Shown: piece after piece, positions 1 through 64,000 of the stretch
Numbering within the stretch: position 1 is the first letter of the stretch
Layout of the letters: the number at the start of each line of letters is the position of its first letter
NCBI GenBank assembly: GCA_027475525.1
Contig: JAMWFC010000005.1
Coordinates: 124,001 to 188,000, forward strand
Reading direction: 5' to 3'
Length of the DNA stretch: 64,000 nt
Source: Macrolepiota albuminosa
Taxonomy: Eukaryota; Basidiomycota; Agaricomycetes; Agaricales; Agaricaceae
Program-made: the position numbers and the translations under genes
The notes under the pieces: generated by a model
What the model was told of the DNA's origin: nothing
What the model saw: only the letters and a program-made list of their open reading frames with translations
The model's database searches: none

Positions 1-21
1 TCCCTCCTTACACCGTTCTTG

Positions 22-2739
22 ATGGCTACGTATACTCACACTTACTACCCTATGGGCTATCAGACCGACCCCTACGGACGTCCGGTCCCCAATCATTACT
101 CTGCACAAACCCCCTGCCCTGCCTACCCACCCCTCCCATACGAACCTCAGTATCTCCACTGCCACTAGGCCCCCGACCCATCCCTCTATGATCTGGGGCC
201 CTCAGCCAGCTAGGCCCCCCCACCCAACTTAGCTATGGCACGACCCGTGGAGGTCCCCTCGTACCAGAGCATCCCCGGGGGCCTACCGAAGACACCACCA
301 GTCCCCAGCGGACCTCGCCTGGTACCCCCCAGCGAGGGCCCCTTTGCACCTACCCCCTACTACGGTTACCAGCGCCCTGCCCCCCAACCCCAGGTACCCC
401 TCAACTATGACTACCCCCCTCGACACTACCCAACCGCCGCCCCATCCGCTCGGACTCCCCCCTCGCCAATGGAACAACGACGTCTCGAGGACTATGAACG
501 GCAACGGGACGAAGTGCTCCGCTTGCTCAGGATCTCACCGGAGGACTTTGCACAACAGGCAAAGGCGCTACTCACGGAATTCGGACATGACGACTTCATA
601 GGCACACCGGAGGACTGGGCCCATTGCTTGGTCAAATTCGGGGATTGCCTCACACGAGGAGAACTCCTGGAGCAGACGATGGTAAAGTATAGGTGCAACA
701 CTATCCTCCGCGAAGAATTACAGCAACTGCTTGACAAAGTCCACACGTCCCCATCCCCCCGACCCCTCAATGACCCCACGGACCTGGGCCGCTCGATTCA
801 CATCCAACGGGAACCCCCAGAACCGGCCCCGGCAGTCTCCGCGACCCCCACTCCGGAGCAGCGACAACGGGAAGAGCGGCAAAACGCCTTAGCAATACTG
901 CAGTCCCTCAACCTGATGGGAGGGCTATTCAATCAGCCTGCTGCCTGCATGGTAGGATTGTCAACTCGCCGTAGGGCTAACTCAGTTCCTAGCACCTTCG
1001 AGACCTGGGAACAGCCCCAGAGACCCCTGGAACCCCTTCCGCAAACAGACAACGCCCGACCCCCAGCCCCGGCGAACCCCGGTAGACCCTGCATGGACAC
1101 CACTAGCATGGAAAACACGCTGTGCTACATCGACGAGCTCACACGTGAACAACGTCCCGCGCCCGCGCCTGCCCCCTACGTCAGCCCCGGCCCCCCCAGA
1201 ACGCAATTTCCACCGCGACCCCCCACCCCACTTCGACTTACGGAACCCCCCGCGACCCCCAATGCAAGCACGACCCTCCCGGACTGAACGTCTCCCGTGC
1301 AATCCAGCACCCGATCCAGCACCCGGCCCCCCTCTGAATGACCCAACACTGCCGAATCCTCCCCGACCGCCTCCGCCACCCCCATCCGAACCTTGAGGAC
1401 AACCCCCAGGCCCCCCACCTCCGAACCTTGAGGACGACCCCCAGGCCCCCCACCTCCGCCACCCCCCGTGTGGAGACCCAGGCCTCCCCCTGGCAGGAAC
1501 GAACCCCCTTGAGACAATGGACCTCCCGGGCACAGACCTCCAGGTGAGCCACCTGGAGGAGGCCCTCCAGGCAGGTGGGGTCCTGCCCTTGGTGTGTTTC
1601 CTCTACAGGGAGGGGGGGGTAACCATTACTACTATTACTACAATGCCAGCCCCCCTCCCCGCAACGCTGCCAGACCGGATGACGCTCGTGATGCCCTCGC
1701 CCGCGAAGAACGTCTGGACATTCAAAAGCCCGATGCATTCACGGGCTGGGACCCCCAAAAATGGCATACATTCTTTACTCAGTGTCTCAATACGTTTCAG
1801 GCAAAACCACTCATGTTTCAGGTTGACAGCTTCCGAGTGGCCTTTGCCACCTCGTACCTCCAGGGGATCGCCTTTGACCACTACACGGCCCTCATCCAGT
1901 TCGACCCCAACAACCCGGCACTCACCTACTGGCAAGCCTTCGTCGACGAGTTCTCCAAGAAATTCAGGATCTACAACACCGTGGCCAAAGCCGAGGACAA
2001 CCTCTTCAACCTCCGGATGCGCTCTGAAGAACGTTTCACTACCTTCATTGTATGTTTTAAAAAGGAAGCTTACGAGACAGGTTGGAATTACAGCACCCTC
2101 CGGTACGCCCTCCGCTGTGCCTTGCCGCAGCGTATCAAGGACGTCCTCCGACTCGCCCCAAAACAACCCTTCTATGACGGATACAAGGCCCTCGTCATGC
2201 AGATCGACCAACGCTACTGAGAAGACCGCAGCAAGTACTTGAACTCCCAGCCCCCCTGGAACTCTAGGGGAGGACCCCCTTGGCCCTCCAGCGAAACCCC
2301 CAACCCCCAAGGTCGGAACCCCGGTTCCTCCGCGTTCTCTGGTGGCCGACCTCCGGTGAGTCACGGCCCGCGTAATGCTAACCCCGGCAGCGGCATTCGC
2401 CCCCAGGCCCAACTCAATGCCACCATGGCCGCCCACGACCCGGGCGACGCGCCAAGCCCTGAGGAACCCCCGGAAGACCCCAAAGACTTCGACGTCAACA
2501 ACGAACGAGACGAGGAGGCCCTCTGGGCCAACCGGCTTCAAAAGAAGGGACAACCCTGGATCGAAGTCCCGAAGGATGTGCAGGGACGGCAAAGGAGGGA
2601 AGGTGCGTGCATACTCTGCGGTGAGAAAGACCATTTTATCTCTGAGTGCCCTCAACAACAGGTTATGGGACGCGCCACCTGGACCTTCGAAGGGGAGGAT
2701 GCCACCTACGAGTACTTGGAAAACGACCCGGTGATTTAG
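22..2739 (+). pseudogene. Gag of copy A (broken)
   Basis: Structural nucleocapsid polyprotein of family 1. The start ATG at 22 matches the gag starts of B and D. The N-terminal part is Pro/Tyr-rich, followed by a Pro/Arg-rich linker, then a retrotransposon-gag capsid domain in an open stretch at 1594-2220 (rich in F, W and amphipathic helices). A CCHC zinc knuckle C-X2-C-X4-H-X4-C is encoded near 2610-2655, and the frame ends at 2737-2739. Two early TGG codons have become TAG near 166 and 210, and frame changes occur near 1165 and 1400, so no full protein can be made. A 35-bp tandem duplication lies at 1386-1455. Confidence 0.85.
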
Positions 2740-3050
2740 ACCCAGAAGACGCCTTAAATCGTGGAATCTCTCACACCTTCGCTCCACGACACTCATACAG
2801 GACACCCTGACAGCTTACCTACCCTCCCACTCCTCGCACTCCCTCCTCCTCAAAACTCGCCTCACCCCCTCCGGAACCCCCCTCAACACCCTCGTTGACA
2901 GTGGTGCCACCGACAACTTCATCGACAAAGCATGGTCTATCCTCGCCCCGGAACCCGCTCAGCGACTCCCGGTCCCAGTACGGCTCTGCCTCTTTGACGG
3001 GGACGCCTCCACGGCAGGGGATATCACTCACTTCATGTGTATGCCCGTTA

Positions 3051-3204
3051 CTTTCGCCAACGGACAGACTCACACCCTCCGGATGTTGATAACCAAACTC
3101 CACCCTTCTGCACCCCTGGTCCTAGGGCTTTCGCCAACGGACAGACTCACACCCTCCGGATGTTGATAACCAAACTCCACCCTTCTGCACCCCTGGTCCT
3201 AGGG
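3051..3204 (+). repeat. 77-bp tandem duplication (2 units)
   Basis: Units 3051-3127 and 3128-3204 are identical. Other family-1 copies have one unit. It breaks the frame of the first retropepsin domain. Confidence 0.95.
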
Positions 3205-4507
3205 CTCCCGTGGCTCTGAGACACCAACCCGTGCATCAATTGGCAACATCTTACCCTCTGCCTGACTCGGGACCCAACGCCCAACAACCAGCAACTCCTC
3301 TTCGACATCCCCCACTCTCTGAACCCTACCCTGAAGGACAGGCCCCCACCACCCCCCGGACTTCAGTCCCGCTCGTCCCGATCCTTTGTTATCAATGCCA
3401 GGCTGGACGGCACCCCGGGGCCGATATTGGCCCTCATTGACAGCGGAGCCACCGGAGTTTTCATCAGCGACGCCCTCGACCTCCCCCACGACTCCCTCGA
3501 CCAGCCCCTCTGCCTGCAACACCTCGATGGCACCCCCTCCGCCTCCGGCCCCATCCAGAGATCTCATTTGGGACGCGTGACCCTGGACAACGACTACAAA
3601 TTCACCTCCAACTTCCTGGTCATGCGACTCCACGAATCGACCCCGATGGTGCTGGGACTACCCTAGCTGCACGACACGAACCCTGACATCGATTGGAGGA
3701 CGCTCACCATGACCTTCCCAGGACCCGAAGACCACCCCTCGACCGCCGTGCACCTCTGGGCCCTAGGAAGCGACCCAACGCCCGACACCTCCAGGACAAC
3801 TGCCGTGCCCCCCACACATTCACCGCCCACACCTGTCCGAGACCGCAAGGCCCCTGATCGACCCCCAAACATTCCTTGGAACAAGTACAAAGGGCCGAAC
3901 TACCCTGACTGGTCTCAGACACATGTCAAGCCCGCTCCAGCCGATGCGCCTGCGACTCCGATCGACCTGAACGCACTCAACATTAGGATCATCGGAGCTG
4001 CCCCCTTCGCCCGCCTCATGAAGGATGGAACACCCACGTTTCAGCTACATACCTCACCATCTCTCCCAGAAGAACATCTACAAGGGGACACTATTCCCCC
4101 GGAAAAGAAGTCCGAGGAGCAGATCCTCCGAGAAGTAGTTCCCCCGGAGTATCATGAGTTCGCTGACGTATTCTCTGAAGGAGGCGCCAAGGAAATTTCC
4201 CCGCACCGCCCCTATGACCACACTATCGACCTCGAGAAAGGAGCTGCCCCCCCTTTCGGCAAGGTATACAACATGTTGGAAGTCAAACTCTGGGCCCTCA
4301 AGGACTACCTTGACGAAATGCTTGGTAAGAGATTCATCCAACCCTCTGCCTCCGCCGCCGGAGTCCCGGTTCTATTCACCAAGAAGAAGGACAGCTCGCT
4401 CCGACTCTGCGTCGACTACCGGGGACTCAATAAAATCACCAAGAAGAACCGCTACCTGCTTCCGCTTATTGGCGATCTGGTCGATTGACTCCGCAGTGCC
4501 AGGGTTT

Positions 4508-5026
4508 TGTAAGGGCAACCTCTAGAGGCTGTGGCTCAGTCACACAGCTGGCAGAGGAAGATCCAAAGTGTATTAGAATATATACTGACAATATCAAAGT
4601 AGCTACTCACCTGGCAGAGGGAGATCCAAAGAGAACAAGTCTGGGGATTCCCTATGCCAGGTTGGACGCTTCTGGGGCCTCTGAAGCATGGGAAACAACT
4701 GTACAGTACAACAAAACCTTAAAAACTCGAAAATTGACTAACCAAACAAGTGTGCAAACAAGGGAGGAAAACTCCGGACTTTTAGAAGTCAGAAAGGCAA
4801 ACTCCGGCTTATCTAAGCAGCCTGGAGTGGTGCTGAAGGGCCCACACTTGTCTGAGTGATAGCTAAAGAACCAGAGCACCTCAAAGGTTGAGAATAGTAC
4901 TAACAGATAGTGTTGAAAAAGTAGTAACAGCAAAATGAGAGAATGATAGAAGAAATAAGGAAGTGAATGAAAGGAGAGTGAAGAAATAAAGAGTGAAAGA
5001 AGAAAGGAATGAGGAGTCCCCTGACA
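4508..5026. mobile_element. Solo LTR-like insertion, 519 bp, unassigned family
   Basis: The insert begins TGTAAGGG and ends CCCTGACA (imperfect terminal inverted repeat, TG...CA). It is flanked by a perfect 5-bp duplication GGTTT at 4503-4507 and 5027-5031. Copies B and G read straight through this point in RT, which gives the empty site. Inside are two copies of a roughly 20-bp box at about 4549-4570 and 4612-4633, and an A/G-rich 3' third. There is no coding capacity. It does not resemble the other LTRs in the window. Confidence 0.8.
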
Positions 5027-5550
5027 GGTTTACACAAAGATCGACCTCTGCTCCGGTTACAACAACATCCGCATCGCCCCAGGACACAAGTGGAAGACTG
5101 CGTTCTGCACGCGGTATGGTCTGTTTGAGTACCTTGTGATGCTTTTTGGAATGACTAACTCCCCCGCCACGTTCCAATACTTCATGAACGACATCTTCGA
5201 CGACATCAGCGACGTTTTCGTGATCGTCTACCTGGACGACATCCTCATTTATTCCGACTCGCAGGAGGACCACCAGATGCATGTCTGGCAAGTCCTCAAA
5301 CGCCTCCGGGAGCACAACCTCCATGCCAAACCCGAGAAGTGTTCATTCCATACGGAAGAGGTTGAGTATCTTGGCGTCTGTCAGGTTCCGCTGAGTCGGG
5401 GGCTTTCCGGGAAAGCAACGCCCTTACGATGCGGACTTGACCTACAAATACTCGGGTGTCTGGAACTCCGGGACTAGGATTCCGGGGTTCAAGACGTGGA
5501 CAGGGAAATCCCGGGAGAGGGGACTTAGTCCGGGGGTTTTGGGTGGATGG

Positions 5551-5704
5551 GTAACGGGGAAGTTCGGGTAGGGGTCGAGTCGTGAACCGGGGGTTCTAAG
5601 ACGAGACCAAGTTAGTAAGTTAAAGTCGTAACGGGGAAGTTCGGGTAGGGGTCGAGTCGTGAACCGGGGGTTCTAAGACGAGACCAAGTTAGTAAGTTAA
5701 AGTC
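5551..5704 (+). repeat. 77-bp tandem duplication
   Basis: Units 5551-5627 and 5628-5704 are identical. The 5' LTR of the same element has a single unit at the matching place (16211 onward). Confidence 0.95.
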
Positions 5705-5951
5705 GTGAAGTGCATACCGGTCTTAGAGCACGCGATTATCCAAGCGTGCCAGTCAAGCGTGCCAGTCAATGCGTACCAGTCAAATAGAGGGCACGCAACA
5801 ATCCAAGTAAAGCAGAGTAACAGTATATGTATGCAATATCAAGACTAGCGAATACAACAGGGAACTATGCTATAAGTACTACGGGACTGGGTCTCGGGGT
5901 TCCGGGATGTTTGGGATGGGTTCCGGGGGTCATTGAGTAGCGGCAGAGGCT

Positions 5952-6105
5952 GCATACCGGGATCGCGCGTGTGGGGCGCGCGATCAATTGGCGCGGATGG
6001 AGCCGTGATGCGTGATGCGCGATGGTCGGCATACCGGGATCGCGCGTGTGGGGCGCGCGATCAATTGGCGCGGATGGAGCCGTGATGCGTGATGCGCGAT
6101 GGTCG
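5952..6105 (+). repeat. 77-bp tandem duplication
   Basis: Units start at 5952 and 6029. The same duplication occurs at the same place in the 5' LTR (16610-16763) but not in the LTRs of A, D or the solo copy. Confidence 0.95.
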
Positions 6106-6287
6106 GGAGCGAGTCGTGTGATCTGATCGTTGATCGGGGCTGGGGGCGGCTGATGGCGGTCCTTGATGCACGTAATGGCGGTGTCGGCGGTCGTGATGGC
6201 GGGGCGTGTCCTGTGGGGTTGGAGGGGGGTCCCGGAGGGTGTTCCGGGGGTGTCCTGGGGTGGGCCCGGAGGGAAGAGGTCGTGACA

Positions 6288-6300
6288 TCACCCCCCCTTC
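6288..6300 (-). other. Polypurine tract of copy B
   Basis: Read on the minus strand this is GAAGGGGGGGTGA directly before the 3' LTR, the expected primer for plus-strand DNA synthesis. Copy A has the matching GAAGGGGTGA at 22228-22237. Confidence 0.8.
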
Positions 6301-6416
6301 AGCGCCGAGACCCTCTGAGGCACGCATAGCCGGGGGTTTGGACCGGGGCCCAACCGTGGGATCCGGCACCTGACTTGCCACGTATCGAAAAAAATTTTTT
6401 ACCATCAAACTCAACC

Positions 6417-8233
6417 ATGTCGCGTACGCCGACGCATTCCCCGACGCCCCCGCAAACCAACGAGGTCGCACCCCTTATGGCCTGGGAAGCCCGGGACGCG
6501 CGATACCGAGCCCGTCTTGACCGGGAGCGTGTGGCGGCGCTCGTCGAGCAACGTGAGTACTCCCGCGCCGCCCCCTTACCCCACTGACCTTTCCTTTTCA
6601 GAACAACGCAACATTCCTGCTCCGGAGGCAGGTCCAAGCCGGCTCCCGGAGTCTGCTCCTGCAGCGGGTCCCGGGGGTCCTTCGGGGTCAGGCCCCAGTC
6701 GTCCCGCGCCTTCCTTTGCGCGGATGACCGTGCGTCCTCCTTGTCCCCAGCCCCCTCCCCGCCCGAGATTGCCTGCCCCTCGTTTTCGTCGCTCCCGGAT
6801 GGCGATAGGGACCGTGGCAGAGGTCCCAGAGGGTCAACATGTCGCGTGGGCGGGCGCCACGCAGGAGCTGTTCAAGGAGGCCCTGGAGAGGCCCCGGGGA
6901 CTGCCTACTCACGCGTCGTGCATGAGTAACGGACCGGTGAGTTGTGCCCTACCTATGATCCCTATTGCTGACTTCGGTGCAGTGCTTGCACTGCGCCCGC
7001 CGGGGGGTGCTTTGCACCTTCGAAGTCCCGAGCCCCTCGTCCCGCCGGGACACGGCTGTGTGCGAGGCTTGCCGCCTCAATCACGAGCGTTGTTCCGTGT
7101 CGGCGCTGTGGAGGGCGCGTTCTGTCGCCCGGGAGCAGGGATGGCCGTTGGCGGGAATCACCTGGAGGATGGGTGTGGAGGAGAGGGATTGGGTGGCGGA
7201 GCCGGTAGGCGAGGGGGTGGAGCCAGAGGGGGGGGTGCCCGCGGCGTCCGCGGAAGTGTCCAGCGGGGGGTCGGGGGGTCAGGGGGCCAGGTTGGGGGGC
7301 CGGGGCCGGCCCGTGGTCCTCATCACCCGTCGGGTGACCCGGTCCAGCGCCCAGGGGTGGGAAGGGCGGGGGCGCCCTGATAAGGGCAAGTGGCGGGCGT
7401 TGTCTAGCCCCTCCCCGGGGCCTTCCAAGAGGGCGCGCTTGCCTTCTGGGACCCCTTCCCCAGTTTCCCCCCCGCGTCTTTCCCCGGCAGCGTTCTCGCC
7501 TTTGTCGGGGCAGCCCTTGGAGGCGGATGTGGTGGCCCCTCACGAGCGCCCGGGGGAGTTCAAAGAGGGTGGGGAGGAGGCCGTCGCGCGTCGGGAGTCC
7601 GAGACGGGCTGGGAGACGCTTCGATTGTTGGAGGAGGCTCGGGTAGCTCGGGGGGAGGTGGAGGCGGAGCTGGAGGCGTTGAGGGCGAGGTTGGGGCAGG
7701 GGGTGGGGATCCCGGAGCGGTAGCTCGGGGGGAGGTGGAGGCGGAGCTGGAGGCGTTGAGGGCGAGGTTGGGGCAGGGGGTGGGGATCCCGGAGCGGACC
7801 CCCTCGGGACAGGAGCTGGTGGAGGGTCTTTGCCGCGATGTGGTGGTCTCGCGTATGGCGTCCTTGAGTGAGTCCACTGCTGCTCGCCTACTTCCTTCTG
7901 CTGACGTCTTCAGGCTGGGCCCGGGAGCACCGCTTGCTCCTGGACGGGGCTGCCGCGGCCCTTGCTACGCTACAGGAGGGGCAACGCCCGGAGCTGACGA
8001 CCCCCGGGGTGGAGCGCGGCCTCGACCTCCTGGGGCGGCTGGTGGTTGCTCACCGGCGAAGGAACGTGCCCGCCCCAGGCTCCTGGTTCGAACGCGTGTT
8101 GGACGAGGGCGAGCCTCTTCCATTGTGGGAAGCGCTGGCCGAGGAGGTCTGGCAGGAGCGCGGTCCGGAGGGGGTAGGGGAGGGCTTCCGGGGCTGGCCA
8201 TGGGGAGGGGGTAGTGAGGGGGGCTCCGGTTAG
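6417..8233 (+). CDS. Antisense spliced gene of copy B: Zn2Cys6-like protein
   Basis: Runs opposite to gag-pol of its own element. Four exons: 6417-6552, 6602-6936, 6983-7867, 7914-8233. Introns are 49, 46 and 46 bp, all GT-AG with GTGAGT donors, and phases 1, 0 and 1 match. Exon 3 contains a 77-bp duplication (7643-7796) that makes a stop; removing one unit leaves 533 codons open to TAG. Exon 3 begins with six cysteines spaced C-X2-C-X6-C-X15-C-X2-C-X6-C (about residues 158-194), the spacing of a fungal Zn2Cys6 DNA-binding cluster with a long loop. Further on are a basic GPSKRARL stretch (possible nuclear signal) and a Leu/Glu/Arg-rich likely coiled coil (about 365-398). The ATG has an AACC context 130 bp from the 3' LTR, which could supply the promoter. 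A nuclear regulator is inferred; the true function is unknown. Confidence 0.75.
7643..7796 (+). repeat. 77-bp tandem duplication inside the antisense gene
   Basis: Units 7643-7719 and 7720-7796 are identical. The second unit causes a frameshift and stop in exon 3. Copy G has one unit here. Confidence 0.95.
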
Positions 8234-8508
8234 GGTGTGGTATTTTTGGTGCTTTCTTGTCGTCTTCGTACGCCCGTTTCGCTGACCTGTGTAATAATGT
8301 ACTTGTAGAAAATGTACATACTTGGTTTCACGTAGTAATAGTGGTGTAAGTAAAGTGGCGGGGTAGTTGGGAAGAGTACCTTGCCCATAATCCGGGGCGC
8401 TACTGTAAAAAAAGGAAAACTAGAAGGGATTAAGATCTAGAAAGGAAAAACAGAAAGTATACGCGGGAGTTGAATCCCTGATGAGTCCAGAGGCGGGGGT
8501 TACACCCA
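8234..8508. other. Intergenic gap between convergent antisense gene and pol
   Basis: 275 bp of A/T-richer sequence separate the stop of the plus-strand antisense gene (8233) from the stop of minus-strand pol (8509). The gap must hold both 3' ends. Similar gaps exist in A (19186-19472) and G (46754-47055). I see no coding region or clear hairpin. Confidence 0.6.
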
Positions 8509-8850
8509 CTACTGCCGTCTGTGAGTCCTGCGCCCCGGAGGGTCGTTTCCCGGGTGCCGTTGTTGGAAGTCCCGGAGTTTGTCGAGGGCGCCTTCGAGGT
8601 TTTTGCGTGGTTCCCAAGTGTCGTCTTCCGGGCCGTATCCCTTCCACCGTATGAGGAAGTGGGGTCGTCCACGAATGTTCCGGGAGTCGAGGATGTCTTC
8701 GACCTCGTAGTGGTACTCGTCCTCGACCTCGACCGGGGGAGGGGGTTCGGGTCGTCGTCCAGGGAAGGGATCTGGGGGGTGTCGCTCCAGGAGGCGGATG
8801 TGGAAAACCGGGTGCAGTCCTTTTAGTCCCGGGGGAAGTTCAATCTTGTA

Positions 8851-9004
8851 GGCGTGGGATGAGACCTTCTTCAATATTTTGAACGGGCCGAGACGCTTGT
8901 GATCGAGTTTTGGGGAGGGCCGGCAGAGGCGTGGGATGAGACCTTCTTCAATATTTTGAACGGGCCGAGACGCTTGTGATCGAGTTTTGGGGAGGGCCGG
9001 CAGA
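8851..9004 (+). repeat. 77-bp tandem duplication
   Basis: Units start at 8851 and 8928. They lie in the integrase C-terminal part of copy B; copies A and G have one unit. Confidence 0.95.
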
Positions 9005-11227
9005 TGCGGAGGTGTCGTTGATCTAACCATACCTTTGTCCCAGGGGTCCAGTCGGGGGTGTCTTCCCGTTTCTGGTCGGCGTGTTTCGCGTAGGCCCAGT
9101 TCGCGGTGTCAATCACTTTCCGGAGAAACTCGTGAAGAGACTGGAGATCCCGGGCGACCTCGTGGGCGGCGTGTGACGGGATGTCCCGGAGCGAGAGCGT
9201 CAGTCGAGGATGGTACCCCTTGTTGGCAAAGAAGGGCGATACCCTGGTGGCGGAGTGTGGCATGTTGTTGTAGGTGAACTCAGCCAGGGGGAGCTCGGCG
9301 CACCAGTCGTCCTGCAGGTAGTTGACGTACAGCTGGAGGTACTGCTCGAGGGACTGGTTGACCCTTTCGGTCTGACCGTCGGTTTTGGGGTGGTAGGCGG
9401 TAGAGAGGTTAGTCTTTACTTCAAGTGCCTTACACAGGGAAGTCCAAAACTTGGATACAAAGAGGGGGCCACGGTCGGAGACGATGTCGTCTGGGAGTCC
9501 ATGTTTGGCGAAGACGTGCTCGAGGAACAGTCGGGCAAAGTCCGGGGCGGTGTCCGTGGTATGGCAGGGTAGGAAGATGCCCTGTTTGGTTAGCCTGCAC
9601 ACAACGACGAGAATGGCATCGAACCCTTCAGATTCCGGGAGTTCGACGATGTGGTCCAGGGATATGGAGGACCAGGGGCGTCGTCCGACTGGCAGGGGTT
9701 TCAGGAGTCCGTATGGTCAGTGTCGGGGGACCTTGGCCCGGAGGCAGGGTTCACATGATCGAATGTAGCGGGTCACGTCCTTCTTCAACCCTGGCCAAAA
9801 GTAAGTCCGGGAGATCAGCTGGAGAGTCTTACGTATTCCAGGGTGTCCCCGGAGCTTGTGATCGTGGTGTTGACGAAGGACGTCGTAGCGGAGTCGGGCG
9901 TGATCCAGGACGTAGATGCGGCCGTCCCGGAGGAGGAGTTTTTTGTCGGGGGACAAGGAGAAGGCGGGGTCCCGGTCGGTTTCGTCGGAAGGGTTTCGGG
10001 GGTCGTGATCGGTGAAGTACTTGTCTCGGGGAGCGCGGCGGATCTGATTCAGGGTTCCTTCGTCGTTTAAGATCAGTACGGCATTCAGATGTTCGGGAGG
10101 GATCACCACGCGATGATTGAACGCATTGCGTTCCGCCTCGAATGACTTCTTGGGGTAGACGTCCGGTCGACGGGTAAGGGCATTGGGCTTGGCGCCAAGT
10201 CGTCCCGGGCGGTACTGGATCGTGAAGTTGTATTCCGAGAGGATCTCGGACCATCGGGCCTGCCGTCGACTGAGTTGCTTGGTCGTGGTGAAGTACTGCA
10301 GGTTATTATGATCCGAATAGACCTGGATCCGGTGCTGGGCTCCCTTGAGGTAGGCCCGCCATTGCTTGAAGGCTTCGACGATGGCGAGGAGCTCCTTGTC
10401 ATAGATGTTGTAGTTGAGCTCGGCGTCGATCATGGACCGGGTGTAGAAGGCAATGGGCCGGGGCTCCCCTCCGTCAGGTTCCATCTGCGAGAGAATCCCG
10501 GCGATGGCATAGTCGGAGGCGTCGCATTCCAGGATAATCGGGAGGGTCGGGTCGTAGTGCTGGAGTACGGGGGCGGCTGTGAAAGCCTCCTTGAGCAGGT
10601 TAAAGACGCTCTGGCACTTACTGTCCCAGTTCCAGGCGATGTCCTTACGCGTGAGCCGGTTGAGGGGTTTCGTGATCCCGGAGTAGTTGTCTATAAACCT
10701 CCGGTAGAAGTTAGCGAAACCCAAGAAGGACTGTACTTCCTTCACGTTCCGGGGCTGCGGCCAGTTGACGATGGCCTCAACCTTGTGGGGATCCATGCGG
10801 ACGCCGTTCGGGGATACGATGACGCCAAGATACTCCACCTCTTCCGTGTGGAATGAACACTTCTTGGCTTGGCGTGGAGATTGTGCTCCCGGAGGCGTTC
10901 GAGGACTTGCCAGACATGCTTCTGGTGGTCCTCCGGCGAGTCGGAATAAATGAGGATGTCGTCCAGGTAGACGATCACAAAGACGTCGCTCATGTCGTGG
11001 AAGATGTCGTTCATGAAGTATTGGAACGTGGCGGGGGAGTTAGTCATTCCAAAAGGCATCACAAGGTACTCAAACAGACCATACCGCGTGCGGAACGCGG
11101 TTTTCCACTCGTGTCCCGGGGCGATGCGGACGTTGTTGTAACCGGAGCGGAGGTCAATCTTTGTATAAACCTTGGCACTGCGGAGTCGATCGACCAGATC
11201 GCCAATGAGCAGGAGCGGGTAGCGGTT

Positions 11228-11381
11228 CTTCTTGGTGATCTTATTGAGTCCCCGGTAGTCGACACAGAGTCGGAGCGAGCCGTCCTTCTTCTTGGCAAAT
11301 AGAACTTCTTGGTGATCTTATTGAGTCCCCGGTAGTCGACACAGAGTCGGAGCGAGCCGTCCTTCTTCTTGGCAAATAGAA
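11228..11381 (+). repeat. 77-bp tandem duplication
   Basis: Period 77 between 11234 and 11311, with a few bases of junction ambiguity (CTTCTT). It lies in RT of copy B; A and G have one unit. Confidence 0.93.
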
Positions 11382-11570
11382 CTGAGGCTCCGGCGGCGGA
11401 GGCGGAGGGTCGGATGAATCCCTTACCGAGCATTTCGTCGAGGTAGTCCTTGAGGGCCCGGAGTTCGACCTCCGACATGTTGTAGACCTTGCCGAAAGGG
11501 GGGGTGGCTCCTTCCTCGAGGTCGATGGTGTGATCATAGGGGCGGTGAGGGGGGATCTCCTTGGCGTCTC

Positions 11571-11724
11571 CTTCGGAGAATACGTCAGCGAACTCGTGAT
11601 ACTCTGGGGGAACTACTTCTCGGAGGATTTGCTCCTCGGTTTTCTTCCTTCGGAGAATACGTCAGCGAACTCGTGATACTCTGGGGGAACTACTTCTCGG
11701 AGGATTTGCTCCTCGGTTTTCTGT
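11571..11724 (+). repeat. 77-bp tandem duplication
   Basis: Units start at 11571 and 11648 in the protease-RT linker of copy B; A and G have one unit. Confidence 0.95.
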
Positions 11725-13259
11725 TCCGGGGGAATAGCGTCCCCTCGTAGGTGTTCTTCCGGGAGAGAGGGCGAGGTGTGTAGCTGAAACGTGGGAGTCC
11801 CATCCCTCATGAGGCAGGCGAAGGGGGCGGCCCCAATGATCCTAATGTCGAGTGCGCTCAGGTCGATCGGTGTTGCGGAATCATCGGCCGGAGCGGGTGT
11901 GACGCGTGTCTGAGACCGGCAGGGGTAGTTCGGCCCCTTGTACTTGTTCCGAGGAATGTTTGGGGGTCGATCGGGGGCCTTGCGGTCTCGGATGGGCGGG
12001 GGTGGTGCATGCGTGGGGGGCGCGGCAGTCGTCCCGGGGGTGTCGGGCGTCGGGTCGCTTCCTAGAGCCCGGAGGTGCACGGCGGTCGAGGGGTGGTCTT
12101 CGGGCCCCGGGAAGGTCATGGTGAGCGTCCTCCAATCGATGTCGGGGTTTGTGTCGCGCAGCCAGGGTAGCCCCAGCACCATCGGGGTCGATTCGTGAAG
12201 TCGCGTGACCAGGAAGTCGGAAGTGAACTCGTAGTTGTTGTCCAGGGTCACGCGTCCTGAGTGAGACCTTTGGATGGGGCCGGAGGAGGAGGGGGTGCCG
12301 TCGAGGCGTTGCAGGCGGAGGGGCTGGTCGAGGGAGTCGTGGGGGAGGTCGAGGGCGTCGCTGATAAAAACCCCGGTGGCTCCGCTGTCGATAAGGGCCG
12401 ATATCGGTCCCGGGGTGCCGTCCAGCCTGGCATTGATGACGAAGGATCGGGACGAGCGGGACTGGAGTCCGGGGGGTGGTGGGGGCTCGTCCGGGGGGTC
12501 CTTCGGGGTTGGGTTTGAGGAGTGGGGGATGTCGAAGGGGAGTTGCTGGTCGTCGGGGGTCGGGTCCCGGGTCAGGCGAAGGGTGAGGTGTCGCCAATCG
12601 ATGCGGGGGTTAGTGTCCCGGAGCCACGGGAGCCCTAAGACCAGGGGTGCAGAAGGGTGGAATTTTGTTATCAACATCCGGAGGTTGTGAGTCTGTCCGT
12701 TGGCGAAGGTAACGGGCATACACACGAAGTGGGTGATGTCTCCCGCCGTAGAGGTGTCTCCGTCAAAGAGGCAGAGTCGTACCGGGTCCGGGAGTCGCTG
12801 GGCGGGTTCCGGGGCAAGGGTAGATCATGCTTCGTCGATGAAGTTGTCGGTGGCGCCACTGTCGACGAGGATGTTGAGGGGAGTTCCGGAGGGGGTGAGG
12901 CGGGTTTTGAGGAGGAGGGAGTGCAAAGAGTGAGAGGGTAGGTAAGCAGTGAGGATGTCCTGTATGAGCGTCGTAGAGCGAAGATGTGAGACCGGGGCGG
13001 AGAAGACGTCGGGGTCGATTCCGCGATTTAGGGCGTCTTCTGGGTCTAAATCGCCGGGTCGTTTTCCGAATACTCGTAGGTGGCGTCCTCCCCTTCGAAG
13101 GTCCAGGTGGCACGTCCCATGACCTGTCGTTTGGGGCACTCGGAGATGAAATGATTTTTCTCACCACAGAGTATGCAGACACCCTCCCTTCTCCGTCGTT
13201 CCTGCATATCCGTCGGGACTTCGATCCAGGGTCGTCCCTTCCTTTGAAGCCGGTTGGCT

Positions 13260-13413
13260 CGGAGGGCCTCCTCGTCCCGCTCGTCGTCGAAGTCGAAGTC
13301 TTCGGGGTCTTCCGGGGGTTCCTCGGGGCTTGGCATCGGAGGGCCTCCTCGTCCCGCTCGTCGTCGAAGTCGAAGTCTTCGGGGTCTTCCGGGGGTTCCT
13401 CGGGGCTTGGCAC
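13260..13413 (+). repeat. 77-bp tandem duplication
   Basis: Units start at 13260 and 13337, in gag of copy B near the zinc knuckle. Confidence 0.95.
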
Positions 13414-14410
13414 ATCGCCCGGGTCGTGGGCAGCCACGGCGGCGTTGAGTTGGGCCTGGGGACAGGTGCCGCTGCCGGGGTTAGCATTGGGCGGGCTGCG
13501 ACTCACTGGGGGTCGGCCGCCAGGGAACGCGGGGGGACCAGGGTTTCGACCTTGGGGGTTGGGAGCTTCGCCGGGGGGCCAAGGGGGTCCTCCTCTAGGG
13601 TTTCAGGGGGGTCGGGAATTCGAATACTTGCTGCGGTCTTCCCAGTAGCGTTGGTCGATCTGCATGATGAGGGCCTTGTATCCGTCGTAGGAGGGTTGTT
13701 TTGGGGCGAGTCGGAGGACATCCTTGATGCGTTGTGGCAGGGCGCGGCGGAGGGCGTACCGAAGGGCGCTGTAGTTCCAACCTGTTTTGTAAGCTTCCTT
13801 CTCAAAACGTACGATAAAGGTGGTGAAACGTTCTTCCGAGCGCATCCGGAGATTGAAGAGGTTGTCCTCGGCCTCGGCCACGGTGTTGTAGATTCCGAAC
13901 TTCCCGGAGAACTCGTCGACGAAGGCCTGCCAGCGAGCGAGTGCTGGATTGTTGGGGTCGAACTGGATGAGGGCCGTGTAGTGATCGAAGGCAATCCCCT
14001 GGAGGTATGATGTGGCAAAGGCCACCCGGGAGCTGTCAACCTGAAACGTGAGCGGCTTTGCCTGGAACGTATTGAGACACTGAGTGAGGAAGGTACACCA
14101 TTTTTGGGGGTCCTGGCCCGTGAAAGCGTCGGGCTTTTGGATGTCCAGTCGTCCTTCACGGGCAAGGGCGTCGCGAGCATCGTCTGGTCCGGCAGCGTTG
14201 CGGGGAGGGGGGCCAGCATTGTAATAGTAGTAATAGTGATTACCCCCCCCTCCTTGAGGAGGAAAAGCACCAAGGGCGGGGCCCCACCCGCCGGGAGGTC
14301 CTCCTCCGGGTGGCTCACCTGGGGGTCCATGCCCGGGAGGTCCGTTGTCCCAAGGGGGTTCGTTCCTGCCAGGAGGGGGCCCGGGTCTCCACGCAGGGAG
14401 TGGCGGAGGT

Positions 14411-14564
14411 GGAGGGCCTGGGGGTCGTCCTCGAGGTTCAGCTGGGGGTGGCGGAGGCGGTCGGGGAGGGTTCGGCGGTGTCGGGTCGGAGGGCCTGGGG
14501 GTCGTCCTCGGGGTTCGGCTGGGGGTGGCGGAGGCGGTCGGGGAGGGTTCGGCGGTGTCGGGTC
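14411..14564 (+). repeat. 77-bp tandem duplication, imperfect
   Basis: Units start at 14411 and 14488 and differ at two positions (A/G each). They lie in the Pro-rich part of gag, where copy A has an independent 35-bp duplication. It is the one member of the 77-bp set with internal mismatches. Confidence 0.85.
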
Positions 14565-15946
14565 AGGCGGAGGGGGGTTAGGTGCTGGGTCGGGTGCTGG
14601 GTTGCGCGGAGGATGTTCAATCCAGGAGGGTCGGGCTTGCATCGGGGGTCGCGGGGGGTTCCGTAGGTCGAAGTGGGGTGGCGGATCACGGCAGAAGTTG
14701 CGTTCCGGAGGGGCCGGGGTGGACGTGGGGGGCGGTGCTGGTGCTGGGGCGGGCGTGGGCGCGGGACGTTGTTCGTTGTTGTCGCGCGTGAGCTCGTCGA
14801 TGTAGCATAACGTGTCGTCCGTACTAGGGATGTCCACCCGGGCTCTACCGGAGTTTGCCGGGGGCGGAGGTCGGGCGTTGTCCATTCGCGGGAGGGGTTC
14901 CAGGGGTCTCTGGGGCTGCCCCCAGGTCTCGAAGGTACTAGGAACGGAATTAGCCCTGCGACGAGTTGACAAGCCTACCGTGCAGGCAGCGGGTTGGTCG
15001 AAAAGGCCTCCAGTCGGGTTGAGGGACCGTAATATGGCTGAGGCGTTCTGCCGTTCTTCCCGTTGTTGTTGCTCCGGAGTGGGGACCGTGGAGGCTGCCG
15101 GGACTGCTGGGGCCGGTTCCGGGGGTTCCCGTCGAATGTGAATCGAGCGACCTGGGTCCGCAGGGTCGTTGAGGGGCCGAGGGGAGGGGGACGCGTGGAC
15201 TTCGTCGAGCAGTTGCTATAATTCTTCCCAGAGGATCGTATTGCGCCTATACTTTACCATGGTTTGCTCCGGGAGTTCTCTTTGCGTGAGGTGATCCCCG
15301 AATTTGACCAGGCAGTGAGCCCATTCCTCCGGAGTGCCTTCGAAGTCATCGTGTCCGAATTCTACGAGCAGCGTCCTCGTCCGTTGCACGAAGTCCTCCG
15401 GCGAGATCCTGAGGGAGCGGAGTACCTCGTCCCATTGCCGTTCGTACTCCTCGAGGCGTTGTCGTCCCATTGGCAAGGGAGGGGTTCGAGCGGGTGGAGC
15501 GGCGGCCAGGTAATGATGAGGGGGGTAGTCGGGGTAGGGGGGTCCTCGGGGTTCTCGGGGTTGGGGGACGGGGCGCTGATAACCGTAGTAGGGGGTGGGT
15601 GCAAAGGGGCCCTCGCTGGGGGGAATCGGGCGAGGTCCACTGGGTACGGGTGGGGTCTCCGGCAGGCCCCCGGGGATGCTCCGGTACGAAGGGACCTCCA
15701 CGGGTCGTGCCATGGCTAAGTTGGGCGGAGGGGCCCAGCTGGCTGAGGGCCCTAGGTCGTAGAGGGACGGGTCGGGGGCCCAGTGGCGGTGGAGATATGG
15801 AGGGTCGTACGGGAGAGGTGGGTAGGCGGGGCGGGGGGTCTGCGCGGAGTAGTGGTCGGGTACCGGGCGTCCGTAAGGGTCGGTCTGGTACCCGGTGGGG
15901 TAGTAAGTGTGAGTATACATAGCCATCAAGAACGGTGTAAGGAGAG

Positions 15947-15958
15947 AGTCTTGATATT
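15947..15958 (-). promoter_or_regulatory. Self-priming primer-binding site of copy B
   Basis: On the minus strand AATATCAAGACT lies one base inside the 5' LTR. It is the exact complement of AGTCTTGATATT within the LTR (reverse strand of 16416-16427, repeated at 16493-16504 by a 77-bp duplication). This is the arrangement of Tf1/sushi elements, where the 5' end of the mRNA folds back to prime minus-strand synthesis. No tRNA-like TGG site is seen here. Confidence 0.75.
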
Positions 15959-15977
15959 ATGTCAGGTTCCGCTGAGT

Positions 15978-16131
15978 CAGGGGCTTTCCGGGAAAGCAAC
16001 GCCCTTACGATGCGGACTTGACCTACGAATACTCGGGTGTCTGGAACTCCGGGGCAGGGGCTTTCCGGGAAAGCAACGCCCTTACGATGCGGACTTGACC
16101 TACGAATACTCGGGTGTCTGGAACTCCGGGA
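15978..16131 (+). repeat. 77-bp tandem duplication
   Basis: Units start at 15978 and 16055 and match over 76 bases. Absent from the 3' LTR of the same element. Confidence 0.93.
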
Positions 16132-16351
16132 CTAGGATTCCGGGGTTCAAGACGTGGACAGGGAAATCCCGGGAGAGGGGACTTAGTCCGGGGGTTTTGG
16201 GTGGATGGGTAACGGGGAAGTTCGGGTAGGGGTCGAGTCGTGAACCGGGGGTTCTAAGACGAGACCAAGTTAGTAAGTTAAAGTCGCGAAGTGCGTACCG
16301 GTCTTAGAGCACGCGATTATCCAAGCGTGCCAGTCAAGCGTGCCAGTCAAT

Positions 16352-16505
16352 GCGTACCAGTCAAATAGAGGGCACGCAACAATCCAAGTAAAGCAGAGTA
16401 ACAGTATATGTATGCAATATCAAGACTAGCGTACCAGTCAAATAGAGGGCACGCAACAATCCAAGTAAAGCAGAGTAACAGTATATGTATGCAATATCAA
16501 GACTA
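16352..16505 (+). repeat. 77-bp tandem duplication
   Basis: Units start at 16352 and 16429 and are identical. Absent from the 3' LTR. It duplicates the putative RNA start/self-primer. Confidence 0.95.
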
Positions 16506-16609
16506 GCGAATACAACAGGGAACTATGCTATAAGTACTACGGGACCGGGTCTCGGGGTTCTGGGATGTTTGGGATGGGTTCCGGGGGTCATTGAGTAGCG
16601 GCAGAGGCT

Positions 16610-16763
16610 GCATACCGGGATCGCGCGTGTGGGGCGCGCGATCAATTGGCGCGGATGGAGCCGTGATGCGTGATGCGCGATGGTCGGCATACCGGGATCG
16701 CGCGTGTGGGGCGCGCGATCAATTGGCGCGGATGGAGCCGTGATGCGTGATGCGCGATGGTCG
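16610..16763 (+). repeat. 77-bp tandem duplication
   Basis: Units start at 16610 and 16687. Same position as the duplication at 5952 in the 3' LTR. Confidence 0.95.
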
Positions 16764-16945
16764 GGAGCGAGTCGTGTGATCCGATCGTTGATCGGGGCTG
16801 GGGGCGGCTGATGGCGGTCCTTGATGCGCGTAATGGCGGTGTCGGTGGTCGTGATGGCGGGGCGTGTCCTGTGGGGTTGGAGGGGGGTCCCGGAGGGTGT
16901 TCCGGGGGTGTCCCGGGGTGGGCCCGGAGGGAAGGGGTCGTGACA

Positions 16946-19185
16946 GTGTCATAGTATCCCCGAATGGCGTTCGCATGAACCCCCACAAGGTTGAGGCCAT
17001 CGTCAACTGGCTGCAACCCCGAAATGTCAAGGAAGTACAATCCTTCTTGGGTTTCGCTAATTTCTACTGGAGGTTCATAGATAACTACTCCGGCATCACG
17101 AAACCCCTCAACTGGCTCATGCGCAAGGACGTCGCCTGGAACTGGGACAGTAAGTGCCAGAGTGTCTTTAACCTGCTCAAGGAGGCTTTCACAGCCGCCC
17201 CCGTACTCCGGCACTACGATCCGGCCCTCCTGATTATCCTGGAATGCGACGCCTCCGACTACGCCATCGTCAGGATTCTCTCACAGATGGAACCTGATGG
17301 CGGGGAGCCCCGGCCAGTCGCCTTCTACACCTGGTCCATGATCAACGCCAAGCTCAATTACGACATCTGCGACAAGGAGCTCCTTGCCATCGTCAAAGCC
17401 TTCAAACAATGGCGAGCCTACCTCAAGGGGGCCCGGCACCGGATTCAGGTCTACTCAGATCATAACAACCTGCAGTACTTCACCACGACCAAGCAACTTA
17501 GTCGACGGCAGGCCCGGTGGTCCGAGATCCTTTTGGAGTACGACTTCACGATCTAGTACTGCCCGGGACGACTTGGAGCTAAACCCGATGCCCTCACCCG
17601 CCGACCAGACGTCTACCCCAAGAAGTCGTTCGAAGCAGAACGCAATGCATTCAATCATTGCGTGGTGATCCCTCCCAAACATCTGAATGCTGTACTGATC
17701 TTAAACAATGAAGAGACCCTGAGCCAGATCCGCTGCGCCCCCCAAGACAAGTACTTCACTGACCACGACCCCCGCAGCCCTCCCGATGGAACCAACCGGG
17801 ACCCTGCCTTCTCCCTGTCCCCCAACAAAAAACTCCTCCTCCGGGACGGCTGCATCTACATCCTGGATCACGCCCGACTCCGCTACAACGTCCTTCGTCA
17901 ACACCACGACCATAAGCTCCAGGGACACCCTGGAATACGTAAGACCCTCCAGCTTATCTCCCGGACTTACTTTTGGCCAGGGTTGAAGAAGGACGTGACC
18001 CGCTACATTTGATCATGCAAACCCTGCCTCCTGGCCAAGGTCCCCCGACACTGACCATACGGACTCCTGAAACCCCTGCCAGTCGGACGACGCCCCTGGT
18101 CCTCCATATCCCTGGACCACATCGTCGAACTCCCGGAATCTGAAGGGTTCGATGCCATTCTCGTCGTTGTGTGCAGGCTAACCAAACAGGGCATCTTCCT
18201 ACCCTGCCATACCACGGACACCGCCCCGGACTTTGCCCGACTGTTCCTCGAGCACGTCTTCGCCAAACATGGACTCCCAGACGACATCGTCTCCGACCGT
18301 GGCCCCCTCTTTGTATCCAAGTTTTGGACTTCCCTGTGTAAGGCACTTGAAGTAAAGACTAACCTCTCTACCGCCTACCACCCCAAAACCGACGGTCAGA
18401 CCGAAAGGGTCAACCAGTCCCTCGAGCAGTACCTCCAGCTGTACGTCAACTACCTGCAGGACGACTGGTGCGCCGAGCTCCCCCTGGCTGAGTTCACCTA
18501 CAACAACATGCCACACTCCGCCACCGGGGTATCGCCCTTCTTTGCCAACAAGGGGTACCACCCTCGACTGACACTCTCACTCCGGGACATCCCGTCGCAT
18601 GCCGCCCATGAGGTCACCCAGGATCTCCAATCCCTTCACGAGTTTCTCCGGGAAGAGATCAACACTGCAAACCGGGCCTATGTGAAACACGCCAACCGGA
18701 AATGAGAAGACACCCCCGACTGGGCCCCTGGGACAAAGGTATGGTTAAATCAACGCCACCTCCGCACCCGCCGGCCCTCCCCAAAACTCGATCACAAGCG
18801 CCTCGGCCCGTTTAAAATATTGCAGAAGGTCTCATCCCACGCCTACAAGATTGAGCTTCCCCCGGGACTAAAAGGTCTGCACCCGGTATTCCATGTCCGC
18901 CTCCTGGAATGACACCCCCCGGACCCCTTCTCCGAACAACGCCCCAAACCCCCTCCCCCGGTCAAGGTCGAGGACGAGTACCACTACGAGGTTGAAGACA
19001 TCCTCGACTCCCAAAACATCCGTGGACAACCCCACTTCCTCGTACGGTGGAAGGGGTACGGTCCCAAGGATGACACTTGGGAGCCGCGCCGAAACCTCAA
19101 AGACGCCCTCAACAAACTCCGGGGCTTCCAACAACGGCACTTAGGAAACGACCTCCCTGGGCGCAAGACTCACAGACAGCAGTAG
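16946..19185 (+). pseudogene. RT end, RNase H, integrase and chromodomain of copy A (stops)
   Basis: Continues the frame cut at 5378. RNase H motifs include LECDASDYAI and the SDHNNLQYF strand. The integrase has an HHCC finger near 17910-18040 and a DDE core (VSDRGPLF near 18290, then QTERVNQS near 18400). The chromodomain with [15 protein letters not shown] and WKGY lies near 18970-19065. Stops occur at 17554 (CAG to TAG) and near 18010, 18052, 18704 and 18910; most are CG to TG changes at Arg codons. The frame otherwise ends at TAG 19183-19185. Without the stops the region matches B closely. Confidence 0.88.
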
Positions 19186-19472
19186 TGGGCGTAACCCCTG
19201 CCTCTGGGCTCAGTAGGGATTCAACTCCCATGTATACTTTCTGCTTTCCCTTTTTAGATCTTACTCTCTTTTAGTACCATTTCATAGTGGTGTCCCGGAA
19301 CCTGGACAAGGTGCTTTTTTCAGTCTTCTTTCACCCCTTACACCACCCTTTACCCCGGGAAACCAAGTATATACATTTTTCTACTTTACATATTCTACAG
19401 TAGCAGCCAGGACAAGACGAACAAACAACAAGAAAAAGAAAAAAGAAGAGAACGAAAAAAGACAAAGGGAAA

Positions 19473-22111
19473 CTACCGGCCCTTGCTCCCCTCCCCTGGC
19501 CAGCCTCGGAACCCCTCCTCCATCCCCTCTGGACTGTGCTCCCGCAGTACCTCCTCCGCCAACTGCTCCCAGGACGGGAGAGACTCACCCTCGTCCAGGA
19601 TTCTTTCGAACCAAGAGCCGGGGGCGGGCACGTTCCTCCGCCGGTGGGCCGACACCACCCGCCCCAGCAAGTCGAGGCCCCGCTCCACCCTGGGGGTTGT
19701 CACCTCCAGGCGCTGACCCTCCTGCAGCGCTGCGAGTGCCGCGGCCGCCCCTTCCAGGAGCAAACGATGCTCCTGGGCCCAGCCTGTGGGTGTCAGTGAG
19801 GAGCCAAGCCCGGGGAAAGAAACACTCACTCAGCGAAGCCATGCGGGCGACCACCACATCCCAGGACACCGTCTCCAACAGCCCCTCCGGAAACCCTGCC
19901 CCTTGCCTCAACCTCCCCCTCAATGACTCCAACTCAGCCTCGGCCTCCCCCCAAGCGACCCTGACCTCCTCCAGATCCCGGAGCGCCGCCTCCCGACCCT
20001 CCTCCAAACCCCTCCAAATGGCCGCCTCCTCCTCGCGCTCCTGGAGGTTCCCGACACTGACGCCCAAGGGCCTCCCAGACAAGGGGGAGAATACCGCTGG
20101 GGACAGATGAGGCGGGAAAACTGGGGGTGGGGTCTCAGAGGGCGCGCCTTCTTGGAAGGCCCGGGGGATGGGCTCGGCGACACCCGCCACGCCCCTCCCG
20201 ACTCCCCCTGGCCCCCCACCCAAGAGGCTCCCCCGCTCCCTGACCCCCCCCTGAGCCCCCCACAGGCACCGCCTGTGGCTCCCCCTCTGGCTCCACCACT
20301 CAATCCCTCTCCTCAACCCCCATCCTCCGGGTAATCCCCCCGAGCAGCCACCCCTGTTCCCTCGAGACACAGCGCGCCCTCCACAACGCCAACACGGAAC
20401 ATCGTTCATGATTGAGGTGGCATGCCTTGCACACAGATGTGTCCTGGCGGGACGAGGGGCCCGGGACCTCAAAAAGGCACATCACCCCCCAGCAGGCACA
20501 GTGCAGACACTGCGCTGAGATCAGCGACAAAACCAGAGGTGCGAGGTTGCTTACCGGCCCGTTACTCACACACCAGGCATGAGTGGGCAAGCCCCGGGGC
20601 CTCTCTAGGGCTTCTCCAAAAGAATCTTGTGATACACCCTCCCACGCAACACGCTGGTCCACCAGGACTTTGGAAATGGCCCCCACCGCCATCCCGGAGC
20701 GGCGAAAACGGGGGGCGGTTAGCCTAGGACAAGGGGGAGGATGTGGGCGCGGGAGGCAGATGGTCATCCATGCAAAGGTAGGCGCAGGGCAACCAGGGCG
20801 CGACTCTGGAGAACCACCAGAGGCAGGCTCTGGGAGACAACTAGGGCCCGCCTCTGGAGCGGGAGAAGAGTGTTGTTCTGAAGGGGAAAATCAGCCGTGG
20901 CAAACGGAACATTGCAGGAAACACTCACATTGTTGCACAAGCGCCGCCACACGCTCCTGGTCCAGGCGGGCTCGATACCGCGCATCCCGGGCCTGCCAGG
21001 CCATAAGGGGCGCGACCTCGTTGGTTTGCGGGAGCATTGGAGAGTGTGTTGGCGTTGATGACGCCAACTGTGGTTGGGTGCGCTGGACGTATACGCAGTA
21101 CAACGCTGTCTCCAGCGCCTGGCATACAGGTTTGTGAGGAGTCCTGGCAGGGTCCCGGTGTGCTCGAGCAGAGGTGATAGGGCGATGCGCTAGACAATAG
21201 TGCCTCGGGTGCTACCTAGCAAGTGGTAAGCGTCGTAGTTTAGGAGAAGTTATAGAGAAATAAACGAATAGCGCAGCGTAGCGTGCCCGTAGGTGGCACC
21301 GTAAACGACGAAGACGAGATAGACGAAGCTAGCGCCAAACTTGGTGACAAAGTCAGGCAACGCTAGCGCGATTTGAACGCTAAGTGTAACTGGGTGCTCA
21401 AGAGGTTACGATTCATTGTTATATACATGGCAAGTAGCTAGTTTTTATACTATGCGCTACATTATTTCCAAAATAAGTCCATTGACAGCGCTACCAATTA
21501 GCGCCTCTATTTGTGACTGTAGCTAACGGCCACCTGTCAACGGCGACCTGCAGCACATGGGTGACGGCGACCAACGGCGACTCGAAAACTACTTAGAAGT
21601 GGTACGAGTTTGCTCACTTTTTGATGTAATTTAATTGGCCATGCCATCCTGGGGTATGGTCGGGGAATCCTCGACAGACGCCGTGAGCGCTAATTCTGGC
21701 GCTAAACATTGTACCATCTTTTGATAGATTTAAATGTCGGGTCTGCGTGTATCCTGTCTTGTCGTCATTGATTCTTTTAGACTTCTGATTGAGGTGCCTC
21801 GGTGATTGACAGCGCCAATTGCTAACTCCTTTCAGTACTGATCGGGGTTTGGTCAGAGTCACCTTCCGCCGTTGTGCTAGCGCTATGAGTTCTGAGTCTT
21901 CTTGTTCTCCAAAGTAACTGAGTGGAGGGCGCTGAGGGGCTGGTACTGGTGATTGAGATGAATGGATAAGTCTTGCCGTAGAGCATCTGCGCTAGAGCTG
22001 CTCTGTACCCAAGGCTGGTCGCTAGAGTCTCTAGTGTGTCAAGTGTTGGTCAGCCTATAATGTCCCTTGATGCGCTCAGTCCGAGTAGAAGCCTATCAGT
22101 GTATGCGACAT
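19473..22111 (-). pseudogene. Antisense Zn2Cys6-like gene of copy A (disrupted)
   Basis: Homologue of the antisense gene at 6417-8233, in the same relative place and orientation within its element. The ATG corresponds to 22111-22109, but a 1043-bp solo-LTR-like insert (21056-22098) separates it from the rest of exon 1, which ends near 20929. Exon 2 is about 20877-20555 and exon 3 starts at 20509. All six cysteines of the C-X2-C-X6-C-X15-C-X2-C-X6-C cluster remain at 20509-20399. The last exon ends at TAG near 19473. Frameshifts in exons 3 and 4 make it inactive. The splice sites line up with those of B, which supports the gene model. Confidence 0.7.
21056..22098. mobile_element. Solo LTR-like insertion, 1043 bp, unassigned family
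   Basis: Begins TGATGACGCC and ends GCCTATCA, so TGAT/ATCA termini, with a 4-bp duplication GCGT (21052-21055) and GTGT (22099-22102, one CpG change). Copy B shows the empty site in codons 3-5 of its antisense gene. Inside is a TATA-like stretch near 21420 and no coding region. TGAT ends and a 4-bp target duplication also mark element F, but the sequences do not match. Confidence 0.6.
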
Positions 22112-22227
22112 GGTTGAACTGGACGGTAAATTTTTTTTTTCGATACGTGGCGAGTCAGGTGCCGAATCCCAAGGTTGGACCCCAGTCCGGACCACCGGCT
22201 ATGCGTGCCTCGGAGGGTCTCGGTGCT

Positions 22228-22237
22228 GAAGGGGTGA
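22228..22237 (+). other. Polypurine tract of copy A
   Basis: GAAGGGGTGA directly before the 3' LTR, matching the longer tract of copy B. Confidence 0.75.
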
Positions 22238-22779
22238 TGTCACGACCCTTCCCCTCCGGGCCCACCCCGGGACACTCCCTCCAACCCCACAGGACACACC
22301 CTGCCATCACGACCGCCGACACCGCCATCACGCGCATCAAGGACTGCCATCAGCCGCCACCAGCCCCAATCAATGATCGGATCACGCGACTCGTTCCTGG
22401 CCATCACGCATCACACATCACAGCTCCATCCGCACCAATTGATCGCGTGCCCCACACGCATGATCTCAGTATGCAGCCCCTGCCGCTACTCAATGACCCC
22501 TGGAACCCATCCCAGACATCCCGGAACCCCAAGACCCGGTCCCGTAGTACTTATAGCATAGTTCCCTGTTGTATTTGCTAGTCTTGATATTATATTGCTT
22601 TACTTGGATTGTTGCGTGCCCTCTGCTTGACTGGTACGCATTGACTGGCACGCTTTTGACTGGCACGCTTTTGACTGGCACGCTTGAATACTCGTGTGCT
22701 CTAAGATTGGTCTGCATTGTAAGGGCGATTGCTTTCCCGGAAAGCCCCTGACTCACCCCCGACTCAGCGGAACCTGACA
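22238..22779 (+). repeat. 3' LTR of copy A
   Basis: TGTCACGACC...CCTGACA, 542 bp, shorter than the 755-bp form through internal deletions. It retains the AGTCTTGATATT start signal at 22580-22591, preceded by CTTATAGCATA about 30 bp upstream. Confidence 0.88.
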
Positions 22780-25139
22780 GTCAAGCTGTGAAGATGCAAT
22801 CGGCATCAGCATACCAACCCCTGCCAAAGCAGGACAAAAAGGTTCCTCGCGATGTCAGCGCGAGCTTTGGAATGCCTGGTGGGCTATCCGTATCATGGAT
22901 GATGTCCATTGTACGACCTGGTGGTAAACCAGGAGAGAGATCTGCGGTCTCAGGAGTGTTGCTGCCAGCGAGCCAAATGCCTTCATTGATGTATCCGGTA
23001 TTGCCTGAGAGCTCGTCAGCTCATTCTGAGGGTCAACCGGATATGACCCAGTATTTGGAAATGGTACAAGGCAGCGCGTTAGCGCATAGTACTCTATTTC
23101 AGACTGCACCTACTGAACGGCATTTGGAATATGTGGCCGATGTGGCTACTGGGCCAGGACCATCGTCACTGACGACCCAAGGACAGGTGCAAGGACCAGC
23201 AATAGTGGTCAGTAGGGAGGACGATGATGTCGTAAGGTTGGAAAAGGCGTCGATAGCGCCTGGAATTCCAGAGTTGCACAGACAGGCCGGCAAACAGCCG
23301 CAAGTGAGGCATGATGGCCTCAGGAGAGTTATGGACTTAGAGTCCGAACTGGAGTCCTCAGATGATGAGGAAAGCAAGAGGTCGCATTCGACCTTGTCTA
23401 TCCAGTTACAGCTGGTGTTAGATTGATATCCGTCGGTCACAAAGGAATCGATGCAAAAGCGTCTGCAGCTTTATGTAGTAAAGCACTTACAGTTGCTGGC
23501 TGCTAGGAGCCACGATGTACCCCGTGCAGATTCGAATGAATATATCAAATTGCTTGTGCGTATATTCGAACTCGAAGTGGTGGAATACCTTAAGCGCAAA
23601 GCGGCGCGAGGGTCAGCAGTCTCCACAGCCACTCTGGCCGACTTAGTAGAATGTGAGATGAGTGTGTGCCGACGAGCGCCATTAATTGTGGATGCAATAG
23701 AGTTGCTCAATGCGCCTCGTCAGGCCAATGAGTCTCAGTAAGACTACGTTTGGCGTCAGAATGCCGCAAACTGTCAACGCATTGTTAGCGGAGTGCCTCA
23801 GCAGGCATTGTCGGAGGTAGAGACTGTGACAACGACTCCGGCAGAGCCAGAGGCAATACTTGCAGTGCAGGAGGTTAAGACACCTCAAAAGCAAGTTACT
23901 ATCAAGGAAGAGGTGGACAAAGTCCACATTCTGGGTGAACAAACGCGACCACAATGCGTAGTGCGACGTGTCCACCTAGTGGACAACTGGAATGAATGCG
24001 TCAATTACCAGAGAATACGCAACCAGGACTTGCGCGATCAGGGTGAGTCATTAATTGATGACCAGGGGGTAGTCTTTGAAGGGTGTGAGGGTGTAATGCC
24101 TGTCAATGACATGCAGCGACAATTTGCGGCTTGAACTGCTGAACCAGACAGAAATCTGGGTGGTAGTGATAATAGTAGTGACCACTATGAGTGAAGGGAG
24201 CCAATTTGTCGCAATAACGACGGTGGAGGGCGTGATTGTAGGAATGACAATCGGGATGATAATAATGGTTGTGATAGTGGCAGGCGGACTGGTGAAGTGG
24301 CAACAGCCCAGCCCACGGCCAGAATGAACAGCCAATAAACACCTGTTTCGCAGTCCCTGGGCATTTTTGATGCCCGCACCTCATGAATTGCATGAAACTA
24401 CGCCGGGAATGAATGAAGCGGTCAGGATCCATATGGATCATATGCATGACCATCTCACTCGTCTGGTGGATGACTCCCTTGGAGTCAGGTTTAAATTCCT
24501 TGCTGGGGTAAGTCCCCGTAAGTCCGATGGTAAGCACATACGTGCATACGCCAGAGGACATAGGTTCTCCCAACTGGAGGATTGGGCCATGGACGTTTGC
24601 TACCACCTAGCAGCCTGCTGCTATGGTGGAGACGACATGGACCAGGAAAGGATATTTGTGCTACACAAATTTATGGAGGGAGAGGCTCAGAATTGGTTCC
24701 GTCGCCATGTCCTCCACATTAATCACGACAAATTGCATTGGACATTTAAGACCGGCGTCCAGACCTTTTATGATAATCTGGTGGGTCATGCACAGAATAT
24801 GGCCGTCTATCCAGACGAATACACTATCCATGAGACATTCCTGGATGGAATACCCGCAGACATGAGAAGGGCGTTAATACACAATGATAATTTGTCTCTG
24901 GAGGTCAATACTGTGACTGAATTCTTGGCATATGCCATCCGTTATGAGTAGTCGACACGGACTGCAAACCATTATGAGCAGCGTAGTTCACACCAAGGAA
25001 CAGTGAACTGTCAGGCAGTGAAGGTGGAAACCTTCCTGGCCAAATGGACAGATATGGAGAACAATCGCAATCCATACAACTGTGGCAGGAGCGGGCATTT
25101 TGCTAAGGAGTGTCCTGCCTCTTCTAAGGCACACATCTG
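22780..25139 (+). pseudogene. Gag of element C (broken)
   Basis: Long family-2 Gag. It has a polar N-terminal half with an acidic ESSDDEES-like patch, a charged middle, then a capsid-like domain (LEDWAMDVCYHLAACCYGG near 24570-24630). Stops at 23424-23426 and 23740-23742 match Gln codons in E. A deletion of about 95 bp relative to E lies near 24749. A second deletion before 25075 removes the first Cys of the zinc knuckle, leaving NCGRSGHFAKEC. Confidence 0.8.
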
Positions 25140-27274
25140 AGCAGCCCATACAGCTGCAGCACCTAGCGATGTTGTCAGTGATGATGAGGATGACAAGATC
25201 ATCAAAGAAGCGGAGGAAGAACCGCAGGTAGAGGCTGACAAGTCGGAAGTGGATGACGCTGAGAGTGTCCAGATTGATGGCAACGAATACGTCGCAGTGG
25301 ATGTGTACGACAGCAACTACTATGCTTGTGATGACGAGGAGGAACACCTGTTTGCACTGACGGAGTGCCGTGGGGATCAGCACGTCCAAATGAGACGTGT
25401 AACCCTGCAGAAGGCAATGAATAAGTTGCAGCAGCCACACTATACTCCTGAAGAGAAGGAGTGCTTGGTCACGTATGTTGATGTCAATGGACATCCAGCC
25501 TGGACATTGTGGGACTCGGGGAGTACCACTACAGGCATTACGCCCCAGTTTGCTCATGTCAATGTGATTTGCGTTCATGAACTGGAGGAGCCATTGATGC
25601 TCCAGCTGGGGACTATGGGGAGTTGCCCAGCTGGGGACTGTGTGTACCAATGGAAAGCCTAAACAGGCTGTACAGTGCAACAATGAGCGTGGTAGACACT
25701 TGGTGGAGTCGCTGGAATGCCAGCCGACTAGCTCTCGAGTGAAGGTTGAGGATCTTGTCAAGGACGAGGTATACAGTATGATGGAAACTGTGGGGAGCAC
25801 TAGGTCGCTAAGGGATCGACCAGTGCCTTGGCCAGGAGTGCAATGGGCGTATGACCCACAGATGTCACGGGAGTGGAATGAGTTGGTAGCGTCAATGGTG
25901 ACGCAGGCTATGGGAAGTGGGCAGGCGACCCAGACGGGAGAAGTGTACCGTCACGCATGAGAGGACAAGATTTCCGAAACATCGGATATTGTATTTGACG
26001 GATTTTTGCTGAAAGCAAGAAGCATGCAATCATCGGCGAGTACAACAAGGAAACAACTGGTTGTAAGGTTGAATCCGGGAGACCTCACAGAGGAGCACGT
26101 ACATGCCTTACGGGAGCGATTTGAACCAAAGATTCAACCGCGTATAGCACGCGTAGCCAAAGGAAAGGGTAAGGCTGTGAGCCTTACAGAGGATGATATT
26201 CCTCAATTGCGCCAGCAATGGCAACTGGAGTTTGCTGATATTGTCAATGGAACAAAGGAAGAGCTTCCTCTGTGGCAGGAGGTTAATCATAAGATTAACC
26301 TCATTGACAATAACAAGCAGTACAGATATCATTTGCCTTGCTGCCCACGAGCACTTCAGGATCAACTTCGTGAAAAGATGAATAGATACATAAACGCAAA
26401 GTGGTGGGAACCATGACCAGCGGTGCAAGCTGCACCATTACTTTGTATCCCCAAGAAGGATGGAACGTTAAGGACTGCATTGGATGCGTGACAGCACAAT
26501 GATAATACAGTCAAGGATGTAACACCTCTTCCAGATCAGGAAGTGATACGAGAAGATGTCGCGACAGCGAAGTATAGGTCGAAAATTGACCTTACAGATG
26601 CATACGAACAGGTTCACATCCACGAAGAGGATATACCAAAGACACTGTTCTTGTCCCTGATGGGGACGTTTGTGAGTAACATCATGCAGATTGGTGATTG
26701 TAATGCACCAGCGACATTTCAGAGGTTAATGACCTCAATCTTCCGAGATGTAATCAGGAAGTTTATGCATGTCTATTTAGACGATATATTCATATTTTCT
26801 GACTCCATTGAGGAGCATGAGCAGCACCTACGAGTCGTATTTGAACGGCTACGGAAGGCCAGTCTCTATTTCAAATGGAAGAAGTGCGAGTTCTATGCAA
26901 TGAGTATAGATTGTCTTGGTCACGTCATTGACGAGAAGGGCATTCATCCAGATACAGATAAGCTCGACCAAATCCGAGAATGGCATACTCCACGCATATA
27001 TAATGATATTCAATGATTTGTCGGACTGGTGAACTATATTGGCAACTTCTTGCCAGACATCACTGCATACACTGGGCCACTTATGGCCATGACCCAGAAT
27101 GGGTCACCGTTTCATTGGAGACCACTGCATCAGCGGTGTTTTGAGATGATTAAGCGCATATGCGCAAAAACACCAGTCATCTGGCCAATTGACCCACGCA
27201 TCGACGAGCCCATCTGGCTCATTTGCGATGCGTCGAAGACTGGGGTTGGGGCCATGTTTGGCCAGGGTAAAACA

Positions 27275-27428
27275 TGGCAGACTTGCTGACCAGCGGGATT
27301 TATGTCCCGTAAATTCACTGCTGCTCAGCAGAATTATGCTGTGCACGAGTTTGGCAGACTTGCTGACCAGCGGGATTTATGTCCCGTAAATTCACTGCTG
27401 CTCAGCAGAATTATGCTGTGCACGAGTT
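27275..27428 (+). repeat. 77-bp tandem duplication
   Basis: Units 27275-27351 and 27352-27428, in RNase H of element C. E has one unit. Confidence 0.95.
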
Positions 27429-27471
27429 GGAAACACTCGCCATCCTGGAAGCCCTCGTAAAATGGGAGGAT

Positions 27472-27625
27472 AAACTGATGGGATATAAGATCCACATTAT
27501 TACGGATCACAAAGCACTAGAGTTCTTCAAGACTCAGGTGCACCTGTCAAACTGATGGGATATAAGATCCACATTATTACGGATCACAAAGCACTAGAGT
27601 TCTTCAAGACTCAGGTGCACCTGTC
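27472..27625 (+). repeat. 77-bp tandem duplication
   Basis: Units start at 27472 and 27549, in RNase H of element C. E has one unit. Confidence 0.95.
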
Positions 27626-27632
27626 TGCGCAA

Positions 27633-27786
27633 CAACGTTGCTGGATTGACTACATGTCACGGTATCAGTTCAACATCACCTATGTAAAAGGTGAATTGAA
27701 CAAAGTCGACAACGTTGCTGGATTGACTACATGTCACGGTATCAGTTCAACATCACCTATGTAAAAGGTGAATTGAACAAAGTCGT
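27633..27786 (+). repeat. 77-bp tandem duplication
   Basis: Units start at 27633 and 27710, in RNase H of element C. E has one unit. Confidence 0.95.
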
Positions 27787-29854
27787 GGATTGCCTGTCTT
27801 GATATTTTGAGAGTGATACTCGAGATGACGTCCATGACGCGCATGACTATGTCCAGGCAGACAAACGTATTGACCCAGAGGGTGAAGATTTGCCTCTGCA
27901 TCGGTTCCACAAAATCAGGGAACATAGGGTCGAGCTACGTGCCATGTAAGCGCAGGAAATGCATCGCAGTAAGCAACTGCACAAGCAGCAAGAGACTCGC
28001 GATATCGAAGCCCAGGTGCTAGTGGATCATGAGGCCCCTCAGCCAAGTAAAGAGACGAGGCAAGAGGTGCCTACGAGAGGTACTGATATGACGCTCCAGC
28101 AAGCGCTGGAGTCACAGGACCATACGCCTGCACTGGCCAACTTAGGCAATGCACAATTCCGCACATGTATCCAGCAAGGATACAAGGATGATAATCTCTT
28201 CTTAGAGATTTTGAACAATATCCAAGCACTTCCGTGCTTCAAGGTGGAGCAGCAGCTCATCTACCTTACCAGACCCACGGGGTCCAAAGTCATCTGCATT
28301 CCCTGGGAGAGGTCGTTGATTACGACTATCCTGGACCAGGCCCATAGAGTAGTCGGCCACTTTGGAACTCAGAAAACGCTGGACTATGTGCGACGCTAAT
28401 ACTGGTGGCTGCAAATGGCCAAAGAGACAAGCCAATTTTGCTCGACATGCGAGCTATGTCAACAGTCAAAAGTATCAACATTGAAGCCACTGGGAAAGCT
28501 GCATTCGCTACCTATACCGGTCAAACCTTGGGATTCGATTAGGATGGACTTTATATGTCCGTTTCCCAAGTCGAAAGGCTTTAACTACCTGTGGGTAGTG
28601 ATCTGCAGAATGACCAGTATGGTCCATCTAATTCCAGTGAGAACCACCATGACAGCGTTGGACTTGTCGTGGATCTATCTCAAGGAGATAGTATGCCTCC
28701 ATGGACTGCCAAGTTTGATCGTAAGCAATCAAGATGCTAAGTTCACTTCCAAATGGTGGAAGGAGTTGCATAAACTGCTGGGAGCAAAGTTGCTCATGTC
28801 AACGTCATTTTATCCGCAAACGGATGGTCAAACTGAACGCACAAATAGAAATATCACGCAAATTCTGCAAGCATTCGTATGTCCTGATCAGAAGGACTGG
28901 GTGGATAGATGTCTCCTTGTGGAATTCGCAATAAACGCGATTATATCAGAAACTACAGGGTATTCACCCTTTGAACTCAATAATGGCTACATGCCATCCA
29001 TGATTTGTGAACTTCGTATGGACAAAGTTATTCATGTGGGAGTAAAGCAGTCTGCATGCAACGTGCTAAGGAATCTGGCAGATGCCCATGACACAATTAT
29101 AGAATCACGTGTATGGCAGACCAAACATGTGAATAATCGCAGATGTGATGAGCTGGACATTGAGAAAGGGAGCCTAGTGTACCTTTTGATGAAGAACTTG
29201 AACCTGCCAAAAGGCAGGGTGAGTAAGTTGTGTCCGAAGTGGATTGGACCATATAAGGTCCTTGAGGTGGAGCCGAGCACATCTAACTACGTGCTGGAAC
29301 TGCCCCAGGCGCTGCAAGCACGCAGGATAGTGCCCAAGTTTCACGTGTCGCTATTGCGACCGTATATGGTCAGTAGTGATGTGCTCTTTCCTAATTGCGC
29401 AACTCCAGAGCCGTATGACTTTGGAACTGGCAATGACGAGGAGTGGTTTGTACATGACCTCATAGGTCATTGGTGGACGAAGGGAAGCCTTGAATTCGAG
29501 GTAAGGTGGAGCTTAGATGATACTACCTGGGAACTGCTAGTGAACTGCAAAGACCTTGCAGCAATGGACAGGTACCTGGAGTTGCAGGGCGTGAAACACC
29601 CTCAACAGCTAGCAAAACACACATAACATGCATGTGGTGGTGGAATGTAGACAAAGTCCACTTTGATAGCCGGTGAATAACCAGGTGGCTACTAATTGTG
29701 GCTGATGATTGCAATTATTTACACGACTATGATTGCCAGCAAGAGGCGGAGTGGCATGTATTTGTGGTTGTTTACACCACTAGCGGACTTGGGAGATTGT
29801 TTTTTTTCTCTCTTTCCCCAGTCCCAATACACATAGCATACGTGTCACATTGTA

Positions 29855-32737
29855 ATGGCCTATTGGGGGCCGCAGGAGGGTGATAAGAGCTGGCAAGGCT
29901 CTAGTGGAGGGGGGAGACCCCCGAATATACAAAAATGTGATTATGCCAATCAGTATCAGAGGCAGCCGCCATATCTGGTGGCAAGCCAGTTTCAGTCAGC
30001 AGGCGTGGCCTATCCAGGCCATGATGAGCCGCTTCCATATCAGACACCCCTCCACTTGCAAGAGATGGAGGTCGATGATGAAGGGCGCTATGGACGCCCA
30101 GAGGACAGCACGTGCCGCGAGCGCTACTACCAGGAACCGTCATCATGTCCAGCTGCGTTGCATTCGACATATGCAGGTGTGGTGATGGGGCCGCCATCAG
30201 TACCATGGGCGCATCGGCCCATGGAAGAGTCATATGGGGAGCCTGCGCCACAAGCGCAGAGTGTAGCAGTGTCAGACGTGCTGTTGGGCAGACTGGAAGC
30301 AGCAGGACAGCCAGTCCCTGCAACTGTGTCCTTCCTGCAGGACAGTTTGGCTGTGATGGTGATAGAGGGGTTGCTCGACCAAATTGAGCTGATGAAGAGG
30401 CAGCGCGTTGCAGTGCTGAAACAGATCAAACGCACATCTAAGCGCAAAATTGCCATGGGTGAGGAATCAATCGCCGAGGTCAAGAGGGCTAAATATCAGC
30501 CCAGTTGACCGGTTGACCCTCCATGGGCAAGGATGCCGTCGGACACGCAATTCGCATGCCATGAGCAGCCTGCTCAGCCTGTGGCTTTGTCATCATGGTT
30601 ACCCAAGTCGGGCCCTCAGGCCTCCTCAGAGTCGCTAGCGGCAGTCAGTGAACCCTTGGCAGGTCTGTCTCTGGGTCAGCGGGAAACCGCATCATCCTAG
30701 GCCCCACCTAGGGGGCCCAAAACCATTGCTGTGGTGCCAAGAGCACCCGTTACCGTCACTTCTTGCGCTGAGCCTGGAGGGAGAACTCTGGTGTGAAATG
30801 CGCCTGCCCCTCCAGTGGCTCAGCCACAACTAGAATCGTCTGCCCTGACCAAGTCGGGGCCGTCTCGTCAGCGCCACGGCCGCAAGCCGCCTCTCGATGC
30901 CTCCAAATTGGAGGTTATACTCTTCCCTGCTGGCATTCCTGCACAAGCAGGAGAAGTCCAGATACTATTTATGCTGCCGGTGTTTGTACCGGCCCCACCA
31001 GAGAAGTACCCCATGGTCGTATTGACCCCAGACCCCCGCATGCCGGAGCAGTATGATGGTCTGGTGGTGACTGCGAGAGGGAAGACCGTGCCTGAAAAAG
31101 GCAAAGCAGCAGTACCATCCTTGTCCGACAAGAGCGACTATGGAGAGTCGAGCTCGGAGCAGGAGGAGGACGGGGAGGAGGGGGAATCAGCCGTGGACTG
31201 GTTCCAACAAGTATCGCGCAATAAGCGCGTGGCAAGGAAGAAGGCAATTCACGCCAAGAAGCTACAGGCCCAGAAGTATAGGGCTGAGGATGAATTTTTG
31301 GGGAAGATCCCCGATGGCTTGGGGGTGAAAGTGTGGGGGCCGCTCGATATTGAGCGAATGAATTTGTGCTTTAGAGGAGCACTCAGCCATTGCACCTATT
31401 ATTTGTATGCCACAAATACGGTGCTGATGGGAGCTGATGCTAATAGAGCGGCGTCATATGAGTATTCCTCTGGCCATTGTGCCCACATCCTGGGTACGAT
31501 TGTGTATAAGCACGCCCCGTGCGGCCTTCCCCGCACTCCATTAGAGCTGGACCGGCTCTATAAGTATTATATGAATGTGCACGTCCTGCGTCGCGACAGA
31601 ATCGTCACATACATGTTGATCACAGAGCTCCAGATGTTCGTGCAGTGGACAGTTGAGGCTCTGCATGATCGAACCATGCAGCTCCTGATGAAGGAGCCTC
31701 AGTACCAGGACCTTGTCAACCTGATGCAGGGCCCTGAAGACCTCGCTCTTGTCAAGCAATGACACATTCTGGGGCGCTTTTTGCGCACAAAAGATGATGG
31801 CACCACGGTGTTGCGCATAATGCGCGCTCAGGATCCAGCCACACCATTTGACCTTGACCAGCTGGTGCAGTACGTGCTGGTCTTTGGCCGACCTGGGTTG
31901 GAAAATACCTATCAAGGTATCGCCGTGGATCATGCCTATCACATGCACTGGCGGACCCTCTTTGGGTTCACCTTATGTCAAGCTCTGTGCACTAACAGTG
32001 CAGCCAAGCCAGTGATCGTGCGGCGCATGACCCTTGTCGTGGCCTGTCCAGGGCTTTATTGAGAGGCAATTGCCTCGTATGACGCCATGTTTCCCGAGCA
32101 GCCCTTTGAGCCCCAACGTGGGCCGCAGCTCAAGATTCACCAAGTTCATGTGCCCGACGACCATGCACAGAACTTCTCTGACGACATGTTACATGTCCTT
32201 CTACACAACCGGATCCTGCTAGAATGGGTGGACCACGCATACATGTACAGCATAGTCTTCCTGGAACAGCAGTTCCATTCCCCCATGATGTCAATGGATA
32301 TCTTCAAACAGGTCGATGACGAGTGCATGGAGCGCCTCTCCAAGTATGGTACCCCTGCCACAATCCCACAATGGGATGGATGGTGGGAGATGACTGAAGA
32401 CGATCACTATCATCTTATGTTCAAGCATCACGAGGAGAGCAAGCTCCCAGAAAACCCTGAGGCCAACGGCCTCTATTATTTGATTGGCATGGACCCAAAT
32501 CAGGTCAATCTCCTAAAATGCACAGCAGCACATGGTACACTACCCACCATTGCTTCGGCAATTAATGTCGCACTAACAGAGCCTATAGTGGTAGACATGC
32601 CTGCAGTTGAGGGGCCTATAACCCCACCAAGGACAGAATCGGTGCCTCCCCCTCCCACGATTAACGTTGCACCGGAGGAGGAGTCAATGGTGACTGAGAC
32701 GGGCGCGGTTGCGGGAGCATCGTCATCTGGGTCCTAG
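29855..32737 (+). pseudogene. Extra sense ORF3 of element C (unrecognised, broken)
   Basis: A reading frame of about 950 codons on the gag-pol strand between pol and the 3' LTR. Start ATG at 29855 (MAYWGPQ), in the same place as in E. It has a Gln/Pro-rich N-terminal third, an acidic Ser/Glu patch near 31140-31190, then a denser part with conserved W, C, H and Y residues from about 31300 to 32500. I recognise no domain. There is no signal peptide or clear membrane segment, so an envelope protein is unlikely. Stops at 30506, near 30700 and 30797, and at 31760-31762 and 32060-32062. A pyrimidine-rich tract ending CCCCAG lies just upstream of the ATG and looks like a splice acceptor. Confidence 0.7.
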
Positions 32738-33088
32738 ACCCATGTTAAAATTTTGTTGTGTAGGTACCTCCGAGTCATTCACTTGAACTATTTCAGCTGA
32801 TACGCACTCCAGAGTTGCGTGTAGATACAGCAGACCAAGAGACGGGGTCACTCTTATTTCTTGTTTTTTTTTTTTTTATTTTAGTATAAACATATTTTAC
32901 CCTGCATCTACTGCTGGCGCAACCTGACTTCCAGTGTGTCTAGATAACGCATCTACACTGCGAACAACTGCTAACGTCTGGCAGCCACGCAATACACGTG
33001 TATTCATTGAGAGTTTGCACTATTGTGCATCCTACATCTCGCTCCAACTTCCTCCCTAAGACCAAGTATTTGGTCTCATTGGGGGGTA
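32738..33088 (+). other. 3' untranslated region of element C
   Basis: 351 bp between the ORF3 stop and the 3' LTR. Holds a T-rich tract near 32863-32880 and ends with the tract TTGGGGGGTA at 33079-33088, the likely polypurine primer. No coding region seen. The counterpart in E (45737-46110) is similar. Confidence 0.65.
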
Positions 33089-33261
33089 TGTAACGGAGTC
33101 ATACGTAGTATTAGCGTCAACAACGCTATAAGTCTCCAGTAGAGTATTACATAAGCCAACATCTTGTTTTCACTCTATGTACTAGTCAAATCTGATACTG
33201 CGGTCTGATTTAGCACTGTGTAATACACACAAGATAGTTCTAACTCGTAACTCAGGTTACA
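33089..33261 (+). repeat. 3' LTR of element C
   Basis: TGTAACGG...GGTTACA, 173 bp, clearly homologous to the LTRs of E (34315-34488, 46111-46284). Confidence 0.9.
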
Positions 33262-34314
33262 CTGACCTTCCTTTTTCAGAACAACTTAACAATCCTGCCC
33301 CAGAAGCGGGTCCCAGCCGGCTCCCAGAGCCTGCTCCTGATGCAGGCTCCAGTGTCCCTTCGGGGTCAGGTTCCAGCCATCCCATGCCCACCTTTGCGCA
33401 GATGACTGTGCACTCCCCCCATCCCTCTCTGCAGCCTCGACTGCCCACCCCCTGATTCCGTCGCTCTGGGATGGCGGTAGGGGTGACTACAGTGGTCCCG
33501 GATGACCGGCGCGTCGCATGGGCCAACATACTGCAGGAGGTTTTCGAGGAGGCCCTGGAGAGACCCCAGAGGTTACCCCCTCATAACTGGTGTGTGAGTA
33601 ACGGGCCGGTAAGTGGGTCTGTACCTCGGGTCCCCTGGCTGACCTTGGTGCTGCAGTGTCTGCACTGTGCCCACTGGCTGGTGCCTTGCTTATTCAAGGC
33701 CCCAGCACCCTCATCCTGCCGGGACACTTCCATGTGCGAGGCGTGCCACCTCAACCATGAGCGGTGTTCTGTGTCGGCACTGTGGAGGGCGCGCTGCGTC
33801 ATGTGGGAGCAGAGATGGCCGCTGGGGGAGGTCACCCAGAGGATGGGAGTCAAGGAGCGGGACTGGGTGGTGGAGCCGGTGGGGGAAGCACCCATGGCGG
33901 ATTCTGGGAAGTCGGGGTGCAGGGGTGCCCTTCGGGTGGGGGGCTGGGGCTGGCCCATGGTCCTCATCACACGGCGGGTGACCCAGGCCGGAGGAAGCCG
34001 GGAAGGGCGCAGGGGGTGTCCTGACAAGGGGAAGCGACAGGCGTTGCTGAGCCCTTCCCCAGGGCCTTCAAAGAGGGCACGTCTGCCCTCTGAGACTCCG
34101 TCCTCGGTTTCCCCACCATGCCTTTTCCCGGAGGTATTCTCTTCCTTGTCCGGGGGGCCCCTGGATATTGACATCAGGACCCAGGCCAGGTGGGAGCAGG
34201 AGAGCCATGAGGGGGAGGAGATGGCGGTCCCGAGGGGTCTGGAGGGAGATCAGGAGGCCATGCTCCAGGACCTGGAGGGGGGCCAGAGTCACCCAGGGGG
34301 AAGCGGAGGCCAAG
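33262..34314 (-). mobile_element. Family-1 copy G, segment 1 (3'-proximal, antisense-gene part)
   Basis: Remnant of the oldest element in the stack. G's own gag-pol strand is minus; this piece holds the plus-strand antisense gene. It lies between element C (which entered the gene's first intron) and element E (which entered exon 3). G continues at 46285. Confidence 0.82.
33280..34314 (+). pseudogene. Antisense Zn2Cys6-like gene of copy G, first part
   Basis: Matches exons 2 and 3 of the gene at 6417-8233. Exon 2 is 33280-33608. The intron to 33656 has GTAAGT and CTGCAG borders. Exon 3 begins at 33657 with the six-cysteine cluster, all six cysteines kept (33657-33767). A TGA at an Arg codon lies near 33453. 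Exon 1 is off-window, left of C. Exon 3 is split after CCAAG (34310-34314) by element E and continues at 46285. Confidence 0.75.
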
Positions 34315-34488
34315 TGTAACGGAATCATCCGTGTCACTAGCGTCAACGATGCTATAATCATTTAGTAGAGTATTATGTAAGACAACATCTTGTTTTCACT
34401 CTAAGTACTAGTCAAATCCGATATTGCGGTCTGATTTAGCACTTGTGTGATACACACAAGATAGTTCTACCTCGTAACTCAGGTTACA
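34315..34488 (+). repeat. 5' LTR of element E
   Basis: 174 bp, TGTAACGGAATC...AGGTTACA. Very short for Ty3/Gypsy. The bases after it (T-rich, 34489 on) do not look like a tRNA-type primer site, and I found no self-priming match. Confidence 0.92.
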
Positions 34489-34599
34489 TTTTTTTAAATC
34501 TTCTGCTATCGGCTTTAGACTCTAGGCTTGTTACCGACTAGGCAACTCTCATCAAAACCTCTCAATTCTCTGTTGGCATCACGTTGAAAACGTGCTTCC

Positions 34600-37500
34600 A
34601 TGACTGGCTCTCTTGATCCGGATCCTCCGTTCCCAGCGGCAGACACAGGTGACCTACCTGTGCTTCAAGCTGTGAAGATGCAATTGGCGTCAGCATACCA
34701 ACCTCTGCCAAAGCGGGACAAAAAGACTCCTCACGATGTCAGCGTGAGCTTTGGAATGCCTGGTGGGCTATCCGTATCATGGATGATGTCCATTGTACGA
34801 CCTGGTGGTAAACCAGGAGAGAGATCTGCGGTCTCAGGAGTGTCGCTGCCAGCGAGCCAAATGCCTTCCTTGATGTATCCGGTATTGCCCGAGAGCTCTT
34901 CAGCTCCCTCTGAGAGTCAACCGGACGTTACCCAGTACTCGGAAATGGTACAAGGCAGCGCGTTTGCGCATAGCACCCCATTCCGGACTGCACCTACGGA
35001 ACGGCATTTGGAATATGTGGCCAATGCTGCCACTGAACCGGGACCGTCGTTGTTGACGACACAAGGACAGAAGCAAGGACCAGCAATAGTGGTCAGTAGG
35101 GAGGACGACAATGTCGTAAGGTTGGAAAAGGTGTCAACAGCGCCTGGAATTCCTGAGTTGCACCGACGGGCCAGCAAACAGCTGCAAGTGAGGCATGATG
35201 GCCTCAGGAGAGTTATGGACTTAGAGTCCAAGCTAGAATCCTCAGATGATGAGGAAAGCAAAAGGTTGCATTCGACCTTGTCTATCCAGTTGCAGCTAGT
35301 ATTGGACCAATATCTGGTGGTCGTGAAGGAATTGATGTGAAAGCGTCTTCAGCTTTATGTAGTGAAGCACTTACAGTTGCTGGCTGCTAGGAGCCACGAT
35401 GTACCCCGTGCGGATTTGAATGAATATATCAAATTGTTTGTGCGCATCTTCAAACTCAAAGTAGTGGAATACCTTAAGCACAAAGCGGCGCGAGGGTCAG
35501 CAGTCTCAATGGCTACTCCAGCCGACTCAGTAGAATGTGAGATGAGTGTGCGCAGACAAGCGCCATTAATCGCGGACGCGATGGAATTGCTCAATGCGCC
35601 TCGTCAGGCTAATGAGTCTCAGCAAGACTACGTTCAGCGTCAGAACGCCGCAAACCGTCAACGCATTGTTAGCGGAGTGCCTCAGCAGGCATTGTCTGAG
35701 GTGGAGACTGTAACGACGACTCCGGCAGAGCCAGAGGCACTACTTGCAGTGCAGGAGGTTAAGACACCTCATAAGCAAGTTACAATCAAGAAAGAGGTGG
35801 ACGAAGTTCACATTCTTGAGGAGCGAACACGACCACGACGTGTAGCGCGACACGTCCACCTAGTGGACAACTGGAATGAACGTGTCAATTACCAGAGAAT
35901 ACGCAACCAGGACTTGCGCGATCATGGTGAGTTGTTAATTGACGACCAAGGGGTAGTTTTTGAAGGGCACGAGAGTGTAACGCCTGTCGATGAGATGCGG
36001 CAACAATTCGCGGCTCAAACTGCTGAACCGGACAGAAATCCAGGTGGTAGTGATAATAGTAGTGACCACTACAAGCGGAGGGAGCCAATTTGTCACAATA
36101 ACAACAGTGGAGGACGTGATCATAGGAATGATGATCAGGACGATAATAATCGTTGTGATAGTGGCAGGCAGACTGGTGAATTACCAGCAGAGCAACAAGT
36201 GAGGCAACAGCCCACCCCACAGCCGGAAAGAGCGGCCAATAAGCACCTGGTTCGCAGTCCCCGGGCATTTTTGATGCCCGCACCTCATGAATTGCGTGAA
36301 ACTACGCTGGGAATGAATGAAGCGGTCAGGATCCATATGGATCATATGCATGACCGTCTCAACTGTCTGGTGGATGACTCCCTTGGAGTCAGGTTTAAAT
36401 TCCCTGCTGGGGTAAGTCCCCGCAAATCCGATGGTAAGCACATACGTGCGTACGCTGGGGGACATAGTGTCACGACCCCTCCCCCCCGGAACCTCCCCGG
36501 GACACCCCCGGAGCCCCGCCCGGGAACCTCTTCCGTCAACTCCCACAGCGCACCCCACCCCCACAGCTGCCAACGCCGCCATCACACGCATCAAGGACCG
36601 CCATCAGCCATCAACGATCACCATCAGCCAGCCCCCCCCGGGACCCCTGCATCACGGACCCCGGGACCACCAACGATCGGATCACGTGGCTCGCATCCAG
36701 CCATCACGCATCACGCCCCACGCATCACAACTCCCTCCGCGCCAATTGATCGCGCGTCCCCACATGCGCGATCCCGGTATACAGTCCCTGGCTGCTACTC
36801 AATGACCCCCGGAACTCATCCCAGACACCCCGGAATCCCGAGACACGATCCGTAGTACTTATAGTGTAGTTCTCCGCTGTATTCGCTAGTCTTGATATTA
36901 CATACTTTGCTTACTTGGATATTGCGTGCCCTTTGCTTGACTGGTACGCCTTGATTGGTACGCTTCGACTGGCACGCCTAAGTATTCGCGTGCTCTAAGT
37001 TTTGGTATGCACTTCGCGACTCTTGATTTACTAACTTGGTCTCGTCTTAGAACCTCCGGTTCACGACTTGACCCCCTCTAACTCTCAGCCACCCCCAACC
37101 CAAAACTCCCGGACTCTAGTCCCCTCTCCTGGGATTACCCCTGTCCTCGTCTTGAACCCTGGAGTCCTAGCCCCGGAGTTCCAGACACCCGAGTATTCGT
37201 AGGTCAAGTCCGCATCGTAAGGGCGTTGCTTTCCCGGAAAGCCCCCGACTCAGCGGAACCTGACACATAGGTTCTCTCAACTAGAGGACTGGGCCATGGA
37301 CGTGTGCTACCACCTCGCAGCCTGCTGCTATGGTGGAGATGACATGGACCAGGAGAGGATATTCGTGCTACATGAATTTATGGAAGGAGAGGCTCGGAAT
37401 TGGTTCCGTCGCCATGTTCTCCACATTAATCGCGACAAATCGCACTGGACATTTAAAGAGGTCCTGATAGGACTGTATAATCGGTTCGTCAACGCTGCTA

Positions 37501-38150
37501 CGATGCAGGAAGCTCGTGATGCCTTTAGAAAGGCAGTGTATGACACTAAGACTGGCGTCCAGACCTTTTATGATGACCTGGTGGGTCATGCACAGAATAT
37601 GGCCGTCTATCCAGACAAATACACTATCCGCAAGACATTCCTGGATGGAATACCCGCAGACATGAGGAGAGCGTTGATACGCGATGATAATTTGTCTCTG
37701 GAGGTCAATACTGTGACCGAATTCTTGGCATATGCCATCCATTATGAGCAGTCGACACGAACTGCAAACCATTACAAGCAGCGTAGTTCACGCCAAGGAA
37801 CAGTGAACTGTCAGGCAGTGAAGGTGGGAACCTTTCTGGCCAAATGGACAGATATGGAGAACAATTGCAATCTGCGATTTGTTGTCCGCAAGACAATCCC
37901 TGGAGGCCAACAGCCTCGATCAAAGCCTGCTGGACAGTTGCCAGCGAAGGACAGTTGACCCTTTTCAGATCAGAATCAAGTAGCACCAAGAGGAGTGGTG
38001 GTGCCTGTACCGCGTATAGCGGGCAAAACCACTGGGGTCCCAGGAGCGGCCCAGAGAAGGCGGGCCGGGGATCCCTCAGCGTGCTACAATTGTGGCAGGA
38101 GCAGGCATTTCTCTAAGGAGTGTCCCGCCCCTCCTAAGGCACACATCCAA
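34600..38150 (+). pseudogene. Gag of element E (interrupted by a solo LTR)
   Basis: ATG at 34600 with CTTCC before it. The first part is open to a TGA at 35338-35340, where C has Gln. The middle part is open from 35362 to the solo LTR at 36468. The capsid-like part resumes at 37271 (HRFSQLEDW) and runs to a stop at 37956-37958. A CCHC knuckle (CYNCGRSRHFSKEC) is near 38087-38128. Excising the solo LTR and one CATAG restores the frame seen in C at 24540-24600. The long N-terminal half before the capsid is unusual in size; its function is unknown. Confidence 0.82.
36468..37265 (+). mobile_element. Family-1 solo LTR inside gag of E
   Basis: 798 bp, TGTCACGACC...CCTGACA, flanked by CATAG at 36463-36467 and 37266-37270. 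Element C has the uninterrupted site at about 24560. The AGTCTTGATATT signal is at 36888-36899 with CTTATAGTGTA about 28 bp upstream. It is the residue of LTR-LTR recombination of a family-1 element. Confidence 0.93.
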
Positions 38151-41100
38151 GTGGCCCATACGGCTGTGGCACCTAGCGATGTCGTCAGTGACAACGAGGA
38201 CGACAAGATCATCAAAGAAGCGGAGGAAAAACCGCAGGTAGAGGCTGACGAGTCGGAAGTGGATGACGCTGAGAGCATCCAGATTGATGGCGACAAATAC
38301 GTCGCAGTGGATGTGTATGACAGCGACTACTATGCTTGTGATGACAAGGAGGAACACCTGTTTGCACTGACGGAGTGCCGTGGGGATCAGCATGTCCGAA
38401 TGAGACGTGTAACCCTGCAGAAGGCAATGAATAAGTTGCAGCGGCCACACTATACTCCTGAAGAGAAGGAGTGCTTGGTTACATATGTTGATGTCAATGG
38501 ACATCCGGCCTGGACATTGTGGGACTCGGGGAGTACCACTATGGGCATTACGCCCCAGTTTGCTCACGTCAACGTGATTCACATTCATGAACTGGAGGAG
38601 CCATTGATGCTCCAGCTGGGGACTGTGGGGAGTTGCGCTATGGTGCAGTTTGGCGCGGAAGTGAGAATAAAGACCTCAGGAACGTCGACAAAAGAATATG
38701 TGGATATAGTGAATTTTGATTGCTATGACATGATTATTGGTACGCCGTTCATGCATAAGAACAAGGTGTCGCTGGATTTCATGAACAACATGGTCGTTGT
38801 GAATGGTACACCTTTGAAGACAGAGAAAGTCGTGTTGAACGACACAGATGGTTGTTTAAGGCGCTATCGTGCAACTGAAAAGCGGCATGATGAACGCAAC
38901 TGACTAGATGGTCGCAGGAGAGCGACTGTACAGGAGGTGGAGGACGAACAAGTCCCATCAAAAAGCCTGCTGGCAGACTCGCTGGCTATACTGATGTCTG
39001 AGGAAGAGTTTCAAGGAACTCTGGAGAAGGGGAAGCACCTGGATGTGATTGGGTGTACCAATGGAAAGCCTAAACAGGCTGTACAGTGCAACAATGAGCG
39101 TGGTAGACGCTTGGTGGAGTCGCTGAAATGCCAGCCGACTAGCTCTCGAGTGAAGGTTGAGGATCTCGTCAAGGACGAGGTATACAGTATGATGGAAACT
39201 GTGGGGAGCACTAGGTCGCTAAGGGATCGACCAGTGCCTCAGCCAGGAGTGCAATGGGCGTATGACCCACAGATGCCACGGGAGTGGAATGAGTTGGTAG
39301 CGTCAATGGTGAAGGACAAGATTTCCGAAACATCGGATATCGTATTTGACGGATTTTTGCTGAAAGCAAGAAGCGTGCAGTCATCAGCGAGTACAACAAG
39401 GAAACAACTGGTTGTAAGGTTGAATCCGGGAGACCTCATAGAGGAGCACGTACATGCCTTATGGGAGCGATTTGAACCAAAGATTCAACCGTGTATAGCA
39501 CGCGTAGCCAAAGAAAAGGGTAAGGCTGTGAGCCTTACAGAGGATGATATTCCTCAATTGTGCCAGCAATGACAACTGGAGTTTGCTGATATTGTCAATG
39601 GAACAAAGGAAGAGCTTCCTCTGTGGCAGGAGGTTAATCATAAGATTAACCTCATTGACAATAACAAGCAGTACAGATATCATTTGCCTTGCTGCCCACG
39701 AGCACTTCAGGATCAACTTTGTGAAAAGATGAATAGATACATAAACGCAAAGTGGTGGGAACCATGACCAGCGGTGCAAGCTGCACCATTACTTTGTATC
39801 CCCAAGAAGGATGGAACGTTAAGGACTGCATTGGATGCGTGACAGCACAATGATAATACAGTCAAGGATGTAACACCTCTTCCAGATCAGGAAGTGATAC
39901 GAGAAGATGTCGCGACAGCGAAGTATAGGTCGAAAATTGACCTTACAGATGCATACGAACAGGTTCACATCCACGAAGAGGATATACCAAAGACACTGTT
40001 CTTGTCCCTGATGGGGACATTTGTGAGTAACATCATGCAGATTGGTGATTGTAATGCACCAGCGACATTTCAGAGGTTAATGACCTCAATCTTCCGAGAT
40101 GTAATCAGGAAGTTTATGCATGTCTATTTAGACGATATATTCATATTTTCTGACTCCATTGAAGAGCATGAGCAGCATCTACAAGTCGTATTTGAACGAC
40201 TACGGAAGGCCAGTCTCTATCTCAAATGGAAGAAGTGCGAGCTGTATGCAACGAGTATAGATTGTCTCGGTCACGTCATTGACAAGAAGGGCATTCATCT
40301 GGATACGGATAAGCTCAACCAAATCCAAGAGTGGCGTACTCCACGCACATATAATGATATCCAACGATTTGTTGGACTGGTGAACTATATTGGCAACTTC
40401 TTGCCAGACATCACTGCATACACTGGGCCACTTATGGCCATGACCCAGAACGGGTCACCGTTTCACTGGAGACCGCTGCATCAGCGGTGTTTTGAGATGA
40501 TTAAGCGCATATGCACGAAGACACCAGTCATCCGGCCAATCGATCCACGCATCGATGAGCCCATCTGGCTCATATGCGATGCGTCAAAGACTGGGGTTGG
40601 GGCCATGTTTGGCCAGGGTAAAACATGGCAGACTTGCCGACCAGCGGGATTTATGTCCTGTAAATTCACTGCTGCTCAGCAGAATTATGCTGTGCACGAG
40701 TTGGAAACACTTGCCATCCTAGAAGCCCTCCTGAAATGGGAGGATAAGTTGATGGGATATAAGATCCACATTATTATGGATCACAAAGTGCTAGAGTTCT
40801 TTAAGACTCAGGTGCACCTGTCTCCGCGACAACGTCGCTGGATCAATTACATGTCGCGGTATCAGTTCGACATCACCTATGTAAAAGGTGAATTGAACAA
40901 GGTCGCGGATTGCCTGTCTCAATATTTCGAGAGTAATACTCGAGATGATGTCCATGACGCCCATGACTATGTCCAGGCGGACAAACGTATTGACCCAGAG
41001 GGTGAGGATTTGCCTCTGCATTGGTTCCACAAAATCAGGGAACATAGGGTCGAGTTGCGTGCCATGTGAGCGCAGGAAACACGTCGCAGTAAGCGACTAC

Positions 41101-42724
41101 ACAAACAGCGAGAGACTCACGATATCGAAGCCCAGGTGCTAGTGGATCATGAGGCCCCTCAGCCAATTGAAGAGACGAGGCAAGGTGTGCCTACAGGAGG
41201 TACTGGTATGACGCTCCAGCAGGCGCTGGAGTCACCGGACCATACGCCTGCACCAGCCGACTTAGGCAATGCGCAATTCCACACACGTATCCAGCAAGGA
41301 TACAAGGATGATAATCTCTTCATAGAGATTTTGAACAATATCCAAGCGCATCCACGCTTCAAGGTGGAGCAGCAGCTCATCTACCTTACCAGACCCACGG
41401 GGTCCAAAGTCATCTGCATTCCCCGGGAAAGGTCGTTGATTACGACTATCCTGAACCAGGCCCATAGAGTAGTGGGCCACTTCGGAACACAGAAAATGCT
41501 GGACTATGTGCGACACTGGTACTGGTGGCCACAAATGGCCAAAGAGACGAGCCAATTTTGCTCGACATGCGAGCTATGTCAACAGTCAAAAGTCTCAACA
41601 TTGAAGCCACCAGGAAAGCTTCACTCGCTACTGATACTGGTCAAACCTTGGGATTCGATCGGGATGGACTTTATAGGTCCGTTCCCCGAGTCAAAAGGCT
41701 TCAACTACCTGTGGGTAGTGATCTGCAGAATAACCAGTATGGTCCATCTCATTCCAGTGAGAACCACCATGACAGCGTCAGACTTGTTGTGGATCTATCT
41801 CAAGGAGATAGTACACCTCCATGGACTGCCAAGTTCAATCGTAAGCGATCGAGACGCTAAGTTCACTTCCAAATGTTGGAAGGAGTTGCACAAACTGCTG
41901 GGAGCAAAGTTGCTCATGTCAACGTTGTTTCATCCACAAACGGATGGTCAAACGGAGCGCGCAAACCGAAATATCGCACAAATCCTGTGAGCGTTTGTAC
42001 ATCCTGATCAGAAGGACTGGGTGGATAGATGTCCCCTTGTGGAATTCGCGATAAATGCGAGTATATCAGAAACTACAGGGTATTCACCCTTTGAACTCAA
42101 CAATAGCTACATGCCATCCATGATTCGTGAACTTCATACAGACAAAGTTATTCACGTGGGAGTAAAGCAGTTTGCGCACAACACGCTGAGGAATCTGGCA
42201 GATGCCCATGACGCAATTATAGAATCGCGTGTATGGCAGACCAAACATGCGAATAATTGCAGACGTGATGAGCCAGACATTGAGAAAGGGAGCCTTGTGT
42301 ACCTTTCGACGAAGAACTTGAACCTGCCAAAAGGCAGGGCAAGTAAGCTGTGTCTGAAGTGGATTGGACCATATAAGGTCCTTGAGGCGGAACCGAGCAC
42401 GTCTAACTACGTGCTGGAACTACTCCAGGTGCTGCAAGCGCGCAGGATAGTGCCCAAGTTTCACGTGTCACTATTGCGACCCTATATGGCCAGTAGTCAA
42501 CTCCGGAGCCGTATGACTTTGGAACTGGCAATGACCAGGAGTGGTTCGTAGATGACCTCATAGGTCATCGGTGGTCGAAGAGAAGCCTCAAATTTGAGGT
42601 GAGGTGGAGCCTAGGTGATACTACCTGGAAACCGCTAGCGAACTGCAAAGACCTTGCAGCAATGGACAGGTACCTAGAGTTGCAGGGCATGAAACGCCCT
42701 CAACAGCTAGCAAAACGCGCATAA
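38151..42724 (+). pseudogene. Protease, RT, RNase H and integrase of element E (broken)
   Basis: Retropepsin WDSGST near 38520-38540 with a complete domain ending near 38800. RT and RNase H are in an open stretch at 39894-41069; YLDD at 40125-40136, RNase H motifs ICDASKTGVGA and the YVKGELNKVADCLSQ end. Integrase is open at 41136-41990 with an HHCC finger and PQTDGQTERAN core, then TGA, then 42021-42551. The C-terminal tail resembles a degenerate chromodomain (KFEVRWSLGDTTW near 42590-42635). Stops at 39569-39571, 39765-39767 and 39840-39842; the last two are shared with C. A short deletion lies near 42497. Confidence 0.86.
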
Positions 42725-42953
42725 TGCGCATGTGGTGGTGGAATGTGGACGAAGTCCACTTTGATAGCCAGTGAATAACTGGGTGGCCACTAATTGTGGC
42801 TTTTGTTTGTGAGTGTTTATGCAACTATGATTGCCGGTGAGAAGCTGGGTGGCATGTATTTGTGGTTGTTTACACCACTAGCAGAGTTGGGAGATTGTTC
42901 TTTTTCTTTCTTTTCTCAAGTCCCAATACACGTAGTCTATGTGTCTAGTGAAA

Positions 42954-45736
42954 ATGGCCTATTGGGGGCCGCAAAAAAGTGATCAGAGCCGGCAAGGCTC
43001 TAGTGGAGGGGGGAGACCCCCGAATATACAAATGTCAGCTCAGAGGCAGCCACCATACCTGGCCCTCCACTCGCAAGAGATGGAGGTCAATGACAAAGGG
43101 CACTACGGGCGCCCAGAGGACAGCACGTGCCGCGAGCGCTATTATCAGGAACCGTTATCACGTCCAACTGCGTCGCATCCGATGTATGCGGGTGTGGTGA
43201 CGGGGCCGCCGTCAGTACCATGGGTGCACTGGCCTGTGGTAGAGTCATATGAGGAGCCTGCGCCACAAGCGCAGATCATAGCCAGGTCAGATGTGCTGTT
43301 GGGCAGACTGGAGGCAGCAGGACAGCCAGTCAACTGCGTCGTTCCTGCAGGACAGTTTGGCCGTGATGGTGATGGAGGGGCTGCTCGACCAAATCGAGCT
43401 GATGAAGAGGCAGCAAGTCACAGTGCTGGAGCAGATCGAACGCACGTCTAAGCGCAAAATCGCCACGAGTGAGGAATCGACTTCTGAGGTCAAGAGGGCG
43501 AAATATCAGCCCAGTCAACCGGTCGACCCTCCGCAGGCAAGGATGCTGTTGGAAGCGCAATTCGTGTGCCATGAGCAGCCTGCTCAGCCTGTGGCTTCGT
43601 CATTGCAGTTACCTGAGTTGGGCCCGCAGACCTCTTCAGAGTTGCTGGCTGCCGTCAGTGAACCCTTGGCAGGTCTGTTCCTGGGTCAGCGGGAAGCCAC
43701 ATCATCTCAGGCCCCACCTAGGGGGCCCAAAACCATGGCTGTAGTGCCAAGAGCGCCCGTTATTGTCACCCCTTGCGCTGAGCCTGGAGGGAAAACTCTG
43801 GCGCAAAATGCGCCTGCCCCTCCGATGGCTCAGCCACAACCAGAATCGACCGCCCTGACCAAGTCGGGGCTGTCTCGTCAGCGCCGTGGCTGCAAGCCGC
43901 CTCTTGATGCCTCCAAATTGGAGGTTATACTCTTTCCTGCTGGCATTCCTGCACAAGCGGGAGAAGTCCAGATGTTGTTTATGTTGCCGGTGTTTGTACC
44001 GGCCCCACCAGAAAAGTACCCCGTGGTCGTACTGACCCCAGACCCCCGCACGCCGGAGCAGTACAATGGTCTGGTGGCGACCTCGAGGGGGAAGACCATG
44101 CCTGAAAAAGGCAAAGCAGCAGTACCCACCTTGTCCAACGAGAGCGACTATGGAGAGTCGAGCTCGGAGCAGGAGGAGGATGGGGAGGAGGGGGAATCGG
44201 CCGCAGACCGGTTCCAATGAGTATCGTGCAATAAGCGCATTGCAAGGAAGAAGGTGATTTGCGCCAAAGAGTTGCAGGCCCAGAAGTATAGGGCCGAGGA
44301 TGAATTTTCAGGGAAGATCCCCAATGGCTTGGGGGTGAAAGTGTGGGGGCCGCTCGATATTGAGCGAATGAATTTGTGCTTTAGAGGAGCACTCAGCCAT
44401 TGCACCTATTATTCGTATGCCACAAATACCGTGCTGATAGGAGCTGACACCAATAGAGCGGTGGCTTATGAGTTTTCCTCTGGCCATTGTGCTCACATCC
44501 TGGGCATGATTGTGTATAAGCACGCCCCGTGCGGCCTTCCCCGCACTCCGTTAGAGCTGGACCAGCTCTACAAGTATTATATGAACGTACACGTCCCATG
44601 TCGCGTACATGCTGATCACAGAGCTCCAGATGTTCGTGCAGTGGACAGTTGAGGCTCTGCATGATCGAACCATGCAGCTCCTGATGAAGGAGCCTCAGTA
44701 CCAGGACCTTGTCAACCCGATGCAGGGCCCTGAAGACCTCGCTCTTGTCGAGCAACAACACATTCTGGGGCGCTTTCTGCGCACAAAAGATGATGGCACC
44801 ACGGCGTTGCGCATAATGCGCGCCCAGGATCCCACCACCCCATTCGACCTTGACCAGTTGGCGCAGTACGCGCTGGTCTTTGGCTGACCTGGGTTGGAGA
44901 ATACCTATCAAGGTATCGCCGTGGATCATGCCTATCGCATGCACTGGTGGACCCTCTTTGGATTTGCCTTATGTCAAGCTCTGTGCGCTAACAGCGCAGC
45001 CAAGCCGGTGATCATGCGGTGCATGACCCTCATCGTCGCCCATCCCAGGCTTTACCGCGAGGCGATTGCCTTGTATGACGCCATGTTCCCCGAGCAGCCA
45101 TTTGAGCCCCAACGTGGGCCACAGCTCAAAATTCACCAAGTTCACGTGCCTGACAATCATGCACGGAACTTCTCCGACGATGACGCGTTACACGTCTTTC
45201 TACACAACTGGATCCCACTGGAATGGGTGGACCACACGTATACATATGGCGTAGTCTTCCTGGAACAGCAGTTCCACTCCCCAACAATGTCAATGGACAT
45301 CTTTAAACAGGTTGATGATGAGCACATAGAGCGCCTCTCCAAGTATGGTACCCCTGCCACAATCCCGCAATGGGATGGATGGCGGGAAATGACTGAAGAC
45401 GATCACTATCGTCTTATGTTCAAACATCACGAGGAGAGCAAGCTCCCGGAAAACCCTGAGGCCAACGGCCTCTATTATCTGATTGGCATGGACCCGAATT
45501 GGGTCAATCTCCTAAAACGCACGGCAGCGCATGGTACGCTACCCACCATTGCTTCGGCGATTAACGTCGCACTAACAGAGCCTATGGTGGTAGACACACC
45601 TGCAGTTGAGGGGCCTATAACCCCACTGAGGACAGAATCGGTGCCTCCCCCTCCCACGATTAATGTCGCAATGGAGGAGGAGTCAATGGTGACAGAGACG
45701 GGCACGGTTGCGGGAGCATTGCCGGACGGGTCATAG
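42954..45736 (+). pseudogene. Extra sense ORF3 of element E (unrecognised)
   Basis: Counterpart of C's ORF3, about 925 codons, ATG at 42954. Only a few breaks: a frame change near 43330, TGA at 44218-44220, a 17-bp deletion near 44600, and TGA at 44885-44887. The stops correspond to sense codons in C, and C's stops to sense codons here, so the ancestor had one long open frame. The last half (44894-45736) is open and compact, with conserved residues in both copies. No known domain recognised; no membrane segment or signal peptide. Its place is that of env in retroviruses, but its features do not fit an envelope. Confidence 0.75.
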
Positions 45737-46110
45737 ACCCATATTCAAATCTTGTTGTGTAGGTACCTCCAAGTCAGTCACTCGAACCATTTCAGCTGAT
45801 ACGCACTCCAGAGTTGCGTGTAGATACAGCCGACCCAGAGGCGGGGTCACTCTTTAATTTTTGTTGTTTTTATTTTTTATCTTAGTATATACGCTTTTGC
45901 TTGTGCATACTACTGGTGCAATGTGCGCTCATGTCTGATAAGGACTGCTTCCTAGTGTGCCAGAGGACATATCTACGCTACACATAAATGCTAACGCTTT
46001 GCAGCCACGCGATATGCGTGTTAGTCATTTGTGGTTTGCACCATCGTGCATCTCTTATCTTGTTCCACCTCCCTGACTAAAGACCAAGTATTCGGTCTCA
46101 TTGGGGGGTA
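45737..46110 (+). other. 3' untranslated region and polypurine tract of E
   Basis: 374 bp with no coding region. Ends in TTGGGGGGTA (46101-46110), abutting the 3' LTR and identical to the tract in C. Confidence 0.7.
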
Positions 46111-46284
46111 TGTAACGGAATCATCTGTGTCACTAGCGTCAACGACGCTATAATCATTTAGTAGAGTATTACATAAGACAACATCTTGTTTTCACTCTAA
46201 GTACTAGTCGAATCTGATATTGCGGTCTGATTTAGCACTTGTGTGATACACACAAGATAGTTCTACCTCGTAACTCAGGTTACA
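46111..46284 (+). repeat. 3' LTR of element E
   Basis: 174 bp. Differs from the 5' LTR at six sites, including a site reading TATGTAAG in one and TACATAAG in the other, best explained by an ancestral TACGTAAG. Confidence 0.93.
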
Positions 46285-46753
46285 CCAAGTTAGAGGCCTT
46301 GAGGGCGAGGTTGGGGCAGGGAGTGGGGTTTCCGGAGGGGCTGGTGGAGGCTGTACATTGGGACGTGGTGGTCGCCCACATGGCTTTGCTGAGTGAGTGT
46401 TCCCCTCCCTGGACTTGGCTCCCTACTGACACCCACAGGCTGGGCCCGGGAGCACCGTTTGCTCCTGGACGGGGTGGCCTCAGCACTTGCGGCGCTGCAG
46501 GAGGGGCAGCACCCAGAGGTGACGACCCCCAGGGTGGAGTGGGGCCTTGACCTGCTGGGGCAGGTGGTGTCGGCATACCAGCAGAGGAACGTGCCCGCCC
46601 CCCAGTTCCTGGTTTGAAAGGGTCCTGGATGAGGGCAAGTCTCTCCCATCCTGGGAGCAGTTGGTGGAGGAGGTGCTGTGGGAGCACGGTCCGGAGGGGA
46701 TGGGGGAGGAGTTCCAAGGTTGGCCCGGGGAGGGAGGGAGCAAGGGCCAGTAG
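46285..46753 (+). pseudogene. Antisense Zn2Cys6-like gene of copy G, last part
   Basis: Resumes exon 3 after element E (target duplication CCAAG, then coiled-coil coding sequence), ending at 46392 before a GTGAGT donor. Exon 4 starts at 46439 after CCCACAG and ends at TAG 46751-46753. A 1-bp insertion near 46605 shifts the frame. The donor, acceptor and stop match those of the copy in B. Confidence 0.75.
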
Positions 46754-47055
46754 TTCTTCTTTTTCTTTTTTCTTTTTTCTTGTCTTTGTTTGTCTGTTGA
46801 TTCTTGTTCCGGTCTGGTACTGTAGAATAGTGTAAACATAAAAAATGTATATAACTGGTCTTTGGTCGGAAAGGTAGCATGAGTAAAGTAGCAAAAGCTG
46901 GGAATGGGTACCTTGCCCAAACTCCGGGCGCTATCATGGGGGGTAATCGTTGGTCTTTGTTAAAGGTATTAGAGGAGTAAAGTAGGGAGAAGGAGAGCAG
47001 AAAATATATGTGGGAGTTGAATCCCTAATGAGTCCAGAGGCGAGGGTTACGCCCA

Positions 47056-48979
47056 CTACTGCTATCTGTGAGTCTTGTGCCCAGGAGGACTGTTTCCCGG
47101 GTGCCGTTGCTGGAAGTCCCAGAGTTTGTCAAGGGCACCGTTGAGGTTTCGGCGCAGTTCCCAAGTGTCGTCCTCCGGGCTGTATCCCTTCCATCGGACG
47201 AGGAAGTGGGGTCGTCCACAGATGTTCCAGGAGTCAAGGATGTTTTCAACCTTGTAGTGGTACTCGTCCTCGACCTCGACCAGGGGAGAGGGCTCAGGGC
47301 GTCGTTCAGGGAAGGGATCCGGGGTGTGTCATTCCAGGAGGCGGACATGGAATACTGGGTGCAGGCCTTTAAGTCCCGGGGAGAGCTCGATCTTGTAGGC
47401 ATGGGATGAGACCTTCTTCAAAATTTTGAATGGGCCGAGGTGCTTGTGATTGAGTTTTGGGGAGGGCCGGTGGGTGCGGAGGTGGCATCAATCTAACCAT
47501 ACCTTTGTCCCAGGGGTCCAGTCGGGAGTGTCTTCCTGTTTTTGGTCGGCGTGTTTTGCATAGGCCTGGTTTGCGGTGTCGATTTCTTCCCAGAGAAACT
47601 CATGAAGGGACTGGAGATCCTGGGCAACCTTGTGGGCGGCGTGTGATGGGATGTCCCAGAGCAAGAGTGTCAGTCGGGGGTGGTATCCCTTGTTGGCAAA
47701 GAAGGGTGATACCCCGGTGGCGGAGTGCGGCGTGTTGTTGTAGGTGAACTCGGCCAGGGGGAGCTCAGCGTGCCAGTTGTCCTGCAAGTAGTTGACGTAT
47801 AGTCCGAGGTACTGCTTGAGAGACTGATTGACCCTTTCGGTTTGACCATTGATTTCGGGGTGGTAGGCAGTGGAGAGGTTAGTCTTTACTTCAAGGGCCT
47901 TACACAGGGAAGTCCAGAACTTGGACACAAAGAGCAGGCCCCGTGTTTAGCGAAGACGTGCTCGAGGAACAGCCAGGCAAAGTCTGGGGTGGTGTCTGTA
48001 GTGTGGCAGGGTAGGAAGATGCCCTGTTTGGTTAGTCTGCACACAACAACGAGAATGGCATCGAACCCTTCAGATTCCGGGAGTTCAACGATGTGGTCCA
48101 GGGATATGGAGAACCAGGGGCATTGTCTGACCAGCAGGGGTTTCAGGAGTCCATATGGTTGGTGTCGGGGGACCTTGGCCCAGAGGCAGGGTTCGCACGA
48201 TCGAATGTAGCGGGTCACATTCTTCTTCATCCCTGGCCAAAAGTAAGTCCGGGAGATAAGCTGGAGGGTCTTACAGATCCCAGGGTGTTCCCAGAGCTTG
48301 TGGTCGTGGTGTTGGTGGAGAACGTCGTAGCAAAGTTGGGCATGATCCGGGATGTAGATGCAGCTGTCCCGGAGGAGGAGTTTCTTGTCAGGGGACAAGG
48401 AGAAGGCGGGGTCCTGGTCGATTCCGTCCAGGGGGTTGCAAGGGTCGTGGTTGGTGAAGTACTTGTCTCAGGGTGTGCAGCATATCTGGCTCAGGGTTCC
48501 TTCGTCGTTTAAAATCAGTACAGCATTCAGATGTTCAGGAGGGATCACCACGCGATGATTGAACGCATTGTGTTCTGCCTCAAACAACTTCTTGGAGTAG
48601 ACATCCGGTCATTGGATGAGGGCATCGGGCTTAGCTCCGAGTCATTCTGGGCAGTACTGGATCGTGAAGTTGTATTCTGAGAGGATTTCAGACCATCGGG
48701 CCTGCCGTCAACTGAGCTGCTTGGTTGTGGTGAAGTACTGCAGGTTGGTGTGATCTGAGTAGACCTGGATCTGGTGCTGAGCTCCCTCAAGGTAGGCTTG
48801 CCATTGTTTGAAGGCTTCAACAATGGCGAGGAGCTCCTTGTCGTAGATGTTGTAGTTGAGCTCGGCGTCAATCATGGACTGGGTGTAGAAGGTGACTGGC
48901 TGGGGCTCCCCACCGTCAGATCCCATCTGTGAGAGAATTCTGGCGATGGCGTAGTTGGAGGCGTCACATTCTAGGATAA
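47056..48979 (-). pseudogene. RNase H end, integrase and chromodomain of copy G (broken)
   Basis: Minus strand. RNase H part near 48926-48600, integrase finger and core at 48398-47886 and 47928-47488, chromodomain near 47310-47130. About 30 bp around 47940 are missing against B, within the DDE core. A CAG to TAG change lies near 47064-47062 just before the normal stop at 47058-47056. Upstream coding is at 59444-61562 beyond element F. Confidence 0.85.
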
Positions 48980-49903
48980 TGATACGTCTGCCTCACACGA
49001 GGCAGACAATAAGAGTCTAAATACAGTCCCAATATACCCAAAAAGCGCTGAAAACCGTAAGCGCAGTCGAAAACTGTAGACATGGGCAGACTCACCTGAA
49101 AAACCCGACCCCAAACTTACAAGAACTAGCAAAACCCAGCCAGCGCAGCAGTAAACGTGGTAACAAGGCAGTGATCAACGATTGATCCAATCAGGGATAG
49201 CCGGAGAAGTGGCAGTGCTCGGCAGAAGCCAAGACCTCGGCATCATCTCCGAAATCGGCACTGTCACCTCTTCATCCCGTCACTCTATCCTTTGCGCAAC
49301 GCCACCACAACGACAGCCCACCGCGACCACGAAACAACGACGAAGTGAGCCCGGGAGAAAGGAAACAGAGAGACGAGAGGATAAGGAAAGGCAGCGGAGG
49401 AAAGGATTAGCAGTAAAGGGGGGTGCAGCCACGCGCACCAAGACCGGACAAACCATTAGCCACAAAACCGGGCTCGGTAGCACGCTAACCGACTGCCTGG
49501 GCATGGCAACGCTTTACGACGGCACGAAAACACGCGCCATAAGTAGTGGTCCGTGCATCGAAGGGAGGGATATAAAAGGAGGGCGGAATTGGGGGAGTCG
49601 GGGAAGCAATCGACTTGCCACGGCTCGGAGTCCCCAGGGAGCGGACGTCTTAGGCCAACGCGATTAGATTGACTTCGGGTTACTAGTATTAATACTATTT
49701 GTTCCCAAATTTCGAGTGTGAATACTATTTTACATTCAAATTAAAATCAATAAAAATTAAAGTGCTACTTTTACAAAGTGCGAGCGCGCGTAACTAAGCC
49801 CCGGAACTTTGTGAATAGAAAAGTTGAAATTAGAGATTAAAAGCTCAGCTTGATTTCACTCAGGCTACTTTTGCAATAAAAGTAAACTTATCAATTCGCA
49901 TCA
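48980..49903 (+). repeat. 5' LTR of element F
   Basis: TGATACGTCTG...TTCGCATCA, 924 bp. Contains a strong TATA box at 49571-49577 and AATAAA near 49749 and 49875. Compared with the 3' LTR, three of the four differences are CpG transitions. Confidence 0.95.
49571..49577 (+). promoter_or_regulatory. TATA box in F LTR
   Basis: GGGATATAAAAGG, a near-consensus TATA box, repeated at 59111-59117 in the 3' LTR. AATAAA signals about 170 bp downstream would give U3-R-U5 borders between them. Confidence 0.65.
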
Positions 49904-49905
49904 TC

Positions 49906-49923
49906 TGGAGCCCACCGCGAGGG
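49906..49923 (+). promoter_or_regulatory. Primer-binding site of element F
   Basis: Two bases after the 5' LTR comes TGGAGCCCACCGCGAGGG. The TGG start is the complement of a tRNA CCA end. I cannot name the tRNA without a search. This differs from the self-priming site of family 1. Confidence 0.6.
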
Positions 49924-49948
49924 GGCTTTTGTTGCACAAACAAACACT

Positions 49949-51520
49949 TTGTCGGACTTCCATTTGGAGTCCAAAAACCCAAAAAGAAACATTAGTTTCG
50001 CACCGCCAGGTTCTTGGCCCGGCACGCCTAAGGTTACTACACCAAGGGCAAAAACCATTATTTCTCCCAGGAGAAGAGAAACTCGTGCATCCTCCAAGGG
50101 CACAGTTGCTAGTCTCCCGGATCCAGACGCTGTACTTCGTAAACGAAAACTTCGGACTGAGAAGTACACGTCTACACCACAAACACCTAAGTCTTCATTG
50201 CCTGAGCCAACTAAGTTGACCAGCATTATGGAGCAACCTATGCGCTATAAAATGCCATTGCCTGAAAGTAGAGATGCACCTAAGTTCAGAAGCAGTGAGC
50301 CTGCTGAGGTTCACAGGTTTCTGCAAAGGATGCAGTCTCTATTCAATCATGCAGGCATTGTGGAGGATGGAGAGAAGAAGAAGAGGTTATTAGAATATGT
50401 GGATGCAGAAACTGAGCAGGAATGGAGAGGTTTCGATAGTTTTGAGGATAGATATCCTTGGGCCACCTTTATAAAGGAGGTTAAGGAATCATACCCTGAA
50501 GCTATGGATGAGGCAGGAAGCATGGCAAACCTGGATAGGATCTGTAGGGAGCATGCCAGGCTAAGCAGAGGGGATGCCCCTGAGCTGCACTCCTTAATCA
50601 GAAAATTCAGGGCTGAAGCCAAAAAGCTGGACAGTGTTGTAGGGAATGGGGTATTGGTGGATAAGTTTATGGGGTGTTTTACACCTACCCTGGCAGAGTT
50701 AGTGGAGGAGAGACTCATCCACAAACATGGCCATTACAGGGATCCTGCTCGTAATCGTCACAAAGACAACAAGTATGACTTGTCTGAAGTGATTGCAGTG
50801 GTGACAGCCCTAGTAGATGGGACAACTGTCAGGAAAACTAGGGGAGAAACCACCAACAGGGAGGTGGGTGGAGTAGTAGTGAAAAATGAAGAAGCAGAAG
50901 AGAGGATGGCTCATCTGCAAGACTCTATGGTTGCCATTGGGAAGCAGGTTGGCAGCATCCAAAGTGCTATGCAGGCTCTGCAAAATAGCCAACTGGACAT
51001 AAGGAATGCCTTCCTAACTACCAAAAGCCACCATGGAGGGCAAACAGAGAGGCCTGCTCAGGCCATGATGCCAACCCCTGGTGGAAGCACATACTGCTTC
51101 TACTGTTGGGGAACTGGTCATCGTATAGCTGAGTGTGAGCAGGTGAAATCAGATGTTCAAAAGGGATGGGTGATACTAGTGGATGGAAGGACCAGGATGC
51201 CCAACAGAGCTCCTCTACCCAGAGAGCCATCCAGTATATCACCACATGATAGGGTGATGAAGTTACATGACTCTCAAGTGGGGTTATACTTTGGCTGGGC
51301 TGAGGAAGCTCAAGACATCCCAACCTACTCTACTTACACCAATGCTGTAAGAGATACTAGGGATGACATGTTGGAGCGCATCCAGCATGGAGAGGCAGAC
51401 AGGCTAGGGGAACTGGAAAAAGGCTTTCAAAGACTGACAGAAGTCATGTCAGTCTTAGTCAACACCAGGCATGCTCCTAGTCCTGGTGAAGGACAACAAG
51501 GAGGGTCCAAGGATTTTTGA
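49949..51520 (+). CDS. Gag of element F
   Basis: 523 codons open from 49949, and the frame is open further upstream to the primer site. The first in-frame ATG is only at 50228, yet 49949-50227 reads like protein (basic, Ser/Pro/Arg-rich), so a non-ATG start or a spliced leader is possible. A capsid-like helical domain lies in the middle. A CCHC knuckle (CFYCWGTGHRIAEC) is at about codon 383. The stop TGA at 51518-51520 follows a run of five T, overlapping the protease frame in -1. Confidence 0.85.
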   Translation: MSDFHLESKNPKRNISFAPPGSWPGTPKVTTPRAKTIISPRRRETRASSKGTVASLPDPDAVLRKRKLRTEKYTSTPQTPKSSLPEPTKLTSIMEQPMRYKMPLPESRDAPKFRSSEPAEVHRFLQRMQSLFNHAGIVEDGEKKKRLLEYVDAETEQEWRGFDSFEDRYPWATFIKEVKESYPEAMDEAGSMANLDRICREHARLSRGDAPELHSLIRKFRAEAKKLDSVVGNGVLVDKFMGCFTPTLAELVEERLIHKHGHYRDPARNRHKDNKYDLSEVIAVVTALVDGTTVRKTRGETTNREVGGVVVKNEEAEERMAHLQDSMVAIGKQVGSIQSAMQALQNSQLDIRNAFLTTKSHHGGQTERPAQAMMPTPGGSTYCFYCWGTGHRIAECEQVKSDVQKGWVILVDGRTRMPNRAPLPREPSSISPHDRVMKLHDSQVGLYFGWAEEAQDIPTYSTYTNAVRDTRDDMLERIQHGEADRLGELEKGFQRLTEVMSVLVNTRHAPSPGEGQQGGSKDF

Positions 51521-52542
51521 GGAGCTCAAGGAAGGAAGTGAGGGAAGCTCCACCAGGGATACCCACATTTCCAGAGAGGCAGCCACAAAATTCCTGGAAA
51601 GAAAAGCTAACTTTGAGGATTCCACCCAAAGTGGCACCCAAGTTGGACTTACCTTTTGAAAAGGTGCCAGCTTTGAATGAGAGGCAGGAGGTACCAGTGC
51701 AGGACACTGGTAGGAGTTCCATTCAGGGAACTAGGAAGGAGTTGGAGAAGATGGTTGAGAAGCTGTGGGAGGTACCAGTGCCACTAACCACCAGAGAACT
51801 TCTGGATGTGGCACCTGGTTTGAGGGAGGTCATGGTACAAAAGTTAGTACCAAAGCCTCCCAGGCCTAAGGAACCCAATATTCCTAGGACAGCTACTCAA
51901 CACCTGACAGCAGTGGAGAAAGAGCCTAACAAGGTAGATGTTAATGATCTACCTATGGCCACCTACTTCATTGCAGATGGAACACAATCTGGCTTGCCTA
52001 CTGGTGCAGTAGTGCACCAGGATTGTGTTGCCACTTACTTGGAAAATATCCCAACAGGAGAAAAGCCAGTAGTGGTATATGTAGCCAGGGAGTTGCAGGT
52101 TCTGAGATCTCTCAACCCAGTTGTCAATCAAAAGGGAAGAGCAGAGGCAATTCTAGATAGTGGATCTCAAATAGTCTGCATGGCTTTAAGAGAGGCTCTC
52201 AATCTAGGATTGACTTGGGATCCAGACATTAGGCTGAGGATGGAGAGTGCCAATCAGCAAGTGAATGAATCTGTTGGTTTAGCACGTAATGTGCCATTCA
52301 CTTTTGCTGAAGGGTTTACTATCTATCTACAAGTGCACATTTTTGAAAGTCCTGCTTATACTGTCTTATTGGGTCGTCCATTTGACACCTTGACAGAGAG
52401 CAACATTCAAAACTTGCAGGATGGCAGCGCCATCATCACCATTCGAGACCCTAATACAGGTCGTCGAACTGCCCTGCCTACTATTGAAAGAGGCAAAATG
52501 CCAAAGGCAGGGGCTGCTAGGGAGAGTGAAGCAAAATTTTGA
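51490..52542 (+). CDS. Protease region of element F
   Basis: Open from 51490, in the -1 frame relative to gag; likely made by slippage of the last Phe codon (TTT over TTTTT) at the gag stop. The first half is a Pro/Lys-rich linker. A retropepsin domain follows, with active-site ILDSGSQIV near 52150-52176 and the typical VLLGRPF strand near 52363-52383. Ends at TGA 52540-52542, overlapping the pol frame. Confidence 0.82.
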   Translation, partial: RTTRRVQGFLRSSRKEVREAPPGIPTFPERQPQNSWKEKLTLRIPPKVAPKLDLPFEKVPALNERQEVPVQDTGRSSIQGTRKELEKMVEKLWEVPVPLTTRELLDVAPGLREVMVQKLVPKPPRPKEPNIPRTATQHLTAVEKEPNKVDVNDLPMATYFIADGTQSGLPTGAVVHQDCVATYLENIPTGEKPVVVYVARELQVLRSLNPVVNQKGRAEAILDSGSQIVCMALREALNLGLTWDPDIRLRMESANQQVNESVGLARNVPFTFAEGFTIYLQVHIFESPAYTVLLGRPFDTLTESNIQNLQDGSAIITIRDPNTGRRTALPTIERGKMPKAGAARESEAKF

Positions 52543-55500
52543 GTCTCGAGGAACTGGTTACAGACCAGGGAGAGATTGCAATAAGTCTTGCTGAGACTCA
52601 GGAAGGGGAGATTGTGGTGACTGGATATTCTATGGAACATAGTAAATTCAGTCAGGAAGAGTTGAGAGATGTGTACTTGCATGCTTTTACAGCAAGCAAG
52701 GAGTGTGAAGAGAAGGAGCAGAAGACATTGTCAGCATATTTGAATGGGCATTTAGCTCAGATACCTGACAGTCTTGAGGAGCTGCTAGTACAAGAGGAAA
52801 ACTTAGAGTCAAAAGCAGGTGTGGGGGAGACTGCCCAAGTATTTTCTAAGAAATACAAACCTGTGGCTAGAAAAGTTAAGCCTGTACTAGGTACCTCACC
52901 TGAGGAGTTTAGAATTGAGAGGTGCATTACTGGAGACCCACTGGCAGACATGCCTCAGTTGGATCCCAATCCACCAGAGTTCAAACCCACAGGGAGATAC
53001 ACAGCTGAGTGCAAAGAAGTCATTGACCAAGCCCATGGTGATGGTTTTCTTTGGCCAGAGGAGATGAAAGCAGTACATCACCTTATGATGCTGCAAAACC
53101 AGGCTTTTGCATGGGATGATTCTCAAAGAGGCAGGCTGAAGGAGGAATTCTTCCCTCCAGTAATCATGCCAGTAATACCTCACACCCCATGGGTGTTGAA
53201 GAACATTCCCATTGCACCAGGTCTTAGGGATAGAATCTGCAAAATGATAAAGCAGAAGATTGAGGCAGGGGTCTATGAACCCTCTAACTCCTCATATCGC
53301 TCCCAATGGTTTACAGTGTTGAAGAAGGATGGTGAGAGCTTGAGGATAGTCCATAGCTTGGAGCCTTTGAATAAAGTGACCATAGCACATTCTGGGTTGC
53401 CACCAGCAACTGAAGAATTAGCTAGTCACTTCTCAGGCAGGGCTTGTGGAGGAATCTTTGACTTGTATGTAGGATATGATGAGAGAGTACTAGATGTGCG
53501 CTCTAGAGATTATACTACATTCCAGACACCATTTGGGGCTCTGAGGTTGGTGACCTTACCAATGGGATGGACAAATTCAGTGCCTATCTTCCATGATGAT
53601 ATTACCTTCATCTTGAAAGATGAAATACCACATGTAACTTGGCCATACATTGATGATGTACCAGTCAGAGGGCCACCTCATAGATATGAGTTGCCAGATG
53701 GTAGCTGTGAAGTCATACCAGAGAATCCAGGCATCAGGAGATTTGTATGGGAACATCTACTCAATGTGAATAGAGTGTTACAAAGAATCAAATATGCAGG
53801 AGGGACTTTCTCTGGAAAGAAGTCAGTAGTATGTGCAGATGAGATTGTGGTTGTTGGCCATAGATGCTCTTATGAAGGGCAGAAGCCAGAAACCAAGAGA
53901 TTTGCCATAGTGATGGGCTGGGGTGACTGCAGGGATAAACATGAAGTAAAGTCATTCTTAGGGACCTGTGGCACCTTTAGATCCTTTATCAAGGACTATG
54001 CCAAGGTAGCAGCACCTATCAATAAACTTACTCAGAATAATGTACCTTTTACTTGGGGAGAAGAACAGCGCTCTGCAATGGCACAAATGAAAAAGCTGCT
54101 AGCAGAAAGTGCTCCTTTAAAACCCATTGACTATGAGTCAGGAGGTGCAGTAGTTCTGTCAGTGGATACATCCTGGATGGCAGTGGGTTTTGGAATCTTC
54201 CAAGAAGACCCAGACAATCCTAAAAAGCGCACTTGTGCCAAGTTAGGATCTATCACCCTGAATGAGAGAGAAGCTAGATTTTCTCAACCAAAAAGAGAGC
54301 TGTATGGTCTCATGAGATCTCTGCTAGCCAACAAGCATTGGCTAGTTGGTTGTAGAAAACTAGTGATAGAGACAGATGCCAAGTATCTTAAAGGGATGCT
54401 AGGAAATCCTGGAGTAGGACCCAATGCCACCATCATGAGATGGATTGAGAATGTCCTACTCTACCACTTTACCTTAAGGCATGTACCAGGCAAAACATTC
54501 AGTGTGGATGGATTGTCAAGGCGGCCTAAACAGCCAGGAGATGAGGAGTACCCACCAGTTGATCCTGAGTTAATAGATGAACCCAAGTCTATGAACTATG
54601 AGTATCCAGACAAGATCAATAATATACCTGGTTGGGAGGACTGGGAACCTTTGGAGCTGGAAGAGTTTGCAGATCAAATTGACACTAGAGGTGGCTATCT
54701 AAACATGGTAGCTACTGAAGTATCAGACTTTGAGCAGGAACTTGGTAAAGCCAGGTCCCAAGAGCAGGAGCTTAGAGGTGGAGTCTTGAGTCAAACCCCA
54801 GGAACAAGCATGAACCCAGTAGCAGTATTAGCTATGACCATGCCCCTGTTACCAGTGGAGGACCAAGAAGTCAGAGTAGAGGACACACAAACCTATCTGG
54901 AACACAGGAAGGGTGGTGAGGGTGAAGACTGGGATAATCTGCTACCCACTGTTCAGAGCTGGTTGCAAGACCCAGGTACAGAACCCAAGAATCTACAAGG
55001 CTGGGATCTAGAGAAGTTTAAGAAGTTTGCTAGGCAATTCTTCTTTGACAAGAAAGGGAGATTGTATAAGCGCTGTCATGAGGAGAAACATAAACTAGTA
55101 GTCCAAATCGATAGACGAATGTTCATGCTTAAATCAGCCCATGATGCCTTAGGACATAGGGGAGCCTATGCCACCAGAATGCTTATACAAGAGCGTTTCT
55201 GGTGGCCTGGCATTGAAGGAGATGTGCAGTGGTATGTTGGGACTTGTCACAATTGTCAAATCAGACAAAAGACAGTAGTCAACAGAGAACCAACTGTAAC
55301 TTACACTCCTTCCATCTTTCAAACAATTCACATTGATACCATGCACATGACACCAGCCTCCAATGGCTGTAAATACATAGTACATGGCAGATGTGCCTTG
55401 TCTTCTTGGATGGAAGGTAGACCCCTGAGGAAGGAGAACCATAAGACCATTGGTCAATGGTTGTTTGAGGATGTGATTTGCCGCTGGGGCTGCATTGCAG

Positions 55501-56363
55501 AAATCATCACAGATAATGCTGGACAGTTCAAGCAGGTCACTGCCTGGTTGGAAAAGAAGTATGGGATCAGAGGTATTACTATCTCCCCTTACAACTCACC
55601 AGCTAATGGTAGAATTGAAAGACCTCATTGGGATGTCAGGCAAGCTTTGTTCAAGGCCTGTGAGGATCGCACTAAATGGTTCTGGTTCTTCTACCATGTA
55701 ATGTGGAGTGACCGTATAACCGTTAGGCAAAGATTTGGATGCTCACCATACTTCATGGTCACTGGTGCTCATCCTACTCTACCCTTGGATCTAGCAGAGG
55801 CCACCTGGCTGGTAGAATTACCAGAAGGACCTCTGACTACTGAGGAGTTGATTGGATATCGTGCTAGAGCCCTAGCCAAACACCACCAGCATGTGGAAGA
55901 GATGAGAGAGCGAGTTGGGAAGGCTAAGCTCCAATGGGCATTGAAGTTTGCAGAGGAGCATAAAAGCTCAATCAAAGACTTCAATTTTAAACCATTGGAC
56001 TTGGTACTAGTCAAAAACATGACTACAGAAAGTTCATTCAGTGCTAAGATGCTGCCACGGTTTCATGGGCCTATGGTAGTAATTGCCAAGACTCAGGGTG
56101 GTAATTACATTGTAGCAGAACTAGATGGGTCAGTTTGGCAAGCGCGAGTAGCTGCTTTTCGAGTTGTACCTTACAAGGCTTGCAAAAAGCTAGTCTTGCC
56201 TCAGGGCATAGAAAAGTGGGTGGATATTACACCTGCTAAGCTAAAAGAGCTAAGGGAAGAACTACGAAAACCTACAGAGTTAATCACCAAGGACATCTCA
56301 TTTGGCACAGTAAAGCTCCATGAGCCCACTGACCAAGAGTTAGGTCTGCCACAAACTGATTGA
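52530..56363 (+). CDS. Pol of element F: RT, RNase H, integrase
   Basis: About 1275 codons open. Counting from 52539: RT from about residue 205 with catalytic YIDD at 370-373 (53646-53657); RNase H about 535-660 (SVDTSWMAVGFG, then ETDAKYLKGML); integrase HHCC finger about 866-910, first Asp in HIDTMH near 930, second in ITDNAGQF near 990, Glu in NGRIERP near 1024; a C-terminal GPMVV module near 1175-1210. No chromodomain follows. The frame is -1 relative to protease, with no ATG near its start, so it is probably expressed by a second shift at the overlap 52530-52542. No internal stop. Confidence 0.93.
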   Translation, partial: SKILSLEELVTDQGEIAISLAETQEGEIVVTGYSMEHSKFSQEELRDVYLHAFTASKECEEKEQKTLSAYLNGHLAQIPDSLEELLVQEENLESKAGVGETAQVFSKKYKPVARKVKPVLGTSPEEFRIERCITGDPLADMPQLDPNPPEFKPTGRYTAECKEVIDQAHGDGFLWPEEMKAVHHLMMLQNQAFAWDDSQRGRLKEEFFPPVIMPVIPHTPWVLKNIPIAPGLRDRICKMIKQKIEAGVYEPSNSSYRSQWFTVLKKDGESLRIVHSLEPLNKVTIAHSGLPPATEELASHFSGRACGGIFDLYVGYDERVLDVRSRDYTTFQTPFGALRLVTLPMGWTNSVPIFHDDITFILKDEIPHVTWPYIDDVPVRGPPHRYELPDGSCEVIPENPGIRRFVWEHLLNVNRVLQRIKYAGGTFSGKKSVVCADEIVVVGHRCSYEGQKPETKRFAIVMGWGDCRDKHEVKSFLGTCGTFRSFIKDYAKVAAPINKLTQNNVPFTWGEEQRSAMAQMKKLLAESAPLKPIDYESGGAVVLSVDTSWMAVGFGIFQEDPDNPKKRTCAKLGSITLNEREARFSQPKRELYGLMRSLLANKHWLVGCRKLVIETDAKYLKGMLGNPGVGPNATIMRWIENVLLYHFTLRHVPGKTFSVDGLSRRPKQPGDEEYPPVDPELIDEPKSMNYEYPDKINNIPGWEDWEPLELEEFADQIDTRGGYLNMVATEVSDFEQELGKARSQEQELRGGVLSQTPGTSMNPVAVLAMTMPLLPVEDQEVRVEDTQTYLEHRKGGEGEDWDNLLPTVQSWLQDPGTEPKNLQGWDLEKFKKFARQFFFDKKGRLYKRCHEEKHKLVVQIDRRMFMLKSAHDALGHRGAYATRMLIQERFWWPGIEGDVQWYVGTCHNCQIRQKTVVNREPTVTYTPSIFQTIHIDTMHMTPASNGCKYIVHGRCALSSWMEGRPLRKENHKTIGQWLFEDVICRWGCIAEIITDNAGQFKQVTAWLEKKYGIRGITISPYNSPANGRIERPHWDVRQALFKACEDRTKWFWFFYHVMWSDRITVRQRFGCSPYFMVTGAHPTLPLDLAEATWLVELPEGPLTTEELIGYRARALAKHHQHVEEMRERVGKAKLQWALKFAEEHKSSIKDFNFKPLDLVLVKNMTTESSFSAKMLPRFHGPMVVIAKTQGGNYIVAELDGSVWQARVAAFRVVPYKACKKLVLPQGIEKWVDITPAKLKELREELRKPTELITKDISFGTVKLHEPTDQELGLPQTD

Positions 56364-57009
56364 AAATTCGGAAAGAGAAGCTATGATATTTCAAGGAAAT
56401 AACAAAGTTCAACTCAGATTCTAAAATTCAAAACAGTCTGATGGAAAGGTGTTTGGCAGTAAAAAGAACTATCCAAGGAAGGTGCTAGCCTAATGAAGGT
56501 AGCTACCAACCAAAAAGAGAGGATACTTCTCAACTTAGAGTCTATAACGGATGGAAGTTTAGGATAGAACGAAAGCACAAAGGTGCTAACGTTCAGGTCT
56601 AAAAACCAGCGGAGGACTCAACAAAATTGAACTAGTGGCAGTAACGCACAGGTTCAAGCCCGTAGAAAGCGCTATTTAGCTGAATAAACTTGGGCAAACT
56701 CAGTACGAAGCAAACGTTGACTTGATAAGTTAGCGCGCGCGTTCGAAACCGAGCAAGGTACCGAGTTTGGCTAAAAGAAAAGCATGAGGGGTCAGCGTGT
56801 CAAGCGTTCGAGCCCCAGGGAGAGAGTAAAAAATAAATTCGAAAAACGAGAATGAAAACGTATTGTTAAGTTATCAATTGAAAAACTTAAATCACACGTT
56901 TTCGGACTTAAAAGGATTTATTGGGGTACTACGGATTAGAGAAGGGGGGAAACTAGTTTAAAACTACGCTAAACAAACACAGAAATGATGTTTGCAGCGA
57001 GGGGGCCGT
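56364..57009 (+). other. Non-coding stretch after pol of F
   Basis: 646 bp between the pol stop and the antisense gene stop at 57010. A/G-rich, no open frame of note on either strand, no recognised RNA gene. It must contain the 3' end of the antisense transcript. Confidence 0.6.
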
Positions 57010-58300
57010 TTATAGTGCCACGGCGTCTTTGGGGTTGTCCTGCAAGGTCTCTTGAATGTCAACATCGGAGTCGTCATTACCGGACTATTAAAATAGTCAG
57101 GGAGAGACAAACCCGATAAAGGCAGAAAGAAAGACTCATGGCCAAGGAAACCTGAAGCGCGTGAAAAAGCGCATCCGCCTGGTCCACGTCAGAGGGGCCA
57201 AGAGCCTTGTTAAGATGATCCCGGCGGGCTGCAATCATTTTGAAGAGTTGAAGGACAATGTCGAGCTGATAAAGCTGCTGTTGAGCAGCCAGTTCGACAG
57301 CGTCACGGTGTTTCTGAAGGTCAGCGTGAGGGACGGTTTCGACGTCGTCAGCTAATTGCACCGAGTCGAGAGTTTGATCAACCTCGGTAAGCAAGGCTAA
57401 CGCAGCGTCGCTACCCAGGACATGATTGGCTGGGTGGGACGTCACGGAAAAGAAAAGAGTCAGAGCCAAGAAATACCAAAAGAGAGGTCAGAGAGCGCAC
57501 CCAATGAAGGCGTGACCTTGAGCTTCTTTGGTTTTGGCTTGCCGTCAGGCTCGACCTGGGGTGGGGAAAGGGAAATAGTCAGCGTGTCAAGACGACGGGC
57601 TACCAAGTCAAGCTTGCGTGCTAAGACTTACGTTAGCACGACGTTTTGCAGGGCGCGAGGCAGGCGTACCAAGCATCTCGACATCTTTGTCCTGAGCGCG
57701 GCGCTGTGCCTAAAACAGTGGAATGAAGAGTACAAACAGAGGAGCTGAAAGTAATGCTCACCTCCTCACGCTCCTTCCTAAGTTTTTCGCTCTGGGCAAA
57801 AGGAATGAAGGCGTCGACGAAGGAAAAGAACGCCTTCACGTCGCCCGAATCATCAGCCGCACCACGGTCGAGTGAGGGAAGGATCCCGGAAAGAGTCTCG
57901 CAGAGGCCTTTCTGGTCGGCGAGGCGGAAGAAGGTACTCTCGTCGGAGAAACGCTGAAGGAGGAAAACGTCAGACAGGATAAAAAGGAGGAAGGAGAAAA
58001 ACAGACCCAGCCAGCACTACCTAAGAACTGAGCACGGTCAGCAGGTGTGCCGGGGAAAGACTTGGCAGTTGCGCAAAGACCCATGGCTGCCTCGGCAAAC
58101 CATGGGTACTTAAAGACCGATACTATGGCCTTGTTGCCATCGCGCTTGACGGCGCGCTGGAACAGACCATAGAAATCGGTCGGAACAGGCAAAGGCTGAG
58201 GCGGCGGAACAACTGGCTTGGGAGGGATCATGATGACCACCTGGGGGCGCGTCTTGGCACTAGTCATCTTGCGAGGAGCGGTGGGAGCGTTGGGAGCCAT
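57010..58300 (-). CDS. Antisense six-exon gene of element F (unknown protein, 323 aa)
   Basis: Exons on the minus strand: 58300-58007, 57953-57762, 57709-57632, 57555-57501, 57429-57152, 57084-57010. Introns are 53, 52, 76, 71 and 67 bp, all GT-AG, with pyrimidine-rich ends. The spliced frame is open from ATG (58300) to TAA (57010) with matching phases 0,0,0,1,0. The first donor (GTCTGT, 58006) is weak; the stronger GTAGTG at 58020 would shift the frame. The protein has a Pro-rich start, a helical part (FYGLFQRAVKRDGNKAI), a paired basic stretch (PAKRRAN and KPKPKKLKV, like a bipartite nuclear signal), a helical Gln/Leu-rich part (QQQLYQLDIVLQLFKMI) and an acidic C-terminus. No known domain; no six-cysteine cluster. 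Five well-formed introns in one frame argue strongly for a real gene. Confidence 0.75.
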
Positions 58301-58519
58301 ACTGGGATCAAGACCCAACCAAGTTTGTTCTTAAAAAGACAAGCGCGGGTATGATCGAACAGTAAAGTCGGGGAAGAGGAGCAAAAAGTTTATTTTTTTT
58401 CGGTCTACTGTGTAGGCGAAAGAAAATTTACTTGGAGTGAAAATCGACGATCAAGAAAGCCGGACTCACCAAGCTACCTACGCTGACTGGGGACAGTCAG
58501 TATCTAAGTGAGGGGGAGG
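58301..58519 (-). promoter_or_regulatory. Upstream region of the antisense gene of F
   Basis: 219 bp between the antisense ATG and the 3' LTR. Contains an A/T tract near 58385-58400 and, at its LTR end, the polypurine tract AAGTGAGGGGGAGG (58506-58519) used for plus-strand priming of the element. The antisense promoter must lie here or in the 3' LTR. Confidence 0.5.
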
Positions 58520-59443
58520 TGATACGTCTGCCTCACACGAGGCAGACAATAAGAGTCTAAATACAGTCCCAATATACCCAAAAAGCGCTGAAAACCGTAA
58601 GCGCAGTCGAAAACTGTAGACATGGGCAGACTCACCTGAAAAACCCGACCCCAAACTTACAAGAACTAGCAAAACCCAGCCAGCGCAGCAGTAAACGTGG
58701 TAACAAGGCAGTGATCAATGATTGATCCAATCAGGGATAGCCGGAGAAGTGGCAGTGCTCGGCAGAAGCCAAGACCTCGGCATCATCTCCGAAATCGGCA
58801 CTGTCACCTCTTCATCCCGTCACTCTATCCTTTGCGCAACGCCACCACAACGACAGCCCACCGCGACTACGAAACAACGACGAAGTGAGCCCGGGAGAAA
58901 GGAAACAGAGAGACGAGAGGATAAGGAAAGGCAGCGGAGGAAAGGATTAGCAGTAAAGGGGGGTGCAGCCACGCGCACCAAGACCGGACAAACCATTAGC
59001 CACAAAACCGGGCTCGGTAGCACGCTAACCGACTGCCTGGGCATGGCAACGCTTTACGACGGCACGAAAACACGCGCCATAAGTAGTGGTCCGTGCATCG
59101 AAGGGAGGGATATAAAAGGAGGGCGGAATTGGGGGAGTCGGGGAAGCAATCGACTTGCCACGGCTCGGAGTCCCCAGGGAGCGGACGTCTTAGGCCAACG
59201 CGATTAGATTGACTTCGGGTTACTAGTATTAATACTATTTGTTCCCAAATTTCGAGTGTGAATACTATTTTACATTCAAATTAAAATCAATAAAAATTAA
59301 AGTGCTACTTTTACAAAGTGCGAGCGTGCGTAACTAAGCCCCAGAACTTTGTGAATAGAAAAGTTGAAATTAGAGATTAAAAGCTCAGCTTGATTTCACT
59401 CAGGCTACTTTTGCAATAAAAGTAAACTTATCAATTCGCATCA
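58520..59443 (+). repeat. 3' LTR of element F
   Basis: 924 bp, abutting the polypurine tract. Differs from the 5' LTR at four places, near 58719, 58868, 59327 and 59343. Confidence 0.95.
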
Positions 59444-61562
59444 ATAATTGGGAGGGCCAGGTTGTAGTGCCGGAGTACAGGGGCGACTGTTAAAGCCTCC
59501 TTGAGCAGGTTAAAGATGCTCTGGCACTTACTGTCTCAGTTCCAGGCGACGTCCTTGCATGTGAGCTGGTTGAGGGGTTTTGTGATACCAGAGTAGTTGT
59601 CTATAAACCTCCGGTAGAAATTAGCGAAACTCAAGAAGGATTGTACTTCCTTCTCGTTCTGAGGTTGTGGCCAGTTGATGATGGCCTCAACCTTGTGGGG
59701 GTCCATGTGAATGCCATTCTGGGATACGATGACGCCGAGATACTCAACCTCTTCCATGTGGAATGAACACTTCTTGGGCTTGGCGTGGAGGTTGTGCTCC
59801 TGGAGGCGTTCAAGAACTTGCCGGACATGCTTCTGGTGGTCCTCCTTTGAGTCAGAGTAGATGAGGATGTTGTCCAAGTAGACGATCACAAAAACGTTGC
59901 TCATGTCATGGAAGATGTCGTTCATGAAGTATTGGAACGTGGCAGGGGAGTTAGTCATTCCAAAAGGCATTACAAGGTACTCAAACAGACCATACCGCAT
60001 GTGGAATGTGGTTTTCCACTTGTGTCCCGGAGCAATGCGGATGTTGTAGCCAGAGTGGAGGTCGATTTTTGTGTAGACCTTGGCACTGCGGAGTCGATCG
60101 ACCAGATCGCCGATGAGCGGGAGTGGGTAGCGGTTCTTCTTGGTGATCTTGTTGAGTCCCTGGTAGTCGACGCAGAGTCAGAGCGAGCCGTCCTTCTTCT
60201 TGGCGAATAGAACCGGGGCTCCGGCGGCAGAGGCAGAGGGTCGGATGAATCTCTTACCGAGCATTTCATCGAGGTAGTCCTTGAGGGCCCAGAGTTCGAC
60301 TTCCAACATGTTGTACACCTTGGCAAAAGGGGGGGTGGCTCCCTCCTTGAGGTCTATAGTGTGGTCATAAGGGCGTTGAGGAGGAATCTCCTTGGCGTCT
60401 CCTTCAGAGAATACATCAGCGAACTCGTGATACTCCAGGGGAACTACTTCTTGGAGGATCTGTTCCTCGGTTTTCTTTTCCAGGGGGGTAGCATCCCCTT
60501 GTAGGTGTTCTTCTGGGAGAGATGGCGAGGTGTGTAGCTGAAACGTGGGGGTTCCGTCTTTCATGAGGCGGGCAAAGGGGGCAGCTCCAATGATCCTAAT
60601 GTCGAGTGCATTTGGGTTGATCGGGGTCACAGATGCATTGGCCAGAGTGGGTTTGACGTGTGTCTGAGACTGGCCTGGGTAGTTTGGCCCTTTGTACTTG
60701 TTCCGAGGAATGTTTGGGGGTCGATCAGGGGCCTTGCAGGTTCAGACAGGCGTGGGGGGCGCGGATGTCGTCCCAGGGGTGTTGGGCATCGGGTCGCTCC
60801 CTAGGGCCTGGAGGTGCACGGCGGTCAAGGGGTAGTCTTCAGGTCTCGGGAAGGTTATGGTGAGCGTCCTCCAATTGATGTCAGGGTTCGTGTTGCGCAG
60901 CCAGGGTAGTCCCAGCACTATCAGGGTCGATTCGTGAAGTCGTGTGACCAGGAAGTTGGAGGTGAACTTGTAGTCGTTGTCCAGGGTCACACATCCCAAG
61001 TGAGACCTCTGGATAGGGCTGGAGGAGGAGGGGTGCCATTGAGGCATTGCAGGCAGAGGGGCTGGTCGAGGAAGTCGTGGGGGAGGTCGAGGGCATCGCT
61101 GATGGAAACTCTGGTGGCTCCGCTGTTGATAAGGGCCGATATCAGTCCTGGGGCGCCATCCAGCCTGGTGTTGATGATGAAGAATTGAGACGAGCAGGAC
61201 TGGAGTCTGGGGGGCGGTGGGGGCCCATCTGGGAGGTCCTTTGGGGTAGGGTCCGGAGAGCAGGGGATGTCGAAGGGGAGTTGCTGGTTGTCGGGTGTCG
61301 GGTTCCAGGTCAGGCGAAGGGTAAGATGTCGCCAATCAATGCGGGGTTGGTGTCTTGGAGCCACAGAAGCCCTAAGACCAGAAGTGTGGAAGAGTGGAGT
61401 TTGGTTATCAACATCCGGAGGGTGTGAGTCTGTCCGTTGGCAAAAGTAACGGGCATACACATGAAGTAAGTGATGTCTCCCGCCATAGAGGTGTTCCCGT
61501 CAACAAGACAGAGCCGCACTGGGACCGGGAGTTGCTGAGTGGGTTCCAGGGCTAGGGTAGAC
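59444..61562 (-). mobile_element. Family-1 copy G, segment 3
   Basis: Minus-strand pol of G between element F and copy D. Upstream parts of G (rest of protease 1, gag, 5' LTR) lie right of the window beyond D. Confidence 0.87.
59444..61562 (-). pseudogene. Protease and RT of copy G (active sites lost)
   Basis: The end of the first retropepsin domain is at 61519-61310 (its DSG motif was upstream and cut off by D). The second retropepsin has N-S-G instead of D-S-G near 61130. RT fingers and palm run from about 60630 to 59540. The catalytic box reads YLDN (59880-59869) instead of YLDD. A stop lies near 60177, where CGA/CTG-type codons stand in B. Two active-site losses plus stops make it inactive. 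Confidence 0.87.
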
Positions 61563-61887
61563 TGTCATGACCCCTCCCCTCCAGACCCACCCCGGGACAC
61601 CTCTGGAACACCATCCGGGACCCTCCCTCCAACCCCACAGGACATGCCCTGCCATCACATGCATCAAGGACCGCCATTAGCCGCCACCAGCCCCAATCAA
61701 CGATTGGATCATGCACATCACGCATCACAGCTCCCTCCATGCCAATTGATCACGCACCCCACACACGCGATCCAGATATACAGCCCCTGCCTGCTACTCA
61801 ATGACCCCCAGAACCCATCCCAGACATCCTGGAACCCCGAGACCCGGTCCCGTAGTACTTATAGCGTAGTTCCCCATTGTATTCATC

Positions 61888-61899
61888 AGTCTTGATATT
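61888..61899 (+). promoter_or_regulatory. Putative RNA start / self-primer in D LTR
   Basis: AGTCTTGATATT, exactly complementary to the site right after the LTR (62345-62356). A TATA-like CTTATAGCGTA begins about 28 bp upstream (61858), a fitting distance for transcription to start here. Confidence 0.65.
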
Positions 61900-62043
61900 G
61901 CATTAACTTGGTTACTTGAATTGTTGCGTGCCCTCTGCTTGACTGGTATGCATTGACTGGCACGTTTGACTGGCACACTTGAATAACCACGTGCTCTAAG
62001 TTTGGTACGCACTTTGCGACTTGTAATTTGTTAATCCGGTCTT

Positions 62044-62197
62044 GTCTTAGAACCCCCGGTTCACGACTCGACCCCCTCCCTATCCTCAGCTACCCAAAAC
62101 CCAAAACCCCCAGACCAAGTGTCTTAGAACCCCCGGTTCACGACTCGACCCCCTCCCTATCCTCAGCTACCCAAAACCCAAAACCCCCAGACCAAGT
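62044..62197 (+). repeat. 77-bp tandem duplication
   Basis: Units start at 62044 and 62121 and are identical. Other family-1 LTRs have one unit. Confidence 0.95.
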
Positions 62198-62344
62198 CCC
62201 CTCTCCTGGGATTACCCCTGTCCACGTCTTGAACCTCGGAGTCCTAGCCCCGGAGTTCCAGACACCCAGGTATCCATAGGTCAAGTCCGCATTGTAAGGG
62301 CGATTGCTTTCCCGGAAAGCCCCTGACTGAGCGGAACCTGACAT

Positions 62345-62356
62345 AATATCAAGACT
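62345..62356 (+). promoter_or_regulatory. Self-priming primer-binding site of copy D
   Basis: AATATCAAGACT, one base after the LTR end, pairing over 12 bases with 61888-61899. The same arrangement as in copy B. Confidence 0.75.
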
Positions 62357-62376
62357 CCCTCCTTACACTGTTCTTG

Positions 62377-64000
62377 ATGGCTATGTATACTCATACCTAC
62401 TACCCCACGGGCTACCAGACCAACTCTTATAGACGTCCGGTCCCCAATCATTACTCTGCGCAGACCCCCCGCCCCGCCTACCCACCTCTCCTGTACAAAC
62501 TCCAATATCTCCACTGCCATTGGGCCCCTGACCCATCTCTCTATGATCTGGGTCCCTCAGCCAGCTGGGCCCCTCCGCCCAACCTAGCCATGGCATGACC
62601 CGTGGAGGTCCCCTCATACTGGAGCATCCCCAGGGGCCTGCCAGAGACACCACCAGTTCCCAGTGGACCTCGCCCGGTACCCCCCAGCGAGGGCCCCTTT
62701 GCACCCACCCCCTACTACGGTTACCAGCGTCCTGCCCCCCAACCCCGGGGACCCCTCAACTACGACTATCCCCCTCAACACTACCCAACCGCCGCCCCAC
62801 CCGCTCGGACTCCCCCTTCGCCAATGGGATGACGACGTCTTGAGGACTCACTCAGGATCTCGCCGGAGGACTTCGCTCAACGGGCAAAGGCGCTGCTCAC
62901 GGAATTTGGACACAACGACTTCAAAGGCACTCCGGAGGACTGGGCTCATTGCTTAGTCAAATTCAGGGATCACCTCATGCAAGGAGAACTCCCAGAGCAG
63001 ACTATGGTAAAGTACAGGCACAACACAATCCTCTGCAAAGAATTACAACAACTACTTGATGAAGTCCATGTGCCCCCATCCCCCCGACTCCTCAACGACC
63101 CTGCGGACCCAGGCTGCTCAATTCACATCCGGCAGGAACCCCCGGAACCGGCCCCGGCAGTCCCCACGGTCCCCACTCTGGAGCAACAACAATGGGAAGA
63201 GCGACAAAACGCCTTGGCCATACTACGGTTCCTCAACCCAATGGAAGGGCTATTTGATCAGCCTGCTGCCTGCACAGTAGGCTTGTCAACTCGCTGTAGG
63301 GCTAACTCCGTTCCTAGCACCTTTGAGACCTGGGGACAGCCCCAGAGACCCCTGGAACCCCTCCCATGAACGGACAACGCCCAACCCCCGGCCCCAGCAA
63401 ACCCCAGTAGACCCCGTGCGGACACCACTAGCACGGACGACACGCTGTGCTACATCGACAAGCTCATGTGCAGCAACAACAAACAATGCCCCACGCCCGC
63501 GCCCATCCCAGTACCGCCCCCTACGTCAGCTCCAGCCCCTCTGGAGCCCAACTTCCGCCACAACCCCCCGCCCCACTTCGATCTGCAGAACCCCCCGTGG
63601 CCTCCGATGCAAGCACGACCCTCCCGGGTTGAACGTCCCCTGCGCAACCCAGCACCCGGCCCACCTCAGGCCAACCCGATACCACCGAACCCTCCTCAAC
63701 CGCCTCCGCCACCTCCAGCCAAACCTCAAGGATGACCCCCAGGCCCCCTGCCTCCGCCACTCCCTGCGTGGAGACCTGGGCCTCCCCCTGGCAGGAACGA
63801 ACCCCCCTGGGACAACGGACCTCCCAGGCATGGACCCCCAGGTGAGCCACCTGGAGGAGGCCCTCCAGGCAGGTGGGGTTCTGCCCTCAGTGTCTTTCCT
63901 CCACAAGGAGGGGGGGGTAACCATTATTACTACTACTACAATGCCGGCCCCCCTCCCTGCAACGCTGCCGGACCAGACAACGCTTGCAACGCCCTCGCCC
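62377..64000 (+). pseudogene. Gag of copy D (broken, runs off window)
   Basis: ATG at 62377 (MAMYTHTYYPTGYQ). Stops at 62596-62598 (CGA to TGA relative to B), 62830-62832 and 63367-63369, and a deletion of about 50 bp near 62850. Pro-rich linker near 63500-63740 and the start of the capsid region (glycine run, then NHYYYYYN) at the right edge. Confidence 0.85.

What the first reader, a model, noticed from the sequence alone, without database searches (positions are those of the whole stretch)
6417..8233. Spliced antisense gene with a Zn2Cys6-like cluster carried inside a Ty3/Gypsy chromovirus
Seen: four exons with GT-AG borders and matching phases, opposite to gag-pol, between pol and the 3' LTR. 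One open frame of 533 codons remains once a single 77-bp duplication is removed. Six cysteines have the spacing C-X2-C-X6-C-X15-C-X2-C-X6-C, with a possible nuclear signal and coiled coil. Known: this Cys spacing defines fungal Zn2Cys6 transcription factors, usually with a shorter loop. An antisense gene keeps its introns through retrotransposition because the sense RNA carries them reversed. Inference: a nuclear protein made by the element, perhaps controlling its own LTR, silencing or target choice. I know of no described fungal element with this layout.
Basis: partly seen in the sequence, partly recalled or inferred. Interest (0 to 1): 0.92.

Follow-up and report, generated by a model that had tools for sequence, protein, structure and literature searches.

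The report
Spliced antisense gene in fungal retrotransposon
A family of recently active fungal retrotransposons carries, on the strand opposite its own genes, a real intron-containing gene kept by natural selection and present in many old variants, probably a nuclear protein that helps to control the element.

Summary
A four-exon gene (+, 6417-8233) lies antisense between pol and the 3' LTR of a Ty3/Gypsy chromovirus (-, 5379-16945). The 77-bp duplication is an assembly artefact: all 15 exact tandem duplications found in the window have period 77, as do 77 of 78 non-N ones in 57 other loci. Seven of ten widely fetched copies are complete elements, six with exact 5-bp target duplications, one with identical LTRs; four have a clean spliced frame. 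Splice signals persist while introns diverge; dN/dS is 0.17-0.24 in the gene frame. Relatives with the same cysteines occur in Termitomyces. New here: the gene is a divergent island. Its dS exceeds that of pol in 41 of 45 pairs of copies (median 0.67 against 0.18 between classes), with near-identical flanks in some pairs. Zn2Cys6 membership is not established. Antisense genes at this place are known (plant Grande, Retand; Botrytis Boty brtn), so this is a new variant of a known kind. Function is inferred.

The parts
5379..6287 (-). 3' LTR of the chromovirus (TGTCACGACC...GGAACCTGACA on the - strand), with two 77-bp assembly duplications
   Evidence: self-comparison and termini
6288..6416 (+). 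leader between LTR edge and ATG, conserved in most copies aligned (polypurine tract of the element on the other strand; candidate promoter/5' UTR of the antisense gene)
   Evidence: aligned in 11 copies, C89 differing in the upstream part; promoter role is inference
6417..6552 (+). exon 1 (ATG; better conserved across classes than the rest of the gene)
6553..6601 (+). intron 1 (GTGAGT...CTGAC...CAG)
6602..6936 (+). exon 2
6937..6982 (+). intron 2, phase 0
6983..7867 (+). exon 3 as printed, containing the 77-bp artefact
6983..7093 (+). six-cysteine motif C-X2-C-X6-C-X15-C-X2-C-X6-C
   Evidence: exact spacing in 30 of 31 distinct copies and in 12 of 82 fetched relatives, many of which are partial
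7379..7441 (+). basic stretch DKGKWRA...SKRARL, bipartite nuclear-signal-like
   Evidence: read; DKGKRK-like in 39 of 82 relatives, many of which are partial; signal assignment is by eye
7560..7720 (+). start of the predicted coiled-coil region (approximate)
   Evidence: helices 231-299 and 313-373 in the model of relative P0002
7642..7797 (+). exact 77-bp tandem duplication, assembly artefact
7868..7913 (+). intron 3
7914..8233 (+). exon 4 with stop; conserved C-terminal helical region
8512..9030 (-). pol end: SH3 (Tf2-1-like) and chromodomain
   Evidence: PF24626 and PF00385 above cut-off
9003..9602 (-). integrase part of pol
   Evidence: reading and matches in other copies; no Pfam scan of this piece
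9720..10838 (-). RNase H and integrase zinc-binding domain, with the end of RT before them
   Evidence: PF17917, PF17919, PF17921
11616..12725 (-). aspartic protease region
   Evidence: PF08284 just above cut-off
13606..14025 (-). gag
   Evidence: PF03732
15960..16945 (-). 5' LTR, with three 77-bp assembly duplications; 986 minus 3x77 and 909 minus 2x77 both give 755 bases

Best explanation
A Ty3/Gypsy chromovirus of this fungus carries its own accessory gene, in reverse, between pol and the 3' LTR. It is transcribed from the 3' LTR edge or the conserved leader, spliced by the host, and makes a protein of about 530 residues with six conserved cysteines (probably zinc-bound), a nuclear-signal-like basic stretch, a long coiled coil and a conserved C-terminal helical region. 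It is copied with its introns because the genomic RNA is of the other strand. Most likely the dimeric nuclear protein acts in trans on the element's own life cycle (transcription, silencing or nuclear/integration steps), working like HBZ of HTLV-1 or the plant antisense accessory proteins. Many old gene classes persist and are shuffled by recombination into a population of elements whose pol is much more uniform. Shown: gene structure, carriage by complete insertions, protein-level selection, class divergence. Inferred: expression, zinc binding, nuclear entry, dimer, regulatory action.
For: Seven of 10 widely fetched copies are complete LTR-to-LTR elements with the gene opposite pol, six of these with an exact 5-bp target duplication; LTR identity is 100% over 794 bases in one and 99.9% over 805 in another. 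With a query from the pol end alone, 40 of 585 candidates were scored: for 29 of the 40 the gene is found next to it in the expected orientation and for one a remnant, by coordinates or by reading (2 of 2 unlisted places read); 10 were not examined. With a query that includes exon 4, which favours copies having it, 39 of 40. Donor GT in 29 of 31, 30 of 30 and 28 of 28 mapped; acceptor AG in 31 of 31, 31 of 31 and 29 of 29; branch motif CTRAY in 31 of 31, 30 of 30 and 28 of 28. dN/dS 0.165-0.236 among L026, L029, L012 and L059; of six frames the gene frame is lowest in 5 of 5 pairs. Spliced frame without stops in L026, L027, L028, L033 and L059. Relatives: P0001 and 80 Termitomyces sp. T32_za158 proteins at E <= 0.001. 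Long helices 231-299 and 313-373 in P0002, pLDDT 72-92 over the first.
Against: No RNA evidence. Zinc-cluster identity is weak. Of the 14 places in which all four exons mapped (of 31), only four have a clean frame; of the seven complete copies four are clean, C54 and C69 have exon lengths that suggest 77-base insertions, and exon 2 of C114 did not map. In L027/L028 against L033 the eight differences are mostly at non-third positions, too few to interpret. LTR type does not track gene type in C53 against C77. Much of the protein is low complexity and the models are poor (mean pLDDT 63.4 and 52.6).
Confidence: 0.55

Rival explanations
1. Homology-dependent silencing drives it: the antisense unit overlaps the 3' part of the sense RNA, makes double-stranded RNA and class-specific small RNAs, and new sequence classes escape. 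The protein is real, but its nucleotide divergence reflects escape from small RNAs (or from pairing-based silencing) rather than protein specificity.
For: In C53 against C77 the divergent island runs from about +140 to +2000 relative to the ATG, that is, the antisense unit, and stops where pol coding begins, while LTR and leader (95-100% from -700 to -40) and pol (mostly 92-100%) are alike. Divergence is mostly synonymous (gene dS median 0.67, dN/dS median 0.165 in 37 between-class pairs).
Against: No small-RNA data. Balancing of protein types, or recombination with distant relatives, would leave much the same trace.
Confidence: 0.2
2. The protein works inside the particle or at integration (packaging, nuclear import, target choice with the chromodomain) and not on transcription.
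For: Basic stretch and six cysteines could bind nucleic acid; pol carries a chromodomain. The gene stays with pol in the copies examined.
Against: The antisense, separately spliced layout uncouples it from gag-pol expression; no direct test.
Confidence: 0.2
3. A captured host gene riding along as a passenger without function for the element.
For: Ordinary fungal gene architecture; 10 of the 14 fully mapped copies are broken or carry artefacts.
Against: Purifying selection nearly as strong as in pol (dN/dS medians 0.165 and 0.135 in the same pairs), across classes and with Termitomyces relatives.
Confidence: 0.04
4. Artefact: the gene, or its divergence from pol, is produced by short-read assembly of repeats.
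For: The assembly clearly has unmerged 77-base overlaps, so single copies may be chimeric, and pol differences between copies with identical genes (C118, C53, C59) may come from that.
Against: Path switching should not turn pol sequences that are 0.67 apart at silent sites into ones never more than 0.25 apart in 45 of 45 pairs. Exact target duplications flank 6 of 7 complete copies. Independent relatives exist in another genus.
Confidence: 0.04

Closest known systems
Boty / brtn of Botrytis cinerea (Zhao et al. 2011, Virology 417:248; not held, known here by title and through passages of PMC7264820, PMC8365987, PMC4227169)
   Same: Fungal Ty3/Gypsy element with a chromodomain in pol and an additional antisense gene; PMC7264820 places it between pol and the 3' LTR.
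   Different: Whether brtn is spliced, cysteine-rich or related in sequence could not be checked; no sequence was at hand.
Antisense additional ORFs of plant LTR elements (Grande gene23, RIRE2, Retand TRP28, PvRetro13; PMC7264820 section 5 and passages, PMC11963269 passages)
   Same: Position between pol and 3' LTR, antisense, present in most copies, nuclear or DNA-binding role suspected; Grande gene23 has its own promoter.
   Different: Other hosts; no TRP28 match among the Pfam results; the word intron does not occur in the main text of either paper.
HBZ of HTLV-1 (recalled, and named in a PMC11963269 passage; PMC7264820 passage on the HTLV antisense promoter)
   Same: Antisense gene from the 3' LTR side, nuclear protein; that it is spliced and dimerises by a bZIP helix is recalled. 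A functional analogy only.
   Different: HBZ is a bZIP protein of a retrovirus; no homology claimed.
Fungal Zn2Cys6 transcription factors (PF00172; Gal4, Ppr1, Put3, Hap1)
   Same: Six cysteines with two C-X2-C-X6-C halves, followed at a distance by a basic stretch and a coiled coil.
   Different: Loop of 15; PF00172 below its cut-off; a His in the second half invariant in the 13 rows of A3; best profile match pairs the first half with the second half of Gal4.
Ty1 copy number control by p22 (PMC4599808, PMC7055915, PMC12530519; search listing and abstract starts only)
   Same: Self-encoded trans-acting regulator; the listed titles and abstracts point to subfamily differences and to spread by recombination.
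   Different: [quoted passage not shown] here the gene is separate, antisense and spliced.

Membership tests
Ty3/Gypsy chromovirus | Order gag-PR-RT-RH-IN with a chromodomain at the IN end | tested here: met
   Pfam matches in order on the - strand; same order in seven complete copies
Ty3/Gypsy chromovirus | LTRs with TG...CA ends and short target duplications | tested here: met
   TGTCAC...CTGACA; exact 5 bp in 6 of 7 complete copies; the seventh (C126b) has no clear one with these ends; the window copy has GCGTC/GTGTC
Antisense additional ORF between pol and 3' LTR | Position and strand, in most copies of the family | tested here: met
   29 of 40 copies found by their pol end, plus one remnant, 10 not examined; 39 of 40 with a query that includes exon 4
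Antisense additional ORF between pol and 3' LTR | Sequence relation to a described one (brtn, gene23, TRP28) | tested here: inconclusive
   No TRP28 match in Pfam scans; brtn and gene23 sequences not at hand
Zn2Cys6 transcription factors | PF00172 above gathering score | tested here: not met
   14 bits against 21 in the window piece; best E 0.26 among 3 of 4 members matching
Zn2Cys6 transcription factors | Two C-X2-C-X6-C halves with a short loop | tested here: inconclusive
   Halves exact in 30 of 31 copies, loop of 15 residues; the usual shorter loop length is recalled
Zn2Cys6 transcription factors | Binuclear zinc cluster fold | tested here: inconclusive
   Model of the piece has mean pLDDT 52.6 (not searched); no structural match at E <= 0.001 for the P0002 model; hhalign probability 10.3, score 18.2, reached by 7 of 100 column shuffles that keep the cysteines
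Zn2Cys6 transcription factors | DNA binding and transcriptional effect | not testable with these tools
   needs experiment
HBZ-like antisense regulators | Expressed spliced antisense RNA, nuclear product acting on the LTR | not testable with these tools
   no RNA data available

The most novel reading that the evidence does not exclude
The antisense gene is an identity locus of the retrotransposon: a recombining cassette whose old, discrete classes are kept by negative frequency-dependent selection, so that each class escapes the silencing or self-restriction aimed at the others, while pol stays nearly uniform and the LTR is shared across classes in some pairs.
Probability: 0.3. Interest if true: 0.9.

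Novelty: new variant of a known kind. Interest (0 to 1): 0.75.

Why it matters
Antisense accessory genes in LTR elements have been known for years without a known function. This family offers young intact copies, many gene classes and an ordinary spliced gene model, so expression, nuclear entry and class-specific control can be tested directly. If the classes are kept by silencing or self-restriction, it would be a clear case of balancing selection inside a transposable-element population.

Tried and rejected
Mutation reading of the 77-bp repeat: rejected, because period 77 is nearly universal here and equals a common assembler word length (that SPAdes uses k=77 is recalled). Decay or passenger reading: disfavoured by dN/dS. 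Zn2Cys6 membership: tried by Pfam, PDB sequence search (nothing credible), profile comparison and two AlphaFold jobs; left open. The own-genome PF00172 search gives 21 matches above cut-off; none of their listed places coincides with the gene copies listed. A region search with residues 145-225 found nothing. An IMG/VR scan with A1 gave no relative. A search for whole-half swaps within the gene (one half >=97%, the other <=85%) found none among 435 pairs of 30 loci; one pair outside that set, C46 against C77, is 96-100% alike over about the first 850 bases and 73-75% later. The window LTR pair could not be dated: 90 mismatches over 897 aligned bases in a simple alignment disturbed by the 77-base repeats. 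Host species was not identified; a basidiomycete near Termitomyces is only suggested. Ten paper searches were run; judged by titles and abstract starts, none listed an antisense gene of a basidiomycete LTR element, but the library lacks most subscription papers. PMC5408684 (passages) did not help.

Full report
WHAT IS THERE. The window is C126:124001-188000 of a 100-Mb genome held in 129 contigs. On its - strand lies a Ty3/Gypsy element: 5' LTR 15960-16945, gag, protease, RT/RNase H, integrase, SH3 and chromodomain, 3' LTR 5379-6287. It sits inside an older, opposite copy of the same family: flanks GCGTC/GTGTC, with the interrupted pol continuing on both sides.

THE 77-BASE REPEAT. All 15 exact tandem duplications found in the window (periods 20-399 tested) have period exactly 77. 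In 57 other loci (288,835 bases, some overlapping; the two loci that repeat the window copy left out; periods 30-199) one search listed 78 rows of period 77 and further periods. On inspection one of the 78 and nearly all the others are N runs; what remains is 77 rows of period 77 (63 distinct by their flanks) and one short repeat of period 30 in L057. The two LTRs contain two and three such repeats, and subtracting them gives 755 bases for both. This is the trace of unmerged overlaps in a short-read assembly, not mutation. The frame is open on both sides in the frames expected. I did not remove it. A consequence is that individual copies may be chimeric.

OTHER COPIES. The own-genome search returned 93 matches, scoring 40 of 662 candidates; an exon 3 query returned 49, scoring 40 of 535. 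I mapped the gene in 38 loci, 31 distinct places. All four exons mapped in 14 of the 31; four of these (L026, L027, L028, L033) have a spliced 529-codon frame without stops, and so has L059 with 539 codons. Ten copies were fetched with wide flanks. Seven are complete from LTR to LTR with pol opposite the gene: C118, C126b, C53, C59, C54, C114, C69. Six of them have an exact 5-bp target duplication; C126b has no clear one unless its edge is shifted by a base (then 4 of 5). C89 and C46 are truncated, and the gene-side LTR of C110 is only partly in the stretch. LTR identity reaches 100% over 794 bases (C53) and 99.9% over 805 (C126b). The genes of C118, C126b, C53 and C59 are the four clean ones; C54 and C69 have 77-like length excesses, and exon 2 of C114 did not map. 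So the gene travels with the element and did so recently.

IS THE GENE ALWAYS THERE. With a query spanning exon 4 to the chromodomain, 39 of 40 scored copies keep gene sequence next to pol (C126:326599 only a remnant, C100:60619 none), but this query favours copies with the gene (40 of 637 candidates). With the pol end alone (40 of 585) I compared places by eye with the gene matches: 27 of 40 have the gene in the expected place and strand, and C126:326599 a remnant. Two of the 12 unlisted places were read and both carry it, making 29; ten were not examined.

SPLICING AND CODING. Introns are 44-51 nt in the copies printed, except L014 intron 3, which contains a repeat. They differ at 15-53% of aligned positions between the pairs compared, yet donor (29 of 31, 30 of 30, 28 of 28), acceptor (31 of 31, 31 of 31, 29 of 29) and branch motif (31 of 31, 30 of 30, 28 of 28) persist; the denominators leave out unmapped borders. 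Many of these places are closely related, so they are not independent events. Exon 1 has the same length in 28 of 29 places and exon 4 in 14 of 15; exon 2 differs by multiples of three (77s allowed for) in 27 of 30 and exon 3 in 24 of 28. dN/dS (Nei-Gojobori) is 0.165-0.236 among L026, L029, L012 and L059. Of six frames the gene frame is lowest in all five pairs tested; the one frame on the pol strand that shares third positions gives 0.37-0.43, and the other four exceed 1.2. Among the youngest copies, L027/L028 against L033 gives dN/dS 2.7, but from eight differences in all.

THE PROTEIN. The six cysteines keep exact spacing in 30 of 31 places (L003 is frame-shifted there). A first protein search gave two relatives. 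A profile search, scoring a capped 7992 candidates, gave 82 rows: P0001 (source 'lgn', unnamed), 80 hypothetical proteins of Termitomyces sp. T32_za158 at E <= 0.001 and one more at E 0.49, many partial. Twelve of the 82 have the exact motif and 39 the DKGKRK-like basic stretch. P0001 seems to read through an intron at the place of intron 2, and P0046 has an insertion at the place of intron 3, which suggests that the introns are shared. In the 13 rows of A3 the invariant residues beside the cysteines include F13, E14, S20, D23, H34, L42, W43 and EQGW, counted from the first Cys; single copies in the genome depart from some of them. AlphaFold on P0002 (41 sequences) gives mean pLDDT 63.4 with long helices 231-299 and 313-373; the cysteine piece alone gives 52.6. 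Foldseek of the P0002 model against PDB: no match at E <= 0.001. PF00172: below cut-off. hhalign against four yeast Zn2Cys6 pieces: score 18.2, reached by 7 of 100 shuffles that keep the cysteines, and the match pairs first half with second half. I therefore call it a six-cysteine, probably zinc-binding, protein and not a Zn2Cys6 member.

A DIVERGENT CASSETTE. Among 11 elements, 45 pairs have both gene and pol (IN+RT/RH) codons. Gene dS exceeds pol dS in 41 of 45. In the 37 pairs with gene dS above 0.4 (my definition of between-class) gene dS is 0.42-0.79 (median 0.67) and pol dS 0.06-0.25 (median 0.18); gene dN/dS median 0.165, pol 0.135. In the other eight pairs the order reverses in four, for example C53-C59 with gene dS 0.000 and pol dS 0.185. 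A faster mutation rate in the gene cannot give both. Protease+gag dS is mostly 0.05-0.25 but reaches 0.47 in pairs with C69. In C53 against C77 the LTR and leader are 95-100% identical from -700 to -40, the stretch from about +140 to +2000 is 55-88%, and pol beyond is mostly 92-100%. The LTR is not uniform everywhere: against the window copy, C53 and C77 fall to 44-57% in parts of it, and over 435 pairs the median identity is 0.86 for LTR+leader, 0.81 and 0.79 for the two gene halves, and 0.93 for the pol end. At 90% identity 30 loci form one cluster by pol end, five by LTR+leader, seven by the N-half and ten by the C-half of the gene. In 35 of 435 pairs both flanks are at least 94% alike and a gene half at most 85%. 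The two further places read are 93-94% at the pol end and 70-75% in the gene. Most loci were chosen by gene similarity, which if anything understates gene diversity. Path switching by the assembler could produce the four reversals, but not the low ceiling of pol divergence. The simplest reading is old gene classes shuffled by recombination (template switching during reverse transcription is the obvious route; inference). LTR type does not follow gene type in C53/C77, so a repressor matched only to its own LTR is not favoured.

HOW IT PROBABLY WORKS. Shown: a spliced, selected, mobile antisense gene. Inferred: transcription from the 3' LTR edge or the 129-base leader, nuclear entry, dimerisation by the coiled coil, metal binding, action in trans on the element. 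The class pattern suggests that something penalises common classes: small RNAs from the sense/antisense overlap, host recognition, or self-restriction as with Ty1 p22.

COMPARISON. [quoted passage not shown] PMC4227169 (passage) says the Boty-like gag-pol has a CHROMO domain; PMC8365987 (passages) notes that brtn is missing from the last annotation. PMC11963269 (passages) describes the TRP28 antisense proteins of Retand. The original brtn paper is not held. So the layout is known in plants and fungi. What I did not find described, in ten searches judged by their listings, is a spliced, six-cysteine antisense gene in such an element, or the cassette-like divergence.

Noticed in passing
window 1-5378 and 16946-about 21055: The element is nested in an older copy of the same family in opposite orientation, which carries its own degraded copy of the antisense gene on the - strand (about 19480-21055).
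   Followed up: partly
window 33260-34490: A third, partial copy of the antisense gene (71% to 6582-7521), not far from LTR sequence at 36468-37265.
   Followed up: no
window, 15 places, and 63 distinct places in other loci: Exact 77-bp tandem duplications throughout the assembly; any frame call in this genome should allow for them.
   Followed up: yes
window 22781-33262 and 34665-46285: A long second repeat present twice in the same orientation (87-97% identity in pieces), not part of the Gypsy element studied; not identified.
   Followed up: no
window 4505-5026: An A+T-rich insertion of about 520 bases interrupts the RT of the outer element.
   Followed up: no
G000 C46 against C77 (L057, L059): About the first 850 bases of the gene are 96-100% alike and the later part 73-75%, a sign of recombination within the gene.
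   Followed up: partly
P0002-P0082: Termitomyces sp. T32_za158 has at least 80 annotated hypothetical proteins of this family, possibly unrecognised retrotransposon genes counted as host genes.
   Followed up: partly
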